Assembly (NCBI RefSeq): GCF_001421515.1
Contig: NZ_LMKM01000008.1
Coordinates: forward strand, 62,001 to 126,000
Length of the DNA stretch: 64,000 nucleotides
Reading direction: 5' to 3'
DNA from: Pedobacter sp. Leaf216
GTDB lineage: Bacteria; Bacteroidota; Bacteroidia; Sphingobacteriales; Sphingobacteriaceae
Numbering within the stretch: position 1 is the stretch's first letter; every line of letters starts with the position of its first letter. Under the pieces are notes generated by a model. The model had not been told where the DNA came from. It did no database searches and was given only the letters and a program-made list of their open reading frames with translations. The position numbers and the translations under genes were made by a program. Positions 1 to 64,000 of this stretch are shown piece by piece.

Positions 1-1561
1 AATGCAATTCTTCTAACCAACCTAGTTTTTCGCGGTGCGGGCAATCGGTAAATACGCTCACCATATTACTTTTTATCGCCCAATCGATCAGGCTAAAAGT
101 TTTATTAAATAATTCGTTTGAGGAGGAAAATTTACCCACTTGCTCAGCTGCATTTCTAATGTGTAAGGCTTTTAAAACTTCTATTACAGCTTTGCCAGTT
201 GTATTTTCCTTTCCAATTGGTACCCCACCTTTTACCTGAAGATAACGAAATCCTGTATAAAAGAATTTTGGTCGCCAGGTTTCCAAACCTTCTCCTTTTA
301 ATATGTAGGTAAAATAAGATGGCCCTCCAATATTTTTTTGCGTTACCGAACCATCAGCTTTTAATAATTCGGCTGGTGTAATGCGAATGGTATCGCCTTT
401 TTTACCGCGGACTTTTAATTCGATAATGGCTGATGAATTTTGCCCCATATCATAAACCCATTCGCCATTGGTAACTGGATTGATATTTTGAGGGACAAAA
501 TTTTCGAAGATTTTTATTGGTTCTTCTTTCTGCGCATTTAATTCCGGACCATTAACCAGTAACGATAATTTCCATTTTCGATCGTTAAAACCATCTAAAT
601 TCCAGCCGTTTTGTTCAAGATTGGCATTGTAATCTTCCCCACCGTAAATGCTCGAAAAAGTTATGGGCGATGGTGCGGTTTTCCAACTTTGGTTACTTAT
701 AATGTTTGCATTGGTACCATCTGTATATTCAATCAATACCCGGCAGATCATTTTTGGGTAACCATTTGCAACCTTTAGTTTTCTATACCTTTCTTTAACT
801 GGTGGAATATAATAAAAACCATTGCCCAACATCACGCCGATTGCATTTTCACCCTTTTTAAGCTGTTTAGTTAAATCATAAGTGAGGTACAATGCCTCTT
901 TATCATACTTTGTCCAGCCGGGTGCCAAAAAATCATCGCCAACTTTAGCACCGTTTAAAGTCATTTCGAAATGGCCTAAACCAGAAATAAAAGCGGTTGC
1001 TTTTTTAATGGTCTTTGTAACCGTAAAACCCTTGCGGAACATAGGCAACACGTTATTTCCATTATATTTGTCTTTTTTGCCGTCTGTTGGTAAGCTGTTT
1101 TTGTTAGAATCAGCCAGTTTTTCATAGGCAATCCATTTTGCGCCTTTCCAATCCGCTACGGTTAGCAATCCCATTTGCCAAAACGCCAAACTGCTCCAGT
1201 CAGACTGATGACCGAAATTATCCCAAACACGGACTTTCCAATAGTAGGTTTGAGTTGATGAAAGCTTGACTCCCTTATAAGGTATTTGAATAGATTGACT
1301 TGAATTGACTTTTTTTGTATCCCAGATTTCGCCAATATTCTTATCTAAATTGCTTTTACTGCCCGAAACTAAAATTTGGTAAGCCGTTTGCATCACATTG
1401 TGTTTTGATGATTGCAGTTTCCAACTTAAACCCGGCGATTGTACATCAATTCCAATCGGATTATTCCGATACTCACAATCCAATCGGGCAACCTTAATAT
1501 CTTGCGCAAAAAGCGGAATGCTTAACAGGTAAAGCCAAGAAAAGATTACGAGTTTACTCAT
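1..1561 (-). CDS. GH78 alpha-L-rhamnosidase, N-terminal part (runs off left edge)
   Basis: The minus-strand frame opens with ATG at 1561 and stays open to the window edge, giving about 520 residues. The first residues (MSKLVIFSWLYLLSIPLFAQ) form a signal peptide. An early fibronectin-like domain follows, with ENPIG-type and YQILV motifs, then the rhamnosidase N-terminal carbohydrate-binding domain (LNGAKVGDDFLAPGWT). Near the edge lies DCPHREKLGW, the beginning of the catalytic (alpha/alpha)6 barrel. The same order of motifs is seen in the complete GH78 gene at 15436-18174. The family hydrolyses terminal L-rhamnose from rhamnogalacturonan and other rhamnosides, here in the periplasm or at the cell surface. 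The gene is divergent from the IclR-type regulator, which suggests shared control. The catalytic base region lies outside the window. Confidence 0.93.
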   Translation of the reverse strand, partial: MSKLVIFSWLYLLSIPLFAQDIKVARLDCEYRNNPIGIDVQSPGLSWKLQSSKHNVMQTAYQILVSGSKSNLDKNIGEIWDTKKVNSSQSIQIPYKGVKLSSTQTYYWKVRVWDNFGHQSDWSSLAFWQMGLLTVADWKGAKWIAYEKLADSNKNSLPTDGKKDKYNGNNVLPMFRKGFTVTKTIKKATAFISGLGHFEMTLNGAKVGDDFLAPGWTKYDKEALYLTYDLTKQLKKGENAIGVMLGNGFYYIPPVKERYRKLKVANGYPKMICRVLIEYTDGTNANIISNQSWKTAPSPITFSSIYGGEDYNANLEQNGWNLDGFNDRKWKLSLLVNGPELNAQKEEPIKIFENFVPQNINPVTNGEWVYDMGQNSSAIIELKVRGKKGDTIRITPAELLKADGSVTQKNIGGPSYFTYILKGEGLETWRPKFFYTGFRYLQVKGGVPIGKENTTGKAVIEVLKALHIRNAAEQVGKFSSSNELFNKTFSLIDWAIKSNMVSVFTDCPHREKLGWLEELH

Positions 1562-1835
1562 CAATTTTTACACCATTTTAGGTGCTTGCTTAGGTTTATA
1601 AATGGTTATCAGCGATACAACTATTTTAGAAATAAATGCCAAATTCTTTTTGAATTAAGCACTTTAAATTTCGTAACTTTAAATTGCTATCTCTAATTCA
1701 AATATAAATGTTTTTTTTAAATATGAAAACATATATTCGTATTTAAATTATGCAAAATCTTCTGTTGTATAAATAAGAAAGCATTTTGTATGTTTGATAT
1801 TGTAAAAAATACGCTACAGCCAAATTTAAACCCGT
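1562..1835. promoter_or_regulatory. Divergent control region between rhamnosidase and IclR-type gene
   Basis: This 274-bp AT-rich gap separates two divergent start codons. It holds ATTCAAATATAAATG (1696-1710), a near copy of the motif ATTCATATATAAATG that recurs upstream of the pectate lyase and both susC operons. It also holds two nested inverted repeats: TTTAAATA (1716-1723) with TATTTAAA (1740-1747), and ATATG (1721-1725) with CATAT (1730-1734). They sit just upstream of the IclR promoter and could be its operator. That is inference, because short inverted repeats are common in AT-rich DNA. Confidence 0.5.
1765..1796 (+). promoter_or_regulatory. Bacteroidetes-type promoter of the IclR gene
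   Basis: TTG at 1765-1767 is followed after 21 nt by TATGTTTG at 1789-1796. This is an exact match to the Bacteroidetes -7 consensus TAnnTTTG with the expected spacing to the -33 TTG. Transcription would begin a few bases downstream, leaving a leader of about 30 nt before the ATG at 1836. Confidence 0.7.
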
Positions 1836-2609
1836 ATGAACGAAAAAGAATCGAAGTACCAAGCCCCTGCTTTGGATAAAGGACTTGATATATTAGAGTA
1901 TTTATCATCACAATCTGTCCCATTATCTCAAACTGAAATTGCCGTTGGTATTGAGAAAACACCTAACGAAATTTATAGGATGTTGATGAGTTTAGAAAGT
2001 CGGGGTTACATTTTACGCGATGAGGTTTCGGGTAAGTACAGGCTATCGCTTAAGCTTTTTTACCTTTCGCACAGGCACTCGCCAATTGATGAACTGCGTA
2101 AAGCTGCACAATTTCCGTTAGAGGAATTGGCCAATACCATTCGCCAATCGTGCCACCTGAGTATTTTATACATGAACCAGGTAATGGTAATTATCCATGC
2201 AAAAAGTCCTGGCCCCATTGCACTTTCTATTGAAGAAGGTAACTTATTCCCACTACCATTAACTGCATCAGGCAAGGTTTTATTGTCGTATATGCCTGAT
2301 GATGAACGTAATACAACCTTAAAAAACAATTCTATTTTTAAAAAATATGCTAAGGCACAACAAGAAGATTTCTTGAATTCGTTAACGGATATTCAGCAAA
2401 CAGGTTCTTATTTTAAAAACAGTGATTCGGTTTCGGGCGTTACCGACATTTCTGTGCCAATCGGTGTAGCAAGCAACAACGGCATTATTGCCTGTTTAAC
2501 CATTTCGATGTTAAATGCGCTAAATGTAGATCAAACGATTGCCAATGATGTAATTCTTGCTGAGGCCTACAAATGCGTTAAAAAGATTGAGCAACGGATT
2601 GGAGTTTAA
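1836..2609 (+). CDS. IclR-family transcriptional regulator (KdgR-like candidate)
   Basis: The 257-residue protein has the usual IclR length and two-domain layout. An N-terminal winged helix-turn-helix occupies roughly residues 10-75 (LDKGLDILEYL, LSQTEIAVGIEKTPNEIYRMLMSLE, GYILRD). A C-terminal effector-binding domain follows from about residue 85, with the typical LPLTASGKVLL stretch and the DSVSGVTDISVPIG segment. IclR proteins bind small acids or sugars; the subgroup member KdgR controls pectin catabolism in proteobacteria. Here the gene is divergent from a rhamnosidase in a pectin locus, so a pectin-derived effector is plausible but not proven. It is one of only two plus-strand genes in the window. 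Regulation by an IclR protein is less usual for a Bacteroidota glycan locus than hybrid two-component or ECF control. Confidence 0.93.
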   Translation: MNEKESKYQAPALDKGLDILEYLSSQSVPLSQTEIAVGIEKTPNEIYRMLMSLESRGYILRDEVSGKYRLSLKLFYLSHRHSPIDELRKAAQFPLEELANTIRQSCHLSILYMNQVMVIIHAKSPGPIALSIEEGNLFPLPLTASGKVLLSYMPDDERNTTLKNNSIFKKYAKAQQEDFLNSLTDIQQTGSYFKNSDSVSGVTDISVPIGVASNNGIIACLTISMLNALNVDQTIANDVILAEAYKCVKKIEQRIGV

Positions 2610-3087
2610 CCCCCAACCCCCTGATGGGGGCTTTGACTTTCTAATCGTTAATATAACTGCTAACTGCAATTGCCAACTGATTTGGGCGTTCCCAAGCTAC
2701 GCAAGGGGTCGGGCTTTTCAGGGCTCCGCTTCGCTTCGGTACCGATGAAGGATCGGTACTGAACCCTTACAATCCCTAACGCAGTATTTGTTGCAGTAAG
2801 CTATAGATAGGGAGATGTATAGCCAAGAACAACTGAGTTTGGTTAAATAAACCTGATAGAACGGAAAGCCCGGAACGAAGAATGAGTGAGGACTTGGAGG
2901 GAGAGCAGGGCTTTCATAACCTAAAAGCACCGAACCCCGCTTTTCTAAATAATATGACCGGCAAAATAAAGTCTCCACTTCGCTCCGGTACCGATGAGGA
3001 ATTGGTACAACCCCCAACGCGAAACTACCGTATTGAGATTTTCTTTTAAACCTCGCAGGTTTACCAAAACTGCGAGGTTTAAGGTTT
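2610..3087. repeat. Gene-free 478-bp stretch with hairpins and a direct repeat
   Basis: Directly after the IclR stop lies the small hairpin CCCCC-TGAT-GGGGG (about 2618-2631), followed by a T-rich stretch; it may terminate the IclR transcript. Two related copies of a unit, TTCGGTACCGATGAAGG at about 2735 and TCCGGTACCGATGAGGA at about 2983, each form a GTACCGAT/ATCGGTAC-type hairpin. They flank a 250-bp sequence without a convincing gene. An open frame on the minus strand across 2718-3017 translates the repeats into HRYRSE at both ends and is not a credible protein. Confidence 0.6.
3046..3082. terminator. 13-bp perfect hairpin, probable terminator of the downstream GH78 gene
   Basis: TTAAACCTCGCAG (3046-3058) pairs perfectly with CTGCGAGGTTTAA (3070-3082) across an 11-nt loop. 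It lies 5 nt after the minus-strand stop at 3088 and is followed on that strand by a T-rich tract. It probably ends the long minus-strand array and may act in both directions. Confidence 0.7.
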
Positions 3088-5253
3088 CTAGCCCGAATAC
3101 TTCACATTATACTCTCTTCCCTTTTCAATCGTTACCTCATAAATTCCTTTCGAAATTTCTTTTACTTCTGCATCTTTTACAACTGGTTTCGATTTACTTT
3201 TAATACGCAATTTTCCTAATCCTGTTGCCGAAGACACCTTAATTTCTTTTTTACTGCAAAAAACAGCAATATCGCCATTGGCTGTTGGCACCTTGCCTTC
3301 TATCCATTCCAATCCGCCTAAATTGGGTTCAATGGTGTAGTTTTCGTAACCAGGGCTGGTTGGCTGAACTCCTAAATAGTATTTTCCCAATAAATAAATC
3401 GGACTCGCACCCCAGGCATGACAGAGGCTTTTCCCGAATGGCCTGCCATACATGGCTAAATGTTCTGTTCCCTTTTTATACGGGTTATATTCTTCCCAAA
3501 AAGAAGTGGCGCCCAGTTTTAACATTCCGCCCCAATAATTTTTCATTTCCTTAAGTACATAAGGTTGTTCGCCCATGGCACATAATGCTTCCAATTCATA
3601 AAAACGCATGTAAGGAGTAGTAATTTTGGCGATCTGATCGTTTAGCAATACATTCTTTTTAACAGCCAGTTTTTGTTCTGGAGTAAAATAATCAAAAAAG
3701 ATCCCAAACATATTGGCATAACGGGTTACATTATCGGTTTGCTTATCGTTAACGCGACTATGCACCAATGCACTCTTATTTCGGTTCCAGTAGAGTTCGA
3801 AAATCTTGCTTTTCAGTTGTTTTGCCTGCTTATCGTATTTTGCCATGCCTTCGGTATCATTGGCCAATTTGGCGCATAAAGCCATGGTTTCTAAACTGCG
3901 CGCATACAAGAGCTGCTCAAAACTCACTTCTCCATCTTTACTCAGTTTGTCTGCCCAATCGATAAAAATCCAATCGCCAGGCATCCATTCCAACAAGCCG
4001 TTTTTATTCTTTCTGCCATCAATGTAGGTCATCAGCGATTGCATTCGCGGATAAATATCCTGTACAAATTTCTGGTCGCCTGTAAATTTATAGTAATCGT
4101 AAATCCCTAAAAACCAATAAAAAGAATAGTCCATAATGGTATTGATGTGTGCCGTTACCGGATCTTTACCACGCTGAGCAAGCAATGTGCGTTTAACTGT
4201 TGGCGCATCAAAAAACGAGTAATAGTTCATTAAATAACTTTGATAGGCATCACCACTCCATACCCAACGGTCGCGTTTTATGCCATCAATAAAAAACTCG
4301 CGGGTATTGAGGTGGAAAGTGTATTTAGCAACATCATAGATTTTATTGAGTTCGCTATCGGAAGATTTGAAACTTCCTTTTTCTGTTACAGGAGCATATT
4401 CGTACAGCATGGAAACAGAATCAGCTGATACCGAACCTTGAGCTTGATAATTGACATACCTGAAAGCTTTTGAAAGCGGCATAATGGAATCCTTTTTCTG
4501 AGGGAGGTCAATATCCAGATCATCCAAAGTTTCACATTTATCTGTTGATAAAGCCTCCTCTTTCGATTCACCATAATAAATACTCAATCGTCCTTTTCCT
4601 TTCAAACCGTGTACTTTTATAAACCCAAAAGTTTCCTTTCCAAAATCAGCAACTGCACCCTTATTTACTTTTTCGGTTTTAACTGCCGATTGCGCAACTA
4701 CGGGCAATTTAAATTGTGAAGGCAATTTTGTCGGATCAGATAAGTTCCATGAACCTGCCGAAACAAAAGTAGTTCCTGATTTATCAGAGGTTTTTCCACT
4801 GGCATCTATCCATTCTTTATCCTCGAAAGTACTTAACCAGGTTTCATCAGAAACTACGGTCTTGCCTTGAACAAAAATTGCTGGCACATTAGCCTGATTA
4901 TAAACTTTTAAGCTCAATTTGTGCTTTCCAGCGGGAATCTGGATACTTTTAGGAAAACCGGAAATCGCCTGTCCATCTATTTTCACATTGTAAGTGCCTT
5001 CTACAAACAACTTAACTTCTTCTGGCTGAGTAAGGGTAAATTCTTTATGAAAATCGACCAGCACATAGTGGCTGTCCATTTTCCAGAATACTGGGAAAAA
5101 TGATCCTCTTTCGGTTCTACGGTTCTGCATTACATTGCTCATGTAGATATCGAAATCTCCAGGGTACCAGATCCATGAGGCTTTTTGAGCAAAAAGTTGT
5201 GCTGCCGAGCTTGCGAAAATGGCAATTAGGATAAGTTTTTTTAAGTTTTTCAT
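3088..5253 (-). CDS. GH78-type alpha-L-rhamnosidase, compact form
   Basis: The product has 721 residues from the ATG at 5253. That start gives a clean signal peptide (MKNLKKLILIAIFASSAAQLFAQ); an upstream ATG at 5274 only adds MFKKFNN. A short beta-sandwich N-terminal region is followed by an (alpha/alpha)6 barrel with the GH78 signature DGIKRDRWVWSGD near residue 323, which carries the acidic catalytic residues, and ATSFWEEYNP near 585, which carries the catalytic glutamate region. A C-terminal beta-sandwich closes the protein. It is shorter than the 912-residue GH78 at 15436-18174 and lacks the extra N-terminal domains. It should release terminal rhamnose from pectic oligosaccharides. It is the last gene of the array and is followed by a strong hairpin. 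Confidence 0.9.
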   Translation of the reverse strand: MKNLKKLILIAIFASSAAQLFAQKASWIWYPGDFDIYMSNVMQNRRTERGSFFPVFWKMDSHYVLVDFHKEFTLTQPEEVKLFVEGTYNVKIDGQAISGFPKSIQIPAGKHKLSLKVYNQANVPAIFVQGKTVVSDETWLSTFEDKEWIDASGKTSDKSGTTFVSAGSWNLSDPTKLPSQFKLPVVAQSAVKTEKVNKGAVADFGKETFGFIKVHGLKGKGRLSIYYGESKEEALSTDKCETLDDLDIDLPQKKDSIMPLSKAFRYVNYQAQGSVSADSVSMLYEYAPVTEKGSFKSSDSELNKIYDVAKYTFHLNTREFFIDGIKRDRWVWSGDAYQSYLMNYYSFFDAPTVKRTLLAQRGKDPVTAHINTIMDYSFYWFLGIYDYYKFTGDQKFVQDIYPRMQSLMTYIDGRKNKNGLLEWMPGDWIFIDWADKLSKDGEVSFEQLLYARSLETMALCAKLANDTEGMAKYDKQAKQLKSKIFELYWNRNKSALVHSRVNDKQTDNVTRYANMFGIFFDYFTPEQKLAVKKNVLLNDQIAKITTPYMRFYELEALCAMGEQPYVLKEMKNYWGGMLKLGATSFWEEYNPYKKGTEHLAMYGRPFGKSLCHAWGASPIYLLGKYYLGVQPTSPGYENYTIEPNLGGLEWIEGKVPTANGDIAVFCSKKEIKVSSATGLGKLRIKSKSKPVVKDAEVKEISKGIYEVTIEKGREYNVKYSG

Positions 5254-5266
5254 ATTATTGAATTTT

Positions 5267-5338
5267 TTAAACACAGCTCAACACAGATGAGCACAGATTT
5301 TTATATCTGTGTGCCTCCTTTTCATCTGTAGCTCATTA
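5267..5338. repeat. Dispersed CACAGAT/ATCTGTG inverted repeat between genes
   Basis: The 67-bp gap between the symporter stop and the rhamnosidase start contains the words CACAGATGAGCACAGAT and ATCTGTGTG, then CATCTGTAG. They form an inverted repeat with an AT-rich loop. It resembles one of the dispersed palindromes in this window and may attenuate or stabilise the transcript. Confidence 0.5.
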
Positions 5339-5341
5339 TTT

Positions 5342-6931
5342 TTAATGCCCATTAAAGAAAAGGTAAAGTGCAACCATCACTATTGCTAATGCAATCCATG
5401 AGATCCAAACTGTTCGATCAGGTTTTTCGATGTTGGCTTCATGTTCCTTATTAACCGTGTATATACTTGGTGATCTATCCAATAAAGAAATTAAAATCGC
5501 GATAATTAGTAATCCGGCAAAAATGAAAAATGATAACATCAGGTAATGGGGCCAAAATGTATATTGATCTGAAGGCAAAATCCACAGGTAAGTTACCCCC
5601 ACACCTAAACTTAAAACAGAGCCGATTGACAGGGTAAAATTTACCGCTTTTCTCGTCGTTCTTTTCCAGAAAACGGTAAGTAAAAATACAACAGAAAGTG
5701 GTGGTGCAATAAAGCCTAAAACTGATTGAAAAACGTCGAATAGATTTAGCCCTTTAATGTTATCGATAGCCAAAACAACAACAACAGCAAAAATACATCC
5801 CGCAACAACTGCCAAACGGCCAATACGGATAATCTGTTTATTACTGGCTTGGAGGTTAATTTTCTTTACATAAATATCCATGGTAAAAACGGTACTTAAT
5901 GAATTTAAGGAAGACCCGATAGTGCCCACCAACACGGCAATGAGTACTACGATAACCAGGCCATTCATACCTGGAGGGAATAAATTGGTTACCATGGTCA
6001 TATATGCTTCGTTCGGATCTTTTAAACCTGGAAAAAGCACATAACAAAGGATTCCAGTACCAATAAACAAGGGTAGGGAAAGGATTTTTAACCAGCCGAT
6101 AAAACTCACACCCAATTGCCCCTGCTTTAAATTTTTAGCACCGAGAACGGATTGAACCATTGATTGATCAGTACAGAAAAAGGCTACAGCTGCAACAGGA
6201 TAACCTAATAATATGGCGTACCATGGGTATTTTGGATCGCTGGCGGGCTGAATTAAATTCCAGAAGTGATTGGGTGTTTTTGCATACAATGAAGAAACCC
6301 CACCAACTTTGTTTAAGCCTAAAAGCATCAGGGAAAGCGAAACGGCAATCAATAAAATCATTTGAAAAACGTTCACTTTGGCAATGGCCTTTAATCCACC
6401 GAAAAAGGTGAACAAACCAGCAAAAGCCACCAATACCGTAACAGATTGCCACATGGGAATGCCCAAAATCTGGCGGACTAAAAAGCCGCCTGCAAACAAA
6501 CCCAATGATAACCAAGAGATTAAAATTTTAACCAACGCATACCAGGCGAGGATATTTTGTGTAGAATCGCCGTAACGGTTACCCATAAACTCGGGCATGG
6601 TGCTAACCTTAGCGGCAAGGTATTTTGGCGCAAAAACAATTGCAAGTAAGAATAAAAATATAAAGGCATACCAATCGAAGTTGACGGCCACAATACCGGT
6701 GCTATAACCAATGCTTGCAAAGGCCAATAGCATTGAAGGGCCAACGTTTGTGCCCCACATATTGAAACCAATGCTGCTCCAGTTTAAAGATTTATTGGCC
6801 AGAAATAAGGTTTCATCATCATTTTTCTTTTTAGAGAAACTGGCGCGATACCCAATGATTATCAGCACTATAAGGTAAGCGATTACGATGAAGTAATCTA
6901 AACTGGTTAAACGTTCTACAATGTTTCCCAT
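5342..6931 (-). CDS. Sodium:solute symporter (SSS family)
   Basis: This 529-residue, very hydrophobic protein has about 13-14 predicted membrane segments. It starts with MGNIVERLTSLDYFIVIAYL and carries the family-typical GxxxxxxGW-like early region (LNWSSIGFNMWGTNVGPSMLL) and the conserved core GSSLNSLSTVFTMDIYVKK. Members import sugars, sugar acids, sialic acids or amino acids with sodium across the inner membrane. Placed among rhamnosidases, an oxidoreductase and a mutarotase-fusion protein, its cargo is probably a released monosaccharide or short oligomer such as rhamnose or a uronate, but the sequence does not fix this. A second, distant member of the family is encoded at 51375-52943. 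An ACTAACCAAA leader motif precedes the start. Confidence 0.93.
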   Translation of the reverse strand: MGNIVERLTSLDYFIVIAYLIVLIIIGYRASFSKKKNDDETLFLANKSLNWSSIGFNMWGTNVGPSMLLAFASIGYSTGIVAVNFDWYAFIFLFLLAIVFAPKYLAAKVSTMPEFMGNRYGDSTQNILAWYALVKILISWLSLGLFAGGFLVRQILGIPMWQSVTVLVAFAGLFTFFGGLKAIAKVNVFQMILLIAVSLSLMLLGLNKVGGVSSLYAKTPNHFWNLIQPASDPKYPWYAILLGYPVAAVAFFCTDQSMVQSVLGAKNLKQGQLGVSFIGWLKILSLPLFIGTGILCYVLFPGLKDPNEAYMTMVTNLFPPGMNGLVIVVLIAVLVGTIGSSLNSLSTVFTMDIYVKKINLQASNKQIIRIGRLAVVAGCIFAVVVVLAIDNIKGLNLFDVFQSVLGFIAPPLSVVFLLTVFWKRTTRKAVNFTLSIGSVLSLGVGVTYLWILPSDQYTFWPHYLMLSFFIFAGLLIIAILISLLDRSPSIYTVNKEHEANIEKPDRTVWISWIALAIVMVALYLFFNGH

Positions 6932-6959
6932 TAGGTTTATTTTGGTTAGTTTTATTTAT

Positions 6960-7083
6960 TGCCACGGAAACACGGAATTCACGGAGCCAGACGACCATTT
7001 TTATAGTTACGTCATGCTGAATTCATTTCAGCATCTATTTTACCAAATAGATTGCTTTGTCGTTCCTCCTCAGCAATGACGAT
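6960..7083. repeat. Composite dispersed palindromic repeats
   Basis: The 159-bp gap first holds a CCACGGAAACACGGAATTCACGG repeat-like word (in 6962-6986). Next comes GTCATGCTGAATTC-ATTTCAGCATC (7011-7035), a hairpin, and then the right half of the GTCATTGCGAGG-type element ending in CAGCAATGACGA (up to 7082). Several repeat families have been stacked in one intergenic gap. Confidence 0.65.
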
Positions 7084-7090
7084 TTTTCTT

Positions 7091-8176
7091 TTACAATCCT
7101 ATGGATTCCCTTGTAATGTGATTTGCTTTCAAAATTTCATCAACTTTTACAGGTAAACCAGTTTCTAACGATTGATCCATTGCTTGTAGCAAAGCCACAG
7201 TTCCAATTCCTTCCTTTAAATCGGGATAAGCGGTAAAGTTGTTGTTGATGCTATCTGCAAAATAATCCAGGTAATTCTGGTATTCTCCTGCATGGTGGCT
7301 TTGTCCTTCAAAACGGAAATAATGTTTTAAGGTCGAATCGCCCCAGGTTATTATCTTTTCTTCGCCGGTTTTTGTAGTAACCGAATAACGCAGTTCATGG
7401 TAATCGGCCTGGCTTGCCCCTTCTGTTCCGCGGAGGATGCAGCTCATGCCACTATCGCGACTGGCGGGTTGTGTTGGGCCTGTATACGCACCGCTAACCC
7501 TTGCAATCCGGCCATCTTTTGCCTTGAAAATAAAGTGCATCGTATCCTGGTTTTTCAGTCCGGCTTTTAAGCCATTGCTACTCAACATGCCATAGCCCAT
7601 TACTTCTTCAATATCAGGCATGTACCACCTGATAAAATCTACCGGGTGACTTAAGCCTCCATACAGCCATTTAAATGATTGTTTTAAAGACCAGCCTTTC
7701 TCCAAAAACCAACGGTGATCTGCATGGTAATGACTTTCTATTGTGATTAATTCTCCGATTAACCCTTCATCAAAATCTTTCTTTTGGCGCATTGCAGGCT
7801 CGAAAAAGCGTGAACTTTGCCCTACAAAAATCTTTTTTCTCGATTTCTTTGCCAACTGCAACAGCTCATTGGCTTGAGCTAAATCATCAATAAATGGCTT
7901 GGTACAAACCACATGTTTTCCGTGCTCCAGTGCCAATTTAATGTGCTCAAAATGCAGGTGATCTGGCGTATAAATCGCAATCATGTCGATTTTATCGCTG
8001 GTTAACATATCCTCGTAATTGGTTGTCCAGTTTTCAAAATCGAACTCCAAAGCACGTTCTTCGCAAAGCTTTTTATTGGCATCGCAAATCTGGATGAGCT
8101 TAAATTTTCTACTTGATAGTGATGCTGAAATTGTGCTTCTGCCCTCTCCTAAACCTAAAATCCCTAATCTTAACAT
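7091..8176 (-). CDS. Gfo/Idh/MocA-family oxidoreductase
   Basis: The 361-residue product opens with a Rossmann nucleotide-binding motif (LGILGLGEGRS) and has the family pattern YTPDHLHFEHIKLALEHGKHVVCTKPF around residues 70-95. The lysine in TKPF replaces the more usual EKP. The C-terminal half is the alpha/beta substrate domain (HYHADHRWFLEKGWSL, GGLSHPVDFIRWY). There is no signal peptide, so it is probably cytoplasmic. The family uses NAD(P) to oxidise or reduce sugars and sugar acids. The GGLSHPVD segment carries the usual conserved histidine and aspartate. Neighbours suggest a step in rhamnose or uronic acid handling. The exact substrate cannot be read from sequence. Confidence 0.9.
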   Translation of the reverse strand: MLRLGILGLGEGRSTISASLSSRKFKLIQICDANKKLCEERALEFDFENWTTNYEDMLTSDKIDMIAIYTPDHLHFEHIKLALEHGKHVVCTKPFIDDLAQANELLQLAKKSRKKIFVGQSSRFFEPAMRQKKDFDEGLIGELITIESHYHADHRWFLEKGWSLKQSFKWLYGGLSHPVDFIRWYMPDIEEVMGYGMLSSNGLKAGLKNQDTMHFIFKAKDGRIARVSGAYTGPTQPASRDSGMSCILRGTEGASQADYHELRYSVTTKTGEEKIITWGDSTLKHYFRFEGQSHHAGEYQNYLDYFADSINNNFTAYPDLKEGIGTVALLQAMDQSLETGLPVKVDEILKANHITRESIGL

Positions 8177-8244
8177 GATATTATTTTTTCTAAGCGTTTA
8201 ATATTTCCTCCTCCTGCCCCCTCCAAAAGGGAACAATAATACTT

Positions 8245-10797
8245 CTAACCAATCGGTTTAAAGAACACCCAAACCTCATCGGGTTTTGTGCCTTCAATTC
8301 CTTCCTGGTATTTTTTCATAATGGCATTCCATTCATCCACCTTTGGATTGTTCTCGGTAGTTTTTGGATTTAAATCATCTAATTTTTTCCCTTTTGGGAT
8401 GCTAATAATCAGCATAAGCTGCCGATCATTTTTAAAAATGGCCAATCGTTGAAATTCTGCATTACAAAACCCCTTTGATATTTCGGGCCATTTTTGAAAT
8501 TGTGTTTTATGATAATCTAAATATTCTTTTTGCATTTTTTCATCCTTAACCAGGTTGGCCGATAAAATGATGTTATCCCATTCTTCAACTGGCTTATCTC
8601 CGCAGTTTTTTTCTCTGTTGAAATCATAAAACAGGTTATCGTATAACTTAATTTCGGATGCGTTAAGGCGTTTTAGGGTTTGTTTTAAGCTCTCTACTTT
8701 TAAGCTAGAGGTGTAAATCACCAATCGGTTATTCCACTTATAAATTGAATTTGCCAAAAGGTTATTTTCTTTTGCAAAAGTCGTTAAAGTATTATTGCCT
8801 GGAAGATTATCCGACTTAAAAACCAATTCAAATACAATTGATTGATTTACAGCCTCATTAATCCCTCTTTTGGCGTAGTGGGCTTTTTCCTTTAATAAAT
8901 ATTGAAATGCGCTTTCTAAGCCGGCATTTTGCTTAACCTGATCTGAAACTTTTGGTCCGTCGCTTTCCCAAACATTACCTGATCCGTTGGCATTTTGGAG
9001 ATACTTTTCTGTTGGTGTCCAATTGTTTTTGATGGTGAAATCAGATGATCCTTCATCGGTATACAGATAGAACCAATGATCTGGCAAATGCGCGTAAGGC
9101 GCCTTATAAATGCTGTCGACTACATTATCTGTTATAGATGATCCTGGCTGGGCAGACAAAGTGTAAATCCCGGCAACATCATACATATGTTTTCCGTAAT
9201 GGTGTATTTTATTACCGCTAATTATGTTGTTCGCCATCGCGTTTTTGGTTTTCGTCCAACCCCAACCCATGCTGATGCCCGAGTAAGAAACATCACTGAT
9301 TTCGTTATGAAGAATTTTAATGCCGCAAACATAACCTGCCCCAATACCTACTGCGCCCCAATCTTCATTGGTAACATCTGTAATCAGGTTGTTTTCGATG
9401 TTGTTATTGCCCGAAATTTCTCTTTTATCAGTCGGATTGTATGGCAAATGCACTTCAACAGCTTCATCGGAGAAAGTTCCAATCAAAATGGCCGAACCAC
9501 CAATATCTTTGAATAAATTTCCTTTAATTTCATTGTTTGTAGTTCCTTTATTATAATCCAAACCTGTAGAAGCGAGATGGACGAAACGGCAGGATTGAAA
9601 TGAGGTATTGTTAGCATAACTAACCTTAATAGCAGCTGCCGGCCGGCCAACCCATGCCTGATTTTCTAAAGTTGGTTTACCCGGTGTGCCGGCTTTATTT
9701 AATTTGTAAGCATCGAGCATATACATACCAGCCTGATGTGGCACATGCCCCTGTTTTGATGGCCTCAACCAGGTAGCATGTTCGAAAGAAATGCCTTTAA
9801 AGCTCACAAAAGAAACTGGTTGATCTATCGTTCCACCAATTTTAATAAGTGTCTCCAGTGCTGGGGCAATTACCTCGGCATTCTGCATATTTTCTGAAGC
9901 GTTTGGCCAATAGTAAAGTTTATGATTTTGCAGATCTTCATACCATTCGCCAGGTTCATTTAAAAACTGGATGGCATTGCTGAGGTAAAAAGCTGAATTT
10001 CCTGTTTTGTCTGAAATCCATGGTGCTGGCCAGGGATGTTCGGATTGTATTCTGCTCTCAGGTTGCATAAAAGAAAGCTCAGCTGTATTGCCAATCACTT
10101 TAACTGATTTAACACGGAGATTTGCAATAGCCCACCATTGATGGATCAGCATTTCCATTCCTTTGATATTGGTTAAATTAATACCTTCTTGCCTTGGAAT
10201 TTTACAGGTTTGTTTCTTGCTATCCCATGACAAAATCCTTCCCATTTCTACGCCATTGTAATTTTTTGCACGGATGGCCTTTTTATCGTTTACCCAGAGC
10301 TGCCTGAATTGCAGATCGCTCCCGTCAAAATTTGGAACATCTGTAACCCAAACTTTGCCCGTTGCTTCTTTTGGTAAGCCTGGGATGGTACCATATAGTT
10401 TTCTCCAACCTTTAATTTTTACCCCACCACTTAAAACAACCTTATCATTGGCAATTATCTGTGTCGGACTATTGTTTGTACCTGAATCTTCTGGTCTAAG
10501 TATTATCGGTTCATCCAATTGATAAAAACCTTTGCCAATTATAATTCTAATACCACCTTTAATTGATGTATCGTTTAAACGTCTAAATTCGCGCGCTTTA
10601 CGTAGGGCTGAATGAAGTGTTGCCAAAGGATTTTCTTTAGTGCCTAAATTGGTGTCAGATCCATTTATTGATACATAAATATCTGTTGCATTAGCATTAA
10701 AACACAATAAAGAAAAAAGAATCGAGAGGCTAAAAAGTGGTAGTTGTTTGGTTCGTGGAAACCCGAACCAAGGCGTTAGAGATTTAAATTTTAGCAT
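8245..10797 (-). CDS. Secreted right-handed beta-helix protein fused to an L-rhamnose mutarotase domain
   Basis: From the ATG at 10797 the product has 850 residues and a signal peptide ending FSLSILFSLLCFNANA. The frame is open up to 10941, but that extension encodes repeat hairpins. After DIYVSINGSDTNLGTKENPL, typical of GH141/GH120-like and other beta-helix enzymes, comes a long parallel beta-helix (about residues 40-620) with the FLNEPGEWYEDLQNHKLYYW motif. The last 100 residues match L-rhamnose mutarotase (RhaM, DUF718): KEYLDYHKTQFQKWPEI supplies the conserved Tyr/His pair, and EWNAIMKKYQEG...EVWVFFKPI matches the C-terminal strand. The preceding segment (SIVFELVFKSDNL) may be a degenerate second copy of the same fold. 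The helix part is probably a glycosidase or lyase acting on rhamnose-containing glycan. The linkage to a mutarotase fits a rhamnose-releasing enzyme. Confidence 0.82.
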   Translation of the reverse strand: MLKFKSLTPWFGFPRTKQLPLFSLSILFSLLCFNANATDIYVSINGSDTNLGTKENPLATLHSALRKAREFRRLNDTSIKGGIRIIIGKGFYQLDEPIILRPEDSGTNNSPTQIIANDKVVLSGGVKIKGWRKLYGTIPGLPKEATGKVWVTDVPNFDGSDLQFRQLWVNDKKAIRAKNYNGVEMGRILSWDSKKQTCKIPRQEGINLTNIKGMEMLIHQWWAIANLRVKSVKVIGNTAELSFMQPESRIQSEHPWPAPWISDKTGNSAFYLSNAIQFLNEPGEWYEDLQNHKLYYWPNASENMQNAEVIAPALETLIKIGGTIDQPVSFVSFKGISFEHATWLRPSKQGHVPHQAGMYMLDAYKLNKAGTPGKPTLENQAWVGRPAAAIKVSYANNTSFQSCRFVHLASTGLDYNKGTTNNEIKGNLFKDIGGSAILIGTFSDEAVEVHLPYNPTDKREISGNNNIENNLITDVTNEDWGAVGIGAGYVCGIKILHNEISDVSYSGISMGWGWTKTKNAMANNIISGNKIHHYGKHMYDVAGIYTLSAQPGSSITDNVVDSIYKAPYAHLPDHWFYLYTDEGSSDFTIKNNWTPTEKYLQNANGSGNVWESDGPKVSDQVKQNAGLESAFQYLLKEKAHYAKRGINEAVNQSIVFELVFKSDNLPGNNTLTTFAKENNLLANSIYKWNNRLVIYTSSLKVESLKQTLKRLNASEIKLYDNLFYDFNREKNCGDKPVEEWDNIILSANLVKDEKMQKEYLDYHKTQFQKWPEISKGFCNAEFQRLAIFKNDRQLMLIISIPKGKKLDDLNPKTTENNPKVDEWNAIMKKYQEGIEGTKPDEVWVFFKPIG

Positions 10798-10860
10798 AGA
10801 TAGTTGGTTGGTCTGTAACCACAGAGACCAAGGAGCAGGTAAAGAAGATATGAACCAAGG
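10740..10860. repeat. Tandem ACCAAGG hairpins at the start of the beta-helix gene
   Basis: TTGGTTCG-8 nt-CGAACCAA (about 10748-10771) and TTGGTCT-10 nt-AGACCAA (about 10809-10832) are two hairpins. They share GAACCAAGG/GAGACCAAGG words, which recur at about 10853 (GAACCAAGGC). The first lies within the signal-peptide coding region and the second just upstream of the chosen ATG. They look like a dispersed repeat family that has invaded the 5' end of the gene. Confidence 0.55.
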
Positions 10861-10951
10861 CATGGATATATCGCCCCAGTACTTGTCTCCACGTACCGAC
10901 TGGTTATAAAAGCTATAAATTTTTCTCAAAAAGCACTTCATTATATTTATA

Positions 10952-11848
10952 CTATTTCGGTTGAAAAACTGACTTCAGGTAGCTTGTATTTGCACTGAAA
11001 TTATATTTTACATTTGTTGGCTGTTTGGCATCCCGGCTTCTTTCTACAACGAGCCAACCGCTCCAGCCCATATCATTTAAAGTTTCTTTAACTTTGTTCA
11101 AATCAATTTTTGGATCGTTCTGTAACCAAACCCCATCTTCATTTGTAGCATGGATCTGAATGATGTTTTTCTTGCCCAAAATCATGAGTTCATCGTTTAA
11201 ATCTCTTCCATTCTTAATGGCATTGGAAAAATTGAAATAACTTTTAACATACTTGCAATTGATATCTTTTAATAATTGTAATTCTCCTTTGGCATCTAAA
11301 GCACTTTCAATTCCAATTGTAATGCCAGCTTTAGCAGCCATTTTTCCCGCAACTTTTAACCTTTCTACAATAGGTTCGCGCAGTTCTGGATTTTTAATTA
11401 AATCGCCTTGAATACCCAATGGCAGAAAGACTACTTTAACATGCATTGCTTTAGCAGTATCTAAACAATCCTGAATCATTTTCTGATAAGTTGGGCGTTT
11501 GGCAAATGATTGCGCATAAAAACCAGTCATCGCTAACGAACAGATTTCGAGATTCAGCTCTTTTGCTTTATCCAAGTACTCCTGTCTGATTTTTGGATCG
11601 GCCAGTTTATTGTCGAAAGTTTCGCGATCACCCAAACCACCCATGTCAATTTCAAGTCCATCGGCACCAATTTCTTTTGCAAGTGGCAAAGCACTGATTT
11701 TCTGACGTTTTAAAATCATTAAATCAATAACGGCAACTTTAAAACGGTTCTTTTTATCTGCGGCGAAAAGCAATTGACTGGGAAACATAAAAGCTCCCGT
11801 TAACAAGGCCATGCTACCAATAAAAGATCTTCTGTTTTGATGTTGCAT
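10952..11848 (-). CDS. Exported sugar-phosphate-isomerase/epimerase-like TIM barrel protein
   Basis: The 298-residue product has a probable Tat signal (NRRSFIGSMALLTGAFMFPSQ, ending LLFAAD) followed by a xylose-isomerase-like (AP endonuclease 2) TIM barrel. Visible landmarks are EIGADGLEIDMGG, LEICSLAMTGFY, GITIGIESAL and IIQIHATNEDG, with Glu, Asp and His residues typical of the metal site. Proteins of this family isomerise or epimerise sugars or hydroxy acids. An exported member with a Tat leader suggests a metal-dependent step in the periplasm. The stop is separated from the downstream beta-helix gene by a repeat-rich gap, and only 6 nt separate it from the upstream esterase gene. The substrate is unknown. 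Confidence 0.85.
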   Translation of the reverse strand: MQHQNRRSFIGSMALLTGAFMFPSQLLFAADKKNRFKVAVIDLMILKRQKISALPLAKEIGADGLEIDMGGLGDRETFDNKLADPKIRQEYLDKAKELNLEICSLAMTGFYAQSFAKRPTYQKMIQDCLDTAKAMHVKVVFLPLGIQGDLIKNPELREPIVERLKVAGKMAAKAGITIGIESALDAKGELQLLKDINCKYVKSYFNFSNAIKNGRDLNDELMILGKKNIIQIHATNEDGVWLQNDPKIDLNKVKETLNDMGWSGWLVVERSRDAKQPTNVKYNFSANTSYLKSVFQPK

Positions 11849-11854
11849 ATCCAG

Positions 11855-13270
11855 TTATTTACTCGTGCTTAGTGGAAATAATTTTTCTAAATTTTGAAAG
11901 CCCATCATCGCATTTTTAGGCAATTTTTCACCTTTATCGCCAAATACATATAAAGCATTCTCCTTTTCAATCGTTACCTTACTTTCATCATATTTACCGG
12001 TTTTATCTTTAACCCCAGAAGCATTTAATTTGAAATTTTTAATTAGGAAATCGTATAACGCAACGCGTTTATTGACACCAAAATCGTGCTTTTCATCAGG
12101 AAGATGAACATTCTCCACTTTATCTTTAGCCCCATAATAACCGTACATTTTCTGCAGGTAAGGAAAATCGTGTTCTGGTGTATGTGCTGTCCAATCGCTA
12201 CCGTCTGACACCAGTAATTGCGGACGTGGAGCAGCCATTGCGGCTAATTCTACGTTATCGGTACCACCACCACATTGATGGATTGGCATTCCGCTTTCGC
12301 ATGGGCAACCGCCATAAAAGTATGATGACATGGCAACCACGGGTGCACTCAATTTAATCCGGTCATCCATGGCTGTCATTAAAATAGAATGACTTCCGGC
12401 GCCCGATCCACCGCTAATTCCGATCCGGTTGGTATCTGTTTCTTTTAGCGAGCCGAAATAATCCAAAATTCTGATACCGCCTAAAGCTTGAACGGTTTGG
12501 GCCAGGCTTTTTCTATGGTCTTCGTATTTAAACTGCAACATCGATTCGCCCCAGGCAAAAAGATCATAACTAAAGGCCATTGCTCCCATTTTGGCAATCA
12601 TTGCACAGCGGATCTGGCAATCGGGCCTATAACGTTGTTTTTCCCAGTGTCCATCAGGGCTAAGCACCACAGGAATTTTTCCTTTAAAATTTAATGGTTT
12701 GTAAAGGGAACCGTTAATCCATACACCTGGTAAGATTTCCAATGCAATGTTTTCTACCGAATAGCCATCAAAAATTCTTTTTGCCGTTACAATCGGTTTT
12801 GAATTTGGTTTTGCAGGTAGCGGTGATAGCAGTAAAGCTTTGTATAGTTCAGGTTTAATTTCTGCTTTACGTTTTTCCCAACTTGCCTGATCATGATATT
12901 TTGTAGCCAATTGATCTAAATATGCCCATCCATCCTGCACTTCCCATCGGTAATATTCATATTCTTTTAATTTATAAACACCAGGCTTTTCTTTGTTTAC
13001 CTTCATATCCAAAGGCATAAGCACATTGGTAAGTGTTTCGTCTACATCAGCCCGGAAACGCCAATCAGCATAGTTTACCCATTTATCTTTTACCTGAGGT
13101 TCTGAGTATTTAATTTGTACTTTGAAACGCGTTTGAATCTCTTTCAAAACATCAATAAGTGGTTTTTTATAGAGATTATCAGTGTTTTGAATTTGAGCAG
13201 AGAGGTTGTTTACAGGGAATATATAGGAAATAAATAATACAGCAAAAAATCTCAGCACCCTGGTCGTCAT
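11855..13270 (-). CDS. STN domain fused to an alpha/beta-hydrolase carbohydrate esterase
   Basis: With the ATG at 13270 the product has 472 residues and a signal peptide (MTTRVLRFFAVLFISYIFPV...LSAQ). The frame is open to 13408, but that stretch is a palindromic repeat. Residues about 32-102 (PLIDVLKEIQTRFKVQIKYS ... GVYKLKEYEYY) look like a secretin/TonB short N-terminal (STN) domain. The rest is an alpha/beta-hydrolase with RIGISGGSGAG (nucleophile Ser near 286), SDGSDWTAH (Asp near 356) and DEKHDFG (His near 395). The cysteine-rich loop GGCPCESGMPIHQC is notable. The family covers acetyl xylan esterases and pectin esterases, so the likely role is removal of acetyl or methyl esters from pectin. 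The gene ends 6 nt before the next start. Confidence 0.83.
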   Translation of the reverse strand: MTTRVLRFFAVLFISYIFPVNNLSAQIQNTDNLYKKPLIDVLKEIQTRFKVQIKYSEPQVKDKWVNYADWRFRADVDETLTNVLMPLDMKVNKEKPGVYKLKEYEYYRWEVQDGWAYLDQLATKYHDQASWEKRKAEIKPELYKALLLSPLPAKPNSKPIVTAKRIFDGYSVENIALEILPGVWINGSLYKPLNFKGKIPVVLSPDGHWEKQRYRPDCQIRCAMIAKMGAMAFSYDLFAWGESMLQFKYEDHRKSLAQTVQALGGIRILDYFGSLKETDTNRIGISGGSGAGSHSILMTAMDDRIKLSAPVVAMSSYFYGGCPCESGMPIHQCGGGTDNVELAAMAAPRPQLLVSDGSDWTAHTPEHDFPYLQKMYGYYGAKDKVENVHLPDEKHDFGVNKRVALYDFLIKNFKLNASGVKDKTGKYDESKVTIEKENALYVFGDKGEKLPKNAMMGFQNLEKLFPLSTSK

Positions 13271-13351
13271 TGCGAGTGCTGATTTTTCATCAGCCGAAGC
13301 AATCTTTCTTGATAGGATAGATTGCCGCATCATGCCTCCTCGTAATGACGA
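13264..13351. repeat. GTCATTGCGAG palindromic repeat at the esterase 5' end
   Basis: The element runs from TCGTCATTGCGAGTGCTG to CCTCCTCGTAATGACGA and belongs to the same family as those at 14555, 15337, 18243 and 24704. It keeps the reading frame open, encoding SLRGGMMRQSILSRKIASAD on the minus strand. The best signal-peptide ATG (13268-13270) is part of the repeat edge. Confidence 0.8.
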
Positions 13352-13394
13352 TCGCAACGACCTAGAAATGAATTCTTTAATTGAATTTACCATC

Positions 13395-14534
13395 TTAACC
13401 TTCCTCATTTTTAGTTTCAGTAATTACGGGTGCCGTATATCCTTTCAGTTTCGGCCAAACACCATTTTTAATTTTCTTCAGTTTTAACTTTGAAGGATCT
13501 ACCACTACATGTTTAATTTTTTCCCTTCTCCATGTATAAATAAAATGTAACATACCATCAGCAGTTTGAATAACAGCCGGATAAGAATACTGGCTGATCG
13601 GTGAATCTTCTAAGATCAATGCAGCAGACCATTCTTTGCCATCTTTAGAAACCGATACATTTAATGGTGTTCTAGGTCCTTTAGCTAAATCACCCGGAGG
13701 CAAAACATGGTTGTATACCAATACCTGCCGCCCATCTTTCATGGTTACTGCATCTGTGCCAGAGTTATTATTGGGTAATGTGGTTTTGGTTAATGCCGAC
13801 CAGGTTTCACCATTATCGTTAGACCATGCCTCTACGATTGCACGGTTGGCGGTTCTGGCCAAAATCTGCAACTTTCCGTTTCCGTATTGTAAAATACTTG
13901 GTTGAATGGCTTTTATGCCGTTTTCAGGAAGCGGGCCAACCTTCCTCCAGGTTTTACCATTGTCTTTTGTTACTTCAAAATGGATTTTCCAACCATCACC
14001 CTCTTTGCTTGATGGTGCAAAGAGATTTCCGTTGCTCAATAAAACCGGTTTGTTTTTTACAGGTCCAATATAACCATCAGGTAGCTTTGTAGCATCCGAC
14101 CAGGTTTTACCATCATCTTTCGAAGTTTTCATCATCCCCCACCATTCAGATGGTTTTGGTCCGATTTTATAAAATAACAGCAAATCTCCGCCAGGAACCT
14201 GATAAAGAACAGGATTCCACGTTGGTAATCTTTTACCATCAGGCTGAATACCAGTGGCAACCGAAAACGGAGCCAACCATTTGCCATCTACAAAGCGGCT
14301 GATGTAGATTTCTACATCGGGATTCCGCTCTTTTGTGCCGCCAAAAAATGAAGCAACTAAACCTGTTGGCGTTTCTGCTATTGTAGCTGAATGGCATGAA
14401 GGAAACGGTGCTTTGTCGTAAAGAAATTCTTGTTTTACGATTCCGGTTTGCCATTTTTCTACCTGGGCATTGGCGCTGATAAAGGTGGCAAATATAAAGA
14501 CCAGTGTAATTTGTATTTTTCTTTTTAACATCAT
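13395..14534 (-). CDS. Secreted sialidase-like (BNR/Asp-box) beta-propeller protein
   Basis: The product has 379 residues with a signal peptide (LKRKIQITLVFIFATFISANAQ). At least four Asp-box-like motifs mark a six-bladed propeller: SKDDGKTW, TKDNGKTW, SNDNGETW and SKDGKEW. FPSCHSATIAETPTGLVASFFGGTKE and SQYSYPAVIQTADG are typical of the BNR_2 sialidase-like group. Such proteins include exo-sialidases and enzymes acting on other glycans. In a pectin locus the target may be an acidic or 3-deoxy sugar, but this is inference. The open frame of the esterase upstream start (13408) would overlap this stop; with the preferred esterase start there is no overlap. Confidence 0.85.
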   Translation of the reverse strand: MMLKRKIQITLVFIFATFISANAQVEKWQTGIVKQEFLYDKAPFPSCHSATIAETPTGLVASFFGGTKERNPDVEIYISRFVDGKWLAPFSVATGIQPDGKRLPTWNPVLYQVPGGDLLLFYKIGPKPSEWWGMMKTSKDDGKTWSDATKLPDGYIGPVKNKPVLLSNGNLFAPSSKEGDGWKIHFEVTKDNGKTWRKVGPLPENGIKAIQPSILQYGNGKLQILARTANRAIVEAWSNDNGETWSALTKTTLPNNNSGTDAVTMKDGRQVLVYNHVLPPGDLAKGPRTPLNVSVSKDGKEWSAALILEDSPISQYSYPAVIQTADGMLHFIYTWRREKIKHVVVDPSKLKLKKIKNGVWPKLKGYTAPVITETKNEEG

Positions 14535-14554
14535 GTTTATTTATTAAAAAAGGT

Positions 14555-14628
14555 CGTCATTGCGAGGCACGAAGCAATCCTAATGCTATAGCTACCGTAG
14601 TAAGATTGCTTCGTGCCTCGCAATGACG
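14555..14628. repeat. Perfect 25-bp palindromic repeat
   Basis: CGTCATTGCGAGGCACGAAG...ATC (14555-14579) pairs over 25 bp with its exact inverse at 14604-14628 around a 24-nt loop. It fills the gap between the DUF3826 gene and the propeller gene. It is the most symmetric copy of this repeat family in the window and would form a strong hairpin in the transcript. Confidence 0.88.
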
Positions 14629-14649
14629 ATGAGGTGAAGCAAATTCACG

Positions 14650-15315
14650 TTATTGTTTTGCTTTCGCTGCTTTCTCTTCTTTTATCTTTTTTGTATAGGC
14701 ACTATAAAGTGCTCTCCAGCTTCGACCATTATTATTTAGCATTTGCTCAGATTTTGTTTTGTAAATCTCAAAAATGGCTGAAATCTGCTTCATGTTTTTA
14801 TAATCGACAGCTTGCTCGCGGGCCTGTTTTAAGTAAGCCAAAATCTTGGCTTCCTCATCAGCAGTTAAATCCGGAACAATGGCTTTATAACCTTTCATGG
14901 TGAATTCTACTTTACCAATGGTGTATTTATCCAATATGGTTTCTACCTGCTCTGGAGTTAAGTTTTTTCTCAACCCATCCATTAAAACCTGGTGAACGGT
15001 AGAAGGTATTGCAGAATCGGCAATAATCTGTTTGTCTAAATCGCTTAATTTATTTCCAGTAACCGGATTTATTCCATCAGGAACTGTAGATGATGGATGA
15101 TCGTTATGCCAATCCCTAATTGTTGTTAAGTGAACTGCAATTGCATTTTCTACTGCTGATTTTTTCGCTGCATCAGTTAAATTTACTGCTGAGGCCCATT
15201 CTTTGGCTTTGGTTACAATTTCTTCCGGCACCGCAATGTCCTTCGTTTGACTGAATGCGTTTACTGTGGTTAGCAGTAAGGTTATCAGTATAAATGGTTT
15301 AAAAAACTTTCTCAT
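14650..15315 (-). CDS. DUF3826-type secreted protein, copy 1
   Basis: The start is placed at 15315 because MRKFFKPFILITLLLTTVNAFSQ is a signal peptide; the frame above it is translated palindromic repeat. The 221-residue product is helix-rich and highly charged. It has LTPEQVETILDKYTIGKVEFTMKGYKAIVPDLT and LAYLKQAREQAVDY, both with close counterparts in the second copy at 46633-47301. The family occurs near pectin and rhamnogalacturonan enzymes of Bacteroidota and has no assigned function; that family name is from recall and would need a profile search. The charged tail (KKIKEEKAAKAKQ) is unusual for an enzyme. A binding or scaffold role is possible. The flanking gaps both contain repeat hairpins. 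Confidence 0.75.
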   Translation of the reverse strand: MRKFFKPFILITLLLTTVNAFSQTKDIAVPEEIVTKAKEWASAVNLTDAAKKSAVENAIAVHLTTIRDWHNDHPSSTVPDGINPVTGNKLSDLDKQIIADSAIPSTVHQVLMDGLRKNLTPEQVETILDKYTIGKVEFTMKGYKAIVPDLTADEEAKILAYLKQAREQAVDYKNMKQISAIFEIYKTKSEQMLNNNGRSWRALYSAYTKKIKEEKAAKAKQ

Positions 15316-15336
15316 AATTGTGTTTTCTTTTTTAAT

Positions 15337-15423
15337 CGTCATTGCGAGGCTTGATTTTTCATCAACCGAAGCAATCTTTCTTGGCAGGATAGATTGCTTC
15401 GTCGTTCCTCCTCGCAATGACGA
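15337..15423. repeat. GTCATTGCGAGG palindromic repeat
   Basis: TCGTCATTGCGAGG at the left end and CCTCGCAATGACGA at the right end are inverted. The interior holds GAAGCAATCTTTC and GATTGCTTC. It lies between the GH78 stop and the DUF3826 start and extends the apparent reading frame of the latter. Confidence 0.85.
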
Positions 15424-15435
15424 CTTATTTCATTT

Positions 15436-18174
15436 TTATTTCCGTTCTACCACAAATGAATAATCTCCAGAGCCGAGCTCATAAACGGCCCTGTTATTCT
15501 CCATTTTTATAAATTTTAAATCCTTTATTGATTTCGATTTTTCTGAAACATCATTTTTATTATTTGCAGGAATATAAACCATTGCAGTTGTATTTGCCGG
15601 AATGGTGATATTCCAGTTAAATTGCTTTGCTGTTTTATTATAATTGCTTTTAATTAGCCCATAAACCGAATTGTAGGTGGCATTTATAGCGTTTAAGCCA
15701 TTAATTATTTCCGGTTTCATGATGATCTTTTTGAAAGCTGCACTTTCGGATTTTATTCCGGCCAGATTTTCATAATACCAGATCAGTAAATCGCCAAGCA
15801 TCATCACATGGTTTTGTGAATTCATTTTTGGATCGGCTGTATTCCCATTCCACAATTCCCAAATGGTGGTTGCGCCGTTATCTACCATGTAGCCCCAACT
15901 CGGATAAGTTTTTTGTGTGGCCACGGTATAGGCCAAATCTGGTCGGCCATAATCGTTTAAACAGCGCATTAACCACTGAATTCCCACTAAGCCATTGCTC
16001 AAATGCCCCTTATTTGTAACCTCTACCGTATAAGTAATGCTCTTAAAAACTTTATCTACATTGTCTTGAGGAACCATCCCGAAGTAAAGCGGAATGATGT
16101 TATCGGTTAGTGCATTTGAGGCATAGTAGCCTTTGTTGTTATAATATTTTTGATTAAAAGCGTCTTTGATTTTATTTCCCAAAAGCTCATATGCCTTTAT
16201 ATCTTCATTGTTGCCGCTTACCTTCGCAAACTCCATCATCAATTGGGTGAAATGATAATAATATGCTGTCGAAATCAATTCTGACGGATACTTTTTATCT
16301 GCACTTTTACCACGGCCAAATTCGATGGTAATGGGCGGCATACACCAATCGCCATAACTATCTTTGGTCAAAATATAATCTTTCATGTAACGGTTTTGCA
16401 TGTAAGCAAGCCATTTTTTCATTGCCGGATAGTTGTCCTGTACGGCAGATACATCACCAGTTTGCTTATATAACATTTCGGTAACTAAAAGCATTGCTCC
16501 GGGCCAGGTCATGTTGTCGCTGTAGTAGCGCCAAAAAGCTGGTGCAACATCCGGAATGGCACCATCTTCTTTTTGCGAATTTCTAATATCTTGCAACCAT
16601 TTGGCGTAGAATCTACCGTTATCAAAAAGAAAACTTTCACCATAAGCCACTGCGCCTCTATCGCCCAACCAAGGCATGCGCTCGTTGCGTTGCGGGCAAT
16701 CAACCGGAATCCCTTTGTAACTCCCGGCAATTCCCCACCAGGCATTTTTGAAAATCTGATTAGTCAAAGCATCCGAAGTTTCGAACGTTCCGACCGTTTT
16801 GATGCTATCGTAAATCATTTTGCCAACGAAATCGCTTAGTAATGGTTGGTAGGTATAGCCTGTAAGTTCTACATATCTAAACCCGCGGTAGGCAAATGTT
16901 GGTTCCCAGGTTTCTGATTCGCCACCTTTTAAGGTGTATAAATCGGTACATTTTGCATTGCGGAGATTAGCGGTAAAGAGTTCGCCATTATCTTGTAATG
17001 ATTCAGCAAACCGCATTTTAATCTGGTTGCCTTTAATACCTTTTACCTTGATTTGCAGCCAGCCCACCATGTTCTGACCTATATCCAAAATATACCGACC
17101 ACCCGAAATTTTAGTGATTGAAACAGGCTTAATGGTATTCATCACTTTCATGTTTTCATTCATCTGGGCCTCAATAGTTCCGGTAGGTTCTTGTACAAAT
17201 TCTACTTTTGCCCATTTACTATCATCAAAACCTACTTTATTCCAGCCTGAAACTTCTTTTGTAGCATCGTATTCTTCGCCGTCGTATTCGTTATTTGCTC
17301 TGATCGGTCCATCTGTTGTGCCCTTCCAGCTATCGTCGGTATCAATATTTGCCGTTGTTCCGTCGGTGTAAACAATGTTGATGTTCATGAGCATTTTCGG
17401 AAACCCAAATGTTTTAATTTTATACGGTTTTTCATTTTGGCGCATTGCGAAGAAACGGCCATTTCCGAGTATCGTACCCACTGCATTTTTACCGTTCTGG
17501 ATGTAACTGGTTACATCATAGGTATTGTACTTTACGTTTTTGGTATAATCAGTAGGCGACGGCGATAAAACATCATTCCCCACTTTTTTACCATTAATAT
17601 AGAGTTGGTATAAACCTAAGCCAATGATAGATGCGGTGGCAGATTTGATTTGTTTTATAGACTGAAACTCCTTTCTAAAATATCGTGCTGATAAACGTGA
17701 ATCCGTTTTAATGTTATCCCATGGGAAAGCCCGGTCGAAACCAATCCAGCCCTTTGGCCAATCTTTATAATAAAGCAAACCCATAGTGAAAGCGTTGTTA
17801 GCCGACCATTCACTTTGACCAGCAGTTGTCCATACTTTAACCTTCCAGTAGGCTTTCATACGGCTAGTTAATGCCATACCGTTATAGCTTACATGGATAG
17901 ATTCTGGTTCCTTAACCTTTCCTGAGTCCCATAAATCGCCTTCATTCGCCTTTAATTTTTCTGCCGATGATGCAACTAAAATTTGATAAGCGGTTTGCAT
18001 TACATTACGCTCATTAGAAATGATATGCCATGCAAAGCGGGGTTTTACAACATCAATGCCCAACGGATTTTCGAGCATCTCGCAGGTGGTGTGCTGCAAC
18101 GAGATTTCCGCCATCACTTTTGTAAAGGATATGAGGCAAATGCTGATGATCGCTAGGTGGAGTTTAATGTTCAT
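15436..18174 (-). CDS. GH78 alpha-L-rhamnosidase, full length
   Basis: The 912-residue product has a signal peptide (KLHLAIISICLISFTKVMAE). Then come the fibronectin-like domain (LENPLGIDVVKPRFAWH), the rhamnosidase N-terminal domain (about 160-330, LYINGKKVGNDVLSPSPTDY), a beta-sandwich (about 345-450) and the (alpha/alpha)6 barrel. The barrel carries DCPQRNERMPWLGDRG near residue 492 and TTIWELWNG near 770, the regions that hold the catalytic acid and base in GH78. A C-terminal beta-sandwich ends the protein. It removes rhamnose from pectic oligosaccharides in the periplasm or at the surface. It is clearly paralogous to the truncated gene at 1-1561 (shared NVMQTAYQILV segment). Confidence 0.95.
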   Translation of the reverse strand: MNIKLHLAIISICLISFTKVMAEISLQHTTCEMLENPLGIDVVKPRFAWHIISNERNVMQTAYQILVASSAEKLKANEGDLWDSGKVKEPESIHVSYNGMALTSRMKAYWKVKVWTTAGQSEWSANNAFTMGLLYYKDWPKGWIGFDRAFPWDNIKTDSRLSARYFRKEFQSIKQIKSATASIIGLGLYQLYINGKKVGNDVLSPSPTDYTKNVKYNTYDVTSYIQNGKNAVGTILGNGRFFAMRQNEKPYKIKTFGFPKMLMNINIVYTDGTTANIDTDDSWKGTTDGPIRANNEYDGEEYDATKEVSGWNKVGFDDSKWAKVEFVQEPTGTIEAQMNENMKVMNTIKPVSITKISGGRYILDIGQNMVGWLQIKVKGIKGNQIKMRFAESLQDNGELFTANLRNAKCTDLYTLKGGESETWEPTFAYRGFRYVELTGYTYQPLLSDFVGKMIYDSIKTVGTFETSDALTNQIFKNAWWGIAGSYKGIPVDCPQRNERMPWLGDRGAVAYGESFLFDNGRFYAKWLQDIRNSQKEDGAIPDVAPAFWRYYSDNMTWPGAMLLVTEMLYKQTGDVSAVQDNYPAMKKWLAYMQNRYMKDYILTKDSYGDWCMPPITIEFGRGKSADKKYPSELISTAYYYHFTQLMMEFAKVSGNNEDIKAYELLGNKIKDAFNQKYYNNKGYYASNALTDNIIPLYFGMVPQDNVDKVFKSITYTVEVTNKGHLSNGLVGIQWLMRCLNDYGRPDLAYTVATQKTYPSWGYMVDNGATTIWELWNGNTADPKMNSQNHVMMLGDLLIWYYENLAGIKSESAAFKKIIMKPEIINGLNAINATYNSVYGLIKSNYNKTAKQFNWNITIPANTTAMVYIPANNKNDVSEKSKSIKDLKFIKMENNRAVYELGSGDYSFVVERK

Positions 18175-18242
18175 TACGCTTCGCGGTTGATTGCACAGAT
18201 TTATTGATTATACTAATTGTATTATTGTTTTTTAAAAAAATT
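18175..18242. other. Gap between GH78 start and repeat, no gene
   Basis: The 68 bp upstream of the GH78 start (18174) are AT-rich and lack a recognisable promoter. The repeat beginning at 18243 fills the rest of the gap up to the GH2 stop. Transcription probably continues through from the GH2 gene. Confidence 0.4.
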
Positions 18243-18353
18243 CGTCATTGCGAAGCTTGGCCTGAGCGAGCTGAAGCAATCTTTTTTGCTAATGTTATTG
18301 TGTTCCATAATTTCTTTATTGAGATTGCTTCGTCGTTCCTCCTCGCAATGACG
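18243..18353. repeat. GTCATTGCGA palindromic repeat overlapping the GH2 stop
   Basis: CGTCATTGCGAAGCTTGG and its partner CCTCGCAATGACG frame a 111-bp element. The right arm (minus-strand reading) supplies the last codons and stop of the GH2 gene, SSSLRGGTTKQSQ. The repeat has therefore replaced the original C-terminus or run into it. Confidence 0.83.
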
Positions 18354-21129
18354 AACTATGGAGCGAAAAATCAAAATACAAGGTCATATTCAATGCCCTA
18401 CTTGGATCTTTATCAAAATCGTAATAAATATTCTTCATTCCCATTGGCCCTGTTGTTTCTGGTTTTTGGGTTTTTGTACCAATTGCCGAAATGGCATTCA
18501 TAAAGGAAATATCACCATTCGGAAATGTCGGACTCATATTATCGTATTCTGTATCCTTTGATTTTTTTGGTGTAAATAACCTTAAAAAAACATCTTCCCG
18601 ATCTGTTACAACTTTGAATGATTGTTGCTTGCCAATAAATTCGCACCAGTACATATTTGAATAATAGCCTTTAAATTCTGGATATTGCCATGGTGCTTCT
18701 CCTGTTGCCGAATTGTTATAATCCTTTTTCCAAATGCCAAACTCCGTTCCTTTCATCCTGTTTTTCCAAACGCGGTATGGCCCATTACCTTTGTATTCAA
18801 CGGCTTTAATTTCTGTTTCTGGATAAGAAAAGTTAACACCAACGAAAGTGGTAAAGTAATCTGATGGAAAATATTTTACTTCCATTTTTAACCATCCAGA
18901 TGGGTAAATCGTCCATTGTAGGGTATTCCAGCTTTCCTTTTTATCAAATTTAGATGAAATCACTAAATTTTCGCCATCCATTTTTTGAGTAAAACCTTTA
19001 AAGTTATTTACACCCTCCTGCAAAATAGGACCATTGGAAAAAGGCATTATCCCTTTAGCATTCCTGGCCTGTTGCAACAAACCAGTTGTTTTGTCGAACG
19101 TTAAATCAATACCATTTGCAGAAACAAGGTATAATTTAGCGTCTTCTTTGAGATTTATTTTCGAAAAACCTGTTTTTACAATAATTTTCTCAGCATCATC
19201 TATAGGCAAAGTGATGGGGAAACTCCAGGTGAATAATTCTTTACCATCCGGTCCATTTGCGCTAAGATAAAGGGCATCAAAACTTCTCCAATCTGCTGGA
19301 AGATTAACCTGTAATTTTCCTTTTTCGAAGGGTTTAATGTTTGGTGCATCGGCTTTGCCAGACTTAAATGCAGCATCTGTCCCAGCTTTTAATTTCTTCA
19401 ATTTCCAGTTAAAAGTACATTGATTGAGGTTGGTAAAAGCATATCGGTTTTCTAATGTAAACGAGCCATCAAAGCCAAATGTCATTTCTCTTTTTGCTAT
19501 AAAAACCGGACTCCAAACTTCTTTAATGGTGAAAAAACTACCTTCTTTTTCATGATAAGGCCCAACAATTCCGTCAGGGCCATGATTTCCATCAGTATCC
19601 AATTCACCATTTTTATCGGTACGCACCACAGCCTGGTCGGCAAAATCCCATAAGAAACCGCCAGCCGAAAGTGGATTGTTCCACATGGCATTCCAGTAAT
19701 CTTCAATGCCTGCACCATGACCGCCATCCCACATACCATGCAGAAATTCGGTAGGCATTAAAATATTGTGCCCATGATCGTAGTTGCCAATTCCGTAATT
19801 AAATTCACGGTAATGTGTGGTTTCAAAACCGTTAAAAACTTCCCAAGGGTGAATTAAAGGTCTTTTTTGAAGATCTTCCTCGCCAAAAAGATGATCAAGT
19901 TCGCGGTTATGACCACCTTCGTTCCCATTGGCCCAAAATATAATCGATGGATGATTTTCATCATTCAACATCATTTCTTTCATCAACTTCGTTCCGGTAG
20001 GCGTAACATAAGTGCCGTGCCAGCCTGCCAGTTCGTCCATTACAAATAAGCCAAGCGAATCGCAAACGTCTAAAAAATGGCCATCTGGTGGGTAGTGAGA
20101 CATCCGGACGGCATTCATATTCATTTCTTTCATCAACAAAACATCGGCGATGCTGATTTTTTTACTGGTTGTTCTGCCCGACGACGGATAAAATGAATGC
20201 CGGTTTACACCTTTAAACTTCATTTTTACTCCGTTAACATATACGCCATCACGTTCTTTTACTTCAACTGTTCTAAAACCAATTTTTTTGGAAATCTGAT
20301 GGATCTCTTTCCCATTTTTAATTAATGTGAAGTTTGCCGTATACAAATTCGGAAACTCTGAAGACCATAAAGCCGGATTGGAAAATTGATGATTGAGTTG
20401 TATGTTTTTATTTCCTTTATTTATTGAAGTTGTAAACCGATCACCAAATCTTTTCCCATTTTTTCCTAAAAGCTCCACTTCAATTTTATCTGCATCACCA
20501 GTATAATTTAATTGCGCATTTAAACTGCCATCAGCTTTGGCATCGATCTGAATCCGATTGATATGGGTTTGCGGCAGTGATTCGAGATATACAGGTCTGA
20601 AAATGCCACCAAAAATCCAGAAATCAGCCTTGCGTTCGGCATTGTTAACCGATTCATTAGCAGAATGCTTGGATACTTTTACTTCAAGTAAATTATCGTC
20701 GCCAAATTTAATCAGTTTGGAAATATCGTATTTAAAAACATAAAATGAACCCTGGTGAATCTCACCAGCCAACTGACCGTTAATTTTTACTTCGGTATCG
20801 GTCATTGAGCCTTCAAAAACGATATTGATTTCCTTATTTTTCCAGGCAGTTGGAACTTTAAATTTATACTTGTAAAGCCCTTCTTCCTTTCCCTTATTTT
20901 CTTCTTTGTTGAAACCATAATTATATTTTCCGAAACCCTGCAGTTCCCAATTTGAAGGAACTGGTATAGTGGTCCATTTGCCCGAATTTGTGCCAGCGGT
21001 ACAGAAAAAATCCCAGTTCACGGTATTGTCGTTCCCTGTTCCCGATAGGTATAATTTCTCCGTTTGCTGGGCTTTTAGCGAGCAGAATAGGGTTGTTAAA
21101 CACAAGAAAAGTATAAATCTGCGTTTCAT
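18316..21129 (-). CDS. GH2 beta-galactosidase-like enzyme
   Basis: The 937-residue product has a signal peptide (RRFILFLCLTTLFCSLKAQ), a GH2 sugar-binding domain (about 30-190), an immunoglobulin-like domain (about 195-295) and a TIM barrel from about 300. The barrel contains FKGVNRHSFYP, WANGNEGG (acid/base Glu near 404) and MPTEFLHGMWDGG (candidate nucleophile Glu near 461). The C-terminal half has beta-galactosidase small-chain-like strands. It likely removes beta-linked galactose or a related sugar from pectin side chains. The last 13 residues are encoded by a palindromic repeat. The start codon overlaps the upstream SASA stop by one base, which suggests translational coupling. Confidence 0.9.
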   Translation of the reverse strand: MKRRFILFLCLTTLFCSLKAQQTEKLYLSGTGNDNTVNWDFFCTAGTNSGKWTTIPVPSNWELQGFGKYNYGFNKEENKGKEEGLYKYKFKVPTAWKNKEINIVFEGSMTDTEVKINGQLAGEIHQGSFYVFKYDISKLIKFGDDNLLEVKVSKHSANESVNNAERKADFWIFGGIFRPVYLESLPQTHINRIQIDAKADGSLNAQLNYTGDADKIEVELLGKNGKRFGDRFTTSINKGNKNIQLNHQFSNPALWSSEFPNLYTANFTLIKNGKEIHQISKKIGFRTVEVKERDGVYVNGVKMKFKGVNRHSFYPSSGRTTSKKISIADVLLMKEMNMNAVRMSHYPPDGHFLDVCDSLGLFVMDELAGWHGTYVTPTGTKLMKEMMLNDENHPSIIFWANGNEGGHNRELDHLFGEEDLQKRPLIHPWEVFNGFETTHYREFNYGIGNYDHGHNILMPTEFLHGMWDGGHGAGIEDYWNAMWNNPLSAGGFLWDFADQAVVRTDKNGELDTDGNHGPDGIVGPYHEKEGSFFTIKEVWSPVFIAKREMTFGFDGSFTLENRYAFTNLNQCTFNWKLKKLKAGTDAAFKSGKADAPNIKPFEKGKLQVNLPADWRSFDALYLSANGPDGKELFTWSFPITLPIDDAEKIIVKTGFSKINLKEDAKLYLVSANGIDLTFDKTTGLLQQARNAKGIMPFSNGPILQEGVNNFKGFTQKMDGENLVISSKFDKKESWNTLQWTIYPSGWLKMEVKYFPSDYFTTFVGVNFSYPETEIKAVEYKGNGPYRVWKNRMKGTEFGIWKKDYNNSATGEAPWQYPEFKGYYSNMYWCEFIGKQQSFKVVTDREDVFLRLFTPKKSKDTEYDNMSPTFPNGDISFMNAISAIGTKTQKPETTGPMGMKNIYYDFDKDPSRALNMTLYFDFSLHSSSLRGGTTKQSQ

Positions 21130-22547
21130 TAATTGGTTTTAAAAGTTTTAGTTAATGGATTATCGGTTCGGAAAGGCAAAGCAGGTAAACCATTGCTATA
21201 AAAGTTTCCTGTTGGGTTTTCCGTCCAGTTATAACGCACGGCTACAGGTGTCTTAACTTCTTTTGAAGAAACAACAACTTTTCCATCTTTTATCACAGCA
21301 TCAGCATTTACAAATTTTCCGTCATTTCCTGCGATGGTAAAACCGGTAATAGGACCGGATGAAGCTGATTTTAAATAATCGAAATTCAATTCGGCTTTCC
21401 CATTTTTAAACGATACTGATTGATAAACAGGCCCTGAGAAATCATTTTTTTGATTATAGGTTTCGGCCAAAGCCCAAAGTGCCAATCTTCTGCCTACCTC
21501 CCATTTATATGTTGGGTGTAAATCTTCATTGGAGTCGGTTAAATCGTTTGTAGAAACCATTCCAGTGTTCGGTAAACGCAACAATTGTGTTTGCGCTTCC
21601 CAAAATTCAGGTTCGGTATTTTCATCAACAGGTACTTTGCCTTTGGTTTTGGAATAGTTAAAAGGTGCAATCTGAACATAATAAAAAGGCAGATTCTTTT
21701 CTTTCCAGGCTTTTCGCCAGCTATTAATCAATACCTTCATTTTATAGGCGTAATTGATCTTTTCATTCAAAAAGCAATTGGTTTCGCCCTGATACCACAA
21801 AAAACCACGGATTTTAAATTGTGTTAAAGGTTCGATCATCGTTGAATAAAACTTACCCGGATCGTTACCTATTTTTTGATTTTCGAAATAATCCTCCAAT
21901 GCAAATGCATTTTCTGAAATCCATGGCTCAATTGCACTTCCCGGAATGGCCGAAGAAATCAGGCCCACTGGAATTCCTAATTTTTCCTGAACTTCTTTGG
22001 CGAAGAAATAACCAACGGCTGAAAAAGCACGTAATGCTGAATCTTGCGCCATTGCCCAGCTTTTATGAAGCGAATCAGGTTTGATTAAAGTTTTTCGGTT
22101 AACCAGGAAAATTCTGATCTGATCATTTTTTGCCTTTGCAACTTCATCAAACGGGAAACCTAATTTTTCATTTTTAGGTTTTGGGATTTTGGCCAGTTTG
22201 CGCATGGCATATTCCATATTGGATTGACCAGAACATACCCAAACCTCGCCCACTAGAATATTGGTAAGCTCAATTTTATTTGAGCCACTGATGGTCATGG
22301 TTTGGGGGTTTATAGCTGTTTTTAATGGTGCTAAAACCACCGACCAGTTTCCGTTTTTATCGGCAACTGTTTCTTTTTTCTGACCTGCAAAAACTACTGC
22401 TACTTTTTCATCAGGTGAAGCAAAACCCCAGATATTGATTGGTTTTTCGCGCTGTAAAACCATATTGCTTGATAAAATTTGAGGCAAAAGGATTTTTGCG
22501 TTGGCGGAAAAGGAAAATAAAGAAAGAAGGATAATTAGTGCCGTCAT
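21129..22547 (-). CDS. SASA-family sialate/rhamnogalacturonan O-acetylesterase
   Basis: The start at 22547 gives MTALIILLSLFSFSANA and about 472 residues. An upstream frame to 22817 is open but consists of translated dispersed repeats. The SASA fold is shown by GEVWVCSGQSNMEYAMRK (nucleophile Ser), AIPGSAIEPWIS, GFLWYQGETN and EDLHPTYKWEVGRR (Asp/His pair). The family deacetylates sialic acids and plant-cell-wall polysaccharides; in this locus acetylated pectin is the likely target. The signal peptide has no positive charge near the start, which is odd and may reflect repeat insertion displacing the original start. The beta-sandwich insert seen in other SASA proteins is absent here but present in the GH95 protein at 56695-59511. 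Confidence 0.87.
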   Translation of the reverse strand: MTALIILLSLFSFSANAKILLPQILSSNMVLQREKPINIWGFASPDEKVAVVFAGQKKETVADKNGNWSVVLAPLKTAINPQTMTISGSNKIELTNILVGEVWVCSGQSNMEYAMRKLAKIPKPKNEKLGFPFDEVAKAKNDQIRIFLVNRKTLIKPDSLHKSWAMAQDSALRAFSAVGYFFAKEVQEKLGIPVGLISSAIPGSAIEPWISENAFALEDYFENQKIGNDPGKFYSTMIEPLTQFKIRGFLWYQGETNCFLNEKINYAYKMKVLINSWRKAWKEKNLPFYYVQIAPFNYSKTKGKVPVDENTEPEFWEAQTQLLRLPNTGMVSTNDLTDSNEDLHPTYKWEVGRRLALWALAETYNQKNDFSGPVYQSVSFKNGKAELNFDYLKSASSGPITGFTIAGNDGKFVNADAVIKDGKVVVSSKEVKTPVAVRYNWTENPTGNFYSNGLPALPFRTDNPLTKTFKTN

Positions 22548-22736
22548 TCCCGCGCAGGCGGGAATCTTAATGCTACAGGTGCTAGGATTCTCTCCCGTCA
22601 TTTCGATCCGATAGCTATCGGATGGAGCGCAGCGAAACCGAGAAATCATTTCCGCATGGTTCAAAGATTTCTCCACTACGGTCGAAATGACGCTTAGGAA
22701 AGATTGCCGAGCCTTGCCCCCTCGTACTGACGATGA
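22542..22736. repeat. Cluster of three different palindromic repeat families
   Basis: GTCATTCCCGCGCAGGCGGGAATC (22543-22566) forms a hairpin with CCCGC/GCGGG arms. CGTCATTTCGATCCGATAGC...GTCGAAATGACG (22596-22692) is a second element with TTTCGA/TCGAAA arms. The remains of a GTCATTGCGAGG-type element follow (AAGATTGCCGAGCC to ACTGACGA, to 22733). Three families are stacked in one gap, and the SASA start codon lies within the first. Confidence 0.8.
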
Positions 22737-22817
22737 TGTGGCCGGAATGCCGAACGCCTTAGCACTCAATAATGGGAAAACTCCAAACTCCAAACCCAAA
22801 ACTCCAAACTTTCTCAT

Positions 22818-24650
22818 CTAAAATCCCTCCGTTTTTAAATACTTAATCGAATAAACGGCTTCCTTCTTCTCTGCTTCCCCGGCATTTTTCAAATCATAGG
22901 TTTGATCCGCTGGTGTATCTACATCAGGAAAACGACGAACATCACCGGTGCGGAAAACAATTCTGGAAACATCAGCAACAGGTTGAAAAGCCAGGCTGGT
23001 TAATACATCTTTGCCGTTTACAGTGATGGTGTAAAAACGCATAAAGGCATCTAATTTTAATTTGATGTCGTAACTTTTACCTGCCTCGTATTTCATAAAG
23101 TTTTTATACCGTGCGCCTGCCTTTGCGCTTAAAGTTCCTGCGGTATCAAAAGTAAGGCGCACGGTAGCTGTTCCTTTAACATCCTGCAATTCGATTTCCA
23201 ATAAACCGAAGTCATTTTGCTTCGGCGTAACAGAAAATGAGGCGATTATTTTTTTTGCTGCTGGAAAAAACCTTTCAGCTTTGGCATAATCAAAAGGATC
23301 TTTGTCTTTCAATACTAAAACGCCGTTTTCAACCTTAACAGGGGCCCAAAGTGGACTGTAGACATTCCATGTTTCGAGTGCTTTATCAGCTGGCATCTTA
23401 CCGAAATCATCGTTTACATGTTGTGTTGCTTTATCATTAAGGGGTACTGGCACAGAAGAAACCCAAATATCTTCTTTGTTCATGCTGTAGGTTACCCATA
23501 ATTTACCATCAGCAGGTTTGCCATTACCTTCGATAATTCCACGTACATATTGTGGCCCGTATGATTTATAGTTACCACCATAACGCATTGGCGTAATTTC
23601 ACCGTGTACGAGTAGAAGGTTGGTATAATCGAGTCCGTTTTTACTTGTTGATATGGCTAGCGGCCATCGGTACTCAGATGGATTATAAACCGTTGCATAG
23701 TTGCCATCAGAAGTTTTCTGTCCCCATATTTTGGCGTTACTATTCACGAAACCGGGTGCCCTGGAAGCATTTTCCGGCCAGCTCTTACCGTTATCATTGC
23801 TAATTGCAGTTAAGGCATTTTTCCATAAACCCACAACTCTGCCATCAGGTAAATGATAGTAACTAAACGCCTTATATTGCTTTTGTAAAGTAATTAGCGG
23901 ATCTTTTCTATCTGCTTCCTCATTCCATTGCTGGGTAATTAATTTATTGGCTAACAACTCATTACAAGATTCAATAAAAGCTTTACTTTTACTTTTGGTG
24001 TATAATGGGTATTTAGTGTTTTTCTCGGAGTAGCCGGGGTTGTAGTGAATAAAATAAATAGGTCCGTATTTGCCGTCTGGCAGAATTTCTCTTACGGCCC
24101 TGCCAATTCCATGGCCATCGTTCGGATCGTCTTTAGCATCAAAACTGATCGCATAGAAACCCAAAGCCAGGAAAACGTTTTTCTTTGAAACATAAAAGCC
24201 CATGCGTTGATGCATCACGGCATCTAAATCTTTAGCTACATCGGTTCTACCCGCTTTTGTTGTACCATCCGGAATTCGGTAAACCGGAAAAATAACATCC
24301 GGCTTGCTCCAGGTGTAGCCATCATTTGAAGATTGTAATAATGTTTGACCTGGTGGGATGCTTTCGCCAACTTTATCACTCAGGTATTCGATGTAAAATT
24401 TATTGTTCCAATAGGCCAGCATTGGGGCATGGTTGTAAGTCCAACCGAAGTTTTCGGCCAGTTCAGGGTGTTCTCTGTTCGCACGGAAAGTTTGGATATT
24501 ATGCACACCCATTACCGGCGAAAGCTGACCGTGATGGTAATCTGCATTAACCAGGGTTTTACCTGTATAGCGCACTGTATCTTGCGCATGCGAAGTGGTT
24601 ATCGCAAATGCAAGTGGTAAGCTTATACAAAGTATTTTAAATATTTTCAT
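22818..24650 (-). CDS. Secreted sialidase-like propeller with C-terminal beta-sandwich
   Basis: From the ATG at 24650 (MKIFKILCISLPLAFAITTSHAQ, signal peptide) the product has 610 residues. The first 370 or so show a propeller: PMLAYWNNKFYIEYL, SSNDGYTWSKPDVIF, AISNDNGKSWPENASRA and STSKNGLDYTNLL are Asp-box-like or blade repeats. The last 180 residues (WAPVKVENGVLVLKDKDPFDYAKAERFFP ... YDIKLKLDAFMRFYTITVNGK) form a concanavalin-like beta-sandwich, often a carbohydrate-binding part. It is unlike the other propeller at 13395-14534 in length and domain content. It is probably an exo-acting enzyme on pectic glycans. The family is not assigned. Confidence 0.75.
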   Translation of the reverse strand: MKIFKILCISLPLAFAITTSHAQDTVRYTGKTLVNADYHHGQLSPVMGVHNIQTFRANREHPELAENFGWTYNHAPMLAYWNNKFYIEYLSDKVGESIPPGQTLLQSSNDGYTWSKPDVIFPVYRIPDGTTKAGRTDVAKDLDAVMHQRMGFYVSKKNVFLALGFYAISFDAKDDPNDGHGIGRAVREILPDGKYGPIYFIHYNPGYSEKNTKYPLYTKSKSKAFIESCNELLANKLITQQWNEEADRKDPLITLQKQYKAFSYYHLPDGRVVGLWKNALTAISNDNGKSWPENASRAPGFVNSNAKIWGQKTSDGNYATVYNPSEYRWPLAISTSKNGLDYTNLLLVHGEITPMRYGGNYKSYGPQYVRGIIEGNGKPADGKLWVTYSMNKEDIWVSSVPVPLNDKATQHVNDDFGKMPADKALETWNVYSPLWAPVKVENGVLVLKDKDPFDYAKAERFFPAAKKIIASFSVTPKQNDFGLLEIELQDVKGTATVRLTFDTAGTLSAKAGARYKNFMKYEAGKSYDIKLKLDAFMRFYTITVNGKDVLTSLAFQPVADVSRIVFRTGDVRRFPDVDTPADQTYDLKNAGEAEKKEAVYSIKYLKTEGF

Positions 24651-24661
24651 GTTTATATTTT

Positions 24662-24845
24662 TTACCACGAAGACACTAAGACACTAGATCTTATTCTTTT
24701 ATGCGTCATTGCGAGTTTCCGATTCTTGATCGGAACGAAGCAATCTTTTTTGCTAAATAGATTGCTTTACACGCTCGCTCTGCCCCTTACTTCAGTTCGC
24801 AATGACGAATTTCTTTACTTCGTGCTTTTGTGTCTTTGTGGTTAA
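24662..24845. repeat. Nested repeat: GTCATTGCGA element inside a CCACGAAGACAC palindrome
   Basis: The outer arms are TTTACCACGAAGACACTAAG (24661-24680) and GTGTCTTTGTGGTTAA (24830-24845). Between them lies a GTCATTGCGA-type element from 24704 to 24807, ending GCAATGACGA. The element appears to have inserted into an older palindrome between the GH43-like gene and the propeller gene. Confidence 0.7.
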
Positions 24846-25771
24846 TGCTTCAATAAATTCTCTATCACTTTTCTTTTCACTTGTATAATCGTTCCGTGTT
24901 TATGCCCTTCGGGGATTGAAATTGATGCTGTTACATCTTTAAATGTCTTAAAATCGGAAGTTTTATAGGCAGAATAAATCTTTTGCCCATAGGCATCGAA
25001 ATAAATCAGCCAATCATTTTTTACTTTTACCACCGTTGGTCCTTCTGTTAATTTCGGACTAAAAGTTTGAGAAACATTTTGGTAAGGCCCCAGTGCATCT
25101 TTTGCAAAAGCAACTTTTAAATTCCTGTTTGGTCGGGTATTGTCTTTCAGTACCAATACATAATCTTTAGGAGCGCGTTTTACAATCACCGCATCAATTA
25201 CACTAAAACCAGGATCAAGAAATAGTTTAGGTTTAGAGAAGCTAACAAAATCTTTCGTGGTAATGCTGTACATCCGATGGTTGTTCTCTTCCTCTTCTAT
25301 TCCTTTAGTAAAACGGAATGGTATAGTTGAAGCCCAAATGATTATATATTCCTTTTTCTCGTTATCGTAAAAAATCTCTGGTGCCCAAGCATTAATTGTT
25401 TTTGGTTCGCTTTCCATTACCGGAAGGAATTTTTGTTCGCTCCAATTGATCAGATCCTTTGAACTGGCATAACCAAAACCTTTGTCACCCTTCCAACTGC
25501 AAGTCCATACTAAATGGAAAGTGCCGTCTGGCCCTTGAGCAATTGACGGATCGCGGAGTACTTTTTGCGTACCTACTGTTGGTTTCAAAAAGGTTTTATT
25601 TAAATCTGTCCAATGGTAAGCATCATAGCTGTATAAAAGCCTTAACCCTTCGTTTGCCGGCTCGTGGAAAGAGGTAAATAGGTAAGCCTGTTTTGAACAG
25701 GAACTTAATCCGCACAATAGCAGGCCAATTATAGCTAAGCGAAATGATGATATGGAATTGGGTTTAAACAC
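24842..25771 (-). CDS. GH43-like five-bladed glycosidase, lipoprotein
   Basis: The 309-residue protein has a lipobox (LCGLSSC). The five-bladed beta-propeller has KVLRDPSIAQGPDGTFHLVWT (Asp, proposed base), TINAWAPEIFYDNEKKEY (Asp setting the pKa) and LTEGPTVVKVKNDW (Glu acid). These sit in the order and spacing of GH43-like enzymes. GH43 members are mainly arabinofuranosidases, arabinanases or galactosidases, all relevant to pectin side chains. The length fits a single-domain enzyme. The fold is clear, but the subfamily and exact sugar are not assigned. Confidence 0.82.
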   Translation of the reverse strand: MFKPNSISSFRLAIIGLLLCGLSSCSKQAYLFTSFHEPANEGLRLLYSYDAYHWTDLNKTFLKPTVGTQKVLRDPSIAQGPDGTFHLVWTCSWKGDKGFGYASSKDLINWSEQKFLPVMESEPKTINAWAPEIFYDNEKKEYIIIWASTIPFRFTKGIEEEENNHRMYSITTKDFVSFSKPKLFLDPGFSVIDAVIVKRAPKDYVLVLKDNTRPNRNLKVAFAKDALGPYQNVSQTFSPKLTEGPTVVKVKNDWLIYFDAYGQKIYSAYKTSDFKTFKDVTASISIPEGHKHGTIIQVKRKVIENLLKH

Positions 25772-25802
25772 TTTTTTCTTTAGTTATTTTTTTTTCGTTT
25801 GG

Positions 25803-25888
25803 TCGTCATTTCGACCGAAGTGGAGAAATCTTTTAAAGTTGTTGTAAAAGATCTCTCGATTCCGCTGCGCTTCACTCGAGATGACGAA
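25803..25888. repeat. GTCATTTCGACC palindromic repeat
   Basis: TCGTCATTTCGACCGAAGTGG at the left and the inverted CTCGAGATGACGA at the right frame a hairpin element in the 125-bp gap between the GH140-like gene and the GH43-like gene. It belongs to the same family as 22596-22692 and 61123-61213. Confidence 0.8.
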
Positions 25889-25896
25889 TTATTCTC

Positions 25897-27297
25897 CTAT
25901 ATCTCTTCCAAAACCAATACCCAGTCATTTCCATTTGCAGGTTCACCTGGTGGATTAAATTCCTTAATGCCTTTATTTTCAAACTCTCCAATCGGCGTAG
26001 TTTTTCCTGTTCTTGGATCAAACCATGAAGCTTTTACTTCGTCACCATCAATTTTACCCATTTGTACACTGAAATTTTTACCAGTATAGGTGTATAACAT
26101 TGCAAACTCTTCGCCTCTTGTAGCAAGAACGCGCTCGTACTTATCTCCATTTTTACCAGCAACTAAAGTTTGGTCGGGTACACGGTCTAAATAAGAGTGC
26201 GAAAGCATTAAATCTTTCAGGTATTGCATCTGTTTTGCACCTGGGGCATTAATTGCCGTTATCCATTGATCTTTAGGACCATAAGCAGGTTTTAAATCTG
26301 TCTTTTTATACATCTGCATTACCGAATTGTGACCGTAAGTATAACCAAATGCACCTGCAAAAACCGACCAATAACCATATCTTCTTACATCGCTATCGGT
26401 CCAGCGCGGTTGCAGTGTATCATGTAAACCTTGTGGAATATCCTCATATGAAGGCTCCCCATCAATAGTTGGTTTGGTTGGTTTTAATTTATAATCAGCT
26501 TCGATGTATTTCCAGTTATCCTCTCCATAATGCAGTTGCTCATTTTTAGAAGTGTCTTGGTCGTAACGGCGGTGGCCTGACTGTACCATATCGAAATCGC
26601 ACCATTTTGCATTTTGAAACCACTGTGATGAAGCAGTACGGCCTCTTGGATGAAATGTAATTAAATGATTCGGATCATTTGCTCTTAAGGTTTTGCCGAT
26701 GGTGTTCCAAACAGCCGCACCTTCACTCCCTTTAATGTCGCCACCATTTAACCAGATAATATTCCATTTTTCTTTATAACGTTTGGCTAAAAACTCTGAA
26801 TAGGCTTTTGCCTGCTTTTCATTTACTTTTTTGGCCTTTACATTGGTTCCCCAAACCGGAACTAAAGCCATATAAAGACCTTTTTCTGCGGCCAGATCTA
26901 CGATATAATCTACATGGTCCCAATAATCGTAAGCCAAGGAATCTTTCGGATTATTGTCAGGTGTGAGCATTGGTTTGGAAACATCAGCATGAACAACTGA
27001 CGAATCTCCATATACATTTTTCGAAGGAACATCATGTAATAACATCACCTGAATAACATTAAAGCCCTTTTGTTTACGGTCTTCGAGATAGGTATTTGCT
27101 TCTTCGCGGGTTAAACGCCCGAAAAGTAACCAACCTGTATCGCCAAGCCAAAAGAAGGGTTTGCCATCCCCTGTGGTTAAATATCTTCCGTTTTCTGATA
27201 CCAAAAGGCTTTTATCCCCAAAATGAAATTTCTTTTTACAGCCAAAAGCAAGGCAAGAAACTAAAGCAAGTAGATATAGTATATATTTAATGTTCAT
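25897..27297 (-). CDS. GH140-like apiosidase (DUF4038 type)
   Basis: The 466-residue product has a lipoprotein-like leader (LALVSCLAFGCKKK). The TIM barrel starts with the DUF4038 pattern LTTGDGKPFFWLGDTGW. The catalytic candidates are Asp in WLNGGDIKG (residue 187) and Glu in TIDGEPSYED (residue 281), with GFNVIQVMLL and PVWG as barrel strands. GH140 enzymes cleave apiose-containing linkages that anchor RG-II side chains to the backbone. Its presence is the strongest single pointer to RG-II as a substrate. It lies one nucleotide after the next upstream gene, so co-transcription is likely. Confidence 0.83.
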   Translation of the reverse strand: MNIKYILYLLALVSCLAFGCKKKFHFGDKSLLVSENGRYLTTGDGKPFFWLGDTGWLLFGRLTREEANTYLEDRKQKGFNVIQVMLLHDVPSKNVYGDSSVVHADVSKPMLTPDNNPKDSLAYDYWDHVDYIVDLAAEKGLYMALVPVWGTNVKAKKVNEKQAKAYSEFLAKRYKEKWNIIWLNGGDIKGSEGAAVWNTIGKTLRANDPNHLITFHPRGRTASSQWFQNAKWCDFDMVQSGHRRYDQDTSKNEQLHYGEDNWKYIEADYKLKPTKPTIDGEPSYEDIPQGLHDTLQPRWTDSDVRRYGYWSVFAGAFGYTYGHNSVMQMYKKTDLKPAYGPKDQWITAINAPGAKQMQYLKDLMLSHSYLDRVPDQTLVAGKNGDKYERVLATRGEEFAMLYTYTGKNFSVQMGKIDGDEVKASWFDPRTGKTTPIGEFENKGIKEFNPPGEPANGNDWVLVLEEI

Positions 27298-27298
27298 A

Positions 27299-30200
27299 TT
27301 AAATTTTATTGATGATGAGTACCTCGTCGCCTGCTGCCACTTTATTCAGTTTTACAATTGCACCTCCATTAATTTTCTCTTCTTTTAGCACTTTACCATT
27401 TCTGGTATTGAGCACTTTTACATTGAATTTCCCTGTATTTTTACTTAGATCGAGGTCTATTGCATTTGGTGAGGCATTGTATAAAATATAAGCTTTACCT
27501 GCATTTTCCAGCCCATATTGTTTAGCCGATTTACCTGCAAGAAGAAAAGGTTTCATTGAAGAAGCAGCACTTAAAACTGTTTTATCTATATCGTTAACGT
27601 TTGATAAAGAACCACCTGCCATTAAAATCGCCCATCCAAAACTATCAAAGCTATCTCCCGAATACATTACAGCTTTTTCAGGGAACTTATTCTTATATTC
27701 GGAAACGGCATGGTAAACTTCTTCGAAAGATGTTTTCTTAGGTTTTAGCAAACGGGCATGTTGTCGCGGTGCCAAACTTAAACCACCTTGCGGTGCGTAA
27801 GCTGTTCCATCGGCCTGATAATGCCAATACCTGATATCTATTAAATTAATCACACTTGCACGTTCAGGATCGGCTAAAATGGCATCCTGCACATCTTTTG
27901 TTACACTCAAACCAATAATTGGGTGTTTGCCTGTTTCTTTCTCCCATTCTTTTATGGTATCGATCCAGAATTGAACGAAATGAAGCGGACCGGTAAATTC
28001 GGCACCGATTAACTGAATTACACCAGTATTTCCATTAAAATTTTCCAGGCATTTTCTGATGTAAGCCTTATGGATTGCTTTACGATGCTCATTGCTGATG
28101 TCGTAAAACTGCTCGGCCATAAAAATGCGTTTATCGCCAGCATATGGCACAGGCTCAGGAAAACCCGTATTGTTGATGTTGTTTGCAGTACGCCATGGAA
28201 AGTCGGCATAGTGTGCTCCGGCTTCGATAATGTTGTGCTGAAAATAATTTTCGTGGATTAAAACCAGGCCTTTTTGATCGGCAAGGTTGGCGAATTGCTT
28301 TAACCTGTCCCAATACCATAAATTGTATTTGGTAATGTCGTATTTGCTTAAACCATCCCAGGCTTTATCCTGGCCGCTACGGGCAAAAGGCAATTCGTAA
28401 AAAGGTGCCCAAACCTCGCCATCCATACGGCGGATTCGCTCATGATCATCTCTTCTTCTGTCGTACCAAAGGCCGTAATTGTGATCGAGCACTTTAACAG
28501 TGCCATTTTTCATCGCATCTGTGATCGAATCCAAATCATCCGTTAAGCCATTGCCTGAACGGCCAGGAACGAAACGCGTAATATGAAATTTAGTATTTTT
28601 CAATCCATACGGACGGGCACTCCCATTCCACCAGGGAACATCCTGGCGATTACCCACCACAACTTCATTGCCACGCACCAACCAGCCGTTTTTAACCGTC
28701 ATTGCATCAGCAAGTGCAGGTTGAATAACTTTATCAAGACCAATTTTATCAATACTTTTTGCAGAACCGGCATCGGTTATGATTTTATCCCGATCTGTTA
28801 CGGCATCAATATATTCGGAAACTGTTAAAGCAGGTTTATACGCCAGCTTAGTCAGTTTTAAAGCTACATCAACAGGCGGACTGCTTGATGCTTCTGTTTC
28901 TACAGGAAGTACAAAATTTCGTTTTTCTGCTTCATTACCCAATCTATCTTTAAGTTGGGCATAATATAAACTTCGAGGCTGGATCTGTTCGTTTGACATA
29001 TCCCAATAACCGTTCCCGGCAAATTGCGACCAGGTTCCAAAAGCCCAATTTTGTGCTGTTGGTGGTTGAAAATTATCAACCCTTGCAGCGCTACATTGCC
29101 AGAATACACTATTTGCCGCACCCCAACCGGCTCCTTGGCCATCTTGTCCACGGTTTAAATAACTTAAGGCCTGTCCGTCAATATTTACTATATCGAATAA
29201 CACACCTGATGCCCAGCTATCAATAGCACCACTAAAACTGAATGGCAAATAAGATTGGCATTGTACAAAAACATTAGGACCCGGGGCACAAAAGCCTACA
29301 GCAAAATCATGGTAGCCATATTCTGAGTATAACCTTTGAAAAAGCGTTTGCTGACCAGTGGTTAAAAATGTAAATCTTCGTTCACCACCAATTTCAGAAA
29401 CTGGGGCAAGTGATTTACAATCTTCAACTGTAATTCTTTTAGCGGTTTCAAGTACATTAACGGCAGAGCCGGCAAAATGCTCAAAAACAACCTGACGAAC
29501 CCATGCATCCTGGGTATTTTCTACGCAGATGGCTGTCCAGCGATGGTATTCATCCTTACTATTTTCCTTATGGTAATCTGATTCGATTTTTAGATTTTCG
29601 ATACCTGTTCGTGAAATTCTACCTTCCCATTTGTATTTAGAAATGGTTGCTCCACCAAACTTAGCATCTAAAGCCGTGGTAATAGGTGCATCAAAAGTAA
29701 TGGTATTGCCGTTCATGGCGATAATCTTTCTATCCCAATGGATGTCTCTTGTTCCAGGTTTCCAGCCTAAAGCACTTTCTCCTCCACCAAACTCTACCGT
29801 TTTTAGCGTTTCGATCCACTCTTTGGTTGATGGACGGTGAATCAAAATTTCATCACCAACCTTTAATCCGCTGGTACTTGCTAAGGTTACTTTATTTGCA
29901 TTAACAGGTACTAAAGGATCAGTAATGGCGATAGCTTTTTCTTCCAACTTATTCTTTTGGCCTAAAATTCTGATTACGCCAATCCGGTCTAAACCTGTTG
30001 CAAAAATCTTTGTGCCGTTTTCGCCCATTCCACTACCACGGAGTACCACTCCGGAGGCTGACAACCTTAATGTTCCTGCAACTTCGTAAGTGCCTTTTTC
30101 TAAAAATACTGCTCCACGTAAACCATCTTTACCGATTGGCAATTTAGCTACATAATTTAGGGCTGATTGAATTCTTAAAGTGGCATCGCCCTTTGAAACA

Positions 30201-30460
30201 GGAACAACTACCTTTATTGTTGCATTGGGAATCGCTTTTTCGCCCGCCATGTAACCCGCATAAGAAAAATCGGGAATCCGGTTTCCTTCCGCATCTGGAG
30301 TGTAAGCCATTTTGCCATCTTTTCCTTTAAAAATCGGCTTTGGAGGCTCAACAGGCTTTGTTTTTTGCGCATAAGAAAAGTTAATCGCCAAAAGAGCCAT
30401 GACCAAAATCGGTAAGGCTTTTATTTGTATGGTTTTTAATATATGGTTAGTTTTTGGCAT
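27299..30460 (-). CDS. Large secreted protein: beta-helix domain fused to a TIM-barrel-like domain
   Basis: From the ATG at 30460 (signal peptide ALPILVMALLAINFSYAQ) the product has 1053 residues. Residues about 50-560 form a pectate-lyase-like parallel beta-helix (FLEKGTYEVAGTLRLSASGVVLRGSGMG, VFEHFAGSAVNVL, EDCKSLAPVSEIGGERRF). A linker follows (about 570-620). A second domain of about 400 residues (YNLWYWDRLKQFANLADQKG, GVIQLIGAEFTGP, HPIIGLSVTKDVQDAI, VMYSGDSFDSFGW) looks like a TIM-barrel glycosidase. The closing beta-sandwich is AYILYNASPNAIDLDL. It resembles uncharacterised Bacteroidota proteins seen in pectin loci (DUF6298-like, from recall). A catalytic residue cannot be named; Glu in GAEFTGP and Asp in SGDSFDS are candidates. 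Confidence 0.7.
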   Translation of the reverse strand: MPKTNHILKTIQIKALPILVMALLAINFSYAQKTKPVEPPKPIFKGKDGKMAYTPDAEGNRIPDFSYAGYMAGEKAIPNATIKVVVPVSKGDATLRIQSALNYVAKLPIGKDGLRGAVFLEKGTYEVAGTLRLSASGVVLRGSGMGENGTKIFATGLDRIGVIRILGQKNKLEEKAIAITDPLVPVNANKVTLASTSGLKVGDEILIHRPSTKEWIETLKTVEFGGGESALGWKPGTRDIHWDRKIIAMNGNTITFDAPITTALDAKFGGATISKYKWEGRISRTGIENLKIESDYHKENSKDEYHRWTAICVENTQDAWVRQVVFEHFAGSAVNVLETAKRITVEDCKSLAPVSEIGGERRFTFLTTGQQTLFQRLYSEYGYHDFAVGFCAPGPNVFVQCQSYLPFSFSGAIDSWASGVLFDIVNIDGQALSYLNRGQDGQGAGWGAANSVFWQCSAARVDNFQPPTAQNWAFGTWSQFAGNGYWDMSNEQIQPRSLYYAQLKDRLGNEAEKRNFVLPVETEASSSPPVDVALKLTKLAYKPALTVSEYIDAVTDRDKIITDAGSAKSIDKIGLDKVIQPALADAMTVKNGWLVRGNEVVVGNRQDVPWWNGSARPYGLKNTKFHITRFVPGRSGNGLTDDLDSITDAMKNGTVKVLDHNYGLWYDRRRDDHERIRRMDGEVWAPFYELPFARSGQDKAWDGLSKYDITKYNLWYWDRLKQFANLADQKGLVLIHENYFQHNIIEAGAHYADFPWRTANNINNTGFPEPVPYAGDKRIFMAEQFYDISNEHRKAIHKAYIRKCLENFNGNTGVIQLIGAEFTGPLHFVQFWIDTIKEWEKETGKHPIIGLSVTKDVQDAILADPERASVINLIDIRYWHYQADGTAYAPQGGLSLAPRQHARLLKPKKTSFEEVYHAVSEYKNKFPEKAVMYSGDSFDSFGWAILMAGGSLSNVNDIDKTVLSAASSMKPFLLAGKSAKQYGLENAGKAYILYNASPNAIDLDLSKNTGKFNVKVLNTRNGKVLKEEKINGGAIVKLNKVAAGDEVLIINKI

Positions 30461-30576
30461 TGATGTTTTTTTAATCAACTTTCTACAAGCACGCGTCACC
30501 CTGAATTCATTTCACGACACAAGAAAAGCAAAATTGCTATAAGACTGCCAAGCCTTTGCGCTTTCAGCTTTAGTCT
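30461..30576. other. Short gap between the beta-helix giant and the pectate lyase
   Basis: The gap holds a degenerate repeat-like word GTCACCCTGAATTCATTTCA (30495-30514) and a T-rich stretch. No promoter is evident, so the lyase pair and the downstream genes may be one transcript. Confidence 0.4.
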
Positions 30577-32217
30577 TTAACCTTTACCTGGCCTCACCTT
30601 ATTAATATCGACCAAGCTATTTAAATAAATTTCAATATTGGCATAACCAGATTTCGATAGTTTTGTGGCATCTTTGGCATCTTTTGGATTAAGTCCATTT
30701 TTGGTTTCCCAGGCATCCGGAATTCCGTCATGGTCTGTATCTACATACGGTTTTCCTTTGTATTCCGGGTAACCACCTACTTGTGCAATATCAGAAATAA
30801 TTCCTTTTTTATACGAATCGGCAGGTAATCTACGCTTTACATAACTCTGTTTAGCAGGCAATTTCCCATCTTCAACATGTTCAATTTTACCCGTTGTAAC
30901 CTGTTTAACAATGCGTTGGTCTACCGCATCGCGAACAGGTAAAGATGCACCGGCATTAGCCAGCACATAATCGTATGCTTTCTTAGTATCGATGATTGAA
31001 ACTTTGGCCATAGGCAATGGTTTATCCACTTTTATCGAATCTAATAACTTTTGCTTATCCCGCTTACTTTCTGGCTGAATGCCGCCATCCCAGTTGTTTT
31101 TAGTTACTTTTTCATTCCCTTCGATAATGTTTCCGGTTACATAAGCCTTGCCAAATTCATTAGCAAATTTTTTGTCTCTTCCAGACTCTGGCTTTAAGAT
31201 ACGATAAGAAATCGGCTCGCCTGCAGGTGTAATTGGTCCGGGTTTGTAATAATTATTAATGAAACTGTAAAACGAAGCATTATCGCCACCATCTGCACTT
31301 CTGTTCCACCAGTTAAAGATCACGTTATTGGCGAAACCAAAATCGCCATACATACCAACAGATGGATTTCGGCTGATATTTGATGCCCAAAGGTTACGCA
31401 TAAAAGTTGAATTTAAACCACCAATGGTGCTGCCGAAAGCATGGTTATAGGTGTCTAAAGCTTCAGAAAAAATCGAATTTTGAATGGTAACATTTACTGT
31501 TGGTAATTTCTCAGGTTTGGAACCGTCTTTTTTGTCGTAAACATGGCGATAGATGGACATATTTTCATCTAATCCCCAGCTCGCAGAAACGTGGTCGATA
31601 ATAATATTCCCTACGGGATTACCGCCAATTGCATCATCTCTACGGGTAACATCAGTTGCCCCACGGCGGAAACGCATGTAACGGATCACAACATCATGGG
31701 TATTGATCCAAACGGATTCGCCAGCCACACAAACCCCATCACCAGGTGCGCTCTGGCCAGCGATTGTAATGTAAGGTGCACGGATAATCAATGGTGTTTT
31801 TAACCGGATAATACCAGAAACATTAAAAACAATAATTCGCGCTCCACCTTGTTCACAGGCCTCACGTAAGGTTCCTTTGCCCGAATCATCAAGACTGGTT
31901 ACAACATAAACTTTCCCGCCTCTACCGCCAAAAGAATAAGCACCACCACCTTCTGCACCAGGAAAGGCAACCGTTTTGGCTTGAGGCAAATCACTTGGTT
32001 TGGCCGCCCATGGGATGTAAGGTTTACCATGTTTAGCCTCTTCATCAACAATGTGTTTAACTTTCAGAAATTGAAGTTCTGATTGTTCTTCAATGCTTTT
32101 TAATAGCGAATCGGCTTTTTTTTCCATTGCCTCAGGGATAACCGGATATTGCGCAAAAGCAACATTTCCTAGCCCGCATAAAGCAATTATGCTAAAAATT
32201 GAATTCCAGGTACGCAT
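30577..32217 (-). CDS. Pectate lyase, PL1-like, copy 2
   Basis: The 546-residue product has a signal peptide (FSIIALCGLGNVAFAQ). It then shows PGAEGGGAYSFGGRGGKVYVV, typical of PL1-like pectate lyases. LREACEQGGARIIVFNVSG, YMRFRRGATDVTRRDDAIGG and IIDHVSASWGLDENMS are the helix turns that carry calcium ligands and the catalytic arginine region. The C-terminus holds a calcium-binding DTDHDGIPDAWETKNGLNP motif. It cleaves polygalacturonate by beta-elimination. It lies one nucleotide after the paralog at 32219-33874, so the two genes are a tandem duplication. It is slightly shorter than its neighbour. Confidence 0.92.
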   Translation of the reverse strand: MRTWNSIFSIIALCGLGNVAFAQYPVIPEAMEKKADSLLKSIEEQSELQFLKVKHIVDEEAKHGKPYIPWAAKPSDLPQAKTVAFPGAEGGGAYSFGGRGGKVYVVTSLDDSGKGTLREACEQGGARIIVFNVSGIIRLKTPLIIRAPYITIAGQSAPGDGVCVAGESVWINTHDVVIRYMRFRRGATDVTRRDDAIGGNPVGNIIIDHVSASWGLDENMSIYRHVYDKKDGSKPEKLPTVNVTIQNSIFSEALDTYNHAFGSTIGGLNSTFMRNLWASNISRNPSVGMYGDFGFANNVIFNWWNRSADGGDNASFYSFINNYYKPGPITPAGEPISYRILKPESGRDKKFANEFGKAYVTGNIIEGNEKVTKNNWDGGIQPESKRDKQKLLDSIKVDKPLPMAKVSIIDTKKAYDYVLANAGASLPVRDAVDQRIVKQVTTGKIEHVEDGKLPAKQSYVKRRLPADSYKKGIISDIAQVGGYPEYKGKPYVDTDHDGIPDAWETKNGLNPKDAKDATKLSKSGYANIEIYLNSLVDINKVRPGKG

Positions 32218-32218
32218 A

Positions 32219-33874
32219 TTAGTTAGGCTTTACAATGGAGACAGGAACAACACTATTTAAATATACTTCGATGTTGGAATAGCCGCTTTTAGTAATCTTT
32301 GCGGCATCAGCTGCATCTTTTGGGTTTAATCCGTTTTTCAACTCATAGGCATCAGGCATACCATCATCATCACTGTCTTTATATGGCGCTCCTTTATATT
32401 CCGGATAACCTCCTACCTGAGAAACTTCTGTTATAATACCTTGTTTATAAGAATCGCCAGGTAACCTGCGGTGTTCGAATTGAAAAGCAGATGGTTTAGC
32501 ATTAGGATGAACTTCAATTTTTCCGGTAGCAACCTGCTTAACTACACGGGTATCAACCGGATCTCTTTTTGGTAGGGTGGCACCAGCATTTGCCAATACA
32601 TATTTTTTAGCTTGTAGGGTTGGAATGATGCTAATTTTAGGCATCGGAAACGGATCTTTTGCTTTCATCGCTGCAAAATACTTACTTGCAGCCTCATACG
32701 ACATGAGGTTTCCTTTTTTATCCTCCAACTGCACGCCTCCATCCCAATTGTTTTTGGTTACTTTTTCATTGCCATCAATGATATTTCCGGCAACATAGGC
32801 CCTGCCAAAAACCACATATGGCAATTTACTGCGGCCAGATTCTGGCTTTAAAATGCGGTAACTGATCGGGTCTTTTAATTCAGTAACCGGACCAGGTTTA
32901 TAAAAGTTGTTGATGATGTTGTATTGTGCGGTATAATCGCCACCATCTGTTGAGCGGTTGTTCCAGTTAAATACTACGTTATTGGCGAAGTTAAAAATGC
33001 CGTTCCATCCGATTGATGGGTTACGGGCACCGTTATCGGCCCAAAGGTTACGTACAAAGGCACAATTTTCGCCACCTAAAGTACTTCCGAACGCATGGTT
33101 CCAATAATCTAAAGCTTCAGAGAAAATTGAATTTTGGATCGTAATGTTAACCGTTCCTAATTTCTCCTCAGTTTTTCCTGTACTATCGTTGTACATGTGG
33201 CGGTACATCGACATGTTTTCATCCAAGCCCCAACTTGCCGAAACATGGTCGATCATGATGTTTCCAACCGGATTTCCACCAATGGCATCATCACGGCGGC
33301 CTACAAAAGTTTCGCCTCGTCTAAAACGCATAAAGCGAACAATAACATCGTGGGTATTTAGCCAAACCGACTCGCCAGCAACACAAACACCATCGCCAGG
33401 TGCTGTTTGGCCAGCAATTGTAATATATGGGGCACGGATAATTAAAGGAGTTTTTAACCTGATAATACCAGCCACATTGAAAACTACAATCCTTGCGCCC
33501 CCTTGTTCACAGGCATCGCGTAAAGAACCAGGACCCTTATCATTTAAATTTTTGACTACAATTACCCTACCGCCATGGCCACCAAAACTGTAGGAACCGC
33601 CACCCTCTGCCCCGGGAAAAGCCAATAATTTAGATTGAGGTAAATCTGTAGGTCGGCCCGCCCATGGAATATAAGGTTTGCCTTCACCTGCTTCTTTTGC
33701 AATAATAGGCTTGGCTTTTTCCCATGCTATATCCGATTGATGATAGGCTTCTTTCATCATCGAATCAGAAGATTTTTTAACGTCAGCCGGAATATTCGGA
33801 TATTGTGCAAAGGTATAATTTGCCGAGAGGATTAATGCTGTTGTAGCCAACAGATTTAAAAAGTTCTTTTTCAT
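32219..33874 (-). CDS. Pectate lyase, PL1-like, copy 1
   Basis: The 551-residue paralog of the adjacent lyase has a signal peptide (LLATTALILSANYTFAQ). It has PGAEGGGSYSFGGHGG, LRDACEQGGARIVVFNVAGI, FMRFRRGETFVGRRDDAIGG and IDHVSASWGLDENMS. The two copies share long identical stretches (for example RLKTPLIIRAPYITIAGQ), so they split recently. The C-terminal DSDDDGMPDAYELKNGLNP is a calcium-binding loop. It is the first gene of the minus-strand array. Upstream, from 33875, lies a regulatory block shared with both susC genes and preceded by terminators of the previous operon, which argues for its own promoter. Confidence 0.93.
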   Translation of the reverse strand: MKKNFLNLLATTALILSANYTFAQYPNIPADVKKSSDSMMKEAYHQSDIAWEKAKPIIAKEAGEGKPYIPWAGRPTDLPQSKLLAFPGAEGGGSYSFGGHGGRVIVVKNLNDKGPGSLRDACEQGGARIVVFNVAGIIRLKTPLIIRAPYITIAGQTAPGDGVCVAGESVWLNTHDVIVRFMRFRRGETFVGRRDDAIGGNPVGNIMIDHVSASWGLDENMSMYRHMYNDSTGKTEEKLGTVNITIQNSIFSEALDYWNHAFGSTLGGENCAFVRNLWADNGARNPSIGWNGIFNFANNVVFNWNNRSTDGGDYTAQYNIINNFYKPGPVTELKDPISYRILKPESGRSKLPYVVFGRAYVAGNIIDGNEKVTKNNWDGGVQLEDKKGNLMSYEAASKYFAAMKAKDPFPMPKISIIPTLQAKKYVLANAGATLPKRDPVDTRVVKQVATGKIEVHPNAKPSAFQFEHRRLPGDSYKQGIITEVSQVGGYPEYKGAPYKDSDDDGMPDAYELKNGLNPKDAADAAKITKSGYSNIEVYLNSVVPVSIVKPN

Positions 33875-34266
33875 TTTGTGTTTGCTCGTGGGAAGATAAA
33901 GAAGTTACGGAATATTTTTGATTCAGCAGAAAAACTGATCTTTAATATCGAATATCGTGGCTCATTTCTATATCTATCCTTGTAAATAATTTTGGTTAGA
34001 AAGTATATTATCTTTCAAATTTGCACGCAATAAGCGGCTATTTTATGTATAATTTTGGCTAGCTATTGTATCATCTTATCAATTGGCTAAAATGGCTGTA
34101 ACAAATTAAATTCATTCTCTCAGCCATGTTACAAGATAGAAATAATATTCATATATAAATGTAACATTCTTGAATAAAAAAAAGGAAACAAATTAATGTT
34201 CCCTTTTTCAAACCAAATTTAAAAAACCAGGGCGGTGAGCAAACCGCCCCAAAAAGTTTTAGTCAT
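33875..34266. promoter_or_regulatory. Regulatory block A upstream of the pectate lyase pair
   Basis: This gene-free stretch contains TTTGGTTAGAAAGTATA (33991-34007), AATTTTGGCTAGCTATTG (34051-34068) running into TATCATCTTATC (34069-34080), and ATTCATATATAAATG (34147-34161). The same three words occur at matching distances (0, 60, 156 nt) in the block upstream of the first susC gene (39631, 39691, 39787) and, except for a divergent middle word, at 46401-46570. The minus-strand lyase gene starts 117 nt from the first word. The far end holds terminators of the SusD gene. Confidence 0.75.
34176..34250 (-). terminator. Tandem terminators after the first SusD gene
   Basis: GGGCGGT (34230-34236) pairs with ACCGCCC (34243-34249), followed on the minus strand by a TTTTTT tract. 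Farther downstream AAAAAGGAAACA (about 34179-34190) pairs with TGTTCCCTTTTT (about 34198-34209) with one mismatch. Together they should end the SusC/SusD transcript before the pectate lyase block. Confidence 0.75.
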
Positions 34267-36093
34267 TTATTTTAAGGGATCGAAAGCTCCACCCCATGTA
34301 TTGTTTTGTACTAAGTTGATATTATTATTTAAAGATACCGTGGGAATTCCAAAGAAGTAAACTCCAGGCTGATAGGCGATGTTATAGGTATCCAATTGTT
34401 TAGTAGTTACGGTAAAGCTCGATGTGTAAAGTGCATCCAAATTGGTGCTTGCAGCGGCATCACGCGAGCCTAATAAATAATCGGTATTAGTGCCGGTATT
34501 TTTTAATACAATGGTTACCCCCATTCTTCTTTTACCATTAAGTACTGTTTCCAGTAATTTACGGCGTCTTAAATCCCAAAAGCGCTTGCCTTCAAATGCA
34601 AGTTCTATTTGTCGCTCTTTAATTACGGCTGTAACCAACTGGGGTCCGCTGAGCCCGGCCGTTAATCCATAAAGCCCATCTGTACCAGCTTCTATCCCTG
34701 CTCTTTTTCTTATTGCTGTGATGTTGGCATAAGCTTCCTGGCCTTGCCCTATATTGCCAATTTCGGCAGCACATTCTGCCTGGTTCAGTAATACCTCAGC
34801 ATAGCGGATTTCCAACCAATCTGTACCTGCATTTAAAAACGTTGCAAGCGTAAGTGCCGGATCTATGGCTTTTCGTAAGTATAAACCACTTGAACTAACA
34901 GAGCTTTCTGTTGAGGTTAATACGTTATTTTTACTGTAATAATACGTCCACAAACGGTAATTCGGGTTGGCAGATAGTGGCCAGTTACAGCCGTTATAAG
35001 CAATTGTTTGTTCAAATCTCGGATCGCGGTCTTTATAAAATGTGCCCAGGTTATATGGATATTTTGTAGATACACCTATATCCTTACCATCTTTCATTGG
35101 AAATGCCTGTGCCATGTCCCAAGTTGGAAGATTTGATCCTCCGGTGGTACCTATATATTTAGGAACAGTTGCATTTGGATAGGTATTATTATTTTGGCCG
35201 ATATCAGTTGTTGCCGCATTGTAAAGCGTTGCTAAAACTGCTTCAGGGTTACGGGGGGTACTTCCGCCGTTACTGCCTTCAGTAGTCCACATGGTTACAT
35301 CAAATTTAGGATACAAACCAAATCCATTGGCAGATAATGTGGTTATTGCCTGGGTATTGGCTGTATATGCATCCTGCCACCTTGAAATTAAATTACCAGG
35401 ATTAAATTCCGGTGAAGCAAAAGTGAGCAGAACACGCCCTTTAAAAGCTTGGGCTGCACCTTTTGTTATGCGACCGTAATCATCATTTTTTGGCCATCTG
35501 GCAGGAATATATTTAATGCAGGAATCTAAATCCTTTGCAATTTGAGCAAATGTTTCGGTTGTTGTATTTCGTGGTAACAATGCAGCTTTTTTTGCATCTT
35601 CACCAACTGCATCAAGCGGAACCAGCACAATCGGAACACCGCCATAAAGCTTTACCAATTCAAAATACCTGAAAGCTCTCCAGAAATATGCCTGTGCAAT
35701 AAATCTATTTTTCACGGCTGGATCTAAAGTACCCGCGTTAACATCCCTGATAAACATATTTATGGTTCTGATTTTCACATAGTTTCCTGCTGTATTTGTG
35801 TTGCCTAAATCGGTTACTGATTCGATTGTTGCTGTGCCTTTAACAAATACATTGTCGCCATATTGTTCTTCAGAAAGCGAATTTACAGATGCGCTTAAAC
35901 CACCTACATTGCCAAACCAGGCTGGTTGATTTTGACTATAAATATAATCTATACTTAATTTTGTTGTGGTAGAATCATTGTAAACCTGATCGGCAGTAAA
36001 GCTACCTAAATCTTGTTTTTCCAGAACTTTTTTACAGCTAAACGTAAGTGTTGCTAAACAGGCTGATGCTATTAATATTGAAATCTTTTTCAT
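34267..36093 (-). CDS. SusD-like surface glycan-binding lipoprotein, pair 1
   Basis: The 608-residue SusD/RagB protein starts with a lipobox (LATLTFSCKK), so it is anchored at the outer membrane surface. The family helices and TPR-like turns are visible (YVKIRTINMFIRDVNAG, RFIAQAYFWRAFRYFELVKLYGGVPIV). The C-terminal typical segment IELAFEGKRFWDLRRRKLL is near residue 510. It caps the partner SusC barrel and delivers oligosaccharide. It starts 12 nt after the SusC gene stop. It differs from the second SusD (41060-42946), so the two complexes probably bind different glycans or oligomer sizes. Confidence 0.95.
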   Translation of the reverse strand: MKKISILIASACLATLTFSCKKVLEKQDLGSFTADQVYNDSTTTKLSIDYIYSQNQPAWFGNVGGLSASVNSLSEEQYGDNVFVKGTATIESVTDLGNTNTAGNYVKIRTINMFIRDVNAGTLDPAVKNRFIAQAYFWRAFRYFELVKLYGGVPIVLVPLDAVGEDAKKAALLPRNTTTETFAQIAKDLDSCIKYIPARWPKNDDYGRITKGAAQAFKGRVLLTFASPEFNPGNLISRWQDAYTANTQAITTLSANGFGLYPKFDVTMWTTEGSNGGSTPRNPEAVLATLYNAATTDIGQNNNTYPNATVPKYIGTTGGSNLPTWDMAQAFPMKDGKDIGVSTKYPYNLGTFYKDRDPRFEQTIAYNGCNWPLSANPNYRLWTYYYSKNNVLTSTESSVSSSGLYLRKAIDPALTLATFLNAGTDWLEIRYAEVLLNQAECAAEIGNIGQGQEAYANITAIRKRAGIEAGTDGLYGLTAGLSGPQLVTAVIKERQIELAFEGKRFWDLRRRKLLETVLNGKRRMGVTIVLKNTGTNTDYLLGSRDAAASTNLDALYTSSFTVTTKQLDTYNIAYQPGVYFFGIPTVSLNNNINLVQNNTWGGAFDPLK

Positions 36094-36105
36094 GACAATT
36101 AATTT

Positions 36106-39100
36106 TTAAAGGCCAACATTTAAACCGAATGAATATGTTTTAAGCGTTGGGTATGTACCCACCGGGCTTGAGAAATCTCTGTATTTACCTGGAAATGGAT
36201 TAATAAACTGAACAGGATTTGTAGCCTGTGCAAATACCCTGATACTTGCTATACCAAGCTTTTCTGTTAACTTACTAGGTATTGTATAGGCCAGGTTGGC
36301 ATTGGTAATGTTAAACTGCGTGGCAGATACGAGCCAAAAATCGGTATTTTCGTAAATACTGGTAAAGTATGGATTTGGATAAGCGGCATTAGGATTGGCA
36401 GGTGTCCAATGATCGGCCCAATAGGCTGGCCTGTTGCCATATACCGATGGGCTTGTACCACTCGGTTTTAAGCCGCCAATACTTGTTTTACCACCCCATG
36501 ATAAGCCCATTACCACATTTAAACTTAAGCCACTATAACCTACATTAAAGTTTAGCCCCAAATTGTTATGGTTGTTTTGTCTGGAGCTAACAAATTGCCT
36601 GTCTTTGGTATCAATAATACCATCACCGTTAACATCTTCATAATTGATCATTCCAGGTTGCAAAATATCATTGAGTACTTTAACCTTTTTAGGATCGTTT
36701 TGCACTGCCGATCCGTTAATTCTTTGTGCAATAATTGCATCAGCTTCTGCCTGCGTACGGATGATCCCTAAAGATTTATAACCAATATAACCTCTATCAC
36801 TTGAGTACCCTGTATTATCGTCTATCGTGCCTAACTGTGCTGTAGAAACATCATACTTTATGTTCCGATTATCGCTCCAGGTATAAAAAGGAGTTAAGCT
36901 ATAGTTGAATTTTCCTATCTGATCGCGATAAGAAACGCTAAATTCGTAACCGAACATGTTTGCCTTCGCAAAATTCTCTGTTGGTACCGCCGCCCCAATA
37001 AGTGCAGGCACAGATGAGGTTAAGGTAGACAATAAGCCATAGCCATGTGTCCAGAAATATTCTCCGGAAATGGTTAATTTATTTTTAAGAATACCCAAAT
37101 CGAAACCATAATTGGTTTTCAGGTATTTGTCCCACACTACCAGCTCATTCGGAATAGCAATATTCGTTCTAATCGCGATGCTTCTGTCTATCTCATTAAA
37201 AACAGCACCGCCGCTACTTCCTGTACCTAAATTATATGATGGCAGGTATTGATAGGCTTTAGTTGCATCAGTACCGGTTAACCCTACTGAAGCCCTTAGT
37301 TTAAATAAGTCGATAAATTTGAAATTATCCTTAAAGAATTTTTCCTGAGAAACTACCCAGCCTGCTGATGCTGCAGGAAAGCCACCCCAATTATGACCAG
37401 GGGCAAAACGCGAACTTCCATCCCTGCGGTAAACCAGTTGCAAAAGGTACTTATTGTCATAATCATAATTTAAACGGGTAATTAAAGACTGAAAACCTGT
37501 TTCACTTACCTGGCCAGATTGATTTGATGTTTGTGTGCCTACGGTAAAGGTTTGGTAAGGCAAGCCACCCGCAACAATGCCTTCAGCTTGTGCTGCAACG
37601 CCTTCTGATGAAAGTTCTCTTTGTTCAAAAAGGGCTAATGCTGAAATGTTGTGTTTACCGAATGACCGATTATAATTTAAACCAGCATTTAACTGATAAT
37701 TATCTGCAAATATTGGATTCAGCCTGATTCTATCGCCATTTTTGATTGGAAAAACACCTTGAAGCGTGCCTCCCGGAATGTGGTTGTTAGCCCCTAAACC
37801 AGAATACTTATAATAGTTAAAAGTTGTTCCGTATTGTTTACCGTTAGAACTGTTAATATTTTTATTGATGGTGGCAGTTGCCGTTAAACCCTTAACACCG
37901 GGAATTTCATAAGTAACCTTGCCTAACATATTCATTACGTAAGATTTTGAACTTGTAAAATTATCTGAGTTTTGAATTAGGAAGAAATTGATATTCTCCA
38001 AACCTCCGGTATTGCTGGCTCCTAAAACTACAGGATTGCCATTAATGAAGTATTCAGACCAGGGATTAATGTTCTGTAATGTTGCCACATCGTTATCTAA
38101 ACTCTCTGAAGTACCATTTAATTTATAATAATAACTTCTTGAAGAGGATACATCAGCACTAACTGAAGCTGAAACCGTTAAACGTTTAGATAATTTAGCA
38201 TCGATACTTGCACGTAAACCATATTTACTCGAGTTTACCCCTTTAAAGTTTGAATTTTGCGTAACATAATCACCGCCAACAAAATATGTCACTTTATCGG
38301 TACCGCCACTAATATTTAATGATTGACGGTAAAGATTTGAGGTTTTAAATGCATCTGCAAGCCAGTTATGGTTGTTTTTTGAATAATAATCCAATTCATC
38401 AGGTGTATTCCATTGAGTAAGGGTCCTGGTTAGTTCAGGCACGCCAGCAGTTTCGATATAACCATTGGCATTTACAATTTTATTGGTAAGCACTCCTGCA
38501 CTTGTTTGCTGATAAACCTGTGCATTTAAATAATCGTTTACAAAATTCCCTAATTCTAAACCCGACATCATTTTGGGTAATTGTGTTGCATCAGAAAAAC
38601 CTACCGAGCTGCTAAAATTAATGCGTGGGGCACCTAACTTTCCTCTTTTGGTTCTAACAATTACCACACCGTTGGCACCAGAAACACCATAAATGGCAGC
38701 CTCTGCATCTTTTAGGATAGAAACACTTTCTACCACGTTTTGATCCAATAGATCAAAATCTGCTTGTGTTCTGATTACATCATCGATTACAAATATTGGA
38801 TTTGTACCTTGTTGACTGTCTTTAGAATATACAATCGGGTTACGTACCTGAATGGTAGTTCCCTGCCCAGGCCGCTGCGTACCTCCTGATACGGATAAAC
38901 CAGGAGCAGTGCCGCGCAATGCCGCACTTAATGATAAGGCTGGCACATCTTCAATGGCTTTCATGTTCACTGTTGAAACAGCTCCCGTTAGTGTTATTTT
39001 TTTCTGGGTACCATAACCTACCACTACTACATCCTCTAAATTTTTATTGTCTGAAACAAGTTTGACATTAATGGTATTTTGTGCACCAACTGGTATGGTT

Positions 39101-39357
39101 TGCCTGGTATAACCTATATAAGAGAATACAAGTACATCGGCATTGGATTTTACCTGAATGGTGTAAACCCCATCCGAATTTGTACTTACATTACTTGGTG
39201 CGCCTTTTAAACTTACGTTTACTCCAGGGATTCCCTGGCCGTCGGCCTGATCTACCACTTTACCGGTAACCTTCCTGTCTTGAGCAAAGATTACAGTGCT
39301 TGCTAAGATCATAATTAGCAATGACAATGAAAATTTGCGTAAAAATTTTAATTTCAT
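36106..39357 (-). CDS. SusC-like TonB-dependent outer membrane transporter, pair 1
   Basis: The 1083-residue product has a signal peptide (SLSLLIMILASTVIFAQ) and a carboxypeptidase-regulatory-like domain (VTGKVVDQADGQGIPGVNV). A SusC-type TonB region follows (LEDVVVVGYGTQKK), then the plug and a 22-strand barrel ending in the aromatic-poor TYSFGLNVGL. It imports oligosaccharides across the outer membrane with its SusD partner and energy from TonB. No STN domain precedes the plug, so an anti-sigma-factor signalling route is not indicated for this copy. The start is preceded by the leader AAACTAACCAAATATTAAG. Regulatory block B and an operon boundary lie upstream. Confidence 0.96.
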   Translation of the reverse strand: MKLKFLRKFSLSLLIMILASTVIFAQDRKVTGKVVDQADGQGIPGVNVSLKGAPSNVSTNSDGVYTIQVKSNADVLVFSYIGYTRQTIPVGAQNTINVKLVSDNKNLEDVVVVGYGTQKKITLTGAVSTVNMKAIEDVPALSLSAALRGTAPGLSVSGGTQRPGQGTTIQVRNPIVYSKDSQQGTNPIFVIDDVIRTQADFDLLDQNVVESVSILKDAEAAIYGVSGANGVVIVRTKRGKLGAPRINFSSSVGFSDATQLPKMMSGLELGNFVNDYLNAQVYQQTSAGVLTNKIVNANGYIETAGVPELTRTLTQWNTPDELDYYSKNNHNWLADAFKTSNLYRQSLNISGGTDKVTYFVGGDYVTQNSNFKGVNSSKYGLRASIDAKLSKRLTVSASVSADVSSSRSYYYKLNGTSESLDNDVATLQNINPWSEYFINGNPVVLGASNTGGLENINFFLIQNSDNFTSSKSYVMNMLGKVTYEIPGVKGLTATATINKNINSSNGKQYGTTFNYYKYSGLGANNHIPGGTLQGVFPIKNGDRIRLNPIFADNYQLNAGLNYNRSFGKHNISALALFEQRELSSEGVAAQAEGIVAGGLPYQTFTVGTQTSNQSGQVSETGFQSLITRLNYDYDNKYLLQLVYRRDGSSRFAPGHNWGGFPAASAGWVVSQEKFFKDNFKFIDLFKLRASVGLTGTDATKAYQYLPSYNLGTGSSGGAVFNEIDRSIAIRTNIAIPNELVVWDKYLKTNYGFDLGILKNKLTISGEYFWTHGYGLLSTLTSSVPALIGAAVPTENFAKANMFGYEFSVSYRDQIGKFNYSLTPFYTWSDNRNIKYDVSTAQLGTIDDNTGYSSDRGYIGYKSLGIIRTQAEADAIIAQRINGSAVQNDPKKVKVLNDILQPGMINYEDVNGDGIIDTKDRQFVSSRQNNHNNLGLNFNVGYSGLSLNVVMGLSWGGKTSIGGLKPSGTSPSVYGNRPAYWADHWTPANPNAAYPNPYFTSIYENTDFWLVSATQFNITNANLAYTIPSKLTEKLGIASIRVFAQATNPVQFINPFPGKYRDFSSPVGTYPTLKTYSFGLNVGL

Positions 39358-40027
39358 CTTAATATTTGGTTAGTTTCAACTCAATTTTCGGCAGATTTAA
39401 CCTGCCATTTTACACTACAATTTTTCTCAACATTTTTAAATGCTAAAATTATACTGATGTAATAACTTGTAAACTTTTTAAGTGGAGGGCGTTAACGGTT
39501 TGTAATGAAATACTCGGTATTTCACCTGATGTATATGGCTTAATGAAAAACTAAGTCATTAACTTTGATAGAAAAATTAATGTAAAATGGGAAATTTGGC
39601 TCATTCTTTATTTTGATCTGAATAATTATTTTTGGTTAGAAAGTATATTATAATTCAAAATTGCACCTAATATTAAACTATTTCATGTATAATTTTGGCC
39701 AGGTATTGTATCATATTATCATTGAATAAAAAGCAATCTTTCTGATTTTATGCTGAACAATAACCGAGATACAAGGTAAAAATAATATTCATATATAAAT
39801 GTAATATTTAAATAAAAATATAGTAGAATTTTGTTGGCTACCCGATTATTACACAAAAAACGTTGTTTTAACGTTTATTTTAAGGTTTTGGTAAGGAAAT
39901 ATTTACATAAACACTTGCAGGGTTAATCATAAATACCTTTATTCTAACTCCCAAAAAATGCTTATGCCAAAAAAAAAGAGAGCATTTCTGCTCTCTTTTT
40001 AAACCAAATACATAAAATTTTGAAATT
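39358..40027. promoter_or_regulatory. Regulatory block B upstream of SusC/SusD pair 1
   Basis: This 670-bp gene-free stretch carries TTTGGTTAGAAAGTATA (39631-39647), AATTTTGGCCAGGTATTG (39691-39708) running into TATCATATTATC (39709-39720), and ATTCATATATAAATG (39787-39801). It is phase-identical to block A (offset of exactly 5640 nt for all three words). On the sense (minus) strand the words read as direct repeats of a CCAAAATTAT core spaced about 60 nt apart. The remaining sequence near the susC start is a long AT-rich leader with the motif ACTAACCAAAT next to the ATG. Confidence 0.78.
39973..40000 (-). terminator. Intrinsic terminator after the surface lipoprotein gene
   Basis: AAAAAGAGAGCA (39973-39984) and TGCTCTCTTTTT (39989-40000) form a perfect 12-bp stem with a TTTC loop. 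On the minus strand the stem continues into a run of T residues. It separates the second SusC/SusD/lipoprotein transcript from block B. Confidence 0.85.
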
Positions 40028-41014
40028 TTACCGTTGAACTTTTATACTCACATTAACGTAAGGCCTTTTTTGCAGATCAGCAGTAACTGCATTAATATAC
40101 ATCATACCATATTTACCTTCTGGCGTTAAAAAAAACACGGCGTTACCCGCCGCAATACCATTAGCAGGTAGTGTTTGAGTAGTTTCGTTAAATGTAATTG
40201 CCCTTGCTTTGGCCAAAGTTTCTATAGAAGAACCCGAAATGGCCGTTGTAAGAAAGGCAGTAGCCTGCCCGGTAACCGGCTGACTAAATTTAGTAGTCCT
40301 TTTTGGGCTAAAGCCACTAATATCATAAACCGTTAGTGGATTTGTAGCTACGCTTGGAGAATATAAATTAACCACCCAGGTTGGCGTTTGAGCTGTTGAA
40401 TTGGAGCCTGGTTTTCTATAAATTCCAAAATCTATCTTAGCCGCATTTGCTGCTGCATTTGTGTAACTAAAACCTGTTGCATCGGTAAGTGAAAAAAAGC
40501 TCGGTAATGATTTGGCAACAGTATCCGGTAAAAAGATATCTCTGTTAGCATAAATCATAAAACTTGGATTTACATCAACGGTTACTTTTTTGTATCCATC
40601 ACCAATGTACACTCCTTTTTCGTTCAAAGCACAAATGCGATAACTTTGTTTACCATCACGAAGCGCTGCCGCCGGAAAAGTTGTATTTGGAAGTTTAATC
40701 ACTGCCGAAAAATTTCTGCGTTGGGTAGGATCAGTAATTGCAATGGTATAACGTGTAGATTGTTGTGTACCTGCAGAAACCTCAAACACATAAGAATACA
40801 TATCCTCTTTAGCAGAATTTAAGGTGAAATCAATCCATACCTCTTCCTTATCGTTAATTACTTTATAATCGGTAACACAACGTGGATCGCTGTTGTTGAA
40901 AGTCACTGTTACATCTTCGAACATATTAAATATGTTTGCCGACTCTTTTTTACAGGATGCGCAAAAAACTACGCACAAGCCAATGAGTACCTTATAAATA
41001 TATTTAGTTTTCAT
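40028..41014 (-). CDS. Surface lipoprotein of SusE/F position, probable glycan-binding protein
   Basis: The 328-residue protein has a lipobox (VVFCASCKK) and is likely anchored outside the outer membrane. It appears all-beta, with about three sandwich-like parts (DVTVTFNNSDPRCVTDYKV, DYKVINDKEEVWIDFTL, GIYRKPGSNSTAQTPTWVV). It is the third gene in the SusC-SusD-lipoprotein order typical of surface glycan-binding proteins. I recognise no specific family. The first SusC/SusD pair has no such partner. It is the last gene before a strong terminator. Confidence 0.72.
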   Translation of the reverse strand: MKTKYIYKVLIGLCVVFCASCKKESANIFNMFEDVTVTFNNSDPRCVTDYKVINDKEEVWIDFTLNSAKEDMYSYVFEVSAGTQQSTRYTIAITDPTQRRNFSAVIKLPNTTFPAAALRDGKQSYRICALNEKGVYIGDGYKKVTVDVNPSFMIYANRDIFLPDTVAKSLPSFFSLTDATGFSYTNAAANAAKIDFGIYRKPGSNSTAQTPTWVVNLYSPSVATNPLTVYDISGFSPKRTTKFSQPVTGQATAFLTTAISGSSIETLAKARAITFNETTQTLPANGIAAGNAVFFLTPEGKYGMMYINAVTADLQKRPYVNVSIKVQR

Positions 41015-41059
41015 TATTTTAATTTTTAATCAGATCAACTGAACATTTATTCTTTAATA

Positions 41060-42946
41060 TTAATCAAGCGGGTCAAATGTGCCACCAGCCCATCCAACTG
41101 TAGGAAGGATTTTATTGCCAAAACTTACAAAATCATTATGGAAGGTATAGAAATAATGAAATTCGGGTACATTATATGGTAGATAGGTTGTATTTGTAAC
41201 CACCACATTTTTAAAATACCTGGTATAAGTGGCTTTATCATTAATATTTAAAGTTTCTCTGAACAATGTTGTACCTCCTGGAACTGTTGGATCTTCTAAT
41301 ACCTTTTTATCTTTTTGATCTGATCCTGATGGTGGATTTACCAGCTGCACTTCCAATTTAGCCATATTCCCTGTTAACAAATGCATGGTGCGCGATCTTC
41401 TTAAATCTGAATTACGTTTGTTCTCGAACGCGAATTCAATTTGTCTTTCGTTCAGTATTAAGTTGCGCAATTGTGGCGTACTGCCAGCCAAGGCAAGTCC
41501 ATAATCAGAATCGCCTGCTACTACCCCAGCTCTCGTGCGGATCTGTCGTACCAGATCTTTTGCACCAGCTATATTTCCTGTTTCATTCAAGCAATCTGCA
41601 TAATTTAACATTACTTCAGCAAATCTAAGCTCAATCCAATCCATCCCGCTTCCGCCTCCGATAGAGTTATTGTAAACAGATGCACTTGCTGTTAAAGTTG
41701 GTGTAGAAAAGCGCTTAACATATACAGCGTTTCCACTACTTTCGCCGGTAGCTAAATTGTAAGTCCATTGTTTTCTATTTGCATTTCCGCTTAAAGGATA
41801 TACCGATCCGTTTGTGGCAAAAGTAGCTTCGAACCTGGGGTCTCTGTTTTGCCAGAACATGGTAGCATCATATGGAAAAGCTGTAGAGGTATTTAATGGT
41901 TTCCCATCTTTCATTGGATAAGCATCCAACATTTTTGTAGTTGGCATATAAAACGTATTCGGATTTCCACCTTCAGATGATGGTCTAACACGTTGTTCGG
42001 TTCCATTGCCCCTGTTTGGTATGGTGTTTGAATAGGTTCTAACCAGAATTGCTTCTGTATTGGCGGTACCTTCTACCCGGAAAATATCCAAATAATTCGG
42101 CATTAATTTTTTACCTGCCGAAACACACATATCATAAGCTTCTTTATTGGCCGTTAAAGCATCAGCCCATCTTGATGCCTGGTAAGGGTGCTTTGCATCA
42201 TTTAAGGGGTTAAACTGCGGACTGGCCCAATACAATAACACTTTCGCTTTTAGGCAGGTAGCAATTAGCTTGGTAATTTTACCCCTGCCATCGGCATCAT
42301 TCGGTGTAAAGCCTTCGAGTAGAATAATTGCGTTGTTTAAATCGCTTAATATTGCAGCAAAACATTCTTTGGCAGGCCTTCTACCCTCATCGTAAATGGT
42401 ATCATCTCCCTGCGGTTTTAACGGAAGTGGAACACCACCATAAACCTTAACCAGTTCAAAATAGGTAATTGCTCTAAGCGCATAATACTGCCCAAGCAAT
42501 TCATTCTTTTTTTGCGTGAGCATTGTACTCGTTGGAAGATTGGCAATGGCATCATTGCACCGGGCAATATCCCAGTATTTATTTTGGCCTGGGTTACCAC
42601 CATACGTATTACCGGTATACCTCACATCATTATTTCCTAACACACCCTGCAGCCCGAGTGCTGCTTTTGCATTTGCATCACCATCCGGAAAGTAATTTTC
42701 ATCACTTGCATAATGAACACCATAACGATCAGGAACCAGTTGCAAAGGAAATTGATACATGGCTACATCGTACACCCTGTTAAGGTGTAACTGTACTGAA
42801 CCATCATTATCCCAAATGGCCTGATCGATACCTCCTGTATCCGGCAGTAAAAAAAACTCATCTTTGTTTACACAAGCGGGTAAAAGTGCAGCTAATGTTA
42901 AAATAGCTATGGCCTTTTTTATATTGTTTTTTAATTGATTAATCAT
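41060..42946 (-). CDS. SusD-like surface glycan-binding lipoprotein, pair 2
   Basis: The 628-residue SusD/RagB protein has a lipobox (LAALLPACVNK). KYWDIARCNDAIANLP and LGQYYALRAITYFELVKVYGGVPLP are the N-terminal helices, and the C-terminal conserved IEFAFENKRNSDLRRSRTM is present. It binds imported glycan with its SusC partner (42958-46119), with a gap of 11 nt. Sequence divergence from the other SusD suggests a different ligand. Confidence 0.95.
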   Translation of the reverse strand: MINQLKNNIKKAIAILTLAALLPACVNKDEFFLLPDTGGIDQAIWDNDGSVQLHLNRVYDVAMYQFPLQLVPDRYGVHYASDENYFPDGDANAKAALGLQGVLGNNDVRYTGNTYGGNPGQNKYWDIARCNDAIANLPTSTMLTQKKNELLGQYYALRAITYFELVKVYGGVPLPLKPQGDDTIYDEGRRPAKECFAAILSDLNNAIILLEGFTPNDADGRGKITKLIATCLKAKVLLYWASPQFNPLNDAKHPYQASRWADALTANKEAYDMCVSAGKKLMPNYLDIFRVEGTANTEAILVRTYSNTIPNRGNGTEQRVRPSSEGGNPNTFYMPTTKMLDAYPMKDGKPLNTSTAFPYDATMFWQNRDPRFEATFATNGSVYPLSGNANRKQWTYNLATGESSGNAVYVKRFSTPTLTASASVYNNSIGGGSGMDWIELRFAEVMLNYADCLNETGNIAGAKDLVRQIRTRAGVVAGDSDYGLALAGSTPQLRNLILNERQIEFAFENKRNSDLRRSRTMHLLTGNMAKLEVQLVNPPSGSDQKDKKVLEDPTVPGGTTLFRETLNINDKATYTRYFKNVVVTNTTYLPYNVPEFHYFYTFHNDFVSFGNKILPTVGWAGGTFDPLD

Positions 42947-42957
42947 TGCTCAAAAAA

Positions 42958-45900
42958 TTATAGGTTAACACTCAATCCTAATGATATCGTTCTCAACATT
43001 GGATAATCCCAGGCACTTGAGGTGTATGGGTCTTTATAAGGTAGAGGATTTACAATGGTCCAAAGATTATTTCCTGTAAGTAGAATCCGGGCTCCACCAA
43101 TTCCTAATCTGCTTGCAAACGCACTAGGTGCCTTATAACTTAAAGTCATGGTATTGATCCGGATCATGGTGCCATCAACAGCCCAAAAATCAGAGTTTAT
43201 GCCTAATGATGGATCATCAAACCTAGGATATTTACCTTCTGTTGGATTTTCTAAAGTCCAACGATCTGTCCATATCGTTAAAGTATTTCTGGTTTTTGAG
43301 GGTGCTGTTCTTGCTCTGCTATCGTAGAAAATTTTGCCACCAAACCTTGCATTAATGTTGGTGTTTAAACTGAAGTTTTTATACGTTAAATTTAAGGAAA
43401 TACCAGAAGAAAAGAATGCATTTGTGTTGTTGTACAAAGGAGATAAATCACTGTCTGAGATTACGCCGTCGGCATTTGTATCTTCATAATATAACCATCC
43501 GGGTTGTGGAATTCTATCGTAAACCCTGTAGTTCGGATATTTTGCCATCCAGGCATCCACTTCTCCCTGCGTTCTGAACATGCCCAGGTTTCTTAAACCG
43601 TAGTTGCTTGTATTGTATTTGCGCGGGTCGGTACCGAATAATTGTAAGTTAGGAAAGGTGTTGTTAATCAAGTTTCCTGGTGTGTAAAGGATTCTATCTG
43701 TAACAGAATTTCCATAAGAAAAATTCATGCTCGCGCTTAGATTCCAATCTGTAGCAAGTTTTGCTTTATAACCAATACTGAACTCAGAACCCCAGTTATA
43801 AAGTTGCCTGTAGTTTAATACCGGTGCTTGTGTGCCAAAATATTGTGGATATTGATTGTTTGCACCCAACTCAAAACCATCGTAAGTATAATTTTGAAAT
43901 GCCTCAATACTAATATCCAATTTGTTGTTAAACATCGAAGTTTCTAAACCAACATTTATTGTTCGTTTCTTTTCCCAGGTAATTTCAGGGTTTGCCAAAC
44001 GTGAACGGTTTAAACTGTTCGAATTGGCATTGCCGTACACGTATCCATTGGTTACATCAATCTGAAAACGATCTTGCCATAACCGTACACCAACACGGTC
44101 ATCACCAGTAATACCAACGTTTGCTTTTAATTTAAGGAAATTGATAAAGCTGAGCGCATTGCTGTTTTTAAAGAACTTTTCCTGACTCACCACCCATCCT
44201 ATTCCAATGTTTGGCGATACACCCCAACGGTTGCCCAATGCAAAGTTAGATGAAGCATCAATACGGGCGATACCTTCGATGAGGTATTTTTTATCAAAAT
44301 CATAACTAAAACGAGCAAAACCAGAACGCTTTGAAACTGCTGTTTTATCTAAGTTTGATGCCACCAATGTATTAATATCATAAGCAAAATATTGATCAAC
44401 ACCCGGGATGAGCTGATTGGTGTAACGTACAGTTGAATTTTGTGAATTGCCTTCACTTTGCTCCGCACCAGCTAAAAAACTAAAACTATGTTTTGCAATT
44501 GTTTTTGCATATTGAAGCGTTAGAAAAAACTGATAGCTGTTGTTATCAATTAAGCCTGGGGTATAACTTGAATTAGCTGCACTTGTTGGCTGAAAGGTGG
44601 CCGCAGTACCCACCGGTGATTGATTGGTGAACAATTCGAGGTTATTACCTCTTTTAGCAAAATTGTAAAGTGTAAAAGGTGGTATATATTGTGTATTTTT
44701 TGATGAGCCACTTGATTGAGAAACCTGGCCTTTAATTACAAGACCTTTCAAAAAAGTTGGCTCATATGTTAATGCTGCATTGATGCGGTAAGATTTATTG
44801 GATCCATTATTGTAATAACCAGATTCTGAAACAGCTAACGGGTTGATATTACTGGTGTTAACCCCGTTAACATTATAATTTACAAATTTACCATCAATAC
44901 TAATCGGAACCCATCTTGGAACAGTTATCAGCCTTTCAAAAAAGGGAGCATCATTATCTTGTGCATTATGGTGCAGTTCCTTTGTACCATAATCAACATT
45001 AAAGTTTACATCAGCTTTTAAACCGTTGGCTAATGTTGCAACTACACCACTTCTAAATGAATATTTATTGAACTTCATCCCTGCATAGTTTCCATTTTCT
45101 CCCTGATAACTTCCTCCTGCAAAAAAGGTAATTTTATCACTCCCGCCAGAAATACCGATGTTATGTCTTTGTGTAGTAGCTGCTTGCCAAACTTCATCGT
45201 ACCAGCTTTTATAATCCAGCGTTTTGATATATTCCAAATCCTCAGGAGCAAAATATTCCGATGCAGCAGCACCTTGTGAGCGGAAGGTATCATTTAACAA
45301 TAAGGCATGCTCATAACCAGATAACATTTTTGGAACTTTAATCGCATCAGAAACGCCCACATAGCCGTTGTAGGTGATGCTTGGTCGGCCTATTCTACCT
45401 TTTTTCGTTGTAACCAGTACAACCCCTTTAGCACCGGCTGCGCCATAAATTGCAGCTGAGGCATCTTTTAAAAATGTTAAATTTTCTATCATTGAGGCGT
45501 CAATATTATCAAAAGCCTCTCTTGTTACCGTAATATTATCTACAACATAAAGGGGTTCATCAGTGGTACCAGCCGCTGCTGTAGTGGTGGTAGAATTTCT
45601 AATATTTAATGTTATTGGCGAACCCGGTCTACCTGAAGATTGACTTACACCAACACCAGCAATCCTGTTTCTCAATGCTCCTGCTAAATTTGGCGCAGGA
45701 ATATCCTGAAGTTCAGCCCCGCTAATGGTTGCTACAGCTCCTAAAATTTCTGATTTTTTCTTCGTTCCGTAACCGATAACAACAACCGCTTCATTATCTA
45801 AACTCTGACTATCTTCTACAAAGCTTACGTTTATATTGGTTTTACCTGCCAGTGCAATTACCTGTCTAACATAACCTACATAAGAAAATACAAGTGCATC

Positions 45901-46119
45901 TGTTTCAGGATTTGCAATTAAAGCAAATTCACCTTTATCATTGGTGCTTACATTATTGGTTTTACCGCGGATCCCAACGGTAACTCCGGGAACGGGCTGC
46001 CCATCTTTTTTGTCTACCACTTTACCTGTAATCTGCTTTTGTTGGGCAAAAACAGCGGTATATGTGAATAACATGAGCACTAAAACCCATGAGGTTTTTC
46101 GTAAAAATTTTAAGTTCAT
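42958..46119 (-). CDS. SusC-like TonB-dependent outer membrane transporter, pair 2
   Basis: The 1053-residue product has a signal peptide (SWVLVLMLFTYTAVFAQ), the carboxypeptidase-regulatory-like domain (ITGKVVDKKDGQPVPGVTV), the TonB region (NEAVVVIGYGTKKK), plug and barrel, and ends RTISLGLSVNL. It has the same architecture as the pair 1 transporter and is clearly a distant paralog. It should import pectin oligomers. The start is preceded by AAAACTAACCAAATAACAA. The promoter region lies in block C. No STN domain is present. Confidence 0.96.
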   Translation of the reverse strand: MNLKFLRKTSWVLVLMLFTYTAVFAQQKQITGKVVDKKDGQPVPGVTVGIRGKTNNVSTNDKGEFALIANPETDALVFSYVGYVRQVIALAGKTNINVSFVEDSQSLDNEAVVVIGYGTKKKSEILGAVATISGAELQDIPAPNLAGALRNRIAGVGVSQSSGRPGSPITLNIRNSTTTTAAAGTTDEPLYVVDNITVTREAFDNIDASMIENLTFLKDASAAIYGAAGAKGVVLVTTKKGRIGRPSITYNGYVGVSDAIKVPKMLSGYEHALLLNDTFRSQGAAASEYFAPEDLEYIKTLDYKSWYDEVWQAATTQRHNIGISGGSDKITFFAGGSYQGENGNYAGMKFNKYSFRSGVVATLANGLKADVNFNVDYGTKELHHNAQDNDAPFFERLITVPRWVPISIDGKFVNYNVNGVNTSNINPLAVSESGYYNNGSNKSYRINAALTYEPTFLKGLVIKGQVSQSSGSSKNTQYIPPFTLYNFAKRGNNLELFTNQSPVGTAATFQPTSAANSSYTPGLIDNNSYQFFLTLQYAKTIAKHSFSFLAGAEQSEGNSQNSTVRYTNQLIPGVDQYFAYDINTLVASNLDKTAVSKRSGFARFSYDFDKKYLIEGIARIDASSNFALGNRWGVSPNIGIGWVVSQEKFFKNSNALSFINFLKLKANVGITGDDRVGVRLWQDRFQIDVTNGYVYGNANSNSLNRSRLANPEITWEKKRTINVGLETSMFNNKLDISIEAFQNYTYDGFELGANNQYPQYFGTQAPVLNYRQLYNWGSEFSIGYKAKLATDWNLSASMNFSYGNSVTDRILYTPGNLINNTFPNLQLFGTDPRKYNTSNYGLRNLGMFRTQGEVDAWMAKYPNYRVYDRIPQPGWLYYEDTNADGVISDSDLSPLYNNTNAFFSSGISLNLTYKNFSLNTNINARFGGKIFYDSRARTAPSKTRNTLTIWTDRWTLENPTEGKYPRFDDPSLGINSDFWAVDGTMIRINTMTLSYKAPSAFASRLGIGGARILLTGNNLWTIVNPLPYKDPYTSSAWDYPMLRTISLGLSVNL

Positions 46120-46632
46120 ATTTGTTATTTGGTTAGTTTTTTATACTAATTAGATTTATTTTATCCTTAATCGAGCAGCATTTGCTTTATTAAAGAGTAA
46201 CATATCCATACCTGGCAAGCTTGATGTTGCCAGTTAAAGTTTATCCAATAAAATTTTCCGGTTAAGGAGGTGTTAGTTGGGATTCTTTTTGCTCATAAAG
46301 CTTGCTAGTTAGGCAAAGAATCGGATAGCGTTTTAAATTTTCGGCGAACGATAATTTTTTAATTTAGATTTCTCATATCTTTTTTTTTATAAATTTTAAT
46401 TTTGGTTAGAAAGTATACTTCAGGGCTTATTATAACCGTGAAACATGGGTATTTTATTAATAAACAGTTAAATACTATATCATTTTAACAAAGAATGTAA
46501 TACACTAACTATTAACTATTTAATGAGTTATTTTCTTTAAACAAGATACAATAAAATTCATATATAAATGAAATATTCTTAAATAAAAAAGAAAAAAATA
46601 ATGGAGCATTTAAATCTGATCCATTATGTATA
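46120..46632. promoter_or_regulatory. Regulatory block C upstream of SusC/SusD pair 2
   Basis: This 513-bp gene-free stretch holds TTTGGTTAGAAAGTATA (46401-46417), a divergent middle word ending TATCATTTTAAC (46478-46489) and ATTCATATATAAATG (46556-46570). The words are spaced as in blocks A and B within one base. Between them and the susC start lies an AT-rich leader of about 280 nt. A terminator of the upstream DUF3826/isomerase operon lies at the other end. Confidence 0.74.
46598..46627 (-). terminator. Hairpin after the DUF3826 gene
   Basis: ATAATGGA (46598-46605) pairs with TCCATTAT (46620-46627). On the minus strand it is followed by a T-rich tract (TTTTTTTCTTTTTT). It probably ends the isomerase/DUF3826 transcript just before block C. 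Confidence 0.6.
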
Positions 46633-47301
46633 CTAATTTACTTGTGCTTTCGCTTTTCTTCGCTTCTCCCATTCTGCTCCTTCTTTCTTCAAATCGTAGC
46701 CAGCAGCAGATAGGTAATTATTAATTCTACCTTTATATTTACCAAACCAGGCATGTTTTTTATCTGATGATTCTGCATCCATTGCATGCTCCCTGGCCTC
46801 GGTTAACCAGGTTAGAATTTGTTTTTTCTGATCATCTGTTAATGTTAAAATTTCTTCCTGATAAGCCTTGTAAGTGATGGGCAGTACATTGTAAGTCATG
46901 CCGTTTTTAACAAGTTCAACCTGCTCATTTGTTAATTGTGCAGACAATTTGCTGATGTATTTTTTGTGGAGTTTTGCAAGCGATGTTTCTACAATGCGAG
47001 CATCTTTTGCAAGTGCCGAGTCGCGCTCTACCTTATTTTCTTTGTTTTTCTCTTTAATCTCTTTAACACGAATATCCCTTGCAGCATAAATATCGTTTAA
47101 CGCACTATACTGATCCCCGATAATCCCGGTAACTTTTTCAGTTTTCTTGGCATCGGTAATGCCTATATTGGTCACAATTTTAGCAGAACGCTCAGTAATC
47201 ATTTTGGTATAAGCCTCTTTATCGGCTGGGGTATTATTTTGAGCGAAAATTGCCGTAATGCTCGAGCACGTTAACAGTAAGGCTAAAATTGATGATTTCA
47301 T
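46633..47301 (-). CDS. DUF3826-type secreted protein, copy 2
   Basis: The 222-residue product has a signal peptide (SSILALLLTCSSITAIFAQ) and a charged helical body. LTNEQVELVKNGMTYNVLPITYKAYQEEI and LTWLTEAREHAMDAES align with copy 1 (14650-15315) over most of the protein. The C-terminal tail is again basic (EKRRKAKAQ). It is 10 nt downstream of the isomerase-like gene, so it is co-transcribed with it. The function is unknown. Two copies in one locus, each next to different enzymes, suggest a support role in pectin use. Confidence 0.75.
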   Translation of the reverse strand: MKSSILALLLTCSSITAIFAQNNTPADKEAYTKMITERSAKIVTNIGITDAKKTEKVTGIIGDQYSALNDIYAARDIRVKEIKEKNKENKVERDSALAKDARIVETSLAKLHKKYISKLSAQLTNEQVELVKNGMTYNVLPITYKAYQEEILTLTDDQKKQILTWLTEAREHAMDAESSDKKHAWFGKYKGRINNYLSAAGYDLKKEGAEWEKRRKAKAQVN

Positions 47302-47311
47302 GTTGTTAATT

Positions 47312-48949
47312 TTAAATTGAATTTCTTTTTTTATTAAGGTTCACATCTCCGCAGAAATGCACTTTTAAGCCAAGTTCATCTAATGCAGCAGCTTTTATCC
47401 TGCAAGCCTCATGTGCTCCGGCTTCATAATTGGTGTATACCACCTGTATGTGGTTGGCTTTATGTCTGGCCATCAACTGGTCGCGACTCACTCCTTTTAA
47501 AATGGCGTGCATAATTGGCCATTCAGGCGTTGTTCCATCCCATCGTCTTTTTGTTTCGTCCTCAGGCAAAGCTACCACTTCGCCAACACCTAAATCGCAA
47601 TGAATTTCATTATCCATAATGTATACACGGCTCCAAACAATAAAACCAGGTTTACTTATTCCTTTTAACGAGCCGCCACCTAACCTGAAATACATGGCAG
47701 GTTGCCTATCGCTGCTTGCGCCTGCATAACCATTAATAAAATGTGCTGCTGGTGCTGCGCCCGAAATCAGGAATAACCATACAAAACCATCTACTTCCTC
47801 ATTTTTATAATATTCGCCCCAACGGATATCATGTAAGGTGTTTTCGCCAGTCATGCCCAATTCTTTCCAAAGATTATAGGTTACCAAAGCATCCAAACCG
47901 GCACATTCATCAACTTCGTTAAAATGTGGTAGTGCGCGTTTGGGATAAAGTGCTTTCCCATCTATAGAAAATACAGGTGGCCGGTCTTCATTATTTAATA
48001 AACCCTCTACCAAATCGCTGGCCACGGTTAAATCTTTTAAACCTTGTTGGTATTGTATGCCAATGGTGTCGCAGCTAAATTCATCAGCAATTCTTACCGC
48101 TGCAATGTACATTTTGCACTGTTCAAGGGTTTGTCTTTTGGTTAACTCGGTTTCTTCATCAGTGCCCCAGTTAAAAGTCATTCCCTTTTGTAAAAGCCAT
48201 TCTAAAACAGATTCAGCTTCTACATTTGTTACTTGTAACATGGATGCATAAAGTGCTGATTGACTTAACCGTTCTTTAAAGAATCCGGTTTTATGAAGCA
48301 GTTCGTCGGGGATGATAGCATTGTACATACCCATGCAACCCTCATCAAACACGCCCATTATTACTTTGCGTGCTTTTAAATTTCTGGCAAAGGTTCTACC
48401 TATCTTATCATCACTGGTTGGAATTTTACTGAGGGCAAAACTTTTAACATGGCTTTGATCGTAGCTAACTTTACCTGTAGAGAGCCATTCCTGTAATCCT
48501 TCAGTGAAAAAGTCGTCAGTAAAATCTTCACTCCACAAAGTGCTGTAAGGGATAGCTGCTTTGGTTAAACAACCATTCAGGTTTAACATGCCCACTAAAC
48601 CGGGCCATTGGCCGCTCCAGTTTGCTATTGTTAAAATAGGTCCGCGGTGCGTGGTAAGTCCCGCAAGTACGTGATGAGAGTATTGCCAAACACTTTCTGC
48701 TACAATTAAAGGCTGCTCAGGATCGATATTGCGAAAAATATCCATACCCATCCTTTGCGAATCGATAAAGCCATGTTTCTTTGTTGAATTGTAAGGATGG
48801 GCGCGTTTAACCTTCCAACCAAACTGCTCGATTGCTTTAGTTAGTTTTTGCTCCATTTCCAATTGGGCAGGCCAGCAGTTTTGATTTGCCGAAAGCCTTA
48901 AATCCCCGCTAGAAACCAATAGAATTTCTCCTTGTTTACCCTGTCTCAT
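47312..48949 (-). CDS. L-fucose/L-arabinose isomerase-like protein
   Basis: The 545-residue product has no signal peptide and is probably cytoplasmic. Features of the fucose/arabinose isomerase fold are an N-terminal domain with WPAQLEMEQKLTKAI, the central VMGVFDEGCMGMYNAIIP region and IGIQYQQGLKDL, and a C-terminal beta-barrel (HDIRWGEYY, GFIVWSRVYIMDNEIHCDLG). The family converts aldoses such as L-fucose or L-arabinose to ketoses with manganese. Released L-fucose, L-galactose or L-arabinose from the GH95 and GH43 enzymes would be natural substrates, but this is inference. The gene is divergent from the AraC regulator, which may control it. Confidence 0.8.
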   Translation of the reverse strand: MRQGKQGEILLVSSGDLRLSANQNCWPAQLEMEQKLTKAIEQFGWKVKRAHPYNSTKKHGFIDSQRMGMDIFRNIDPEQPLIVAESVWQYSHHVLAGLTTHRGPILTIANWSGQWPGLVGMLNLNGCLTKAAIPYSTLWSEDFTDDFFTEGLQEWLSTGKVSYDQSHVKSFALSKIPTSDDKIGRTFARNLKARKVIMGVFDEGCMGMYNAIIPDELLHKTGFFKERLSQSALYASMLQVTNVEAESVLEWLLQKGMTFNWGTDEETELTKRQTLEQCKMYIAAVRIADEFSCDTIGIQYQQGLKDLTVASDLVEGLLNNEDRPPVFSIDGKALYPKRALPHFNEVDECAGLDALVTYNLWKELGMTGENTLHDIRWGEYYKNEEVDGFVWLFLISGAAPAAHFINGYAGASSDRQPAMYFRLGGGSLKGISKPGFIVWSRVYIMDNEIHCDLGVGEVVALPEDETKRRWDGTTPEWPIMHAILKGVSRDQLMARHKANHIQVVYTNYEAGAHEACRIKAAALDELGLKVHFCGDVNLNKKRNSI

Positions 48950-49172
48950 ATTTTATTAATGAACAAATTATTTATATAAAAATAATTAGTCAGCTTATAT
49001 TTTGGTTAAGCCTATAAGGCTATATACAAAACTCAACAATGAAAAACATAATTTTCTAATGGTTTTTATCAAATTAATATAGGATGTTATCATTAAACTA
49101 ATTAACTTTAACCCGCTGTGGTACAATTTATATTGTAAAATATACAGCACTAACCAAATATTTACAAGTAAC
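48950..49172. promoter_or_regulatory. Divergent control region, isomerase-like gene and AraC regulator
   Basis: This 223-bp AT-rich gap contains ATTTTGGTTAAGCC (48999-49012), similar to the first word of blocks A-C, and TTATCATTAAAC (49087-49098), similar to the second. Near the AraC start is the inverted repeat TACAAT-TTAT-ATTGTA (49122-49137), a candidate operator. The AraC ATG follows ACTAACCAAATATTTACAAG. These resemblances are weaker than those among blocks A-C. Confidence 0.45.
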
Positions 49173-50042
49173 ATGAAACCTCATTTTCATAAAGTTCCGA
49201 TTACCTTACAAAGTTCCTTTAGCATCCGGCATGATATCAAACCTGATTTTGGTAACATCTGGCATTACCATCCTGAACTGGAATTGCATTATGTAATAAA
49301 AGGTGAAGGCGTTCGATTTATTGGCGACAACATCAGCAATTTTGTGCCTGATGAGATGGTGCTTTTAGGTGAGAACTTGCCACATACCTGGCGCTGTAAA
49401 GATGAGTATTTTCAAAATAATCCAGATTTAACCACTGAAGCCATGGTTATTCATTTTTTACCCGATTGCCTGGGCAAATACATGCTTACTTTACCTGAAG
49501 CTTACCTGATTCCGAAGTTATTTGAAAAAGCTAAAAGTGGCATGGTGATAAAAGGCAAAGCGAAAGACAAACTGGTTGATTTAATGCGGGCTGCTGTAGA
49601 TGCAACAAATTTAGACCGCATTATCATTTTGTTATCCATTTTAAAAACTTTGGCCGAAACGGATGAATATGCTACCATTGTAACGAGTAAAAATACCTTT
49701 TATCAAAGTAATGAATCTGAAACACTCCGCATTAATAAAATTTGCAATTATACGCTGAGCAATTATAAAAAGGACATTACACTTGAAGAAGTAGCATCAT
49801 TAAGTAATTTAAGCGTGACTTCTTTTTGCAGGTATTTTAAGCTAATGACAAAGAAAACCTTTTATGATTTTCTGATCGAAATAAGGGTGAGCCATGCCTG
49901 CCGTTTCCTGATTGAGAACAAATTACCCACCGAAATGATTTGTTTTGATTGCGGTTTTAATAATGTTTCAAATTTTTACAGGCACTTTAAAAAGGTTACC
50001 GGGATGACACCTTTGGATTATAAAAGGAAGTATTTGAATTAA
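49173..50042 (+). CDS. AraC-family transcriptional regulator
   Basis: The 289-residue product has an N-terminal cupin-like sensing domain (about 5-150, WHYHPELELHYVIKGEGVRFIGDN). A C-terminal double helix-turn-helix (about 185-285) reads DITLEEVASLSNLSVTSFCRYFKLMTKKTF and ends FNNVSNFYRHFKKVTGMTPLDYKRKYL. Such proteins activate sugar-use genes on binding a sugar. The divergent fucose-isomerase-like gene suggests a fucose- or arabinose-like ligand. It is the second plus-strand gene and, like the IclR gene, sits at a boundary of the locus. Confidence 0.94.
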   Translation: MKPHFHKVPITLQSSFSIRHDIKPDFGNIWHYHPELELHYVIKGEGVRFIGDNISNFVPDEMVLLGENLPHTWRCKDEYFQNNPDLTTEAMVIHFLPDCLGKYMLTLPEAYLIPKLFEKAKSGMVIKGKAKDKLVDLMRAAVDATNLDRIIILLSILKTLAETDEYATIVTSKNTFYQSNESETLRINKICNYTLSNYKKDITLEEVASLSNLSVTSFCRYFKLMTKKTFYDFLIEIRVSHACRFLIENKLPTEMICFDCGFNNVSNFYRHFKKVTGMTPLDYKRKYLN

Positions 50043-50382
50043 TAGATCCTGAAACAAGTTCAGGATGACGACCGCGTTAAATGATTGGTCGTCATTCCCG
50101 CGCAGGCGGGAATCTTAATGCAAAAGAAAAAAATAACCAAAACATTGCGATTATCAATCAGCTTGGAAAGGATGAATAAGCAAGAAATCCGCAATAATTA
50201 GATCCTGAAACAAGTTCAAGATGACGACCGCGTTAAAAGAAGATGAACAAGCAAAAATCACCAATAATTAGGTCCTGATACAAGTTCAGGATGACGACCG
50301 CGTTAAAAGAAGATGAATAAGCAAGAAATCAGCAATAATTAAATCCTGAAACAAAGTTTAGGATGACGAACCGACAAAAAAC
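50043..50382. repeat. 70-bp tandem repeat array interrupted by a palindromic element
   Basis: Units beginning GATCCTGAAACAAGTTCA occur at 50045, 50201, 50271 (GGTCCTGATACAAGTTCAGG) and 50342 (AATCCTGAAACAAAGTTTAG). The unit length is 70-71 nt, and each carries the hairpin TCCTGAA/TTCAGGA followed by ATGACGACCGCGTTAAA and a GATGAATAAGCAAGAAATC-like tail. The first unit is split by GTCATTCCCGCGCAGGCGGG (50091-50110), so a palindromic element inserted after the array formed. The region contains no gene and lies between convergent genes. Confidence 0.8.
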
Positions 50383-51315
50383 TTATATAAAAACCTTAAT
50401 ATTCAAATTATTGCGAAGCAAGGTATAATCATCAAACAAAGTTTCTACCTCTTTTACTACACTTGGCGTAAATGATCCTACATTTCTGCGTGTAAAAGTA
50501 GAAATATTAAGTCCGCGTTTTTGCAGAAAATATTTCGAAACCACAGGATAAACATTATGCATTACATCCATATTATCAATCAAGAATTGTTGCACCACCT
50601 GTACTTCATCTTTAAAAGCTTCATCATTGTAATGGTCGCACAGCCAAACAATTAATTCAGGAAAATAATTTCCTTGAATGCATGATAAACCAGATGCACC
50701 AGCTTTTAACGATTCTACCGCATGTACAATATAGGCATCATATAATCCGAATGTGCTGCCTTCTGTCAGTTTCAACTTTTCTTTAATCTGATTCAGATCC
50801 AGGCAGGTATCTTTATGGTAAATTACCCTTCCAGTTGATACGAAATCGGCCAGTTGTTGTGGTTTCAATACTCTTTTGTAAGGTACCGGGCATTCGTAAA
50901 ATCCCAAGGGAATTTTATCTGTTTGGTTTAAAAGATCAAATACCCTTTCGTTAAAAATCTCATCAGATTCCGTTTCATCGGCCAACAAGCTGGTAATGGC
51001 AATTACCGCCTCTACACCTGTATCGCTTACTTCTTTTACAAAATCTGCCTGTTTACTTATTTCTCCTCCAAATGTTCCGGTAGCAACAACAGGCACTGCT
51101 CCATTAACTACTTTTATTACATGTTTTATAGCCTGGATTCTTTCCTTATCATCTAACTCGAACATTTCGCTCGATAAACAATTTGCGAATAAGCCCGATG
51201 AGCCAGCTTGCAGGTAAATTTCTGTCAGCTGTGTAAGCGCCGGGTAATCTATGTTCCCGTTATTTAAAAAAGGCGTAAGCATGACCGGGATGAACCCTTT
51301 TTGTGAGTTTTCCAT
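50383..51315 (-). CDS. DHDPS/N-acetylneuraminate-lyase family aldolase
   Basis: The 310-residue TIM-barrel protein follows the family order. GFIPVMLTPFLNNGNIDYPAL is the N-terminus, and GLFANCLSSEMFELDDKER replaces the usual GTTGE turn. GFYECPVPY carries the Tyr and VIYHKDTCLDL the Schiff-base Lys. Members are dihydrodipicolinate synthases, sialate lyases and 2-keto-3-deoxy-sugar aldolases. Beside a sodium symporter it resembles a 2-keto acid catabolic module. It could act on a 3-deoxy-ulosonic acid or rhamnose-derived keto acid, but the substrate is not determined. It lies 59 nt from the symporter gene. Confidence 0.87.
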   Translation of the reverse strand: MENSQKGFIPVMLTPFLNNGNIDYPALTQLTEIYLQAGSSGLFANCLSSEMFELDDKERIQAIKHVIKVVNGAVPVVATGTFGGEISKQADFVKEVSDTGVEAVIAITSLLADETESDEIFNERVFDLLNQTDKIPLGFYECPVPYKRVLKPQQLADFVSTGRVIYHKDTCLDLNQIKEKLKLTEGSTFGLYDAYIVHAVESLKAGASGLSCIQGNYFPELIVWLCDHYNDEAFKDEVQVVQQFLIDNMDVMHNVYPVVSKYFLQKRGLNISTFTRRNVGSFTPSVVKEVETLFDDYTLLRNNLNIKVFI

Positions 51316-51374
51316 TATATTATGATATGGTAAAATTTTCTATATAATTTGCCTGGATAAGTTCTAAAAAAATC

Positions 51375-52943
51375 TTAATGGGCAGTTTTAGTTTTTTGTT
51401 TTTTAATTTTTGTCAGGAAAAGTCCTGTTAAAAAAATGGTTAAAGTGCCAACCACGATAATCATATTTTTATGTAAAGGATTTCTAAAAGCTTCATATTC
51501 CGGAGGAAGAAGTGAAGAAAATGTCATCCATATAATTACGGCTATTCCGATTATTGTTGCAGTGATGGCTTCGTGATTTTTAGTTTGCCTGCTGATAATC
51601 CCCAGGAGAAATAAACCAAGCATTCCTGCTGCAAAAATCCCCGATAATTCCCACCAAACGTCTAAAATGCTTTTTACTCCAATCATGGCGATGCCGGCAA
51701 TCATACCGAGTAAGCCAAAGCCAACAGTTGCCAAATGCAAAAGTGATAAATTCTGCTTTTCGGTGATACCCGGCTTAAAATACCTTTTATAAATGTCGAC
51801 CGAAAATACCGTAGCCGAGGCATTCATCCCAGAACTGATGGTACTCATGGCTGCTGAAAGAATGGCCGAAACAATCAATCCAACCAATCCTACCGGAATT
51901 TTAGTGACCATAAAATGGGGCATAATTTTATCACCATAATCTGCTGGTTGTAATGCATTTTGTACCTTCAAAACCTCAGCGGCCGAAGCATGTAAAGGCA
52001 AACGTTCAATCGCTACCTGGTGCTTAATCGATTGTACCAGATCAGGATTAATCTCGTAATAAGCATACAAGCAAGATCCTATAATAAAAAACAGCAAGGA
52101 TGCAGGTATATAAAGCCATACGCATAACCAGATCGACTTTGAAGCGGCTTTACTTGATGATGCTGTATGGTATCGCTGAATGTAATTCTGATCCATCCCA
52201 AAGTTATTCAGGTTGATAAAAAAGCCATAAAGCAGCACCACCCAAAACGAAGAACCAACAAAATCAAGCTTAAAACTACCTAAACTGAATTTTTTTGCCG
52301 ATTGTCCGATCTCTACAATCTTCGAAACCCCTCCCGGCATATTTGAAATGATTAAATACAGAATCAGTAATGCGCCAAAAGTTTTCACTACAGCTTGTAC
52401 CACTTCTGTCCATATTACCGCTTCAATTCCTCCTAAAACAGTATAAACAATGATACAAATGCCCATTACAATCATAATCATCTGCATGGAATAACCTGTA
52501 AGTGCTTGTAAACTCAAAGCGATTCCAAAAAATATAGATCCCATTCTGGCCAGTTGCGTTAACAAAAAACACACCACTGCATATACTCTTGCCCATGCTC
52601 CAAAACGTTTTTCTAAATGAGTATAGGCCGATATTTCACCAGTATTCCGATAATAAGGAACAAAGTATTTTGAAGCAATCCAGGCGGCCAACGGCATTGA
52701 AATACTGAACACAAATGCATTCCAGTTACTACCAAAAGCTTTTCCAGGTACGCCTAAAAAAGTATTACTGCTTAAAAATGTTGCATAAATAGATAAACCT
52801 ATCGCCCATCCGGGGATCAGGCCCGAAGCTTTTGTAAATTGCTCGGAGTTTTTATTTTTCCTCGAAAAATAAACCCCAACTAATATCATTCCAACAAGAT
52901 AAATGAAGATAATTGCAAGATCGACTACAGGAAGTCCTTTCAT
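51375..52943 (-). CDS. Sodium:solute symporter (SSS family), second copy
   Basis: The 522-residue protein has about 13 membrane segments. It opens with PVVDLAIIFIYLVGMILVGV and has FTKASGLIPGWAIGLSIYAT, typical of the symporter core, then SAILSAAMSTISSGMNASATVFSVD. It is not close to the symporter at 5342-6931 and probably transports a different solute. The promoter gap (52944-53041) contains AATTTGG (52964-52970) and TTTTGGCCACATATTATATA (53014-53033), the latter close to block B. The aldolase gene follows directly, so import and cleavage of one compound is likely. Confidence 0.93.
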   Translation of the reverse strand: MKGLPVVDLAIIFIYLVGMILVGVYFSRKNKNSEQFTKASGLIPGWAIGLSIYATFLSSNTFLGVPGKAFGSNWNAFVFSISMPLAAWIASKYFVPYYRNTGEISAYTHLEKRFGAWARVYAVVCFLLTQLARMGSIFFGIALSLQALTGYSMQMIMIVMGICIIVYTVLGGIEAVIWTEVVQAVVKTFGALLILYLIISNMPGGVSKIVEIGQSAKKFSLGSFKLDFVGSSFWVVLLYGFFINLNNFGMDQNYIQRYHTASSSKAASKSIWLCVWLYIPASLLFFIIGSCLYAYYEINPDLVQSIKHQVAIERLPLHASAAEVLKVQNALQPADYGDKIMPHFMVTKIPVGLVGLIVSAILSAAMSTISSGMNASATVFSVDIYKRYFKPGITEKQNLSLLHLATVGFGLLGMIAGIAMIGVKSILDVWWELSGIFAAGMLGLFLLGIISRQTKNHEAITATIIGIAVIIWMTFSSLLPPEYEAFRNPLHKNMIIVVGTLTIFLTGLFLTKIKKQKTKTAH

Positions 52944-53010
52944 TATTTGTTGGCTCGTTTATTAATTTGGTTAAAACAAATATGCATGTCTAAATATCTA
53001 CATTAATATA

Positions 53011-53041
53011 AGATTTTGGCCACATATTATATAATCTTATC
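53011..53041 (-). promoter_or_regulatory. Copy of the second block word upstream of the symporter
   Basis: GATTTTGGCCACATATTATA (53012-53031) continuing to ATCTTATC (53034-53041) matches block A/B word 2 (TTTTGGCCAGGTATTG and TATCATATTATC) in most positions. It lies 70 nt from the symporter start and touches the stop codon of the GH2-malectin gene. It is a candidate binding site for the same regulator. Confidence 0.55.
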
Positions 53042-56000
53042 TTATTGAACATCCAATGCATCAACCGCTAATCCTTTAGCATCTATGGCAATCAATTTAA
53101 GTTTATATGTTCCGGCATTTATCATGCTCCCTGTATTGGTGCTCAAATAATTCCATTTACCGGTTTTTGTTGGCGCAAATTCAATATTTTCCGTCTTCAT
53201 CAAGGTTCCATCTGCTAAAGAGAAAGTTAATTTTCCTGTTAAAGGCTTTTCGGATGGATTATGGTATTTAATCGTTAAAGAATAGGTGTCGGCAACGCCA
53301 ACTGAAATCTGCCAGGTTAAATTTCCCTGATCAACAGCATTAAAAACAACACGTTCCTTATCCATAAGCATCGATTTAATAACACCCTTACCTGCTAAAG
53401 TACCCTCGGTAGCTTTGTAAGTGGTAGTGGTTTTTAAATCGTAAGCGGGTTGTAAGTGGGTAATTGGCAATGCGAAAACAGTTACAGTTCTATTATCAAA
53501 AATAATTCTTTCATTTGGAATAAGCCGTTTGCGATAAAGATGGAATATTTCATCCTTACTATTTTTTAGGGAAGTTTTAGTGTCTTCGAATCCCTGTGGT
53601 ATGCTGCTATTTATATTTAAAGCAATAAAAGCATCCAAACTATCTGTAGCGGTAAATTCGATACTTTCCTGCCCGCGGGTGGCTTTTAACCATTCGGCAC
53701 CGAATAAGTTGGATGGAAGTTCCGAAAATGTTAAATTTTCACCTTTAAACTGGTCATCTCCAATATCCAGCCAACTGTTAAGTTCAGCATTTCTAATTTT
53801 TGCTAAAAGTGATTTACTTGGTTCAGCAGGTTTAATAGCCGGATTTAAACTGGCAATCGCAATAGCTGAGATAACTGCCTGACCAACTTTTACCTGCGGG
53901 AAATTAATGTCCAAAAAGCCACCTTTTATGTCTATTTTAACCGTTTTTTTCAATAAAGTGTTGCTTCCGGTTGTTTTCCAAATGTCTAAATCTTTTATAA
54001 CCGTTTTACCATTAAAAGCGACATCAAATAAACGCATGGCTTTGGCATCAAAACCTCCACCAATCCCCATCCAGGGTTCAATAAAATAAAGTTCGACCAG
54101 ATATTCCCCATCAGGAAGTGGAAAATGGTATTTCAATTGATCCCTGCCATACCTGAAAGTTTGAAAAAGCTTCCAATCTTTAGTACCATCAATGGGTTGG
54201 AACGTGCGCCGCTGACTGGCAAAAAAATTAGGGATACCCGTGAAATCTTTTGTCCAGGAGGTTGAGCCAAAGCTGTTAGATGAGCTTAAATTTCTGTCAG
54301 CATACCATTTGCTTCCATTGGTATCTGTATAGTCGCCACCGCCACAGTTTACGCGATATACATAATTATATCCCTGAGCAGGAACGGTTAATTTTTTATC
54401 ATTAATTAATATATTGAAATTTGGACTTTGAGGCAGGTTTTGCAATACAATTTGATCTTTAGCAACTGCTTTTCCGTTTACATAACCTACTGCATATAAT
54501 ACGTTATATTTTATATCTGGCTTATTCCATTGGAAGTGCGTGCCTATTGCGCCACGTTTTCTTCTGCCTAAAGATTGGCCTTTTATATCATTAAACAGTT
54601 CTACCTCATCACAGTTAGCATACACCACAATACAATCTTTAATTCCAGGTTTGTTCCAGCGGTTTGGCCATGTATGTGAAACAATGTATACCATTGGCTC
54701 AGTTTGTTTTGGTGCATAATTTGCCCTGAACATGTAAAACACATCTGTAGGCTCTTCCCAGGGGGTAAACATGCCCTTGTAATTTACTGGCCCTACCCGA
54801 TCAAGATCTCTCAAACCTTCACCGCCCTGTACCCTGCCAGGGTTATCGTGCGAACTGTATAACCAAAAGAAATGACCGGCTGTTTTATCTTTTACCGATT
54901 CGGCCAGGCGCACTTTGGTTTCCATTAAATCGGTCATTTTGTTTTCGGTATAACCTTTTCCATTGGCATCGGTTGTATGAAGATCAATTGTTCTCCATGC
55001 ACCGTATTCACCAACCAAAATCTGCCTTTTTAAATCTTCGCCATAAGCGAGCGGATTGCCGCCATAAGTGCCTGTCCAGTTTTGAGGCACATCCCAATCT
55101 GTCCCTTTACCACCATTGCATGTAGTTACCTTTCTTTGTGAGGAAGCGGTAGGATCTAATTTTCTAATCAGCTCGGTACATTCTTTAGCAAGATCTTCTG
55201 GTAGTGTACTTTCATTTTCCAAACCCCACAACACTACAGCCGGACTGTTTCTGCGTTCTTTTACCCAATCGGTTAATAGTGCTTTAAAGTTCTTTCGAAA
55301 TTCTGGTGTATCATACCAGATATGTGCGGCCATTTGTGTCCAGCACAAAACCCCTTCCTGATCCCAATAATCAGAATACAATAAATTATGCGGTTGGTGT
55401 GCATCGCGAAAGGCGTTAAAACCTGCTGCCTTAATTTGCCTAACTCTCGAACTAATCTGCTCATTGCTAAAAGCATGGCTCTGACCAATTAGATGCTCAT
55501 ATTCTGCAATGCCATTGATAAAAACAGGCTTTCCATTTAATAAAAACTGTTTTTGGTTTGCCTGATCATCAATCCGATAGCTGTCGGATGGCCAACTGAT
55601 CCAGCGGATACCGTAAGGTGTTTTCAGCTCATCTACAATTTTCCCGTTTTCGATTATGATAGTTTGAACTGTGTACAAATATGGATTTTCTAAAGACCAA
55701 AGTTTAGGATTGATTATTTCATCAGTTTGCTGATCAACCTGAATTTCTTTGCCACTAAGGATAGTTATTACTTTCTTTAATTCTTTAACCTGTTTTCCGG
55801 TTTTATCTAGTAACCTGTTGATTATGGCTATATTTTTAGACTTCGGACTGTAATTTTTAACTGTGGTACTCAGATTTAAAATAGCTGCCTTTTCTGAAAC
55901 TTTATTATCGTTCCAAATGTGTAGGCCAAAAGGTTCAACCCGAATATCATTGGTTACAATTAAATGAACAGGGCGAAAAATCCCCATTGGCTGCGAACCC

Positions 56001-56698
56001 TCTGAAAAACCGCGTTCGGTAGAACAGCCTCCATCAACCCAAGGTAAATCCTGAATATTTGCAGGATGATCAGCGCGGATAGCCAAAATATTTTCCTGAT
56101 TATTTAGTTTAATCGCGGTGGTAACATCTAATGTAAAAGTTGTTCTGCCGCCAGCATGATAGCCTACTTTTTTGCCGTTTAACCAAACAGTAGCATAAGA
56201 ACCTACCCCTTCAAAATACAGAAAAAAGCGTTTTCTCTGTTTAATTTCAATCGTTTTAAAGGTTCTTCGGTACCAGGCATAACCATGTTTATTGCCGTGA
56301 AGTTTCCGTTGATAACCCTCATATTGATCCCAGTTGTGCGGAACATTTACTGTTTTCCAGTCTGTTGTTTTATAATTGGCCTGCTGAAAACCATCATAAG
56401 TATTGCTGCTTTTTTCGTCGGCAATGGTTTGCCAATTGGAGTTTAATAAAATGTCGTTTCTGCTATGATTTTGCGCATAAAGGGAATTAGACCCATATAA
56501 TGTGATGATACAGAATACATATAAAAATAAATGCTTTAAATTAATCCGTTTTGGCTCGTTGTGACATAAAAGGATGCTATTGGGTAAGGTACATGTCTCC
56601 ACCAATATCTTTACGAAATTTCGCAAAGAGATCTCAAACCAACCTGATACTGACGAAATATCCCTCCACTTCCTTTTAGCTTTCATAAGTGAATTCAT
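53042..56698 (-). CDS. GH2 glycosidase with malectin-like domain
   Basis: The 1218-codon frame has an odd leader: the hydrophobic signal segment (NLKHLFLYVFCIITLYGSNSLYAQ) starts only near residue 53, after 50 polar residues. No ATG lies closer, so the start may be non-ATG or the leader extended. The ATG at 56698 overlaps the GH95 stop as ATGA, so coupling favours it. GH2 domains follow: sugar-binding (about 85-250), Ig-like and TIM barrel, with GLENEST (acid/base Glu near 496) and ILVGEYGAW (nucleophile Glu near 564). Residues about 770-960 form a malectin-like carbohydrate-binding domain (RTFQPIDGTKDWKLFQTFRYG, DGEYLVELYFIEPW). Further beta domains follow. A beta-galactosidase or beta-glucuronidase acting on pectin side chains is likely. 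Confidence 0.87.
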   Translation of the reverse strand: MNSLMKAKRKWRDISSVSGWFEISLRNFVKILVETCTLPNSILLCHNEPKRINLKHLFLYVFCIITLYGSNSLYAQNHSRNDILLNSNWQTIADEKSSNTYDGFQQANYKTTDWKTVNVPHNWDQYEGYQRKLHGNKHGYAWYRRTFKTIEIKQRKRFFLYFEGVGSYATVWLNGKKVGYHAGGRTTFTLDVTTAIKLNNQENILAIRADHPANIQDLPWVDGGCSTERGFSEGSQPMGIFRPVHLIVTNDIRVEPFGLHIWNDNKVSEKAAILNLSTTVKNYSPKSKNIAIINRLLDKTGKQVKELKKVITILSGKEIQVDQQTDEIINPKLWSLENPYLYTVQTIIIENGKIVDELKTPYGIRWISWPSDSYRIDDQANQKQFLLNGKPVFINGIAEYEHLIGQSHAFSNEQISSRVRQIKAAGFNAFRDAHQPHNLLYSDYWDQEGVLCWTQMAAHIWYDTPEFRKNFKALLTDWVKERRNSPAVVLWGLENESTLPEDLAKECTELIRKLDPTASSQRKVTTCNGGKGTDWDVPQNWTGTYGGNPLAYGEDLKRQILVGEYGAWRTIDLHTTDANGKGYTENKMTDLMETKVRLAESVKDKTAGHFFWLYSSHDNPGRVQGGEGLRDLDRVGPVNYKGMFTPWEEPTDVFYMFRANYAPKQTEPMVYIVSHTWPNRWNKPGIKDCIVVYANCDEVELFNDIKGQSLGRRKRGAIGTHFQWNKPDIKYNVLYAVGYVNGKAVAKDQIVLQNLPQSPNFNILINDKKLTVPAQGYNYVYRVNCGGGDYTDTNGSKWYADRNLSSSNSFGSTSWTKDFTGIPNFFASQRRTFQPIDGTKDWKLFQTFRYGRDQLKYHFPLPDGEYLVELYFIEPWMGIGGGFDAKAMRLFDVAFNGKTVIKDLDIWKTTGSNTLLKKTVKIDIKGGFLDINFPQVKVGQAVISAIAIASLNPAIKPAEPSKSLLAKIRNAELNSWLDIGDDQFKGENLTFSELPSNLFGAEWLKATRGQESIEFTATDSLDAFIALNINSSIPQGFEDTKTSLKNSKDEIFHLYRKRLIPNERIIFDNRTVTVFALPITHLQPAYDLKTTTTYKATEGTLAGKGVIKSMLMDKERVVFNAVDQGNLTWQISVGVADTYSLTIKYHNPSEKPLTGKLTFSLADGTLMKTENIEFAPTKTGKWNYLSTNTGSMINAGTYKLKLIAIDAKGLAVDALDVQ

Positions 56699-59511
56699 CG
56701 CGCTTTCAAATCTCCATCCAATTGGTAACTTTCACCTGCTTTTGTCTCAATATTGGCGTTTTTGTTTTTGTAACGGATTTTGCAATTTCCTCCTGTTCTA
56801 GATTTTACCGTTAACGAGGTTAATTGTCCCCTATCCCAGGTTAAATTTAGCTCAAAACCACCTCTGGCACGTAGTCCTTTAATTTCACCTTGTGGAATGG
56901 CACTTGTTAATGCGGGTAAAATATCCAGATAGCCTTGGTGACTTTGCACTATCATTTCGGCAATTCCGGCTGCACCTCCAAAATTTCCATCGATCTGAAA
57001 AGGTGGGTGTGCATCAAAAAGATTTACATAAGAACCTGCACCGTTATTGGCTGGTTTCATCAGCATTTTTACCAATTTCATGGCATGATCGCCGTCTTTA
57101 AATCTTGCCCAAAAATTGATCTTCCAAGCCAAACTCCAACCTGTAGCATCATCTCCACGATACAAAAGCGATTGTTTTGCTGCCTGCATCATTTTTTCAT
57201 TGCCATCCCATGTAATGTCGTTTCCGGGATAAACACCCCACAAATGAGAAACATGACGGTGTTTGTTAGTGGTATCGTCTTTATCTTCAAGCCACTCTTG
57301 CAATTGCCCGTATTTACCAATCTGATTCGGGGCAATCTGTTTCACTTTCTCGATTAATGTTTTTCTAAAATCTGCATCTGTGTTAAGTGCTTCTGATGCT
57401 TTAATACAATTATTAAACAGCGATCTGATGATTTGATGATCCATTGTTGGCCCTGCAACTAAACCCCCATTTTCTGGCGAATTAGAAGGTGTACTGATTA
57501 ACCAACCCGTTTTAGAATCTTTAACCAAAAAATCTTCATAAAATAAGGCAGCTTGTTTCATTAATGGATATGCCTCAGTTTCTAAAAACTTGCGATCTTT
57601 ACTAAACTGGTAATGCTCCCACAAATGCTGACTTAACCAGCCACCACCACTTACCCAAATGCCATGATTTGAAGCGTTAATTGGTGCAGTTCCGTTCCAT
57701 AAATCGGTATTGTGGTGTAAAACCCAGCCACGGGCATTGTAATATTGTTTAGCCGTTTCAGCACCAGTTTTTGACAATCCTCTAATTTTACTAAAAAGAG
57801 GTTCGTTAAGGGCTGATAAATTGAGAATTTCTGTTGGCCAATAATTCATTTCGAGATTTATATTGGTGGTATATTTACTTCCCCATGGTGGTGTTAACAG
57901 ATCATTCCAGATTCCTTGCAGGTTTGCGGCTTGTGTACCGGGCCTTGAGCTCGATATTAGCAAATACCGCCCATATTGCATGTATAAAGCAGCAAAAGCA
58001 GCATCGCTAGTTGTTCCAAACTTGGCTAATCTTTCGTCAGTTGGTAAACTTTCATTCTCCGAACGACCAAAATTAACGCTAAAGGTGTTATAGTAACTTT
58101 GGTATTCTTTAATATGGTTTTGCTTAATCAAAGAATAAGGTTTACCTTTTAAGCCGGTTAATGCTTTAATATTCGCAGTTGCAGGATTTCCAGATACATT
58201 TTGAGCATTGATATAGTTAGTTCCAGCAGTTAAATAAAGTGTTACTTCATCTGCCTGATTGATGCTTATTTTTCCATTTATGGCTTTAACTGATCCGTTT
58301 TTAATTACCGCAGTCAATCTGCTTTCTCCCATTAAAGCACCATCTTTTACCTGAACCGATAGTGCAATTACATTATTCCCCAAGGTTTTAACCGACGATT
58401 TTCGATGAACGCTGGATAATTCTGCATCAAAACTGATGGCCGATTTTTTATCAGCAGTCAGGTGAATAACAATAGCTTGATTTGGCTGACTTGCAAAATA
58501 CTCTCGTTGGTAGTTTACACCATTTAAAGTATAAGTAGTTTTAGCCACAGCTGTACTGATATCCAAAGACCGTTTGTAATTTGTAACAATCGATTTTGTT
58601 TGTTTGAAGTATAAGTTTAAATCGCCAAAAGGCTGATAACTTCCCTGATATTGCGGTACAGCAGGTGGATTTTCATCCTGAATTAAATATTTCCATTCCT
58701 TTACGAGCGAAATACCCTGATCTATGCCAGTTCCTACAGGGTAAATCCCTATTTTTTTTGAAGTGTCTTTATAACCGACCAAACCACCTTTATCGAAATA
58801 ATTTAAAACTTGGATAGCAATTGTATTTTTGCCTTTTTTAATCAGTTTTGCAGGAATGGTATATTTTCGTGGCTCTGTATTGTCTGTATTACCAACCATT
58901 TCCCCATTAATGTAAGTAAAATCCTGATCGCGAATGCGGTTAAGGTCGAGTACGAGGTCTTTTCCAAGCCAAGTTTCAGGCACATCAAATGTTGTTCTGA
59001 ACCAAACTGCGCCATCTAAATTTGCTAAACCTACGGTTTCCCAACCTTCATAAGCTGGTACTTTAATGTTTTTCCAAAGTTTGTCGTCGAAGTTTGTAAG
59101 TGAAGGATTTCCTATGATACCTTTCCTTGCTTTTATATCGTTTACCCAAACTTTTCGATCTCCCGAACTACTTTGCAAGCCCATAAAATGTTCCTGAGCT
59201 AAAGCTTCAGCGGCAGCCTGTTTTCCTTCAGCTAGTAGTTTTCTAATTTCCGGCAGGTATTGATAGGCACCTTTTCGGTTATAATCTCTTGGCGCACCTG
59301 TCCATAAAGTTTCTTCATTAAATTGGATGTGATCAACAGCAGTGCCGGCAAAAATCATCGCCCCTAACCTGCCATTGCCTATGGGTAAGGCATCCGTCCA
59401 CTTTTCTGCAGCTCTATTGTACCATAGAGTATGGTTATTTTCTTGCCCATAGCTTCCAAAGTGAGCTGTTAATATTAAAAATGATGTACTTAATAAAAGT
59501 TTAAACCTCAT
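56695..59511 (-). CDS. GH95 glycosidase with an inserted SASA-type beta-sandwich
   Basis: The 938-residue product has a signal peptide (LLLSTSFLILTAHFGSYGQ). The GH95 N-terminal domain begins WYNRAAEKWTDALPIGNGRLGAMIF but is split at about residue 112. About 175 residues are inserted, containing GAVWFRTTFDVPETWLGKDL and FTYINGEMVGNTDNTEPRKYTIPA, a pattern seen in sialate O-acetylesterases. The family then resumes with YQPFGDLNLYF. Catalytic candidates are the Asn pair in TTNINLEMNYWP (near 550-552), Glu in STPSNSPENGG (near 680) and Asp in FQIDGNFGGAAG. GH95 members remove alpha-L-fucose or alpha-L-galactose; both occur in pectin. The stop overlaps the downstream GH2 start. Confidence 0.9.
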   Translation of the reverse strand: MRFKLLLSTSFLILTAHFGSYGQENNHTLWYNRAAEKWTDALPIGNGRLGAMIFAGTAVDHIQFNEETLWTGAPRDYNRKGAYQYLPEIRKLLAEGKQAAAEALAQEHFMGLQSSSGDRKVWVNDIKARKGIIGNPSLTNFDDKLWKNIKVPAYEGWETVGLANLDGAVWFRTTFDVPETWLGKDLVLDLNRIRDQDFTYINGEMVGNTDNTEPRKYTIPAKLIKKGKNTIAIQVLNYFDKGGLVGYKDTSKKIGIYPVGTGIDQGISLVKEWKYLIQDENPPAVPQYQGSYQPFGDLNLYFKQTKSIVTNYKRSLDISTAVAKTTYTLNGVNYQREYFASQPNQAIVIHLTADKKSAISFDAELSSVHRKSSVKTLGNNVIALSVQVKDGALMGESRLTAVIKNGSVKAINGKISINQADEVTLYLTAGTNYINAQNVSGNPATANIKALTGLKGKPYSLIKQNHIKEYQSYYNTFSVNFGRSENESLPTDERLAKFGTTSDAAFAALYMQYGRYLLISSSRPGTQAANLQGIWNDLLTPPWGSKYTTNINLEMNYWPTEILNLSALNEPLFSKIRGLSKTGAETAKQYYNARGWVLHHNTDLWNGTAPINASNHGIWVSGGGWLSQHLWEHYQFSKDRKFLETEAYPLMKQAALFYEDFLVKDSKTGWLISTPSNSPENGGLVAGPTMDHQIIRSLFNNCIKASEALNTDADFRKTLIEKVKQIAPNQIGKYGQLQEWLEDKDDTTNKHRHVSHLWGVYPGNDITWDGNEKMMQAAKQSLLYRGDDATGWSLAWKINFWARFKDGDHAMKLVKMLMKPANNGAGSYVNLFDAHPPFQIDGNFGGAAGIAEMIVQSHQGYLDILPALTSAIPQGEIKGLRARGGFELNLTWDRGQLTSLTVKSRTGGNCKIRYKNKNANIETKAGESYQLDGDLKAR

Positions 59512-59512
59512 A

Positions 59513-61099
59513 TTATTGTCCTTTATCGCCTGAAATGATTTCGATGCTACCGTTTACTTCCTTTTCCTTTATAACGGCCTCTTTCATTCGCCTAAAATTA
59601 TTGTTTCCTAAGAAGATGTTTTTTGTCTCAGCGCCGCTTAATTTCAAATAAGTAACCGTTTCTTTCGTCGGGAAAGCATTATACAGGAACAGATCAGACA
59701 CGTTTGTGAGATCAATTACAGCAGCATTGGCATGCGGTTTATTACTTTTTAAACCGTCTACAATTAAATTATTTGCTTTTAGCACTTTTAATGATGCACC
59801 CAACTCCGTATTTACAGTTACATTATGAAACTCAATATTACTTGAATTTTGGATAGAAAAGCCAGTTTTGGCATTCATATTAATATCATTGAAAGTAATA
59901 TTATCGATAGGCATTTCTTCTAAACCATTTAAATAAGCGGCTTGATTTACCTCACCAGTAATATTGCTAAAATGGATGTTCCTGAAAACCGGTGTACGCT
60001 CAGAAACAGCTTCAACATTTGTTTTGGCGTATTGCATATCGAGTACAATTGCCTGATCTTTAATGTTTTTCATAATAATATTGCTTACACGAATTTCTTC
60101 TACTACACCACCTCTTCCTCGAGCAGTTTTAATGCGGATACCACGATCAGTTCCATCGAAAATGCAGTTGGAAATCGCTATTTTGCGTACATCACCCGAC
60201 ATTTCGCTGCCGATAACCACACCACCATGACCAGACAGCATAGTACAATTGGTAATTACATAATTTTCTGCCGGAACTGCCATTTTTCTTCCAGGTGCAT
60301 CTTTGCCCGATTTAATGGTAATGCAGTCATCGCCAACACTGATGTGGCAATCTGAAATGTGTACATTTTTGCAAGATTCGGGGTTAATTCCATCTGTATT
60401 GGGCGAATGTGGGTTATTAATGGTAACTGCATGGACCTTAACATTTTCGCAAAACTCTGGATTTATAGTCCAGAAAGGCGAATTGCGGATCGTAATGCCA
60501 TCGATCAACACATTTTTACAGAACATAGGTTGTATAAACGGCGGCCGAAGAAAGCCACGTTTCATCTGCTTAGGATCATCTGGCAAAATAATATCTTTAT
60601 TCAAACCGTCAAAAGTAGTTTGCCATTTAGAACGTGCTTGTCCTTCCTTATAACCTTCTACAAAATCCCACCATTTTTTGCCATGCCCGTCAATAATTCC
60701 ACGACCGATAATGGAGATGTTTTCTACTTTATAGGCATAAAACAAAGGCGAAAAACTGGTTACATCTACGCCTTCATAACGGCTTTTTACCATAGGCAAA
60801 TAATCATCGAAATTATCGCTGAAATGCAATTCAGCACCGGCATCAATCAATATAGTTATGTTACTTTTTAAATGGATAGCGCCGGTCAGGTATTTTCCAG
60901 CAGGAAAATAAACCGTTCCACCACCAGCTTTTGATGCCGCTTCTATCGCATTTTTAATTGCTGTTGTGGCCAGTTTGCTACTGTCGTTTTTTGCGCCGTA
61001 TTTAATTACATTATAATAAGATTGGCCGCTGGTAGTTAAGCACGTGCTCATTGCAATTATAAAAAATAAGGTTTTGATTATATGGATGTAATGTTTCAT
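59513..61099 (-). CDS. GH28 polygalacturonase-like enzyme
   Basis: The start at 61099 is chosen because it gives a signal peptide (HYIHIIKTLFFIIAMSTCLTTSGQ) and follows TATAACCAAATG. The frame above is translated repeat. The 528-residue right-handed beta-helix carries all four GH28 motifs: HSPNTDGINPESC (Asn-Thr-Asp), VGDDCITIKSG (paired Asp), SGHGGVVIGSEMSG (His) and GIRIKTARGRGG (Arg-Ile-Lys). It cleaves alpha-1,4-galacturonate linkages by inversion. Its neighbours (GH95, GH2) suggest exo-action on backbone fragments. A repeat hairpin precedes it. Confidence 0.95.
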   Translation of the reverse strand: MKHYIHIIKTLFFIIAMSTCLTTSGQSYYNVIKYGAKNDSSKLATTAIKNAIEAASKAGGGTVYFPAGKYLTGAIHLKSNITILIDAGAELHFSDNFDDYLPMVKSRYEGVDVTSFSPLFYAYKVENISIIGRGIIDGHGKKWWDFVEGYKEGQARSKWQTTFDGLNKDIILPDDPKQMKRGFLRPPFIQPMFCKNVLIDGITIRNSPFWTINPEFCENVKVHAVTINNPHSPNTDGINPESCKNVHISDCHISVGDDCITIKSGKDAPGRKMAVPAENYVITNCTMLSGHGGVVIGSEMSGDVRKIAISNCIFDGTDRGIRIKTARGRGGVVEEIRVSNIIMKNIKDQAIVLDMQYAKTNVEAVSERTPVFRNIHFSNITGEVNQAAYLNGLEEMPIDNITFNDINMNAKTGFSIQNSSNIEFHNVTVNTELGASLKVLKANNLIVDGLKSNKPHANAAVIDLTNVSDLFLYNAFPTKETVTYLKLSGAETKNIFLGNNNFRRMKEAVIKEKEVNGSIEIISGDKGQ

Positions 61100-61122
61100 T
61101 TGGTTATATTTTATCGTTTTTT

Positions 61123-61213
61123 CGTCATTTCGACCGTAGTGGAGAAATCTTTTAACGTTACTAAACAAAGTTTAAAGATTTCTCCGTTTCGCTTCGCTCC
61201 AGTCGAAATGACG
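61123..61213. repeat. GTCATTTCGACC palindromic repeat
   Basis: CGTCATTTCGACCGTAGTGG and the inverted AGTCGAAATGACG frame the element. The interior holds AAATCTTTTAAC and its partner AAAGATTTCTCC. It lies just upstream of the GH28 gene and extends its apparent reading frame as SNVKRFLHYGRNDEK. Confidence 0.85.
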
Positions 61214-61342
61214 ACCGATTTAATTCATTTTCACCATTCATCGTCCTCGTTTGTAACGAGGATTTTCGAAAACAGCGATTTTATTGCTTTTTACTCAATT
61301 GTTTATTTAGGTCTGTGAGGACACAAACCAAAGACTTTCCTT

Positions 61343-62896
61343 TTAATTTATCTGCACTTTTAAAGGCTTCAAATCTTTGCCTTTATAAATTTCTTTACCA
61401 TCAATAAATACCAATAAGCCCTTACCCTTGTTATATTTTTTCCCGGTTTTATCCCACAAAATAGTCAGGGTTTTATTATGATAAGAAACTTGATCTAACA
61501 TAAACCAATCCCACTGGTTCTTAGGAATTAATGGTGAAATTTCAAGTACATTATCCTCACGTGGCTTTATGCCAATCAGGTCATTGATCATTAAATCATT
61601 AAAGGTGGAGTGATTGTAAAAACTGCTCCGCGGGTTATCGCCTTTTAACCATTCCCCGGTTTTTTCATCCTGGTACTCACCAATGTAAGGTTTACCATTT
61701 TTTACATGAGATGCAGCATACTGATGTAGTTCCTTATAAAAAACTTCGGCAGTCATTTTACCATGTTTTTTATAGTTGGTGAGCAAATTTGCCAAACCCT
61801 TTAGCGTTTGAGCGCTTGCAAAAGGCCAAAGCGCACCATCCCATTCGCAGCTATGCCCTGTACCTCTTGTTCTAAATGTTGGGTTTCTTCTTTCAGCGGT
61901 GGTTAATCCCCATGGCGCTTTAAATCCAGCAGTATCAAGCAACTGATCCCAGGCTTTTGCATATTTAGACTGGTCATCAGGCAGGTTAAACTCCCAAGGG
62001 GTAAAACCGATGGCTTCTCGAACCTCTGATGAGCCACCTTTGGCTTTTCTGGTTTCAAAAAATGAGGCAGAAGCATTCCACAAACTGTCCTGAACCAACT
62101 TTTTGAGCACAATTGCTTTATTTCTATATTTCTCAGCCAAGGTTTCATCACCTAAAAGTTTGGCAATTTTAGCTAAAGCCATGGCATTACCATACATGTA
62201 ACTGTTTATAGTTGGGCGCTGGTTTTGATCTTTCCTCGATCCGCTGATTGATTCTTCCATGCCATCTTTAACATCATGCTGCCAGAATAAACCATTTTTA
62301 AGTTGCCTTTCGGCTTCCCATTTGCCGTAATCTTTATCCAATGCGGGCAAAATTTCCTTCAAAAAGCCTTGATCTGGTTGTACAAGGAAATTCTGAAAAA
62401 CAGCATCATCTACCCAACTGCTAAATTGATGGAAACGCTGTTTGGTTTGACCAACATCGGCATGGTAAAGCCAGAATTTGATATAATCTTTTAAATAACT
62501 GTTGTCTTTTAACCACCTGCCCTCATAAATATGATGGCCTAATGCACAACTAATGGAATTGTATTTGCCGGCATGTTTAACCGGTTCGATAAACTCCGTA
62601 AAAATAAAACCCTCAGGCGTTTTAACAAGATGCTTGCGGTATGTCCACCAGCGGTAGTAATAATTTTGCTCCAATACCGTATCAGGGCATTCAAATAAAG
62701 GTGCCTGTTCAGCAATCCATGTAAAAGCTTCAGCATTGGGAATATAATTTTTTACGGCTTCTGTATCGATAGAATTGAAATAGGTAATATATTTCTTTAA
62801 TTTATCAGTGCCCAGGATTGATTTCTGCTGTGCAAATCCCGCTATAGTCAATACCGACAATGCAGCTGTTGCAATAAAATTTCTTGTATTCATCAT
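61343..62896 (-). CDS. (alpha/alpha)6-barrel glycosidase, MGH1-like
   Basis: The 517-residue product has a signal peptide (NFIATAALSVLTIAGFAQ). The body is an (alpha/alpha)6 barrel with EQNYYYRWWTYRKHL, DGMEESISGSRKDQNQRPTINSYMYGNA and GTGHSCEWDGALWPFA. These are typical of the mannosylglycerate-hydrolase-like (MGH1, GH63-related) group. Asp in DGMEE and Glu/Asp in SCEWDG are catalytic candidates. The tail (LDQVSYHNKTLTILWD) is a beta-sandwich. In this locus it may release an end sugar of pectin side chains. The CAZy family is uncertain. It begins one base before the end of the next upstream gene (TAATG). Confidence 0.75.
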   Translation of the reverse strand: MMNTRNFIATAALSVLTIAGFAQQKSILGTDKLKKYITYFNSIDTEAVKNYIPNAEAFTWIAEQAPLFECPDTVLEQNYYYRWWTYRKHLVKTPEGFIFTEFIEPVKHAGKYNSISCALGHHIYEGRWLKDNSYLKDYIKFWLYHADVGQTKQRFHQFSSWVDDAVFQNFLVQPDQGFLKEILPALDKDYGKWEAERQLKNGLFWQHDVKDGMEESISGSRKDQNQRPTINSYMYGNAMALAKIAKLLGDETLAEKYRNKAIVLKKLVQDSLWNASASFFETRKAKGGSSEVREAIGFTPWEFNLPDDQSKYAKAWDQLLDTAGFKAPWGLTTAERRNPTFRTRGTGHSCEWDGALWPFASAQTLKGLANLLTNYKKHGKMTAEVFYKELHQYAASHVKNGKPYIGEYQDEKTGEWLKGDNPRSSFYNHSTFNDLMINDLIGIKPREDNVLEISPLIPKNQWDWFMLDQVSYHNKTLTILWDKTGKKYNKGKGLLVFIDGKEIYKGKDLKPLKVQIN

Positions 62897-64000
62897 TATT
62901 CAAATAACCAGTCTATATCTTTTCCTCTACCATCCAAACCTGCATTAAAAATCCGCAATTCTTGTTTATCATCAATAAAACCCAATACCAGGCAAGCACC
63001 TTTACCTAAATTTAAGGTATGTGTTCTTGGCGCGAAAGAATAAGCATGAACATTTACCGGCGGAAAACCATTGGCTACCAGTGCATTCGATATCTTAATT
63101 TCAGACTGACCATAATTATTGGCACTTGCATCAGTTTCCAGTTGTGGTGGAGCAAGAAATTGAGGATCTTTCTGGTTAAAAAAGCCAACTAACAATTTTA
63201 CAGGTGTTTTTGTCGTAAATTTAATTTCGGTACCAATTTTAATTTGCTTTTCTTTAGAAAATTTAATTCCTTTTAAACCCAGCAATTGTTCGGCAACTTC
63301 TTTAATTTTAATGGCTGAATCGGCAAAAAGCTGTACATCTTTTGCAATCACATAGCTTTCAGTTTCGTTTAAGATTTTAACAGCAGCATTTTTATAAGGA
63401 ACAATTGCTGTAACTGTACCTTGTTTTATCGATTTAAGTGAATCGATGCTATGTTTAAAATGTTCGAGTTCTTTACTAAAAACAGGCAGCATTTCTCTCC
63501 AATGGATGAATGTTTTATCTACACCACGCATCGGGATTTTGCGTTGCTTGGTTTGCATACTGTTGGCATACAGGTAACTGTGTTCAGTTAATTTAACCAG
63601 TTTAGCATAATGATCTACACTTTTTTGTAAAAATGGTAATGCCTGTTCTAAATCGGTTACCTGATTGGAATTTTTATACCGCAGTATCCATAAAGCTGCC
63701 TTAACTTTTTCAGCATAAAAATTGGCCATTTCATCGTAGCAATAAATATCGTTTTTAAGTCGCTTAAATTCCGCGGTATCTTTTGTTACAGTTGGTGCAG
63801 CTTCGTTAATAGATTCGATTGCTTTTTTGCCATGCGCTACCACTTCACGTGCTACCTGTACTGGTGTTTCGCCAATATGGCCTTGTTTCTTCCACTCCTT
63901 CTCAGCGTATTCAATAATCATTTCGCCTTCAGGTGCTTCCGATTCGTACATTAAAGTAAATAAACCATAACGGAAAGGGTTAATCAACTGTGTCATTAAC
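62896..64000 (-). CDS. Unidentified protein, C-terminal part (runs off right edge)
   Basis: The frame is open from the right edge to the stop at 62896; an internal ATG at 63996 is not necessarily the start, since codons above it remain open. The visible 366 residues begin with MTQLINPFRYGLF and a helical region (VQVAREVVAHGKKAIESINEA, YCYDEMANFYAEKVKAALW), then helices with many Lys and Glu. They end in a beta-rich domain (KFTTKTPVKLLVGFFNQKDP, HAYSFAPRTHTLNLGKGACLVLGF). I do not recognise the family. The position upstream of a glycosidase in the same operon and the small closing domain suggest a glycosidase C-terminal part. Confidence 0.6.
   Translation of the reverse strand, partial: LMTQLINPFRYGLFTLMYESEAPEGEMIIEYAEKEWKKQGHIGETPVQVAREVVAHGKKAIESINEAAPTVTKDTAEFKRLKNDIYCYDEMANFYAEKVKAALWILRYKNSNQVTDLEQALPFLQKSVDHYAKLVKLTEHSYLYANSMQTKQRKIPMRGVDKTFIHWREMLPVFSKELEHFKHSIDSLKSIKQGTVTAIVPYKNAAVKILNETESYVIAKDVQLFADSAIKIKEVAEQLLGLKGIKFSKEKQIKIGTEIKFTTKTPVKLLVGFFNQKDPQFLAPPQLETDASANNYGQSEIKISNALVANGFPPVNVHAYSFAPRTHTLNLGKGACLVLGFIDDKQELRIFNAGLDGRGKDIDWLFE

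Follow-up and report, generated by a model that had tools for sequence, protein, structure and literature searches.

A composite control block common to a pectate-lyase operon and two susC operons in a Pedobacter-like pectin locus, with candidate AraC and IclR operators

The pectate-lyase operon and the two susC operons of the pectin locus in the window (the whole stretch of 64,000 nucleotides analysed here) have a composite control block in common. The genes are on the minus strand, and along the direction of transcription the order of the elements is W3, W2, a -7 box, W1, the word ATGAGCC and the start codon. We favour, with moderate confidence, a composite promoter that is read by two regulators of the same locus, AraC on W2 and IclR on W3. 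According to this proposal, the AraC-family protein (49173-50042) would bind W2, a short distance ahead of the -7 box, as an activator; the IclR-family protein (1836-2609) would occupy the near-palindromic W3, some 140 nt upstream, and act with AraC via the fixed arrangement of the sites; IclR would probably control its own promoter too. RNA polymerase would start a few nucleotides before W1, which would become the 5' end of the mRNA, and the inducer would presumably be a product of pectin degradation. IclR could be an activator or a repressor, and we lean towards activation because W3 is located far upstream of the promoter.

The locus contains pectate-lyase-like genes, two susC/susD pairs, GH28, GH95, GH2 and rhamnosidase genes, and the genes of the IclR and AraC regulators. 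The genome is Pedobacter-like, the nearest named matches of the pectate-lyase protein being Pedobacter species (up to 97%). For the pectate-lyase-like proteins at 30577 and 32219 no Pfam match was obtained, and NCBIfam assigned the one at 32219 to PelZ, under the cut-off. Proteins of unknown function, DUF6298 and DUF3826, are also located inside the locus (27299-30499 and 46633-47301); going by ORF N-termini, the loci of genomes G159 and/or G162 appear to have counterparts of them. Dispersed imperfect repeats (TCGTCATTGCGAG ... CGCAATGACGA) are present at 13264-13356, 14554-14629, 15336-15428, 18322-18359 and 22701-22738, one of them being a 38-nt inverted pair; the ends of several listed ORFs are doubtful because these repeats overlap them. 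The Rfam search of the window gave no match at the gathering score, that is, no known structured RNA.

W1 (TATACTTTCTAACCAAAA) and W3 (CATTTATATATGAAT) each have exactly three zero-mismatch matches in the 5.68 Mb genome, all of them at blocks A, B and C and all oriented in the direction of transcription. W1 is located at 33990-34007 in block A, at 39630-39647 in block B, upstream of the first susC, and at 46400-46417 in block C, upstream of the second susC (all on the minus strand), and the W3-to-W1 gaps are 139, 139 and 138 nt, respectively. An earlier note on this DNA had claimed three such blocks, and its outer words (W1 in its form TTTTGGTTAGAAAGTATA, and W3) are indeed exact at these three places only, genome-wide; at zero mismatches, neither occurs at any unrelated gene in the 5.68 Mb. 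When two or three mismatches are allowed, matches to the words are no commoner than those to the reversed control (49 versus 49 and 27 versus 32), and therefore the signal of the block lies in the exact triple match together with spacing and conservation.

In alignments of 52 pectate-lyase upstream regions and of the paralogous susC blocks, the block words stand out amid diverged spacers, and they are found again at orthologous Pedobacter promoters. The 52 regions include that of the window and leave out loci above L086, except L107, as well as the truncated loci L064, L067, L069 and L081, which were also left out of the W3 presence counts and the pectate-lyase spacing analysis. The distances from block to start, previously given as 117, 274 and 282 nt, were measured as 116, 273 and 281 nt. 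The block stays intact as the distance to the start codon drifts: in 33 pectate-lyase promoters with W3, the standard deviation is 3.0 nt from W3 to CTAACC versus 12.1 nt from CTAACC to ATG. It could be argued that the likeness of the blocks comes from recent duplication alone, with no shared function, as two of them precede susC paralogs and an alignment of the blocks extends over about 190 nt. This is very improbable: the words and their spacing have been retained at orthologous promoters in many species even though the sequences between them have diverged, and the same words precede the pectate lyase gene, which is no susC relative.

The W3 modules are located on the minus strand at 34128-34183 in block A (core ATTTATATATGAAT at 34147-34160), at 39768-39820 in block B (core 39787-39800) and at 46541-46591 in block C (core 46556-46569), the centre of the first being about -142 from the inferred start. 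Model R1 gives them E values of 2.6e-14, 1.6e-9 and 9.9e-10 in their own genome, matches that arise by construction, as R1 and R2 were trained with blocks A, B and C. The core is a near-palindrome, with 12 of 14 positions, counted by eye, agreeing with the reverse complement. At E 1e-4 or better, R1 finds W3 in 49 of 144 genomes of the genus, this one included, with one to three copies in each and 100 in total, and copies on one contig are within 13.4 kb of each other. Of the 49 genomes compared for IclR, 31 have the core, with at most one mismatch, in front of the pectate lyase gene.

The gene of the IclR-family regulator (1836-2609, plus strand; PF01614 1.5e-20, PF09339 5.3e-10), the proposed reader of W3, has two W3-like boxes in its own upstream region, neither with an assigned strand. 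ATTTATATTTGAAT (1696-1709) is exact to the degenerate core WTTTATATWTGAAW and conserved in relatives, and the weaker TTTTAAATATGAAA (1715-1728) emerges from the comparison with relatives. R1 has no strong match at this place, where the flanks differ, but the 14-nt core does match. Of 41 iclR upstream regions, 36 (20/21 and 16/20) contain the one-mismatch core ATTTATATTTGAAT, W3-negative genomes included, with the second box 19 nt beyond it in many of them. Viewed as a whole, 1696-1728 consists of tandem AT-rich boxes with a T-run between them and is conserved in nearly all 41 regions. The pattern WTTTATATWTGAAW has eight matches in the genome, of which A, B, C and iclR account for four, versus eight for the reversed control, and for this reason the case for the W3 core rests on conservation and place. 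The four other matches were set aside; they overlap ORFs without evident link, at or near starts or inside.

A relative of the IclR of the window (E <= 1e-40) is present in 40 of the 49 genomes. W3 and IclR occur together in 31 of these, IclR without W3 in nine, neither in nine and W3 without IclR in none, a distribution that is confounded by kinship; L047 and L070 are outside these counts, their genomes not being among the 49 compared for IclR. W3 is probably the IclR operator, considering its resemblance to the near-palindrome upstream of iclR and its absence from all nine IclR-less genomes of the 49. In three IclR-positive loci (L058, L059 and L061) W3 is absent upstream and W3-like AT-rich words are present in the leader, with two mismatches (shuffle p 0.04-0.08), in the last 60-90 nt before the pectate lyase. 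A W3-like word is also found 93-96 nt before a CTAACC-like word in L048 (near 1153), L051 (near 1142) and L043 (near 2049); L048 and L051 are from genomes that lack the AraC cluster, and in them the gene behind the word seems to be DUF3826-like.

W2 is a 37-nt direct repeat of the AraC type, in which GAnAAwATnnTAyA occurs twice, 21 nt apart. It is located at 34046-34082 in block A (about -71 to -35), at 39686-39722 in block B, at 49057-49093 between the gene at 47312 and the divergent AraC gene, and at 53007-53043 upstream of the sodium:solute symporter (SSS) gene 51375-52943, each time on the minus strand. The AraC-family gene itself (49173-50042, plus strand) encodes a protein with a cupin-like N-terminus (PF12833 2.8e-19), the proposed reader of W2. 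Model R3, whose training set includes these four sites and leaves out block C, finds the same four as the significant W2 sites of the genome (E 2.6e-7 for A and 1.1e-7 for B), the one beside AraC as 49061-49093, and the next match has E 0.28. With the block-trained R2, the SSS site has E 4.1e-5 in the window and is fourth in the genome (E 0.004), and the 47312/AraC site has E 0.003 in the window but is seventh in the genome (E 0.28). Matches above the latter include C1:167363 (E 0.032, partial) and C7:435147 (E 0.23), which sits upstream of a lipoprotein-like ORF.

The W2 matrix contains sites of the window, and its matches there also arise by construction; the ranking was repeated over 96.8 kb around the locus with matrices free of window sites. 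Matrices from other genomes, each built from one promoter class (6 pectate-lyase, 18 SSS and 9 47312 sites), gave the same top four places, namely A, B, the SSS promoter and the 47312/AraC intergenic region, the last being fourth best with the pectate-lyase and SSS matrices. With the pectate-lyase matrix the SSS site scores 23.6 and the 47312/AraC site 15.2, by a small margin above the next (14.5, W1 of block A); with the SSS matrix the 47312/AraC site scores 13.0, by a moderate margin above the next (10.0). The block-derived matrix also finds sites before further genes of the locus, and in relatives matching sites precede the counterparts of these genes. It scores at least 14 at 198 places, a count that includes overlapping loci and 42 sites with no gene assigned to them; the matches reach Hymenobacter, with an unassigned one in Spirosoma. 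Among 183 unique sites found with this matrix the best offset is 21, with a score of 5.82 versus -0.52 (sd 1.45) after shuffling, and 0 of 500 column shuffles score as high.

The distribution of the regulator points in the same direction. A close relative of AraC (E <= 2.7e-136) is present in 47 of 49 genomes (49 of the 51 chosen were used). In G159 and G162 (loci L048 and L051), the best AraC match has E 1e-48 to 1e-49 and the best SSS match 26% identity, and no full W2 was found in the 33-34 kb stretches of their pectin loci (best E 0.073, 16/37 positions); both keep W3, W1 with one or two mismatches, and an IclR that is 91-92% identical. The two look closely related, and the co-loss of AraC and W2 may be one event. 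In L043, L049 and L054, AraC is present and W2 is kept elsewhere, but it has been lost at the pectate-lyase promoter. W2 is probably the operator of AraC, judging from its place before the 47312/AraC and SSS genes and from the pectin loci of the two genomes lacking the AraC cluster, where no full W2 was found. A regulator of the hybrid two-component (HTCS) kind also has an AraC-type DNA-binding domain, and a 21-bp direct repeat suits the HTCS predictions equally well; W2 could accordingly be an HTCS operator. We regard this as quite unlikely, considering that W2 is located in the AraC intergenic region, was not found in those two pectin loci, and that the contig, C8, lacks an HTCS (0 of 10 Y_Y_Y matches).

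The middle word had been described for all three blocks, which holds for A and B; in C no convincing site is present. W2 is weak or absent at many susC promoters, block C among them, where the best score is 4.5 versus 44.7 in A and 44.1 in B, though all three blocks trained that matrix. This score is beneath the maximum of the null from 300 shuffles (6.6; 95% point -3.4), and R3, built without C, finds only a partial W2 site there (E 0.36).

In the 27 pectate-lyase promoters with a W2 score of 14 or more, W3-to-W2 is 77-81 nt and W2-to-W1 is 79-81 nt. Among 62 unique blocks, the W3-to-W1 distance is 156-162 nt in all 38 that have a W2 score of 10 or more, whereas the 24 W2-poor blocks are spaced more loosely. 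For the 20 of these that remain after exclusion of the four rows below 130 nt, the standard deviation is 5.1 versus 1.4 (Mann-Whitney p 7e-7), and with all rows kept p is 4e-8, values that overstate independence, as the genomes are related. Two of the excluded rows (L048 near 1153 and L051 near 1142) appear to be promoters of DUF3826-like genes and not W1 blocks. The sequence comparison suggests a fixed site geometry, such as contact between W3- and W2-bound proteins would give; a deletion removing W2 could alter the spacing on its own.

The earlier note had ascribed the block to one regulator with several sites. This does not hold for W2 and W3, which differ in sequence, in their other locations and in evolutionary fate. 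Nevertheless, a single regulator encoded elsewhere, for example a hybrid two-component or SusR-like one, might bind all block words. The genome has 10 Y_Y_Y matches, nine of them over the cut-off; predicted direct repeats are about 21 bp for HTCS and 67 or 77 bp for SusR-like regulators, according to parts of PMC3878776, and the period of W2 is 21 nt. In addition, in A and B the W1 and W2 regions have copies of CCAAAATTAT at a distance of 63 nt, and the other-genome matrix of six pectate-lyase sites gives W1 of block A a W2 score of 14.5. On the other hand, none of the 10 Y_Y_Y matches is on the 138.8 kb contig, W2 and W3 are lost separately, and the genome's four significant W2 sites are all in the pectin locus, one of them beside the AraC gene. 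The likeness of W1 drops to 4.6 when all 38 other-genome sites of all W2 classes are used, and CCAAAAT occurs in nine of 42 aligned W2 sites. The six-turn direct repeat noted previously is real in A and B but mostly unconserved, and its 63 nt differ from the 67 or 77 bp between the centres of SusR-like operators. A single regulator is therefore given a low probability. Among the regulators suggested earlier, IclR and AraC are retained, for different words; no evidence was found for a hybrid two-component regulator among the Y_Y_Y matches.

Returning to the composite promoter with two readers, its core part concerns the -7 box and W1. The -7 box is CAAATTTG in block A (34016-34023; consensus TAnnTTTG) and CAATTTTG in block B (39656-39663), both on the minus strand and at equal offset; in block C no -7 box was found. 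In Flavobacterium many starts are located 4-5 nt past a TAnnTTTG box, as described in parts of PMC6847099, and when this spacing is applied, the start of block A would be near 34011 and W1 would span about +5 to +22. Of 33 pectate-lyase promoters, 25 have the relaxed form [TCG]AnnTTTG at 22-24 nt ahead of CTAACC, versus about 5% in shuffles, and seven have the strict form; among 29 susC-type rows a relaxed box occurs in nine, eight of them at the usual offset, and the strict form in one. From its position downstream of the -7 box, W1 is probably a transcribed leader at the 5' end of the transcript.

In an opposite assignment, an alternative sigma factor would use W1 as its core promoter, W3 and W1 would suffice as promoter, and the TTTG box would be incidental. 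The persistence of W1 in susC-type blocks that have neither W2 nor a recognisable -7 box speaks for it; the fixed offset of the box in most pectate-lyase promoters speaks against it, as does the finding that one half of W1, CTAACCAAA, recurs as a leader motif close to many start codons, and altogether we consider it unlikely. CTAACCAAA is a generic pre-start motif: a scan of 308 ORFs found TAACCAAA in the 40 nt ahead of the start at 35 places, many of which are orthologous, before varied genes, and susC has a second copy of the motif near its start codon. Shortly before starts, CTAACCAAA is seen at 39365-39373 and 46128-46136 (both susC), 49150-49158 (AraC) and 6941-6949 (a second SSS gene).

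Further into the leader, 40 of 60 blocks have ATGAGCC at a distance of 29-36 nt from CTAACC (shuffled P 0.0003). The AUG is underrepresented near Bacteroidetes start codons, as stated in parts of PMC6847099, which makes a kept upstream AUG notable. Possible tiny leader ORFs begin 33-35 nt after CTAACC in A, B and C: ATGAGCC with the seven-codon MSHDIRY* at 33942-33965 in block A and MSQISHFTLIFLSKLMT* at 39551-39604 in block B (both on the minus strand), and MRNLN at 46359-46376 in block C, which reads ATGAGAA in place of ATGAGCC. After ATGAGCC there is no coding signature in the 60 blocks, variation being spread over all codon positions, and the word may mark an upstream ORF or be a motif at the nucleic-acid level. 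It is rather doubtful, though conceivable, that the geometry-locked IclR/AraC enhancer is a coincidence gate replacing the usual HTCS, with CTAACCAAA/ATGAGCC in the leader adding translational control via a tiny upstream ORF.

What, then, does the block add to what is known about such loci? What has been described of the regulation of polysaccharide loci in Bacteroidetes concerns chiefly hybrid two-component, SusR-like and sigma/anti-sigma systems, as parts of PMC3878776 present it, and the word IclR is absent from the main text of that paper (Ravcheev et al. 2013). By title or abstract start, no report of IclR/AraC control of pectin loci in Pedobacter was found in the mostly non-subscription literature. 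The locus provides a testable case from soil Pedobacter in which two one-component regulators appear to share promoters of fixed geometry. The candidate operators are defined to the base, and natural variants without one site or one regulator exist.

Several known systems are close to the block in part. As in the Bacteroides HTCS/SusR-like operators described in parts of PMC3878776, it precedes susC/susD and depolymerase operons, and W2 shares the 21-bp direct-repeat layout of the HTCS motifs; unlike in HTCS systems, the proposed readers are the one-component AraC and IclR, and a second operator is located at a fixed distance. The KdgR-type IclR regulators of enterobacteria and Thermotoga belong to the same family and act on pectin- or uronate-related genes, and KdgR of Thermotoga is predicted to share targets with XylR, according to parts of PMC3750489. 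The Pedobacter IclR was compared with the models of KdgR and of PcaR/PcaU and scored under the cut-off in both cases (67.8 bits versus an NCBIfam cut-off of 275, and 90.4 bits versus 284.75). The primary-sigma promoter of Bacteroidetes consists of -33 TTTG and -7 TAnnTTTG, as given in parts of PMC6847099. The likeness is a -7-type box, mostly in the relaxed form, whose position is constant in the majority of pectate-lyase-type blocks; the block differs in that the first T is often replaced and the box is missing in many susC-type blocks; by eye, no -33 element was noted in the blocks. AraC-family activators use direct-repeat operators next to the promoter. W2 is similar to these in two respects: its half-sites are 21 nt apart and end about 35 nt upstream of the inferred start, and one W2 site is located beside the AraC gene itself. 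The difference from AraC-family activators is the separate upstream operator, W3, assigned to a regulator of another family and kept in a conserved layout with W2.
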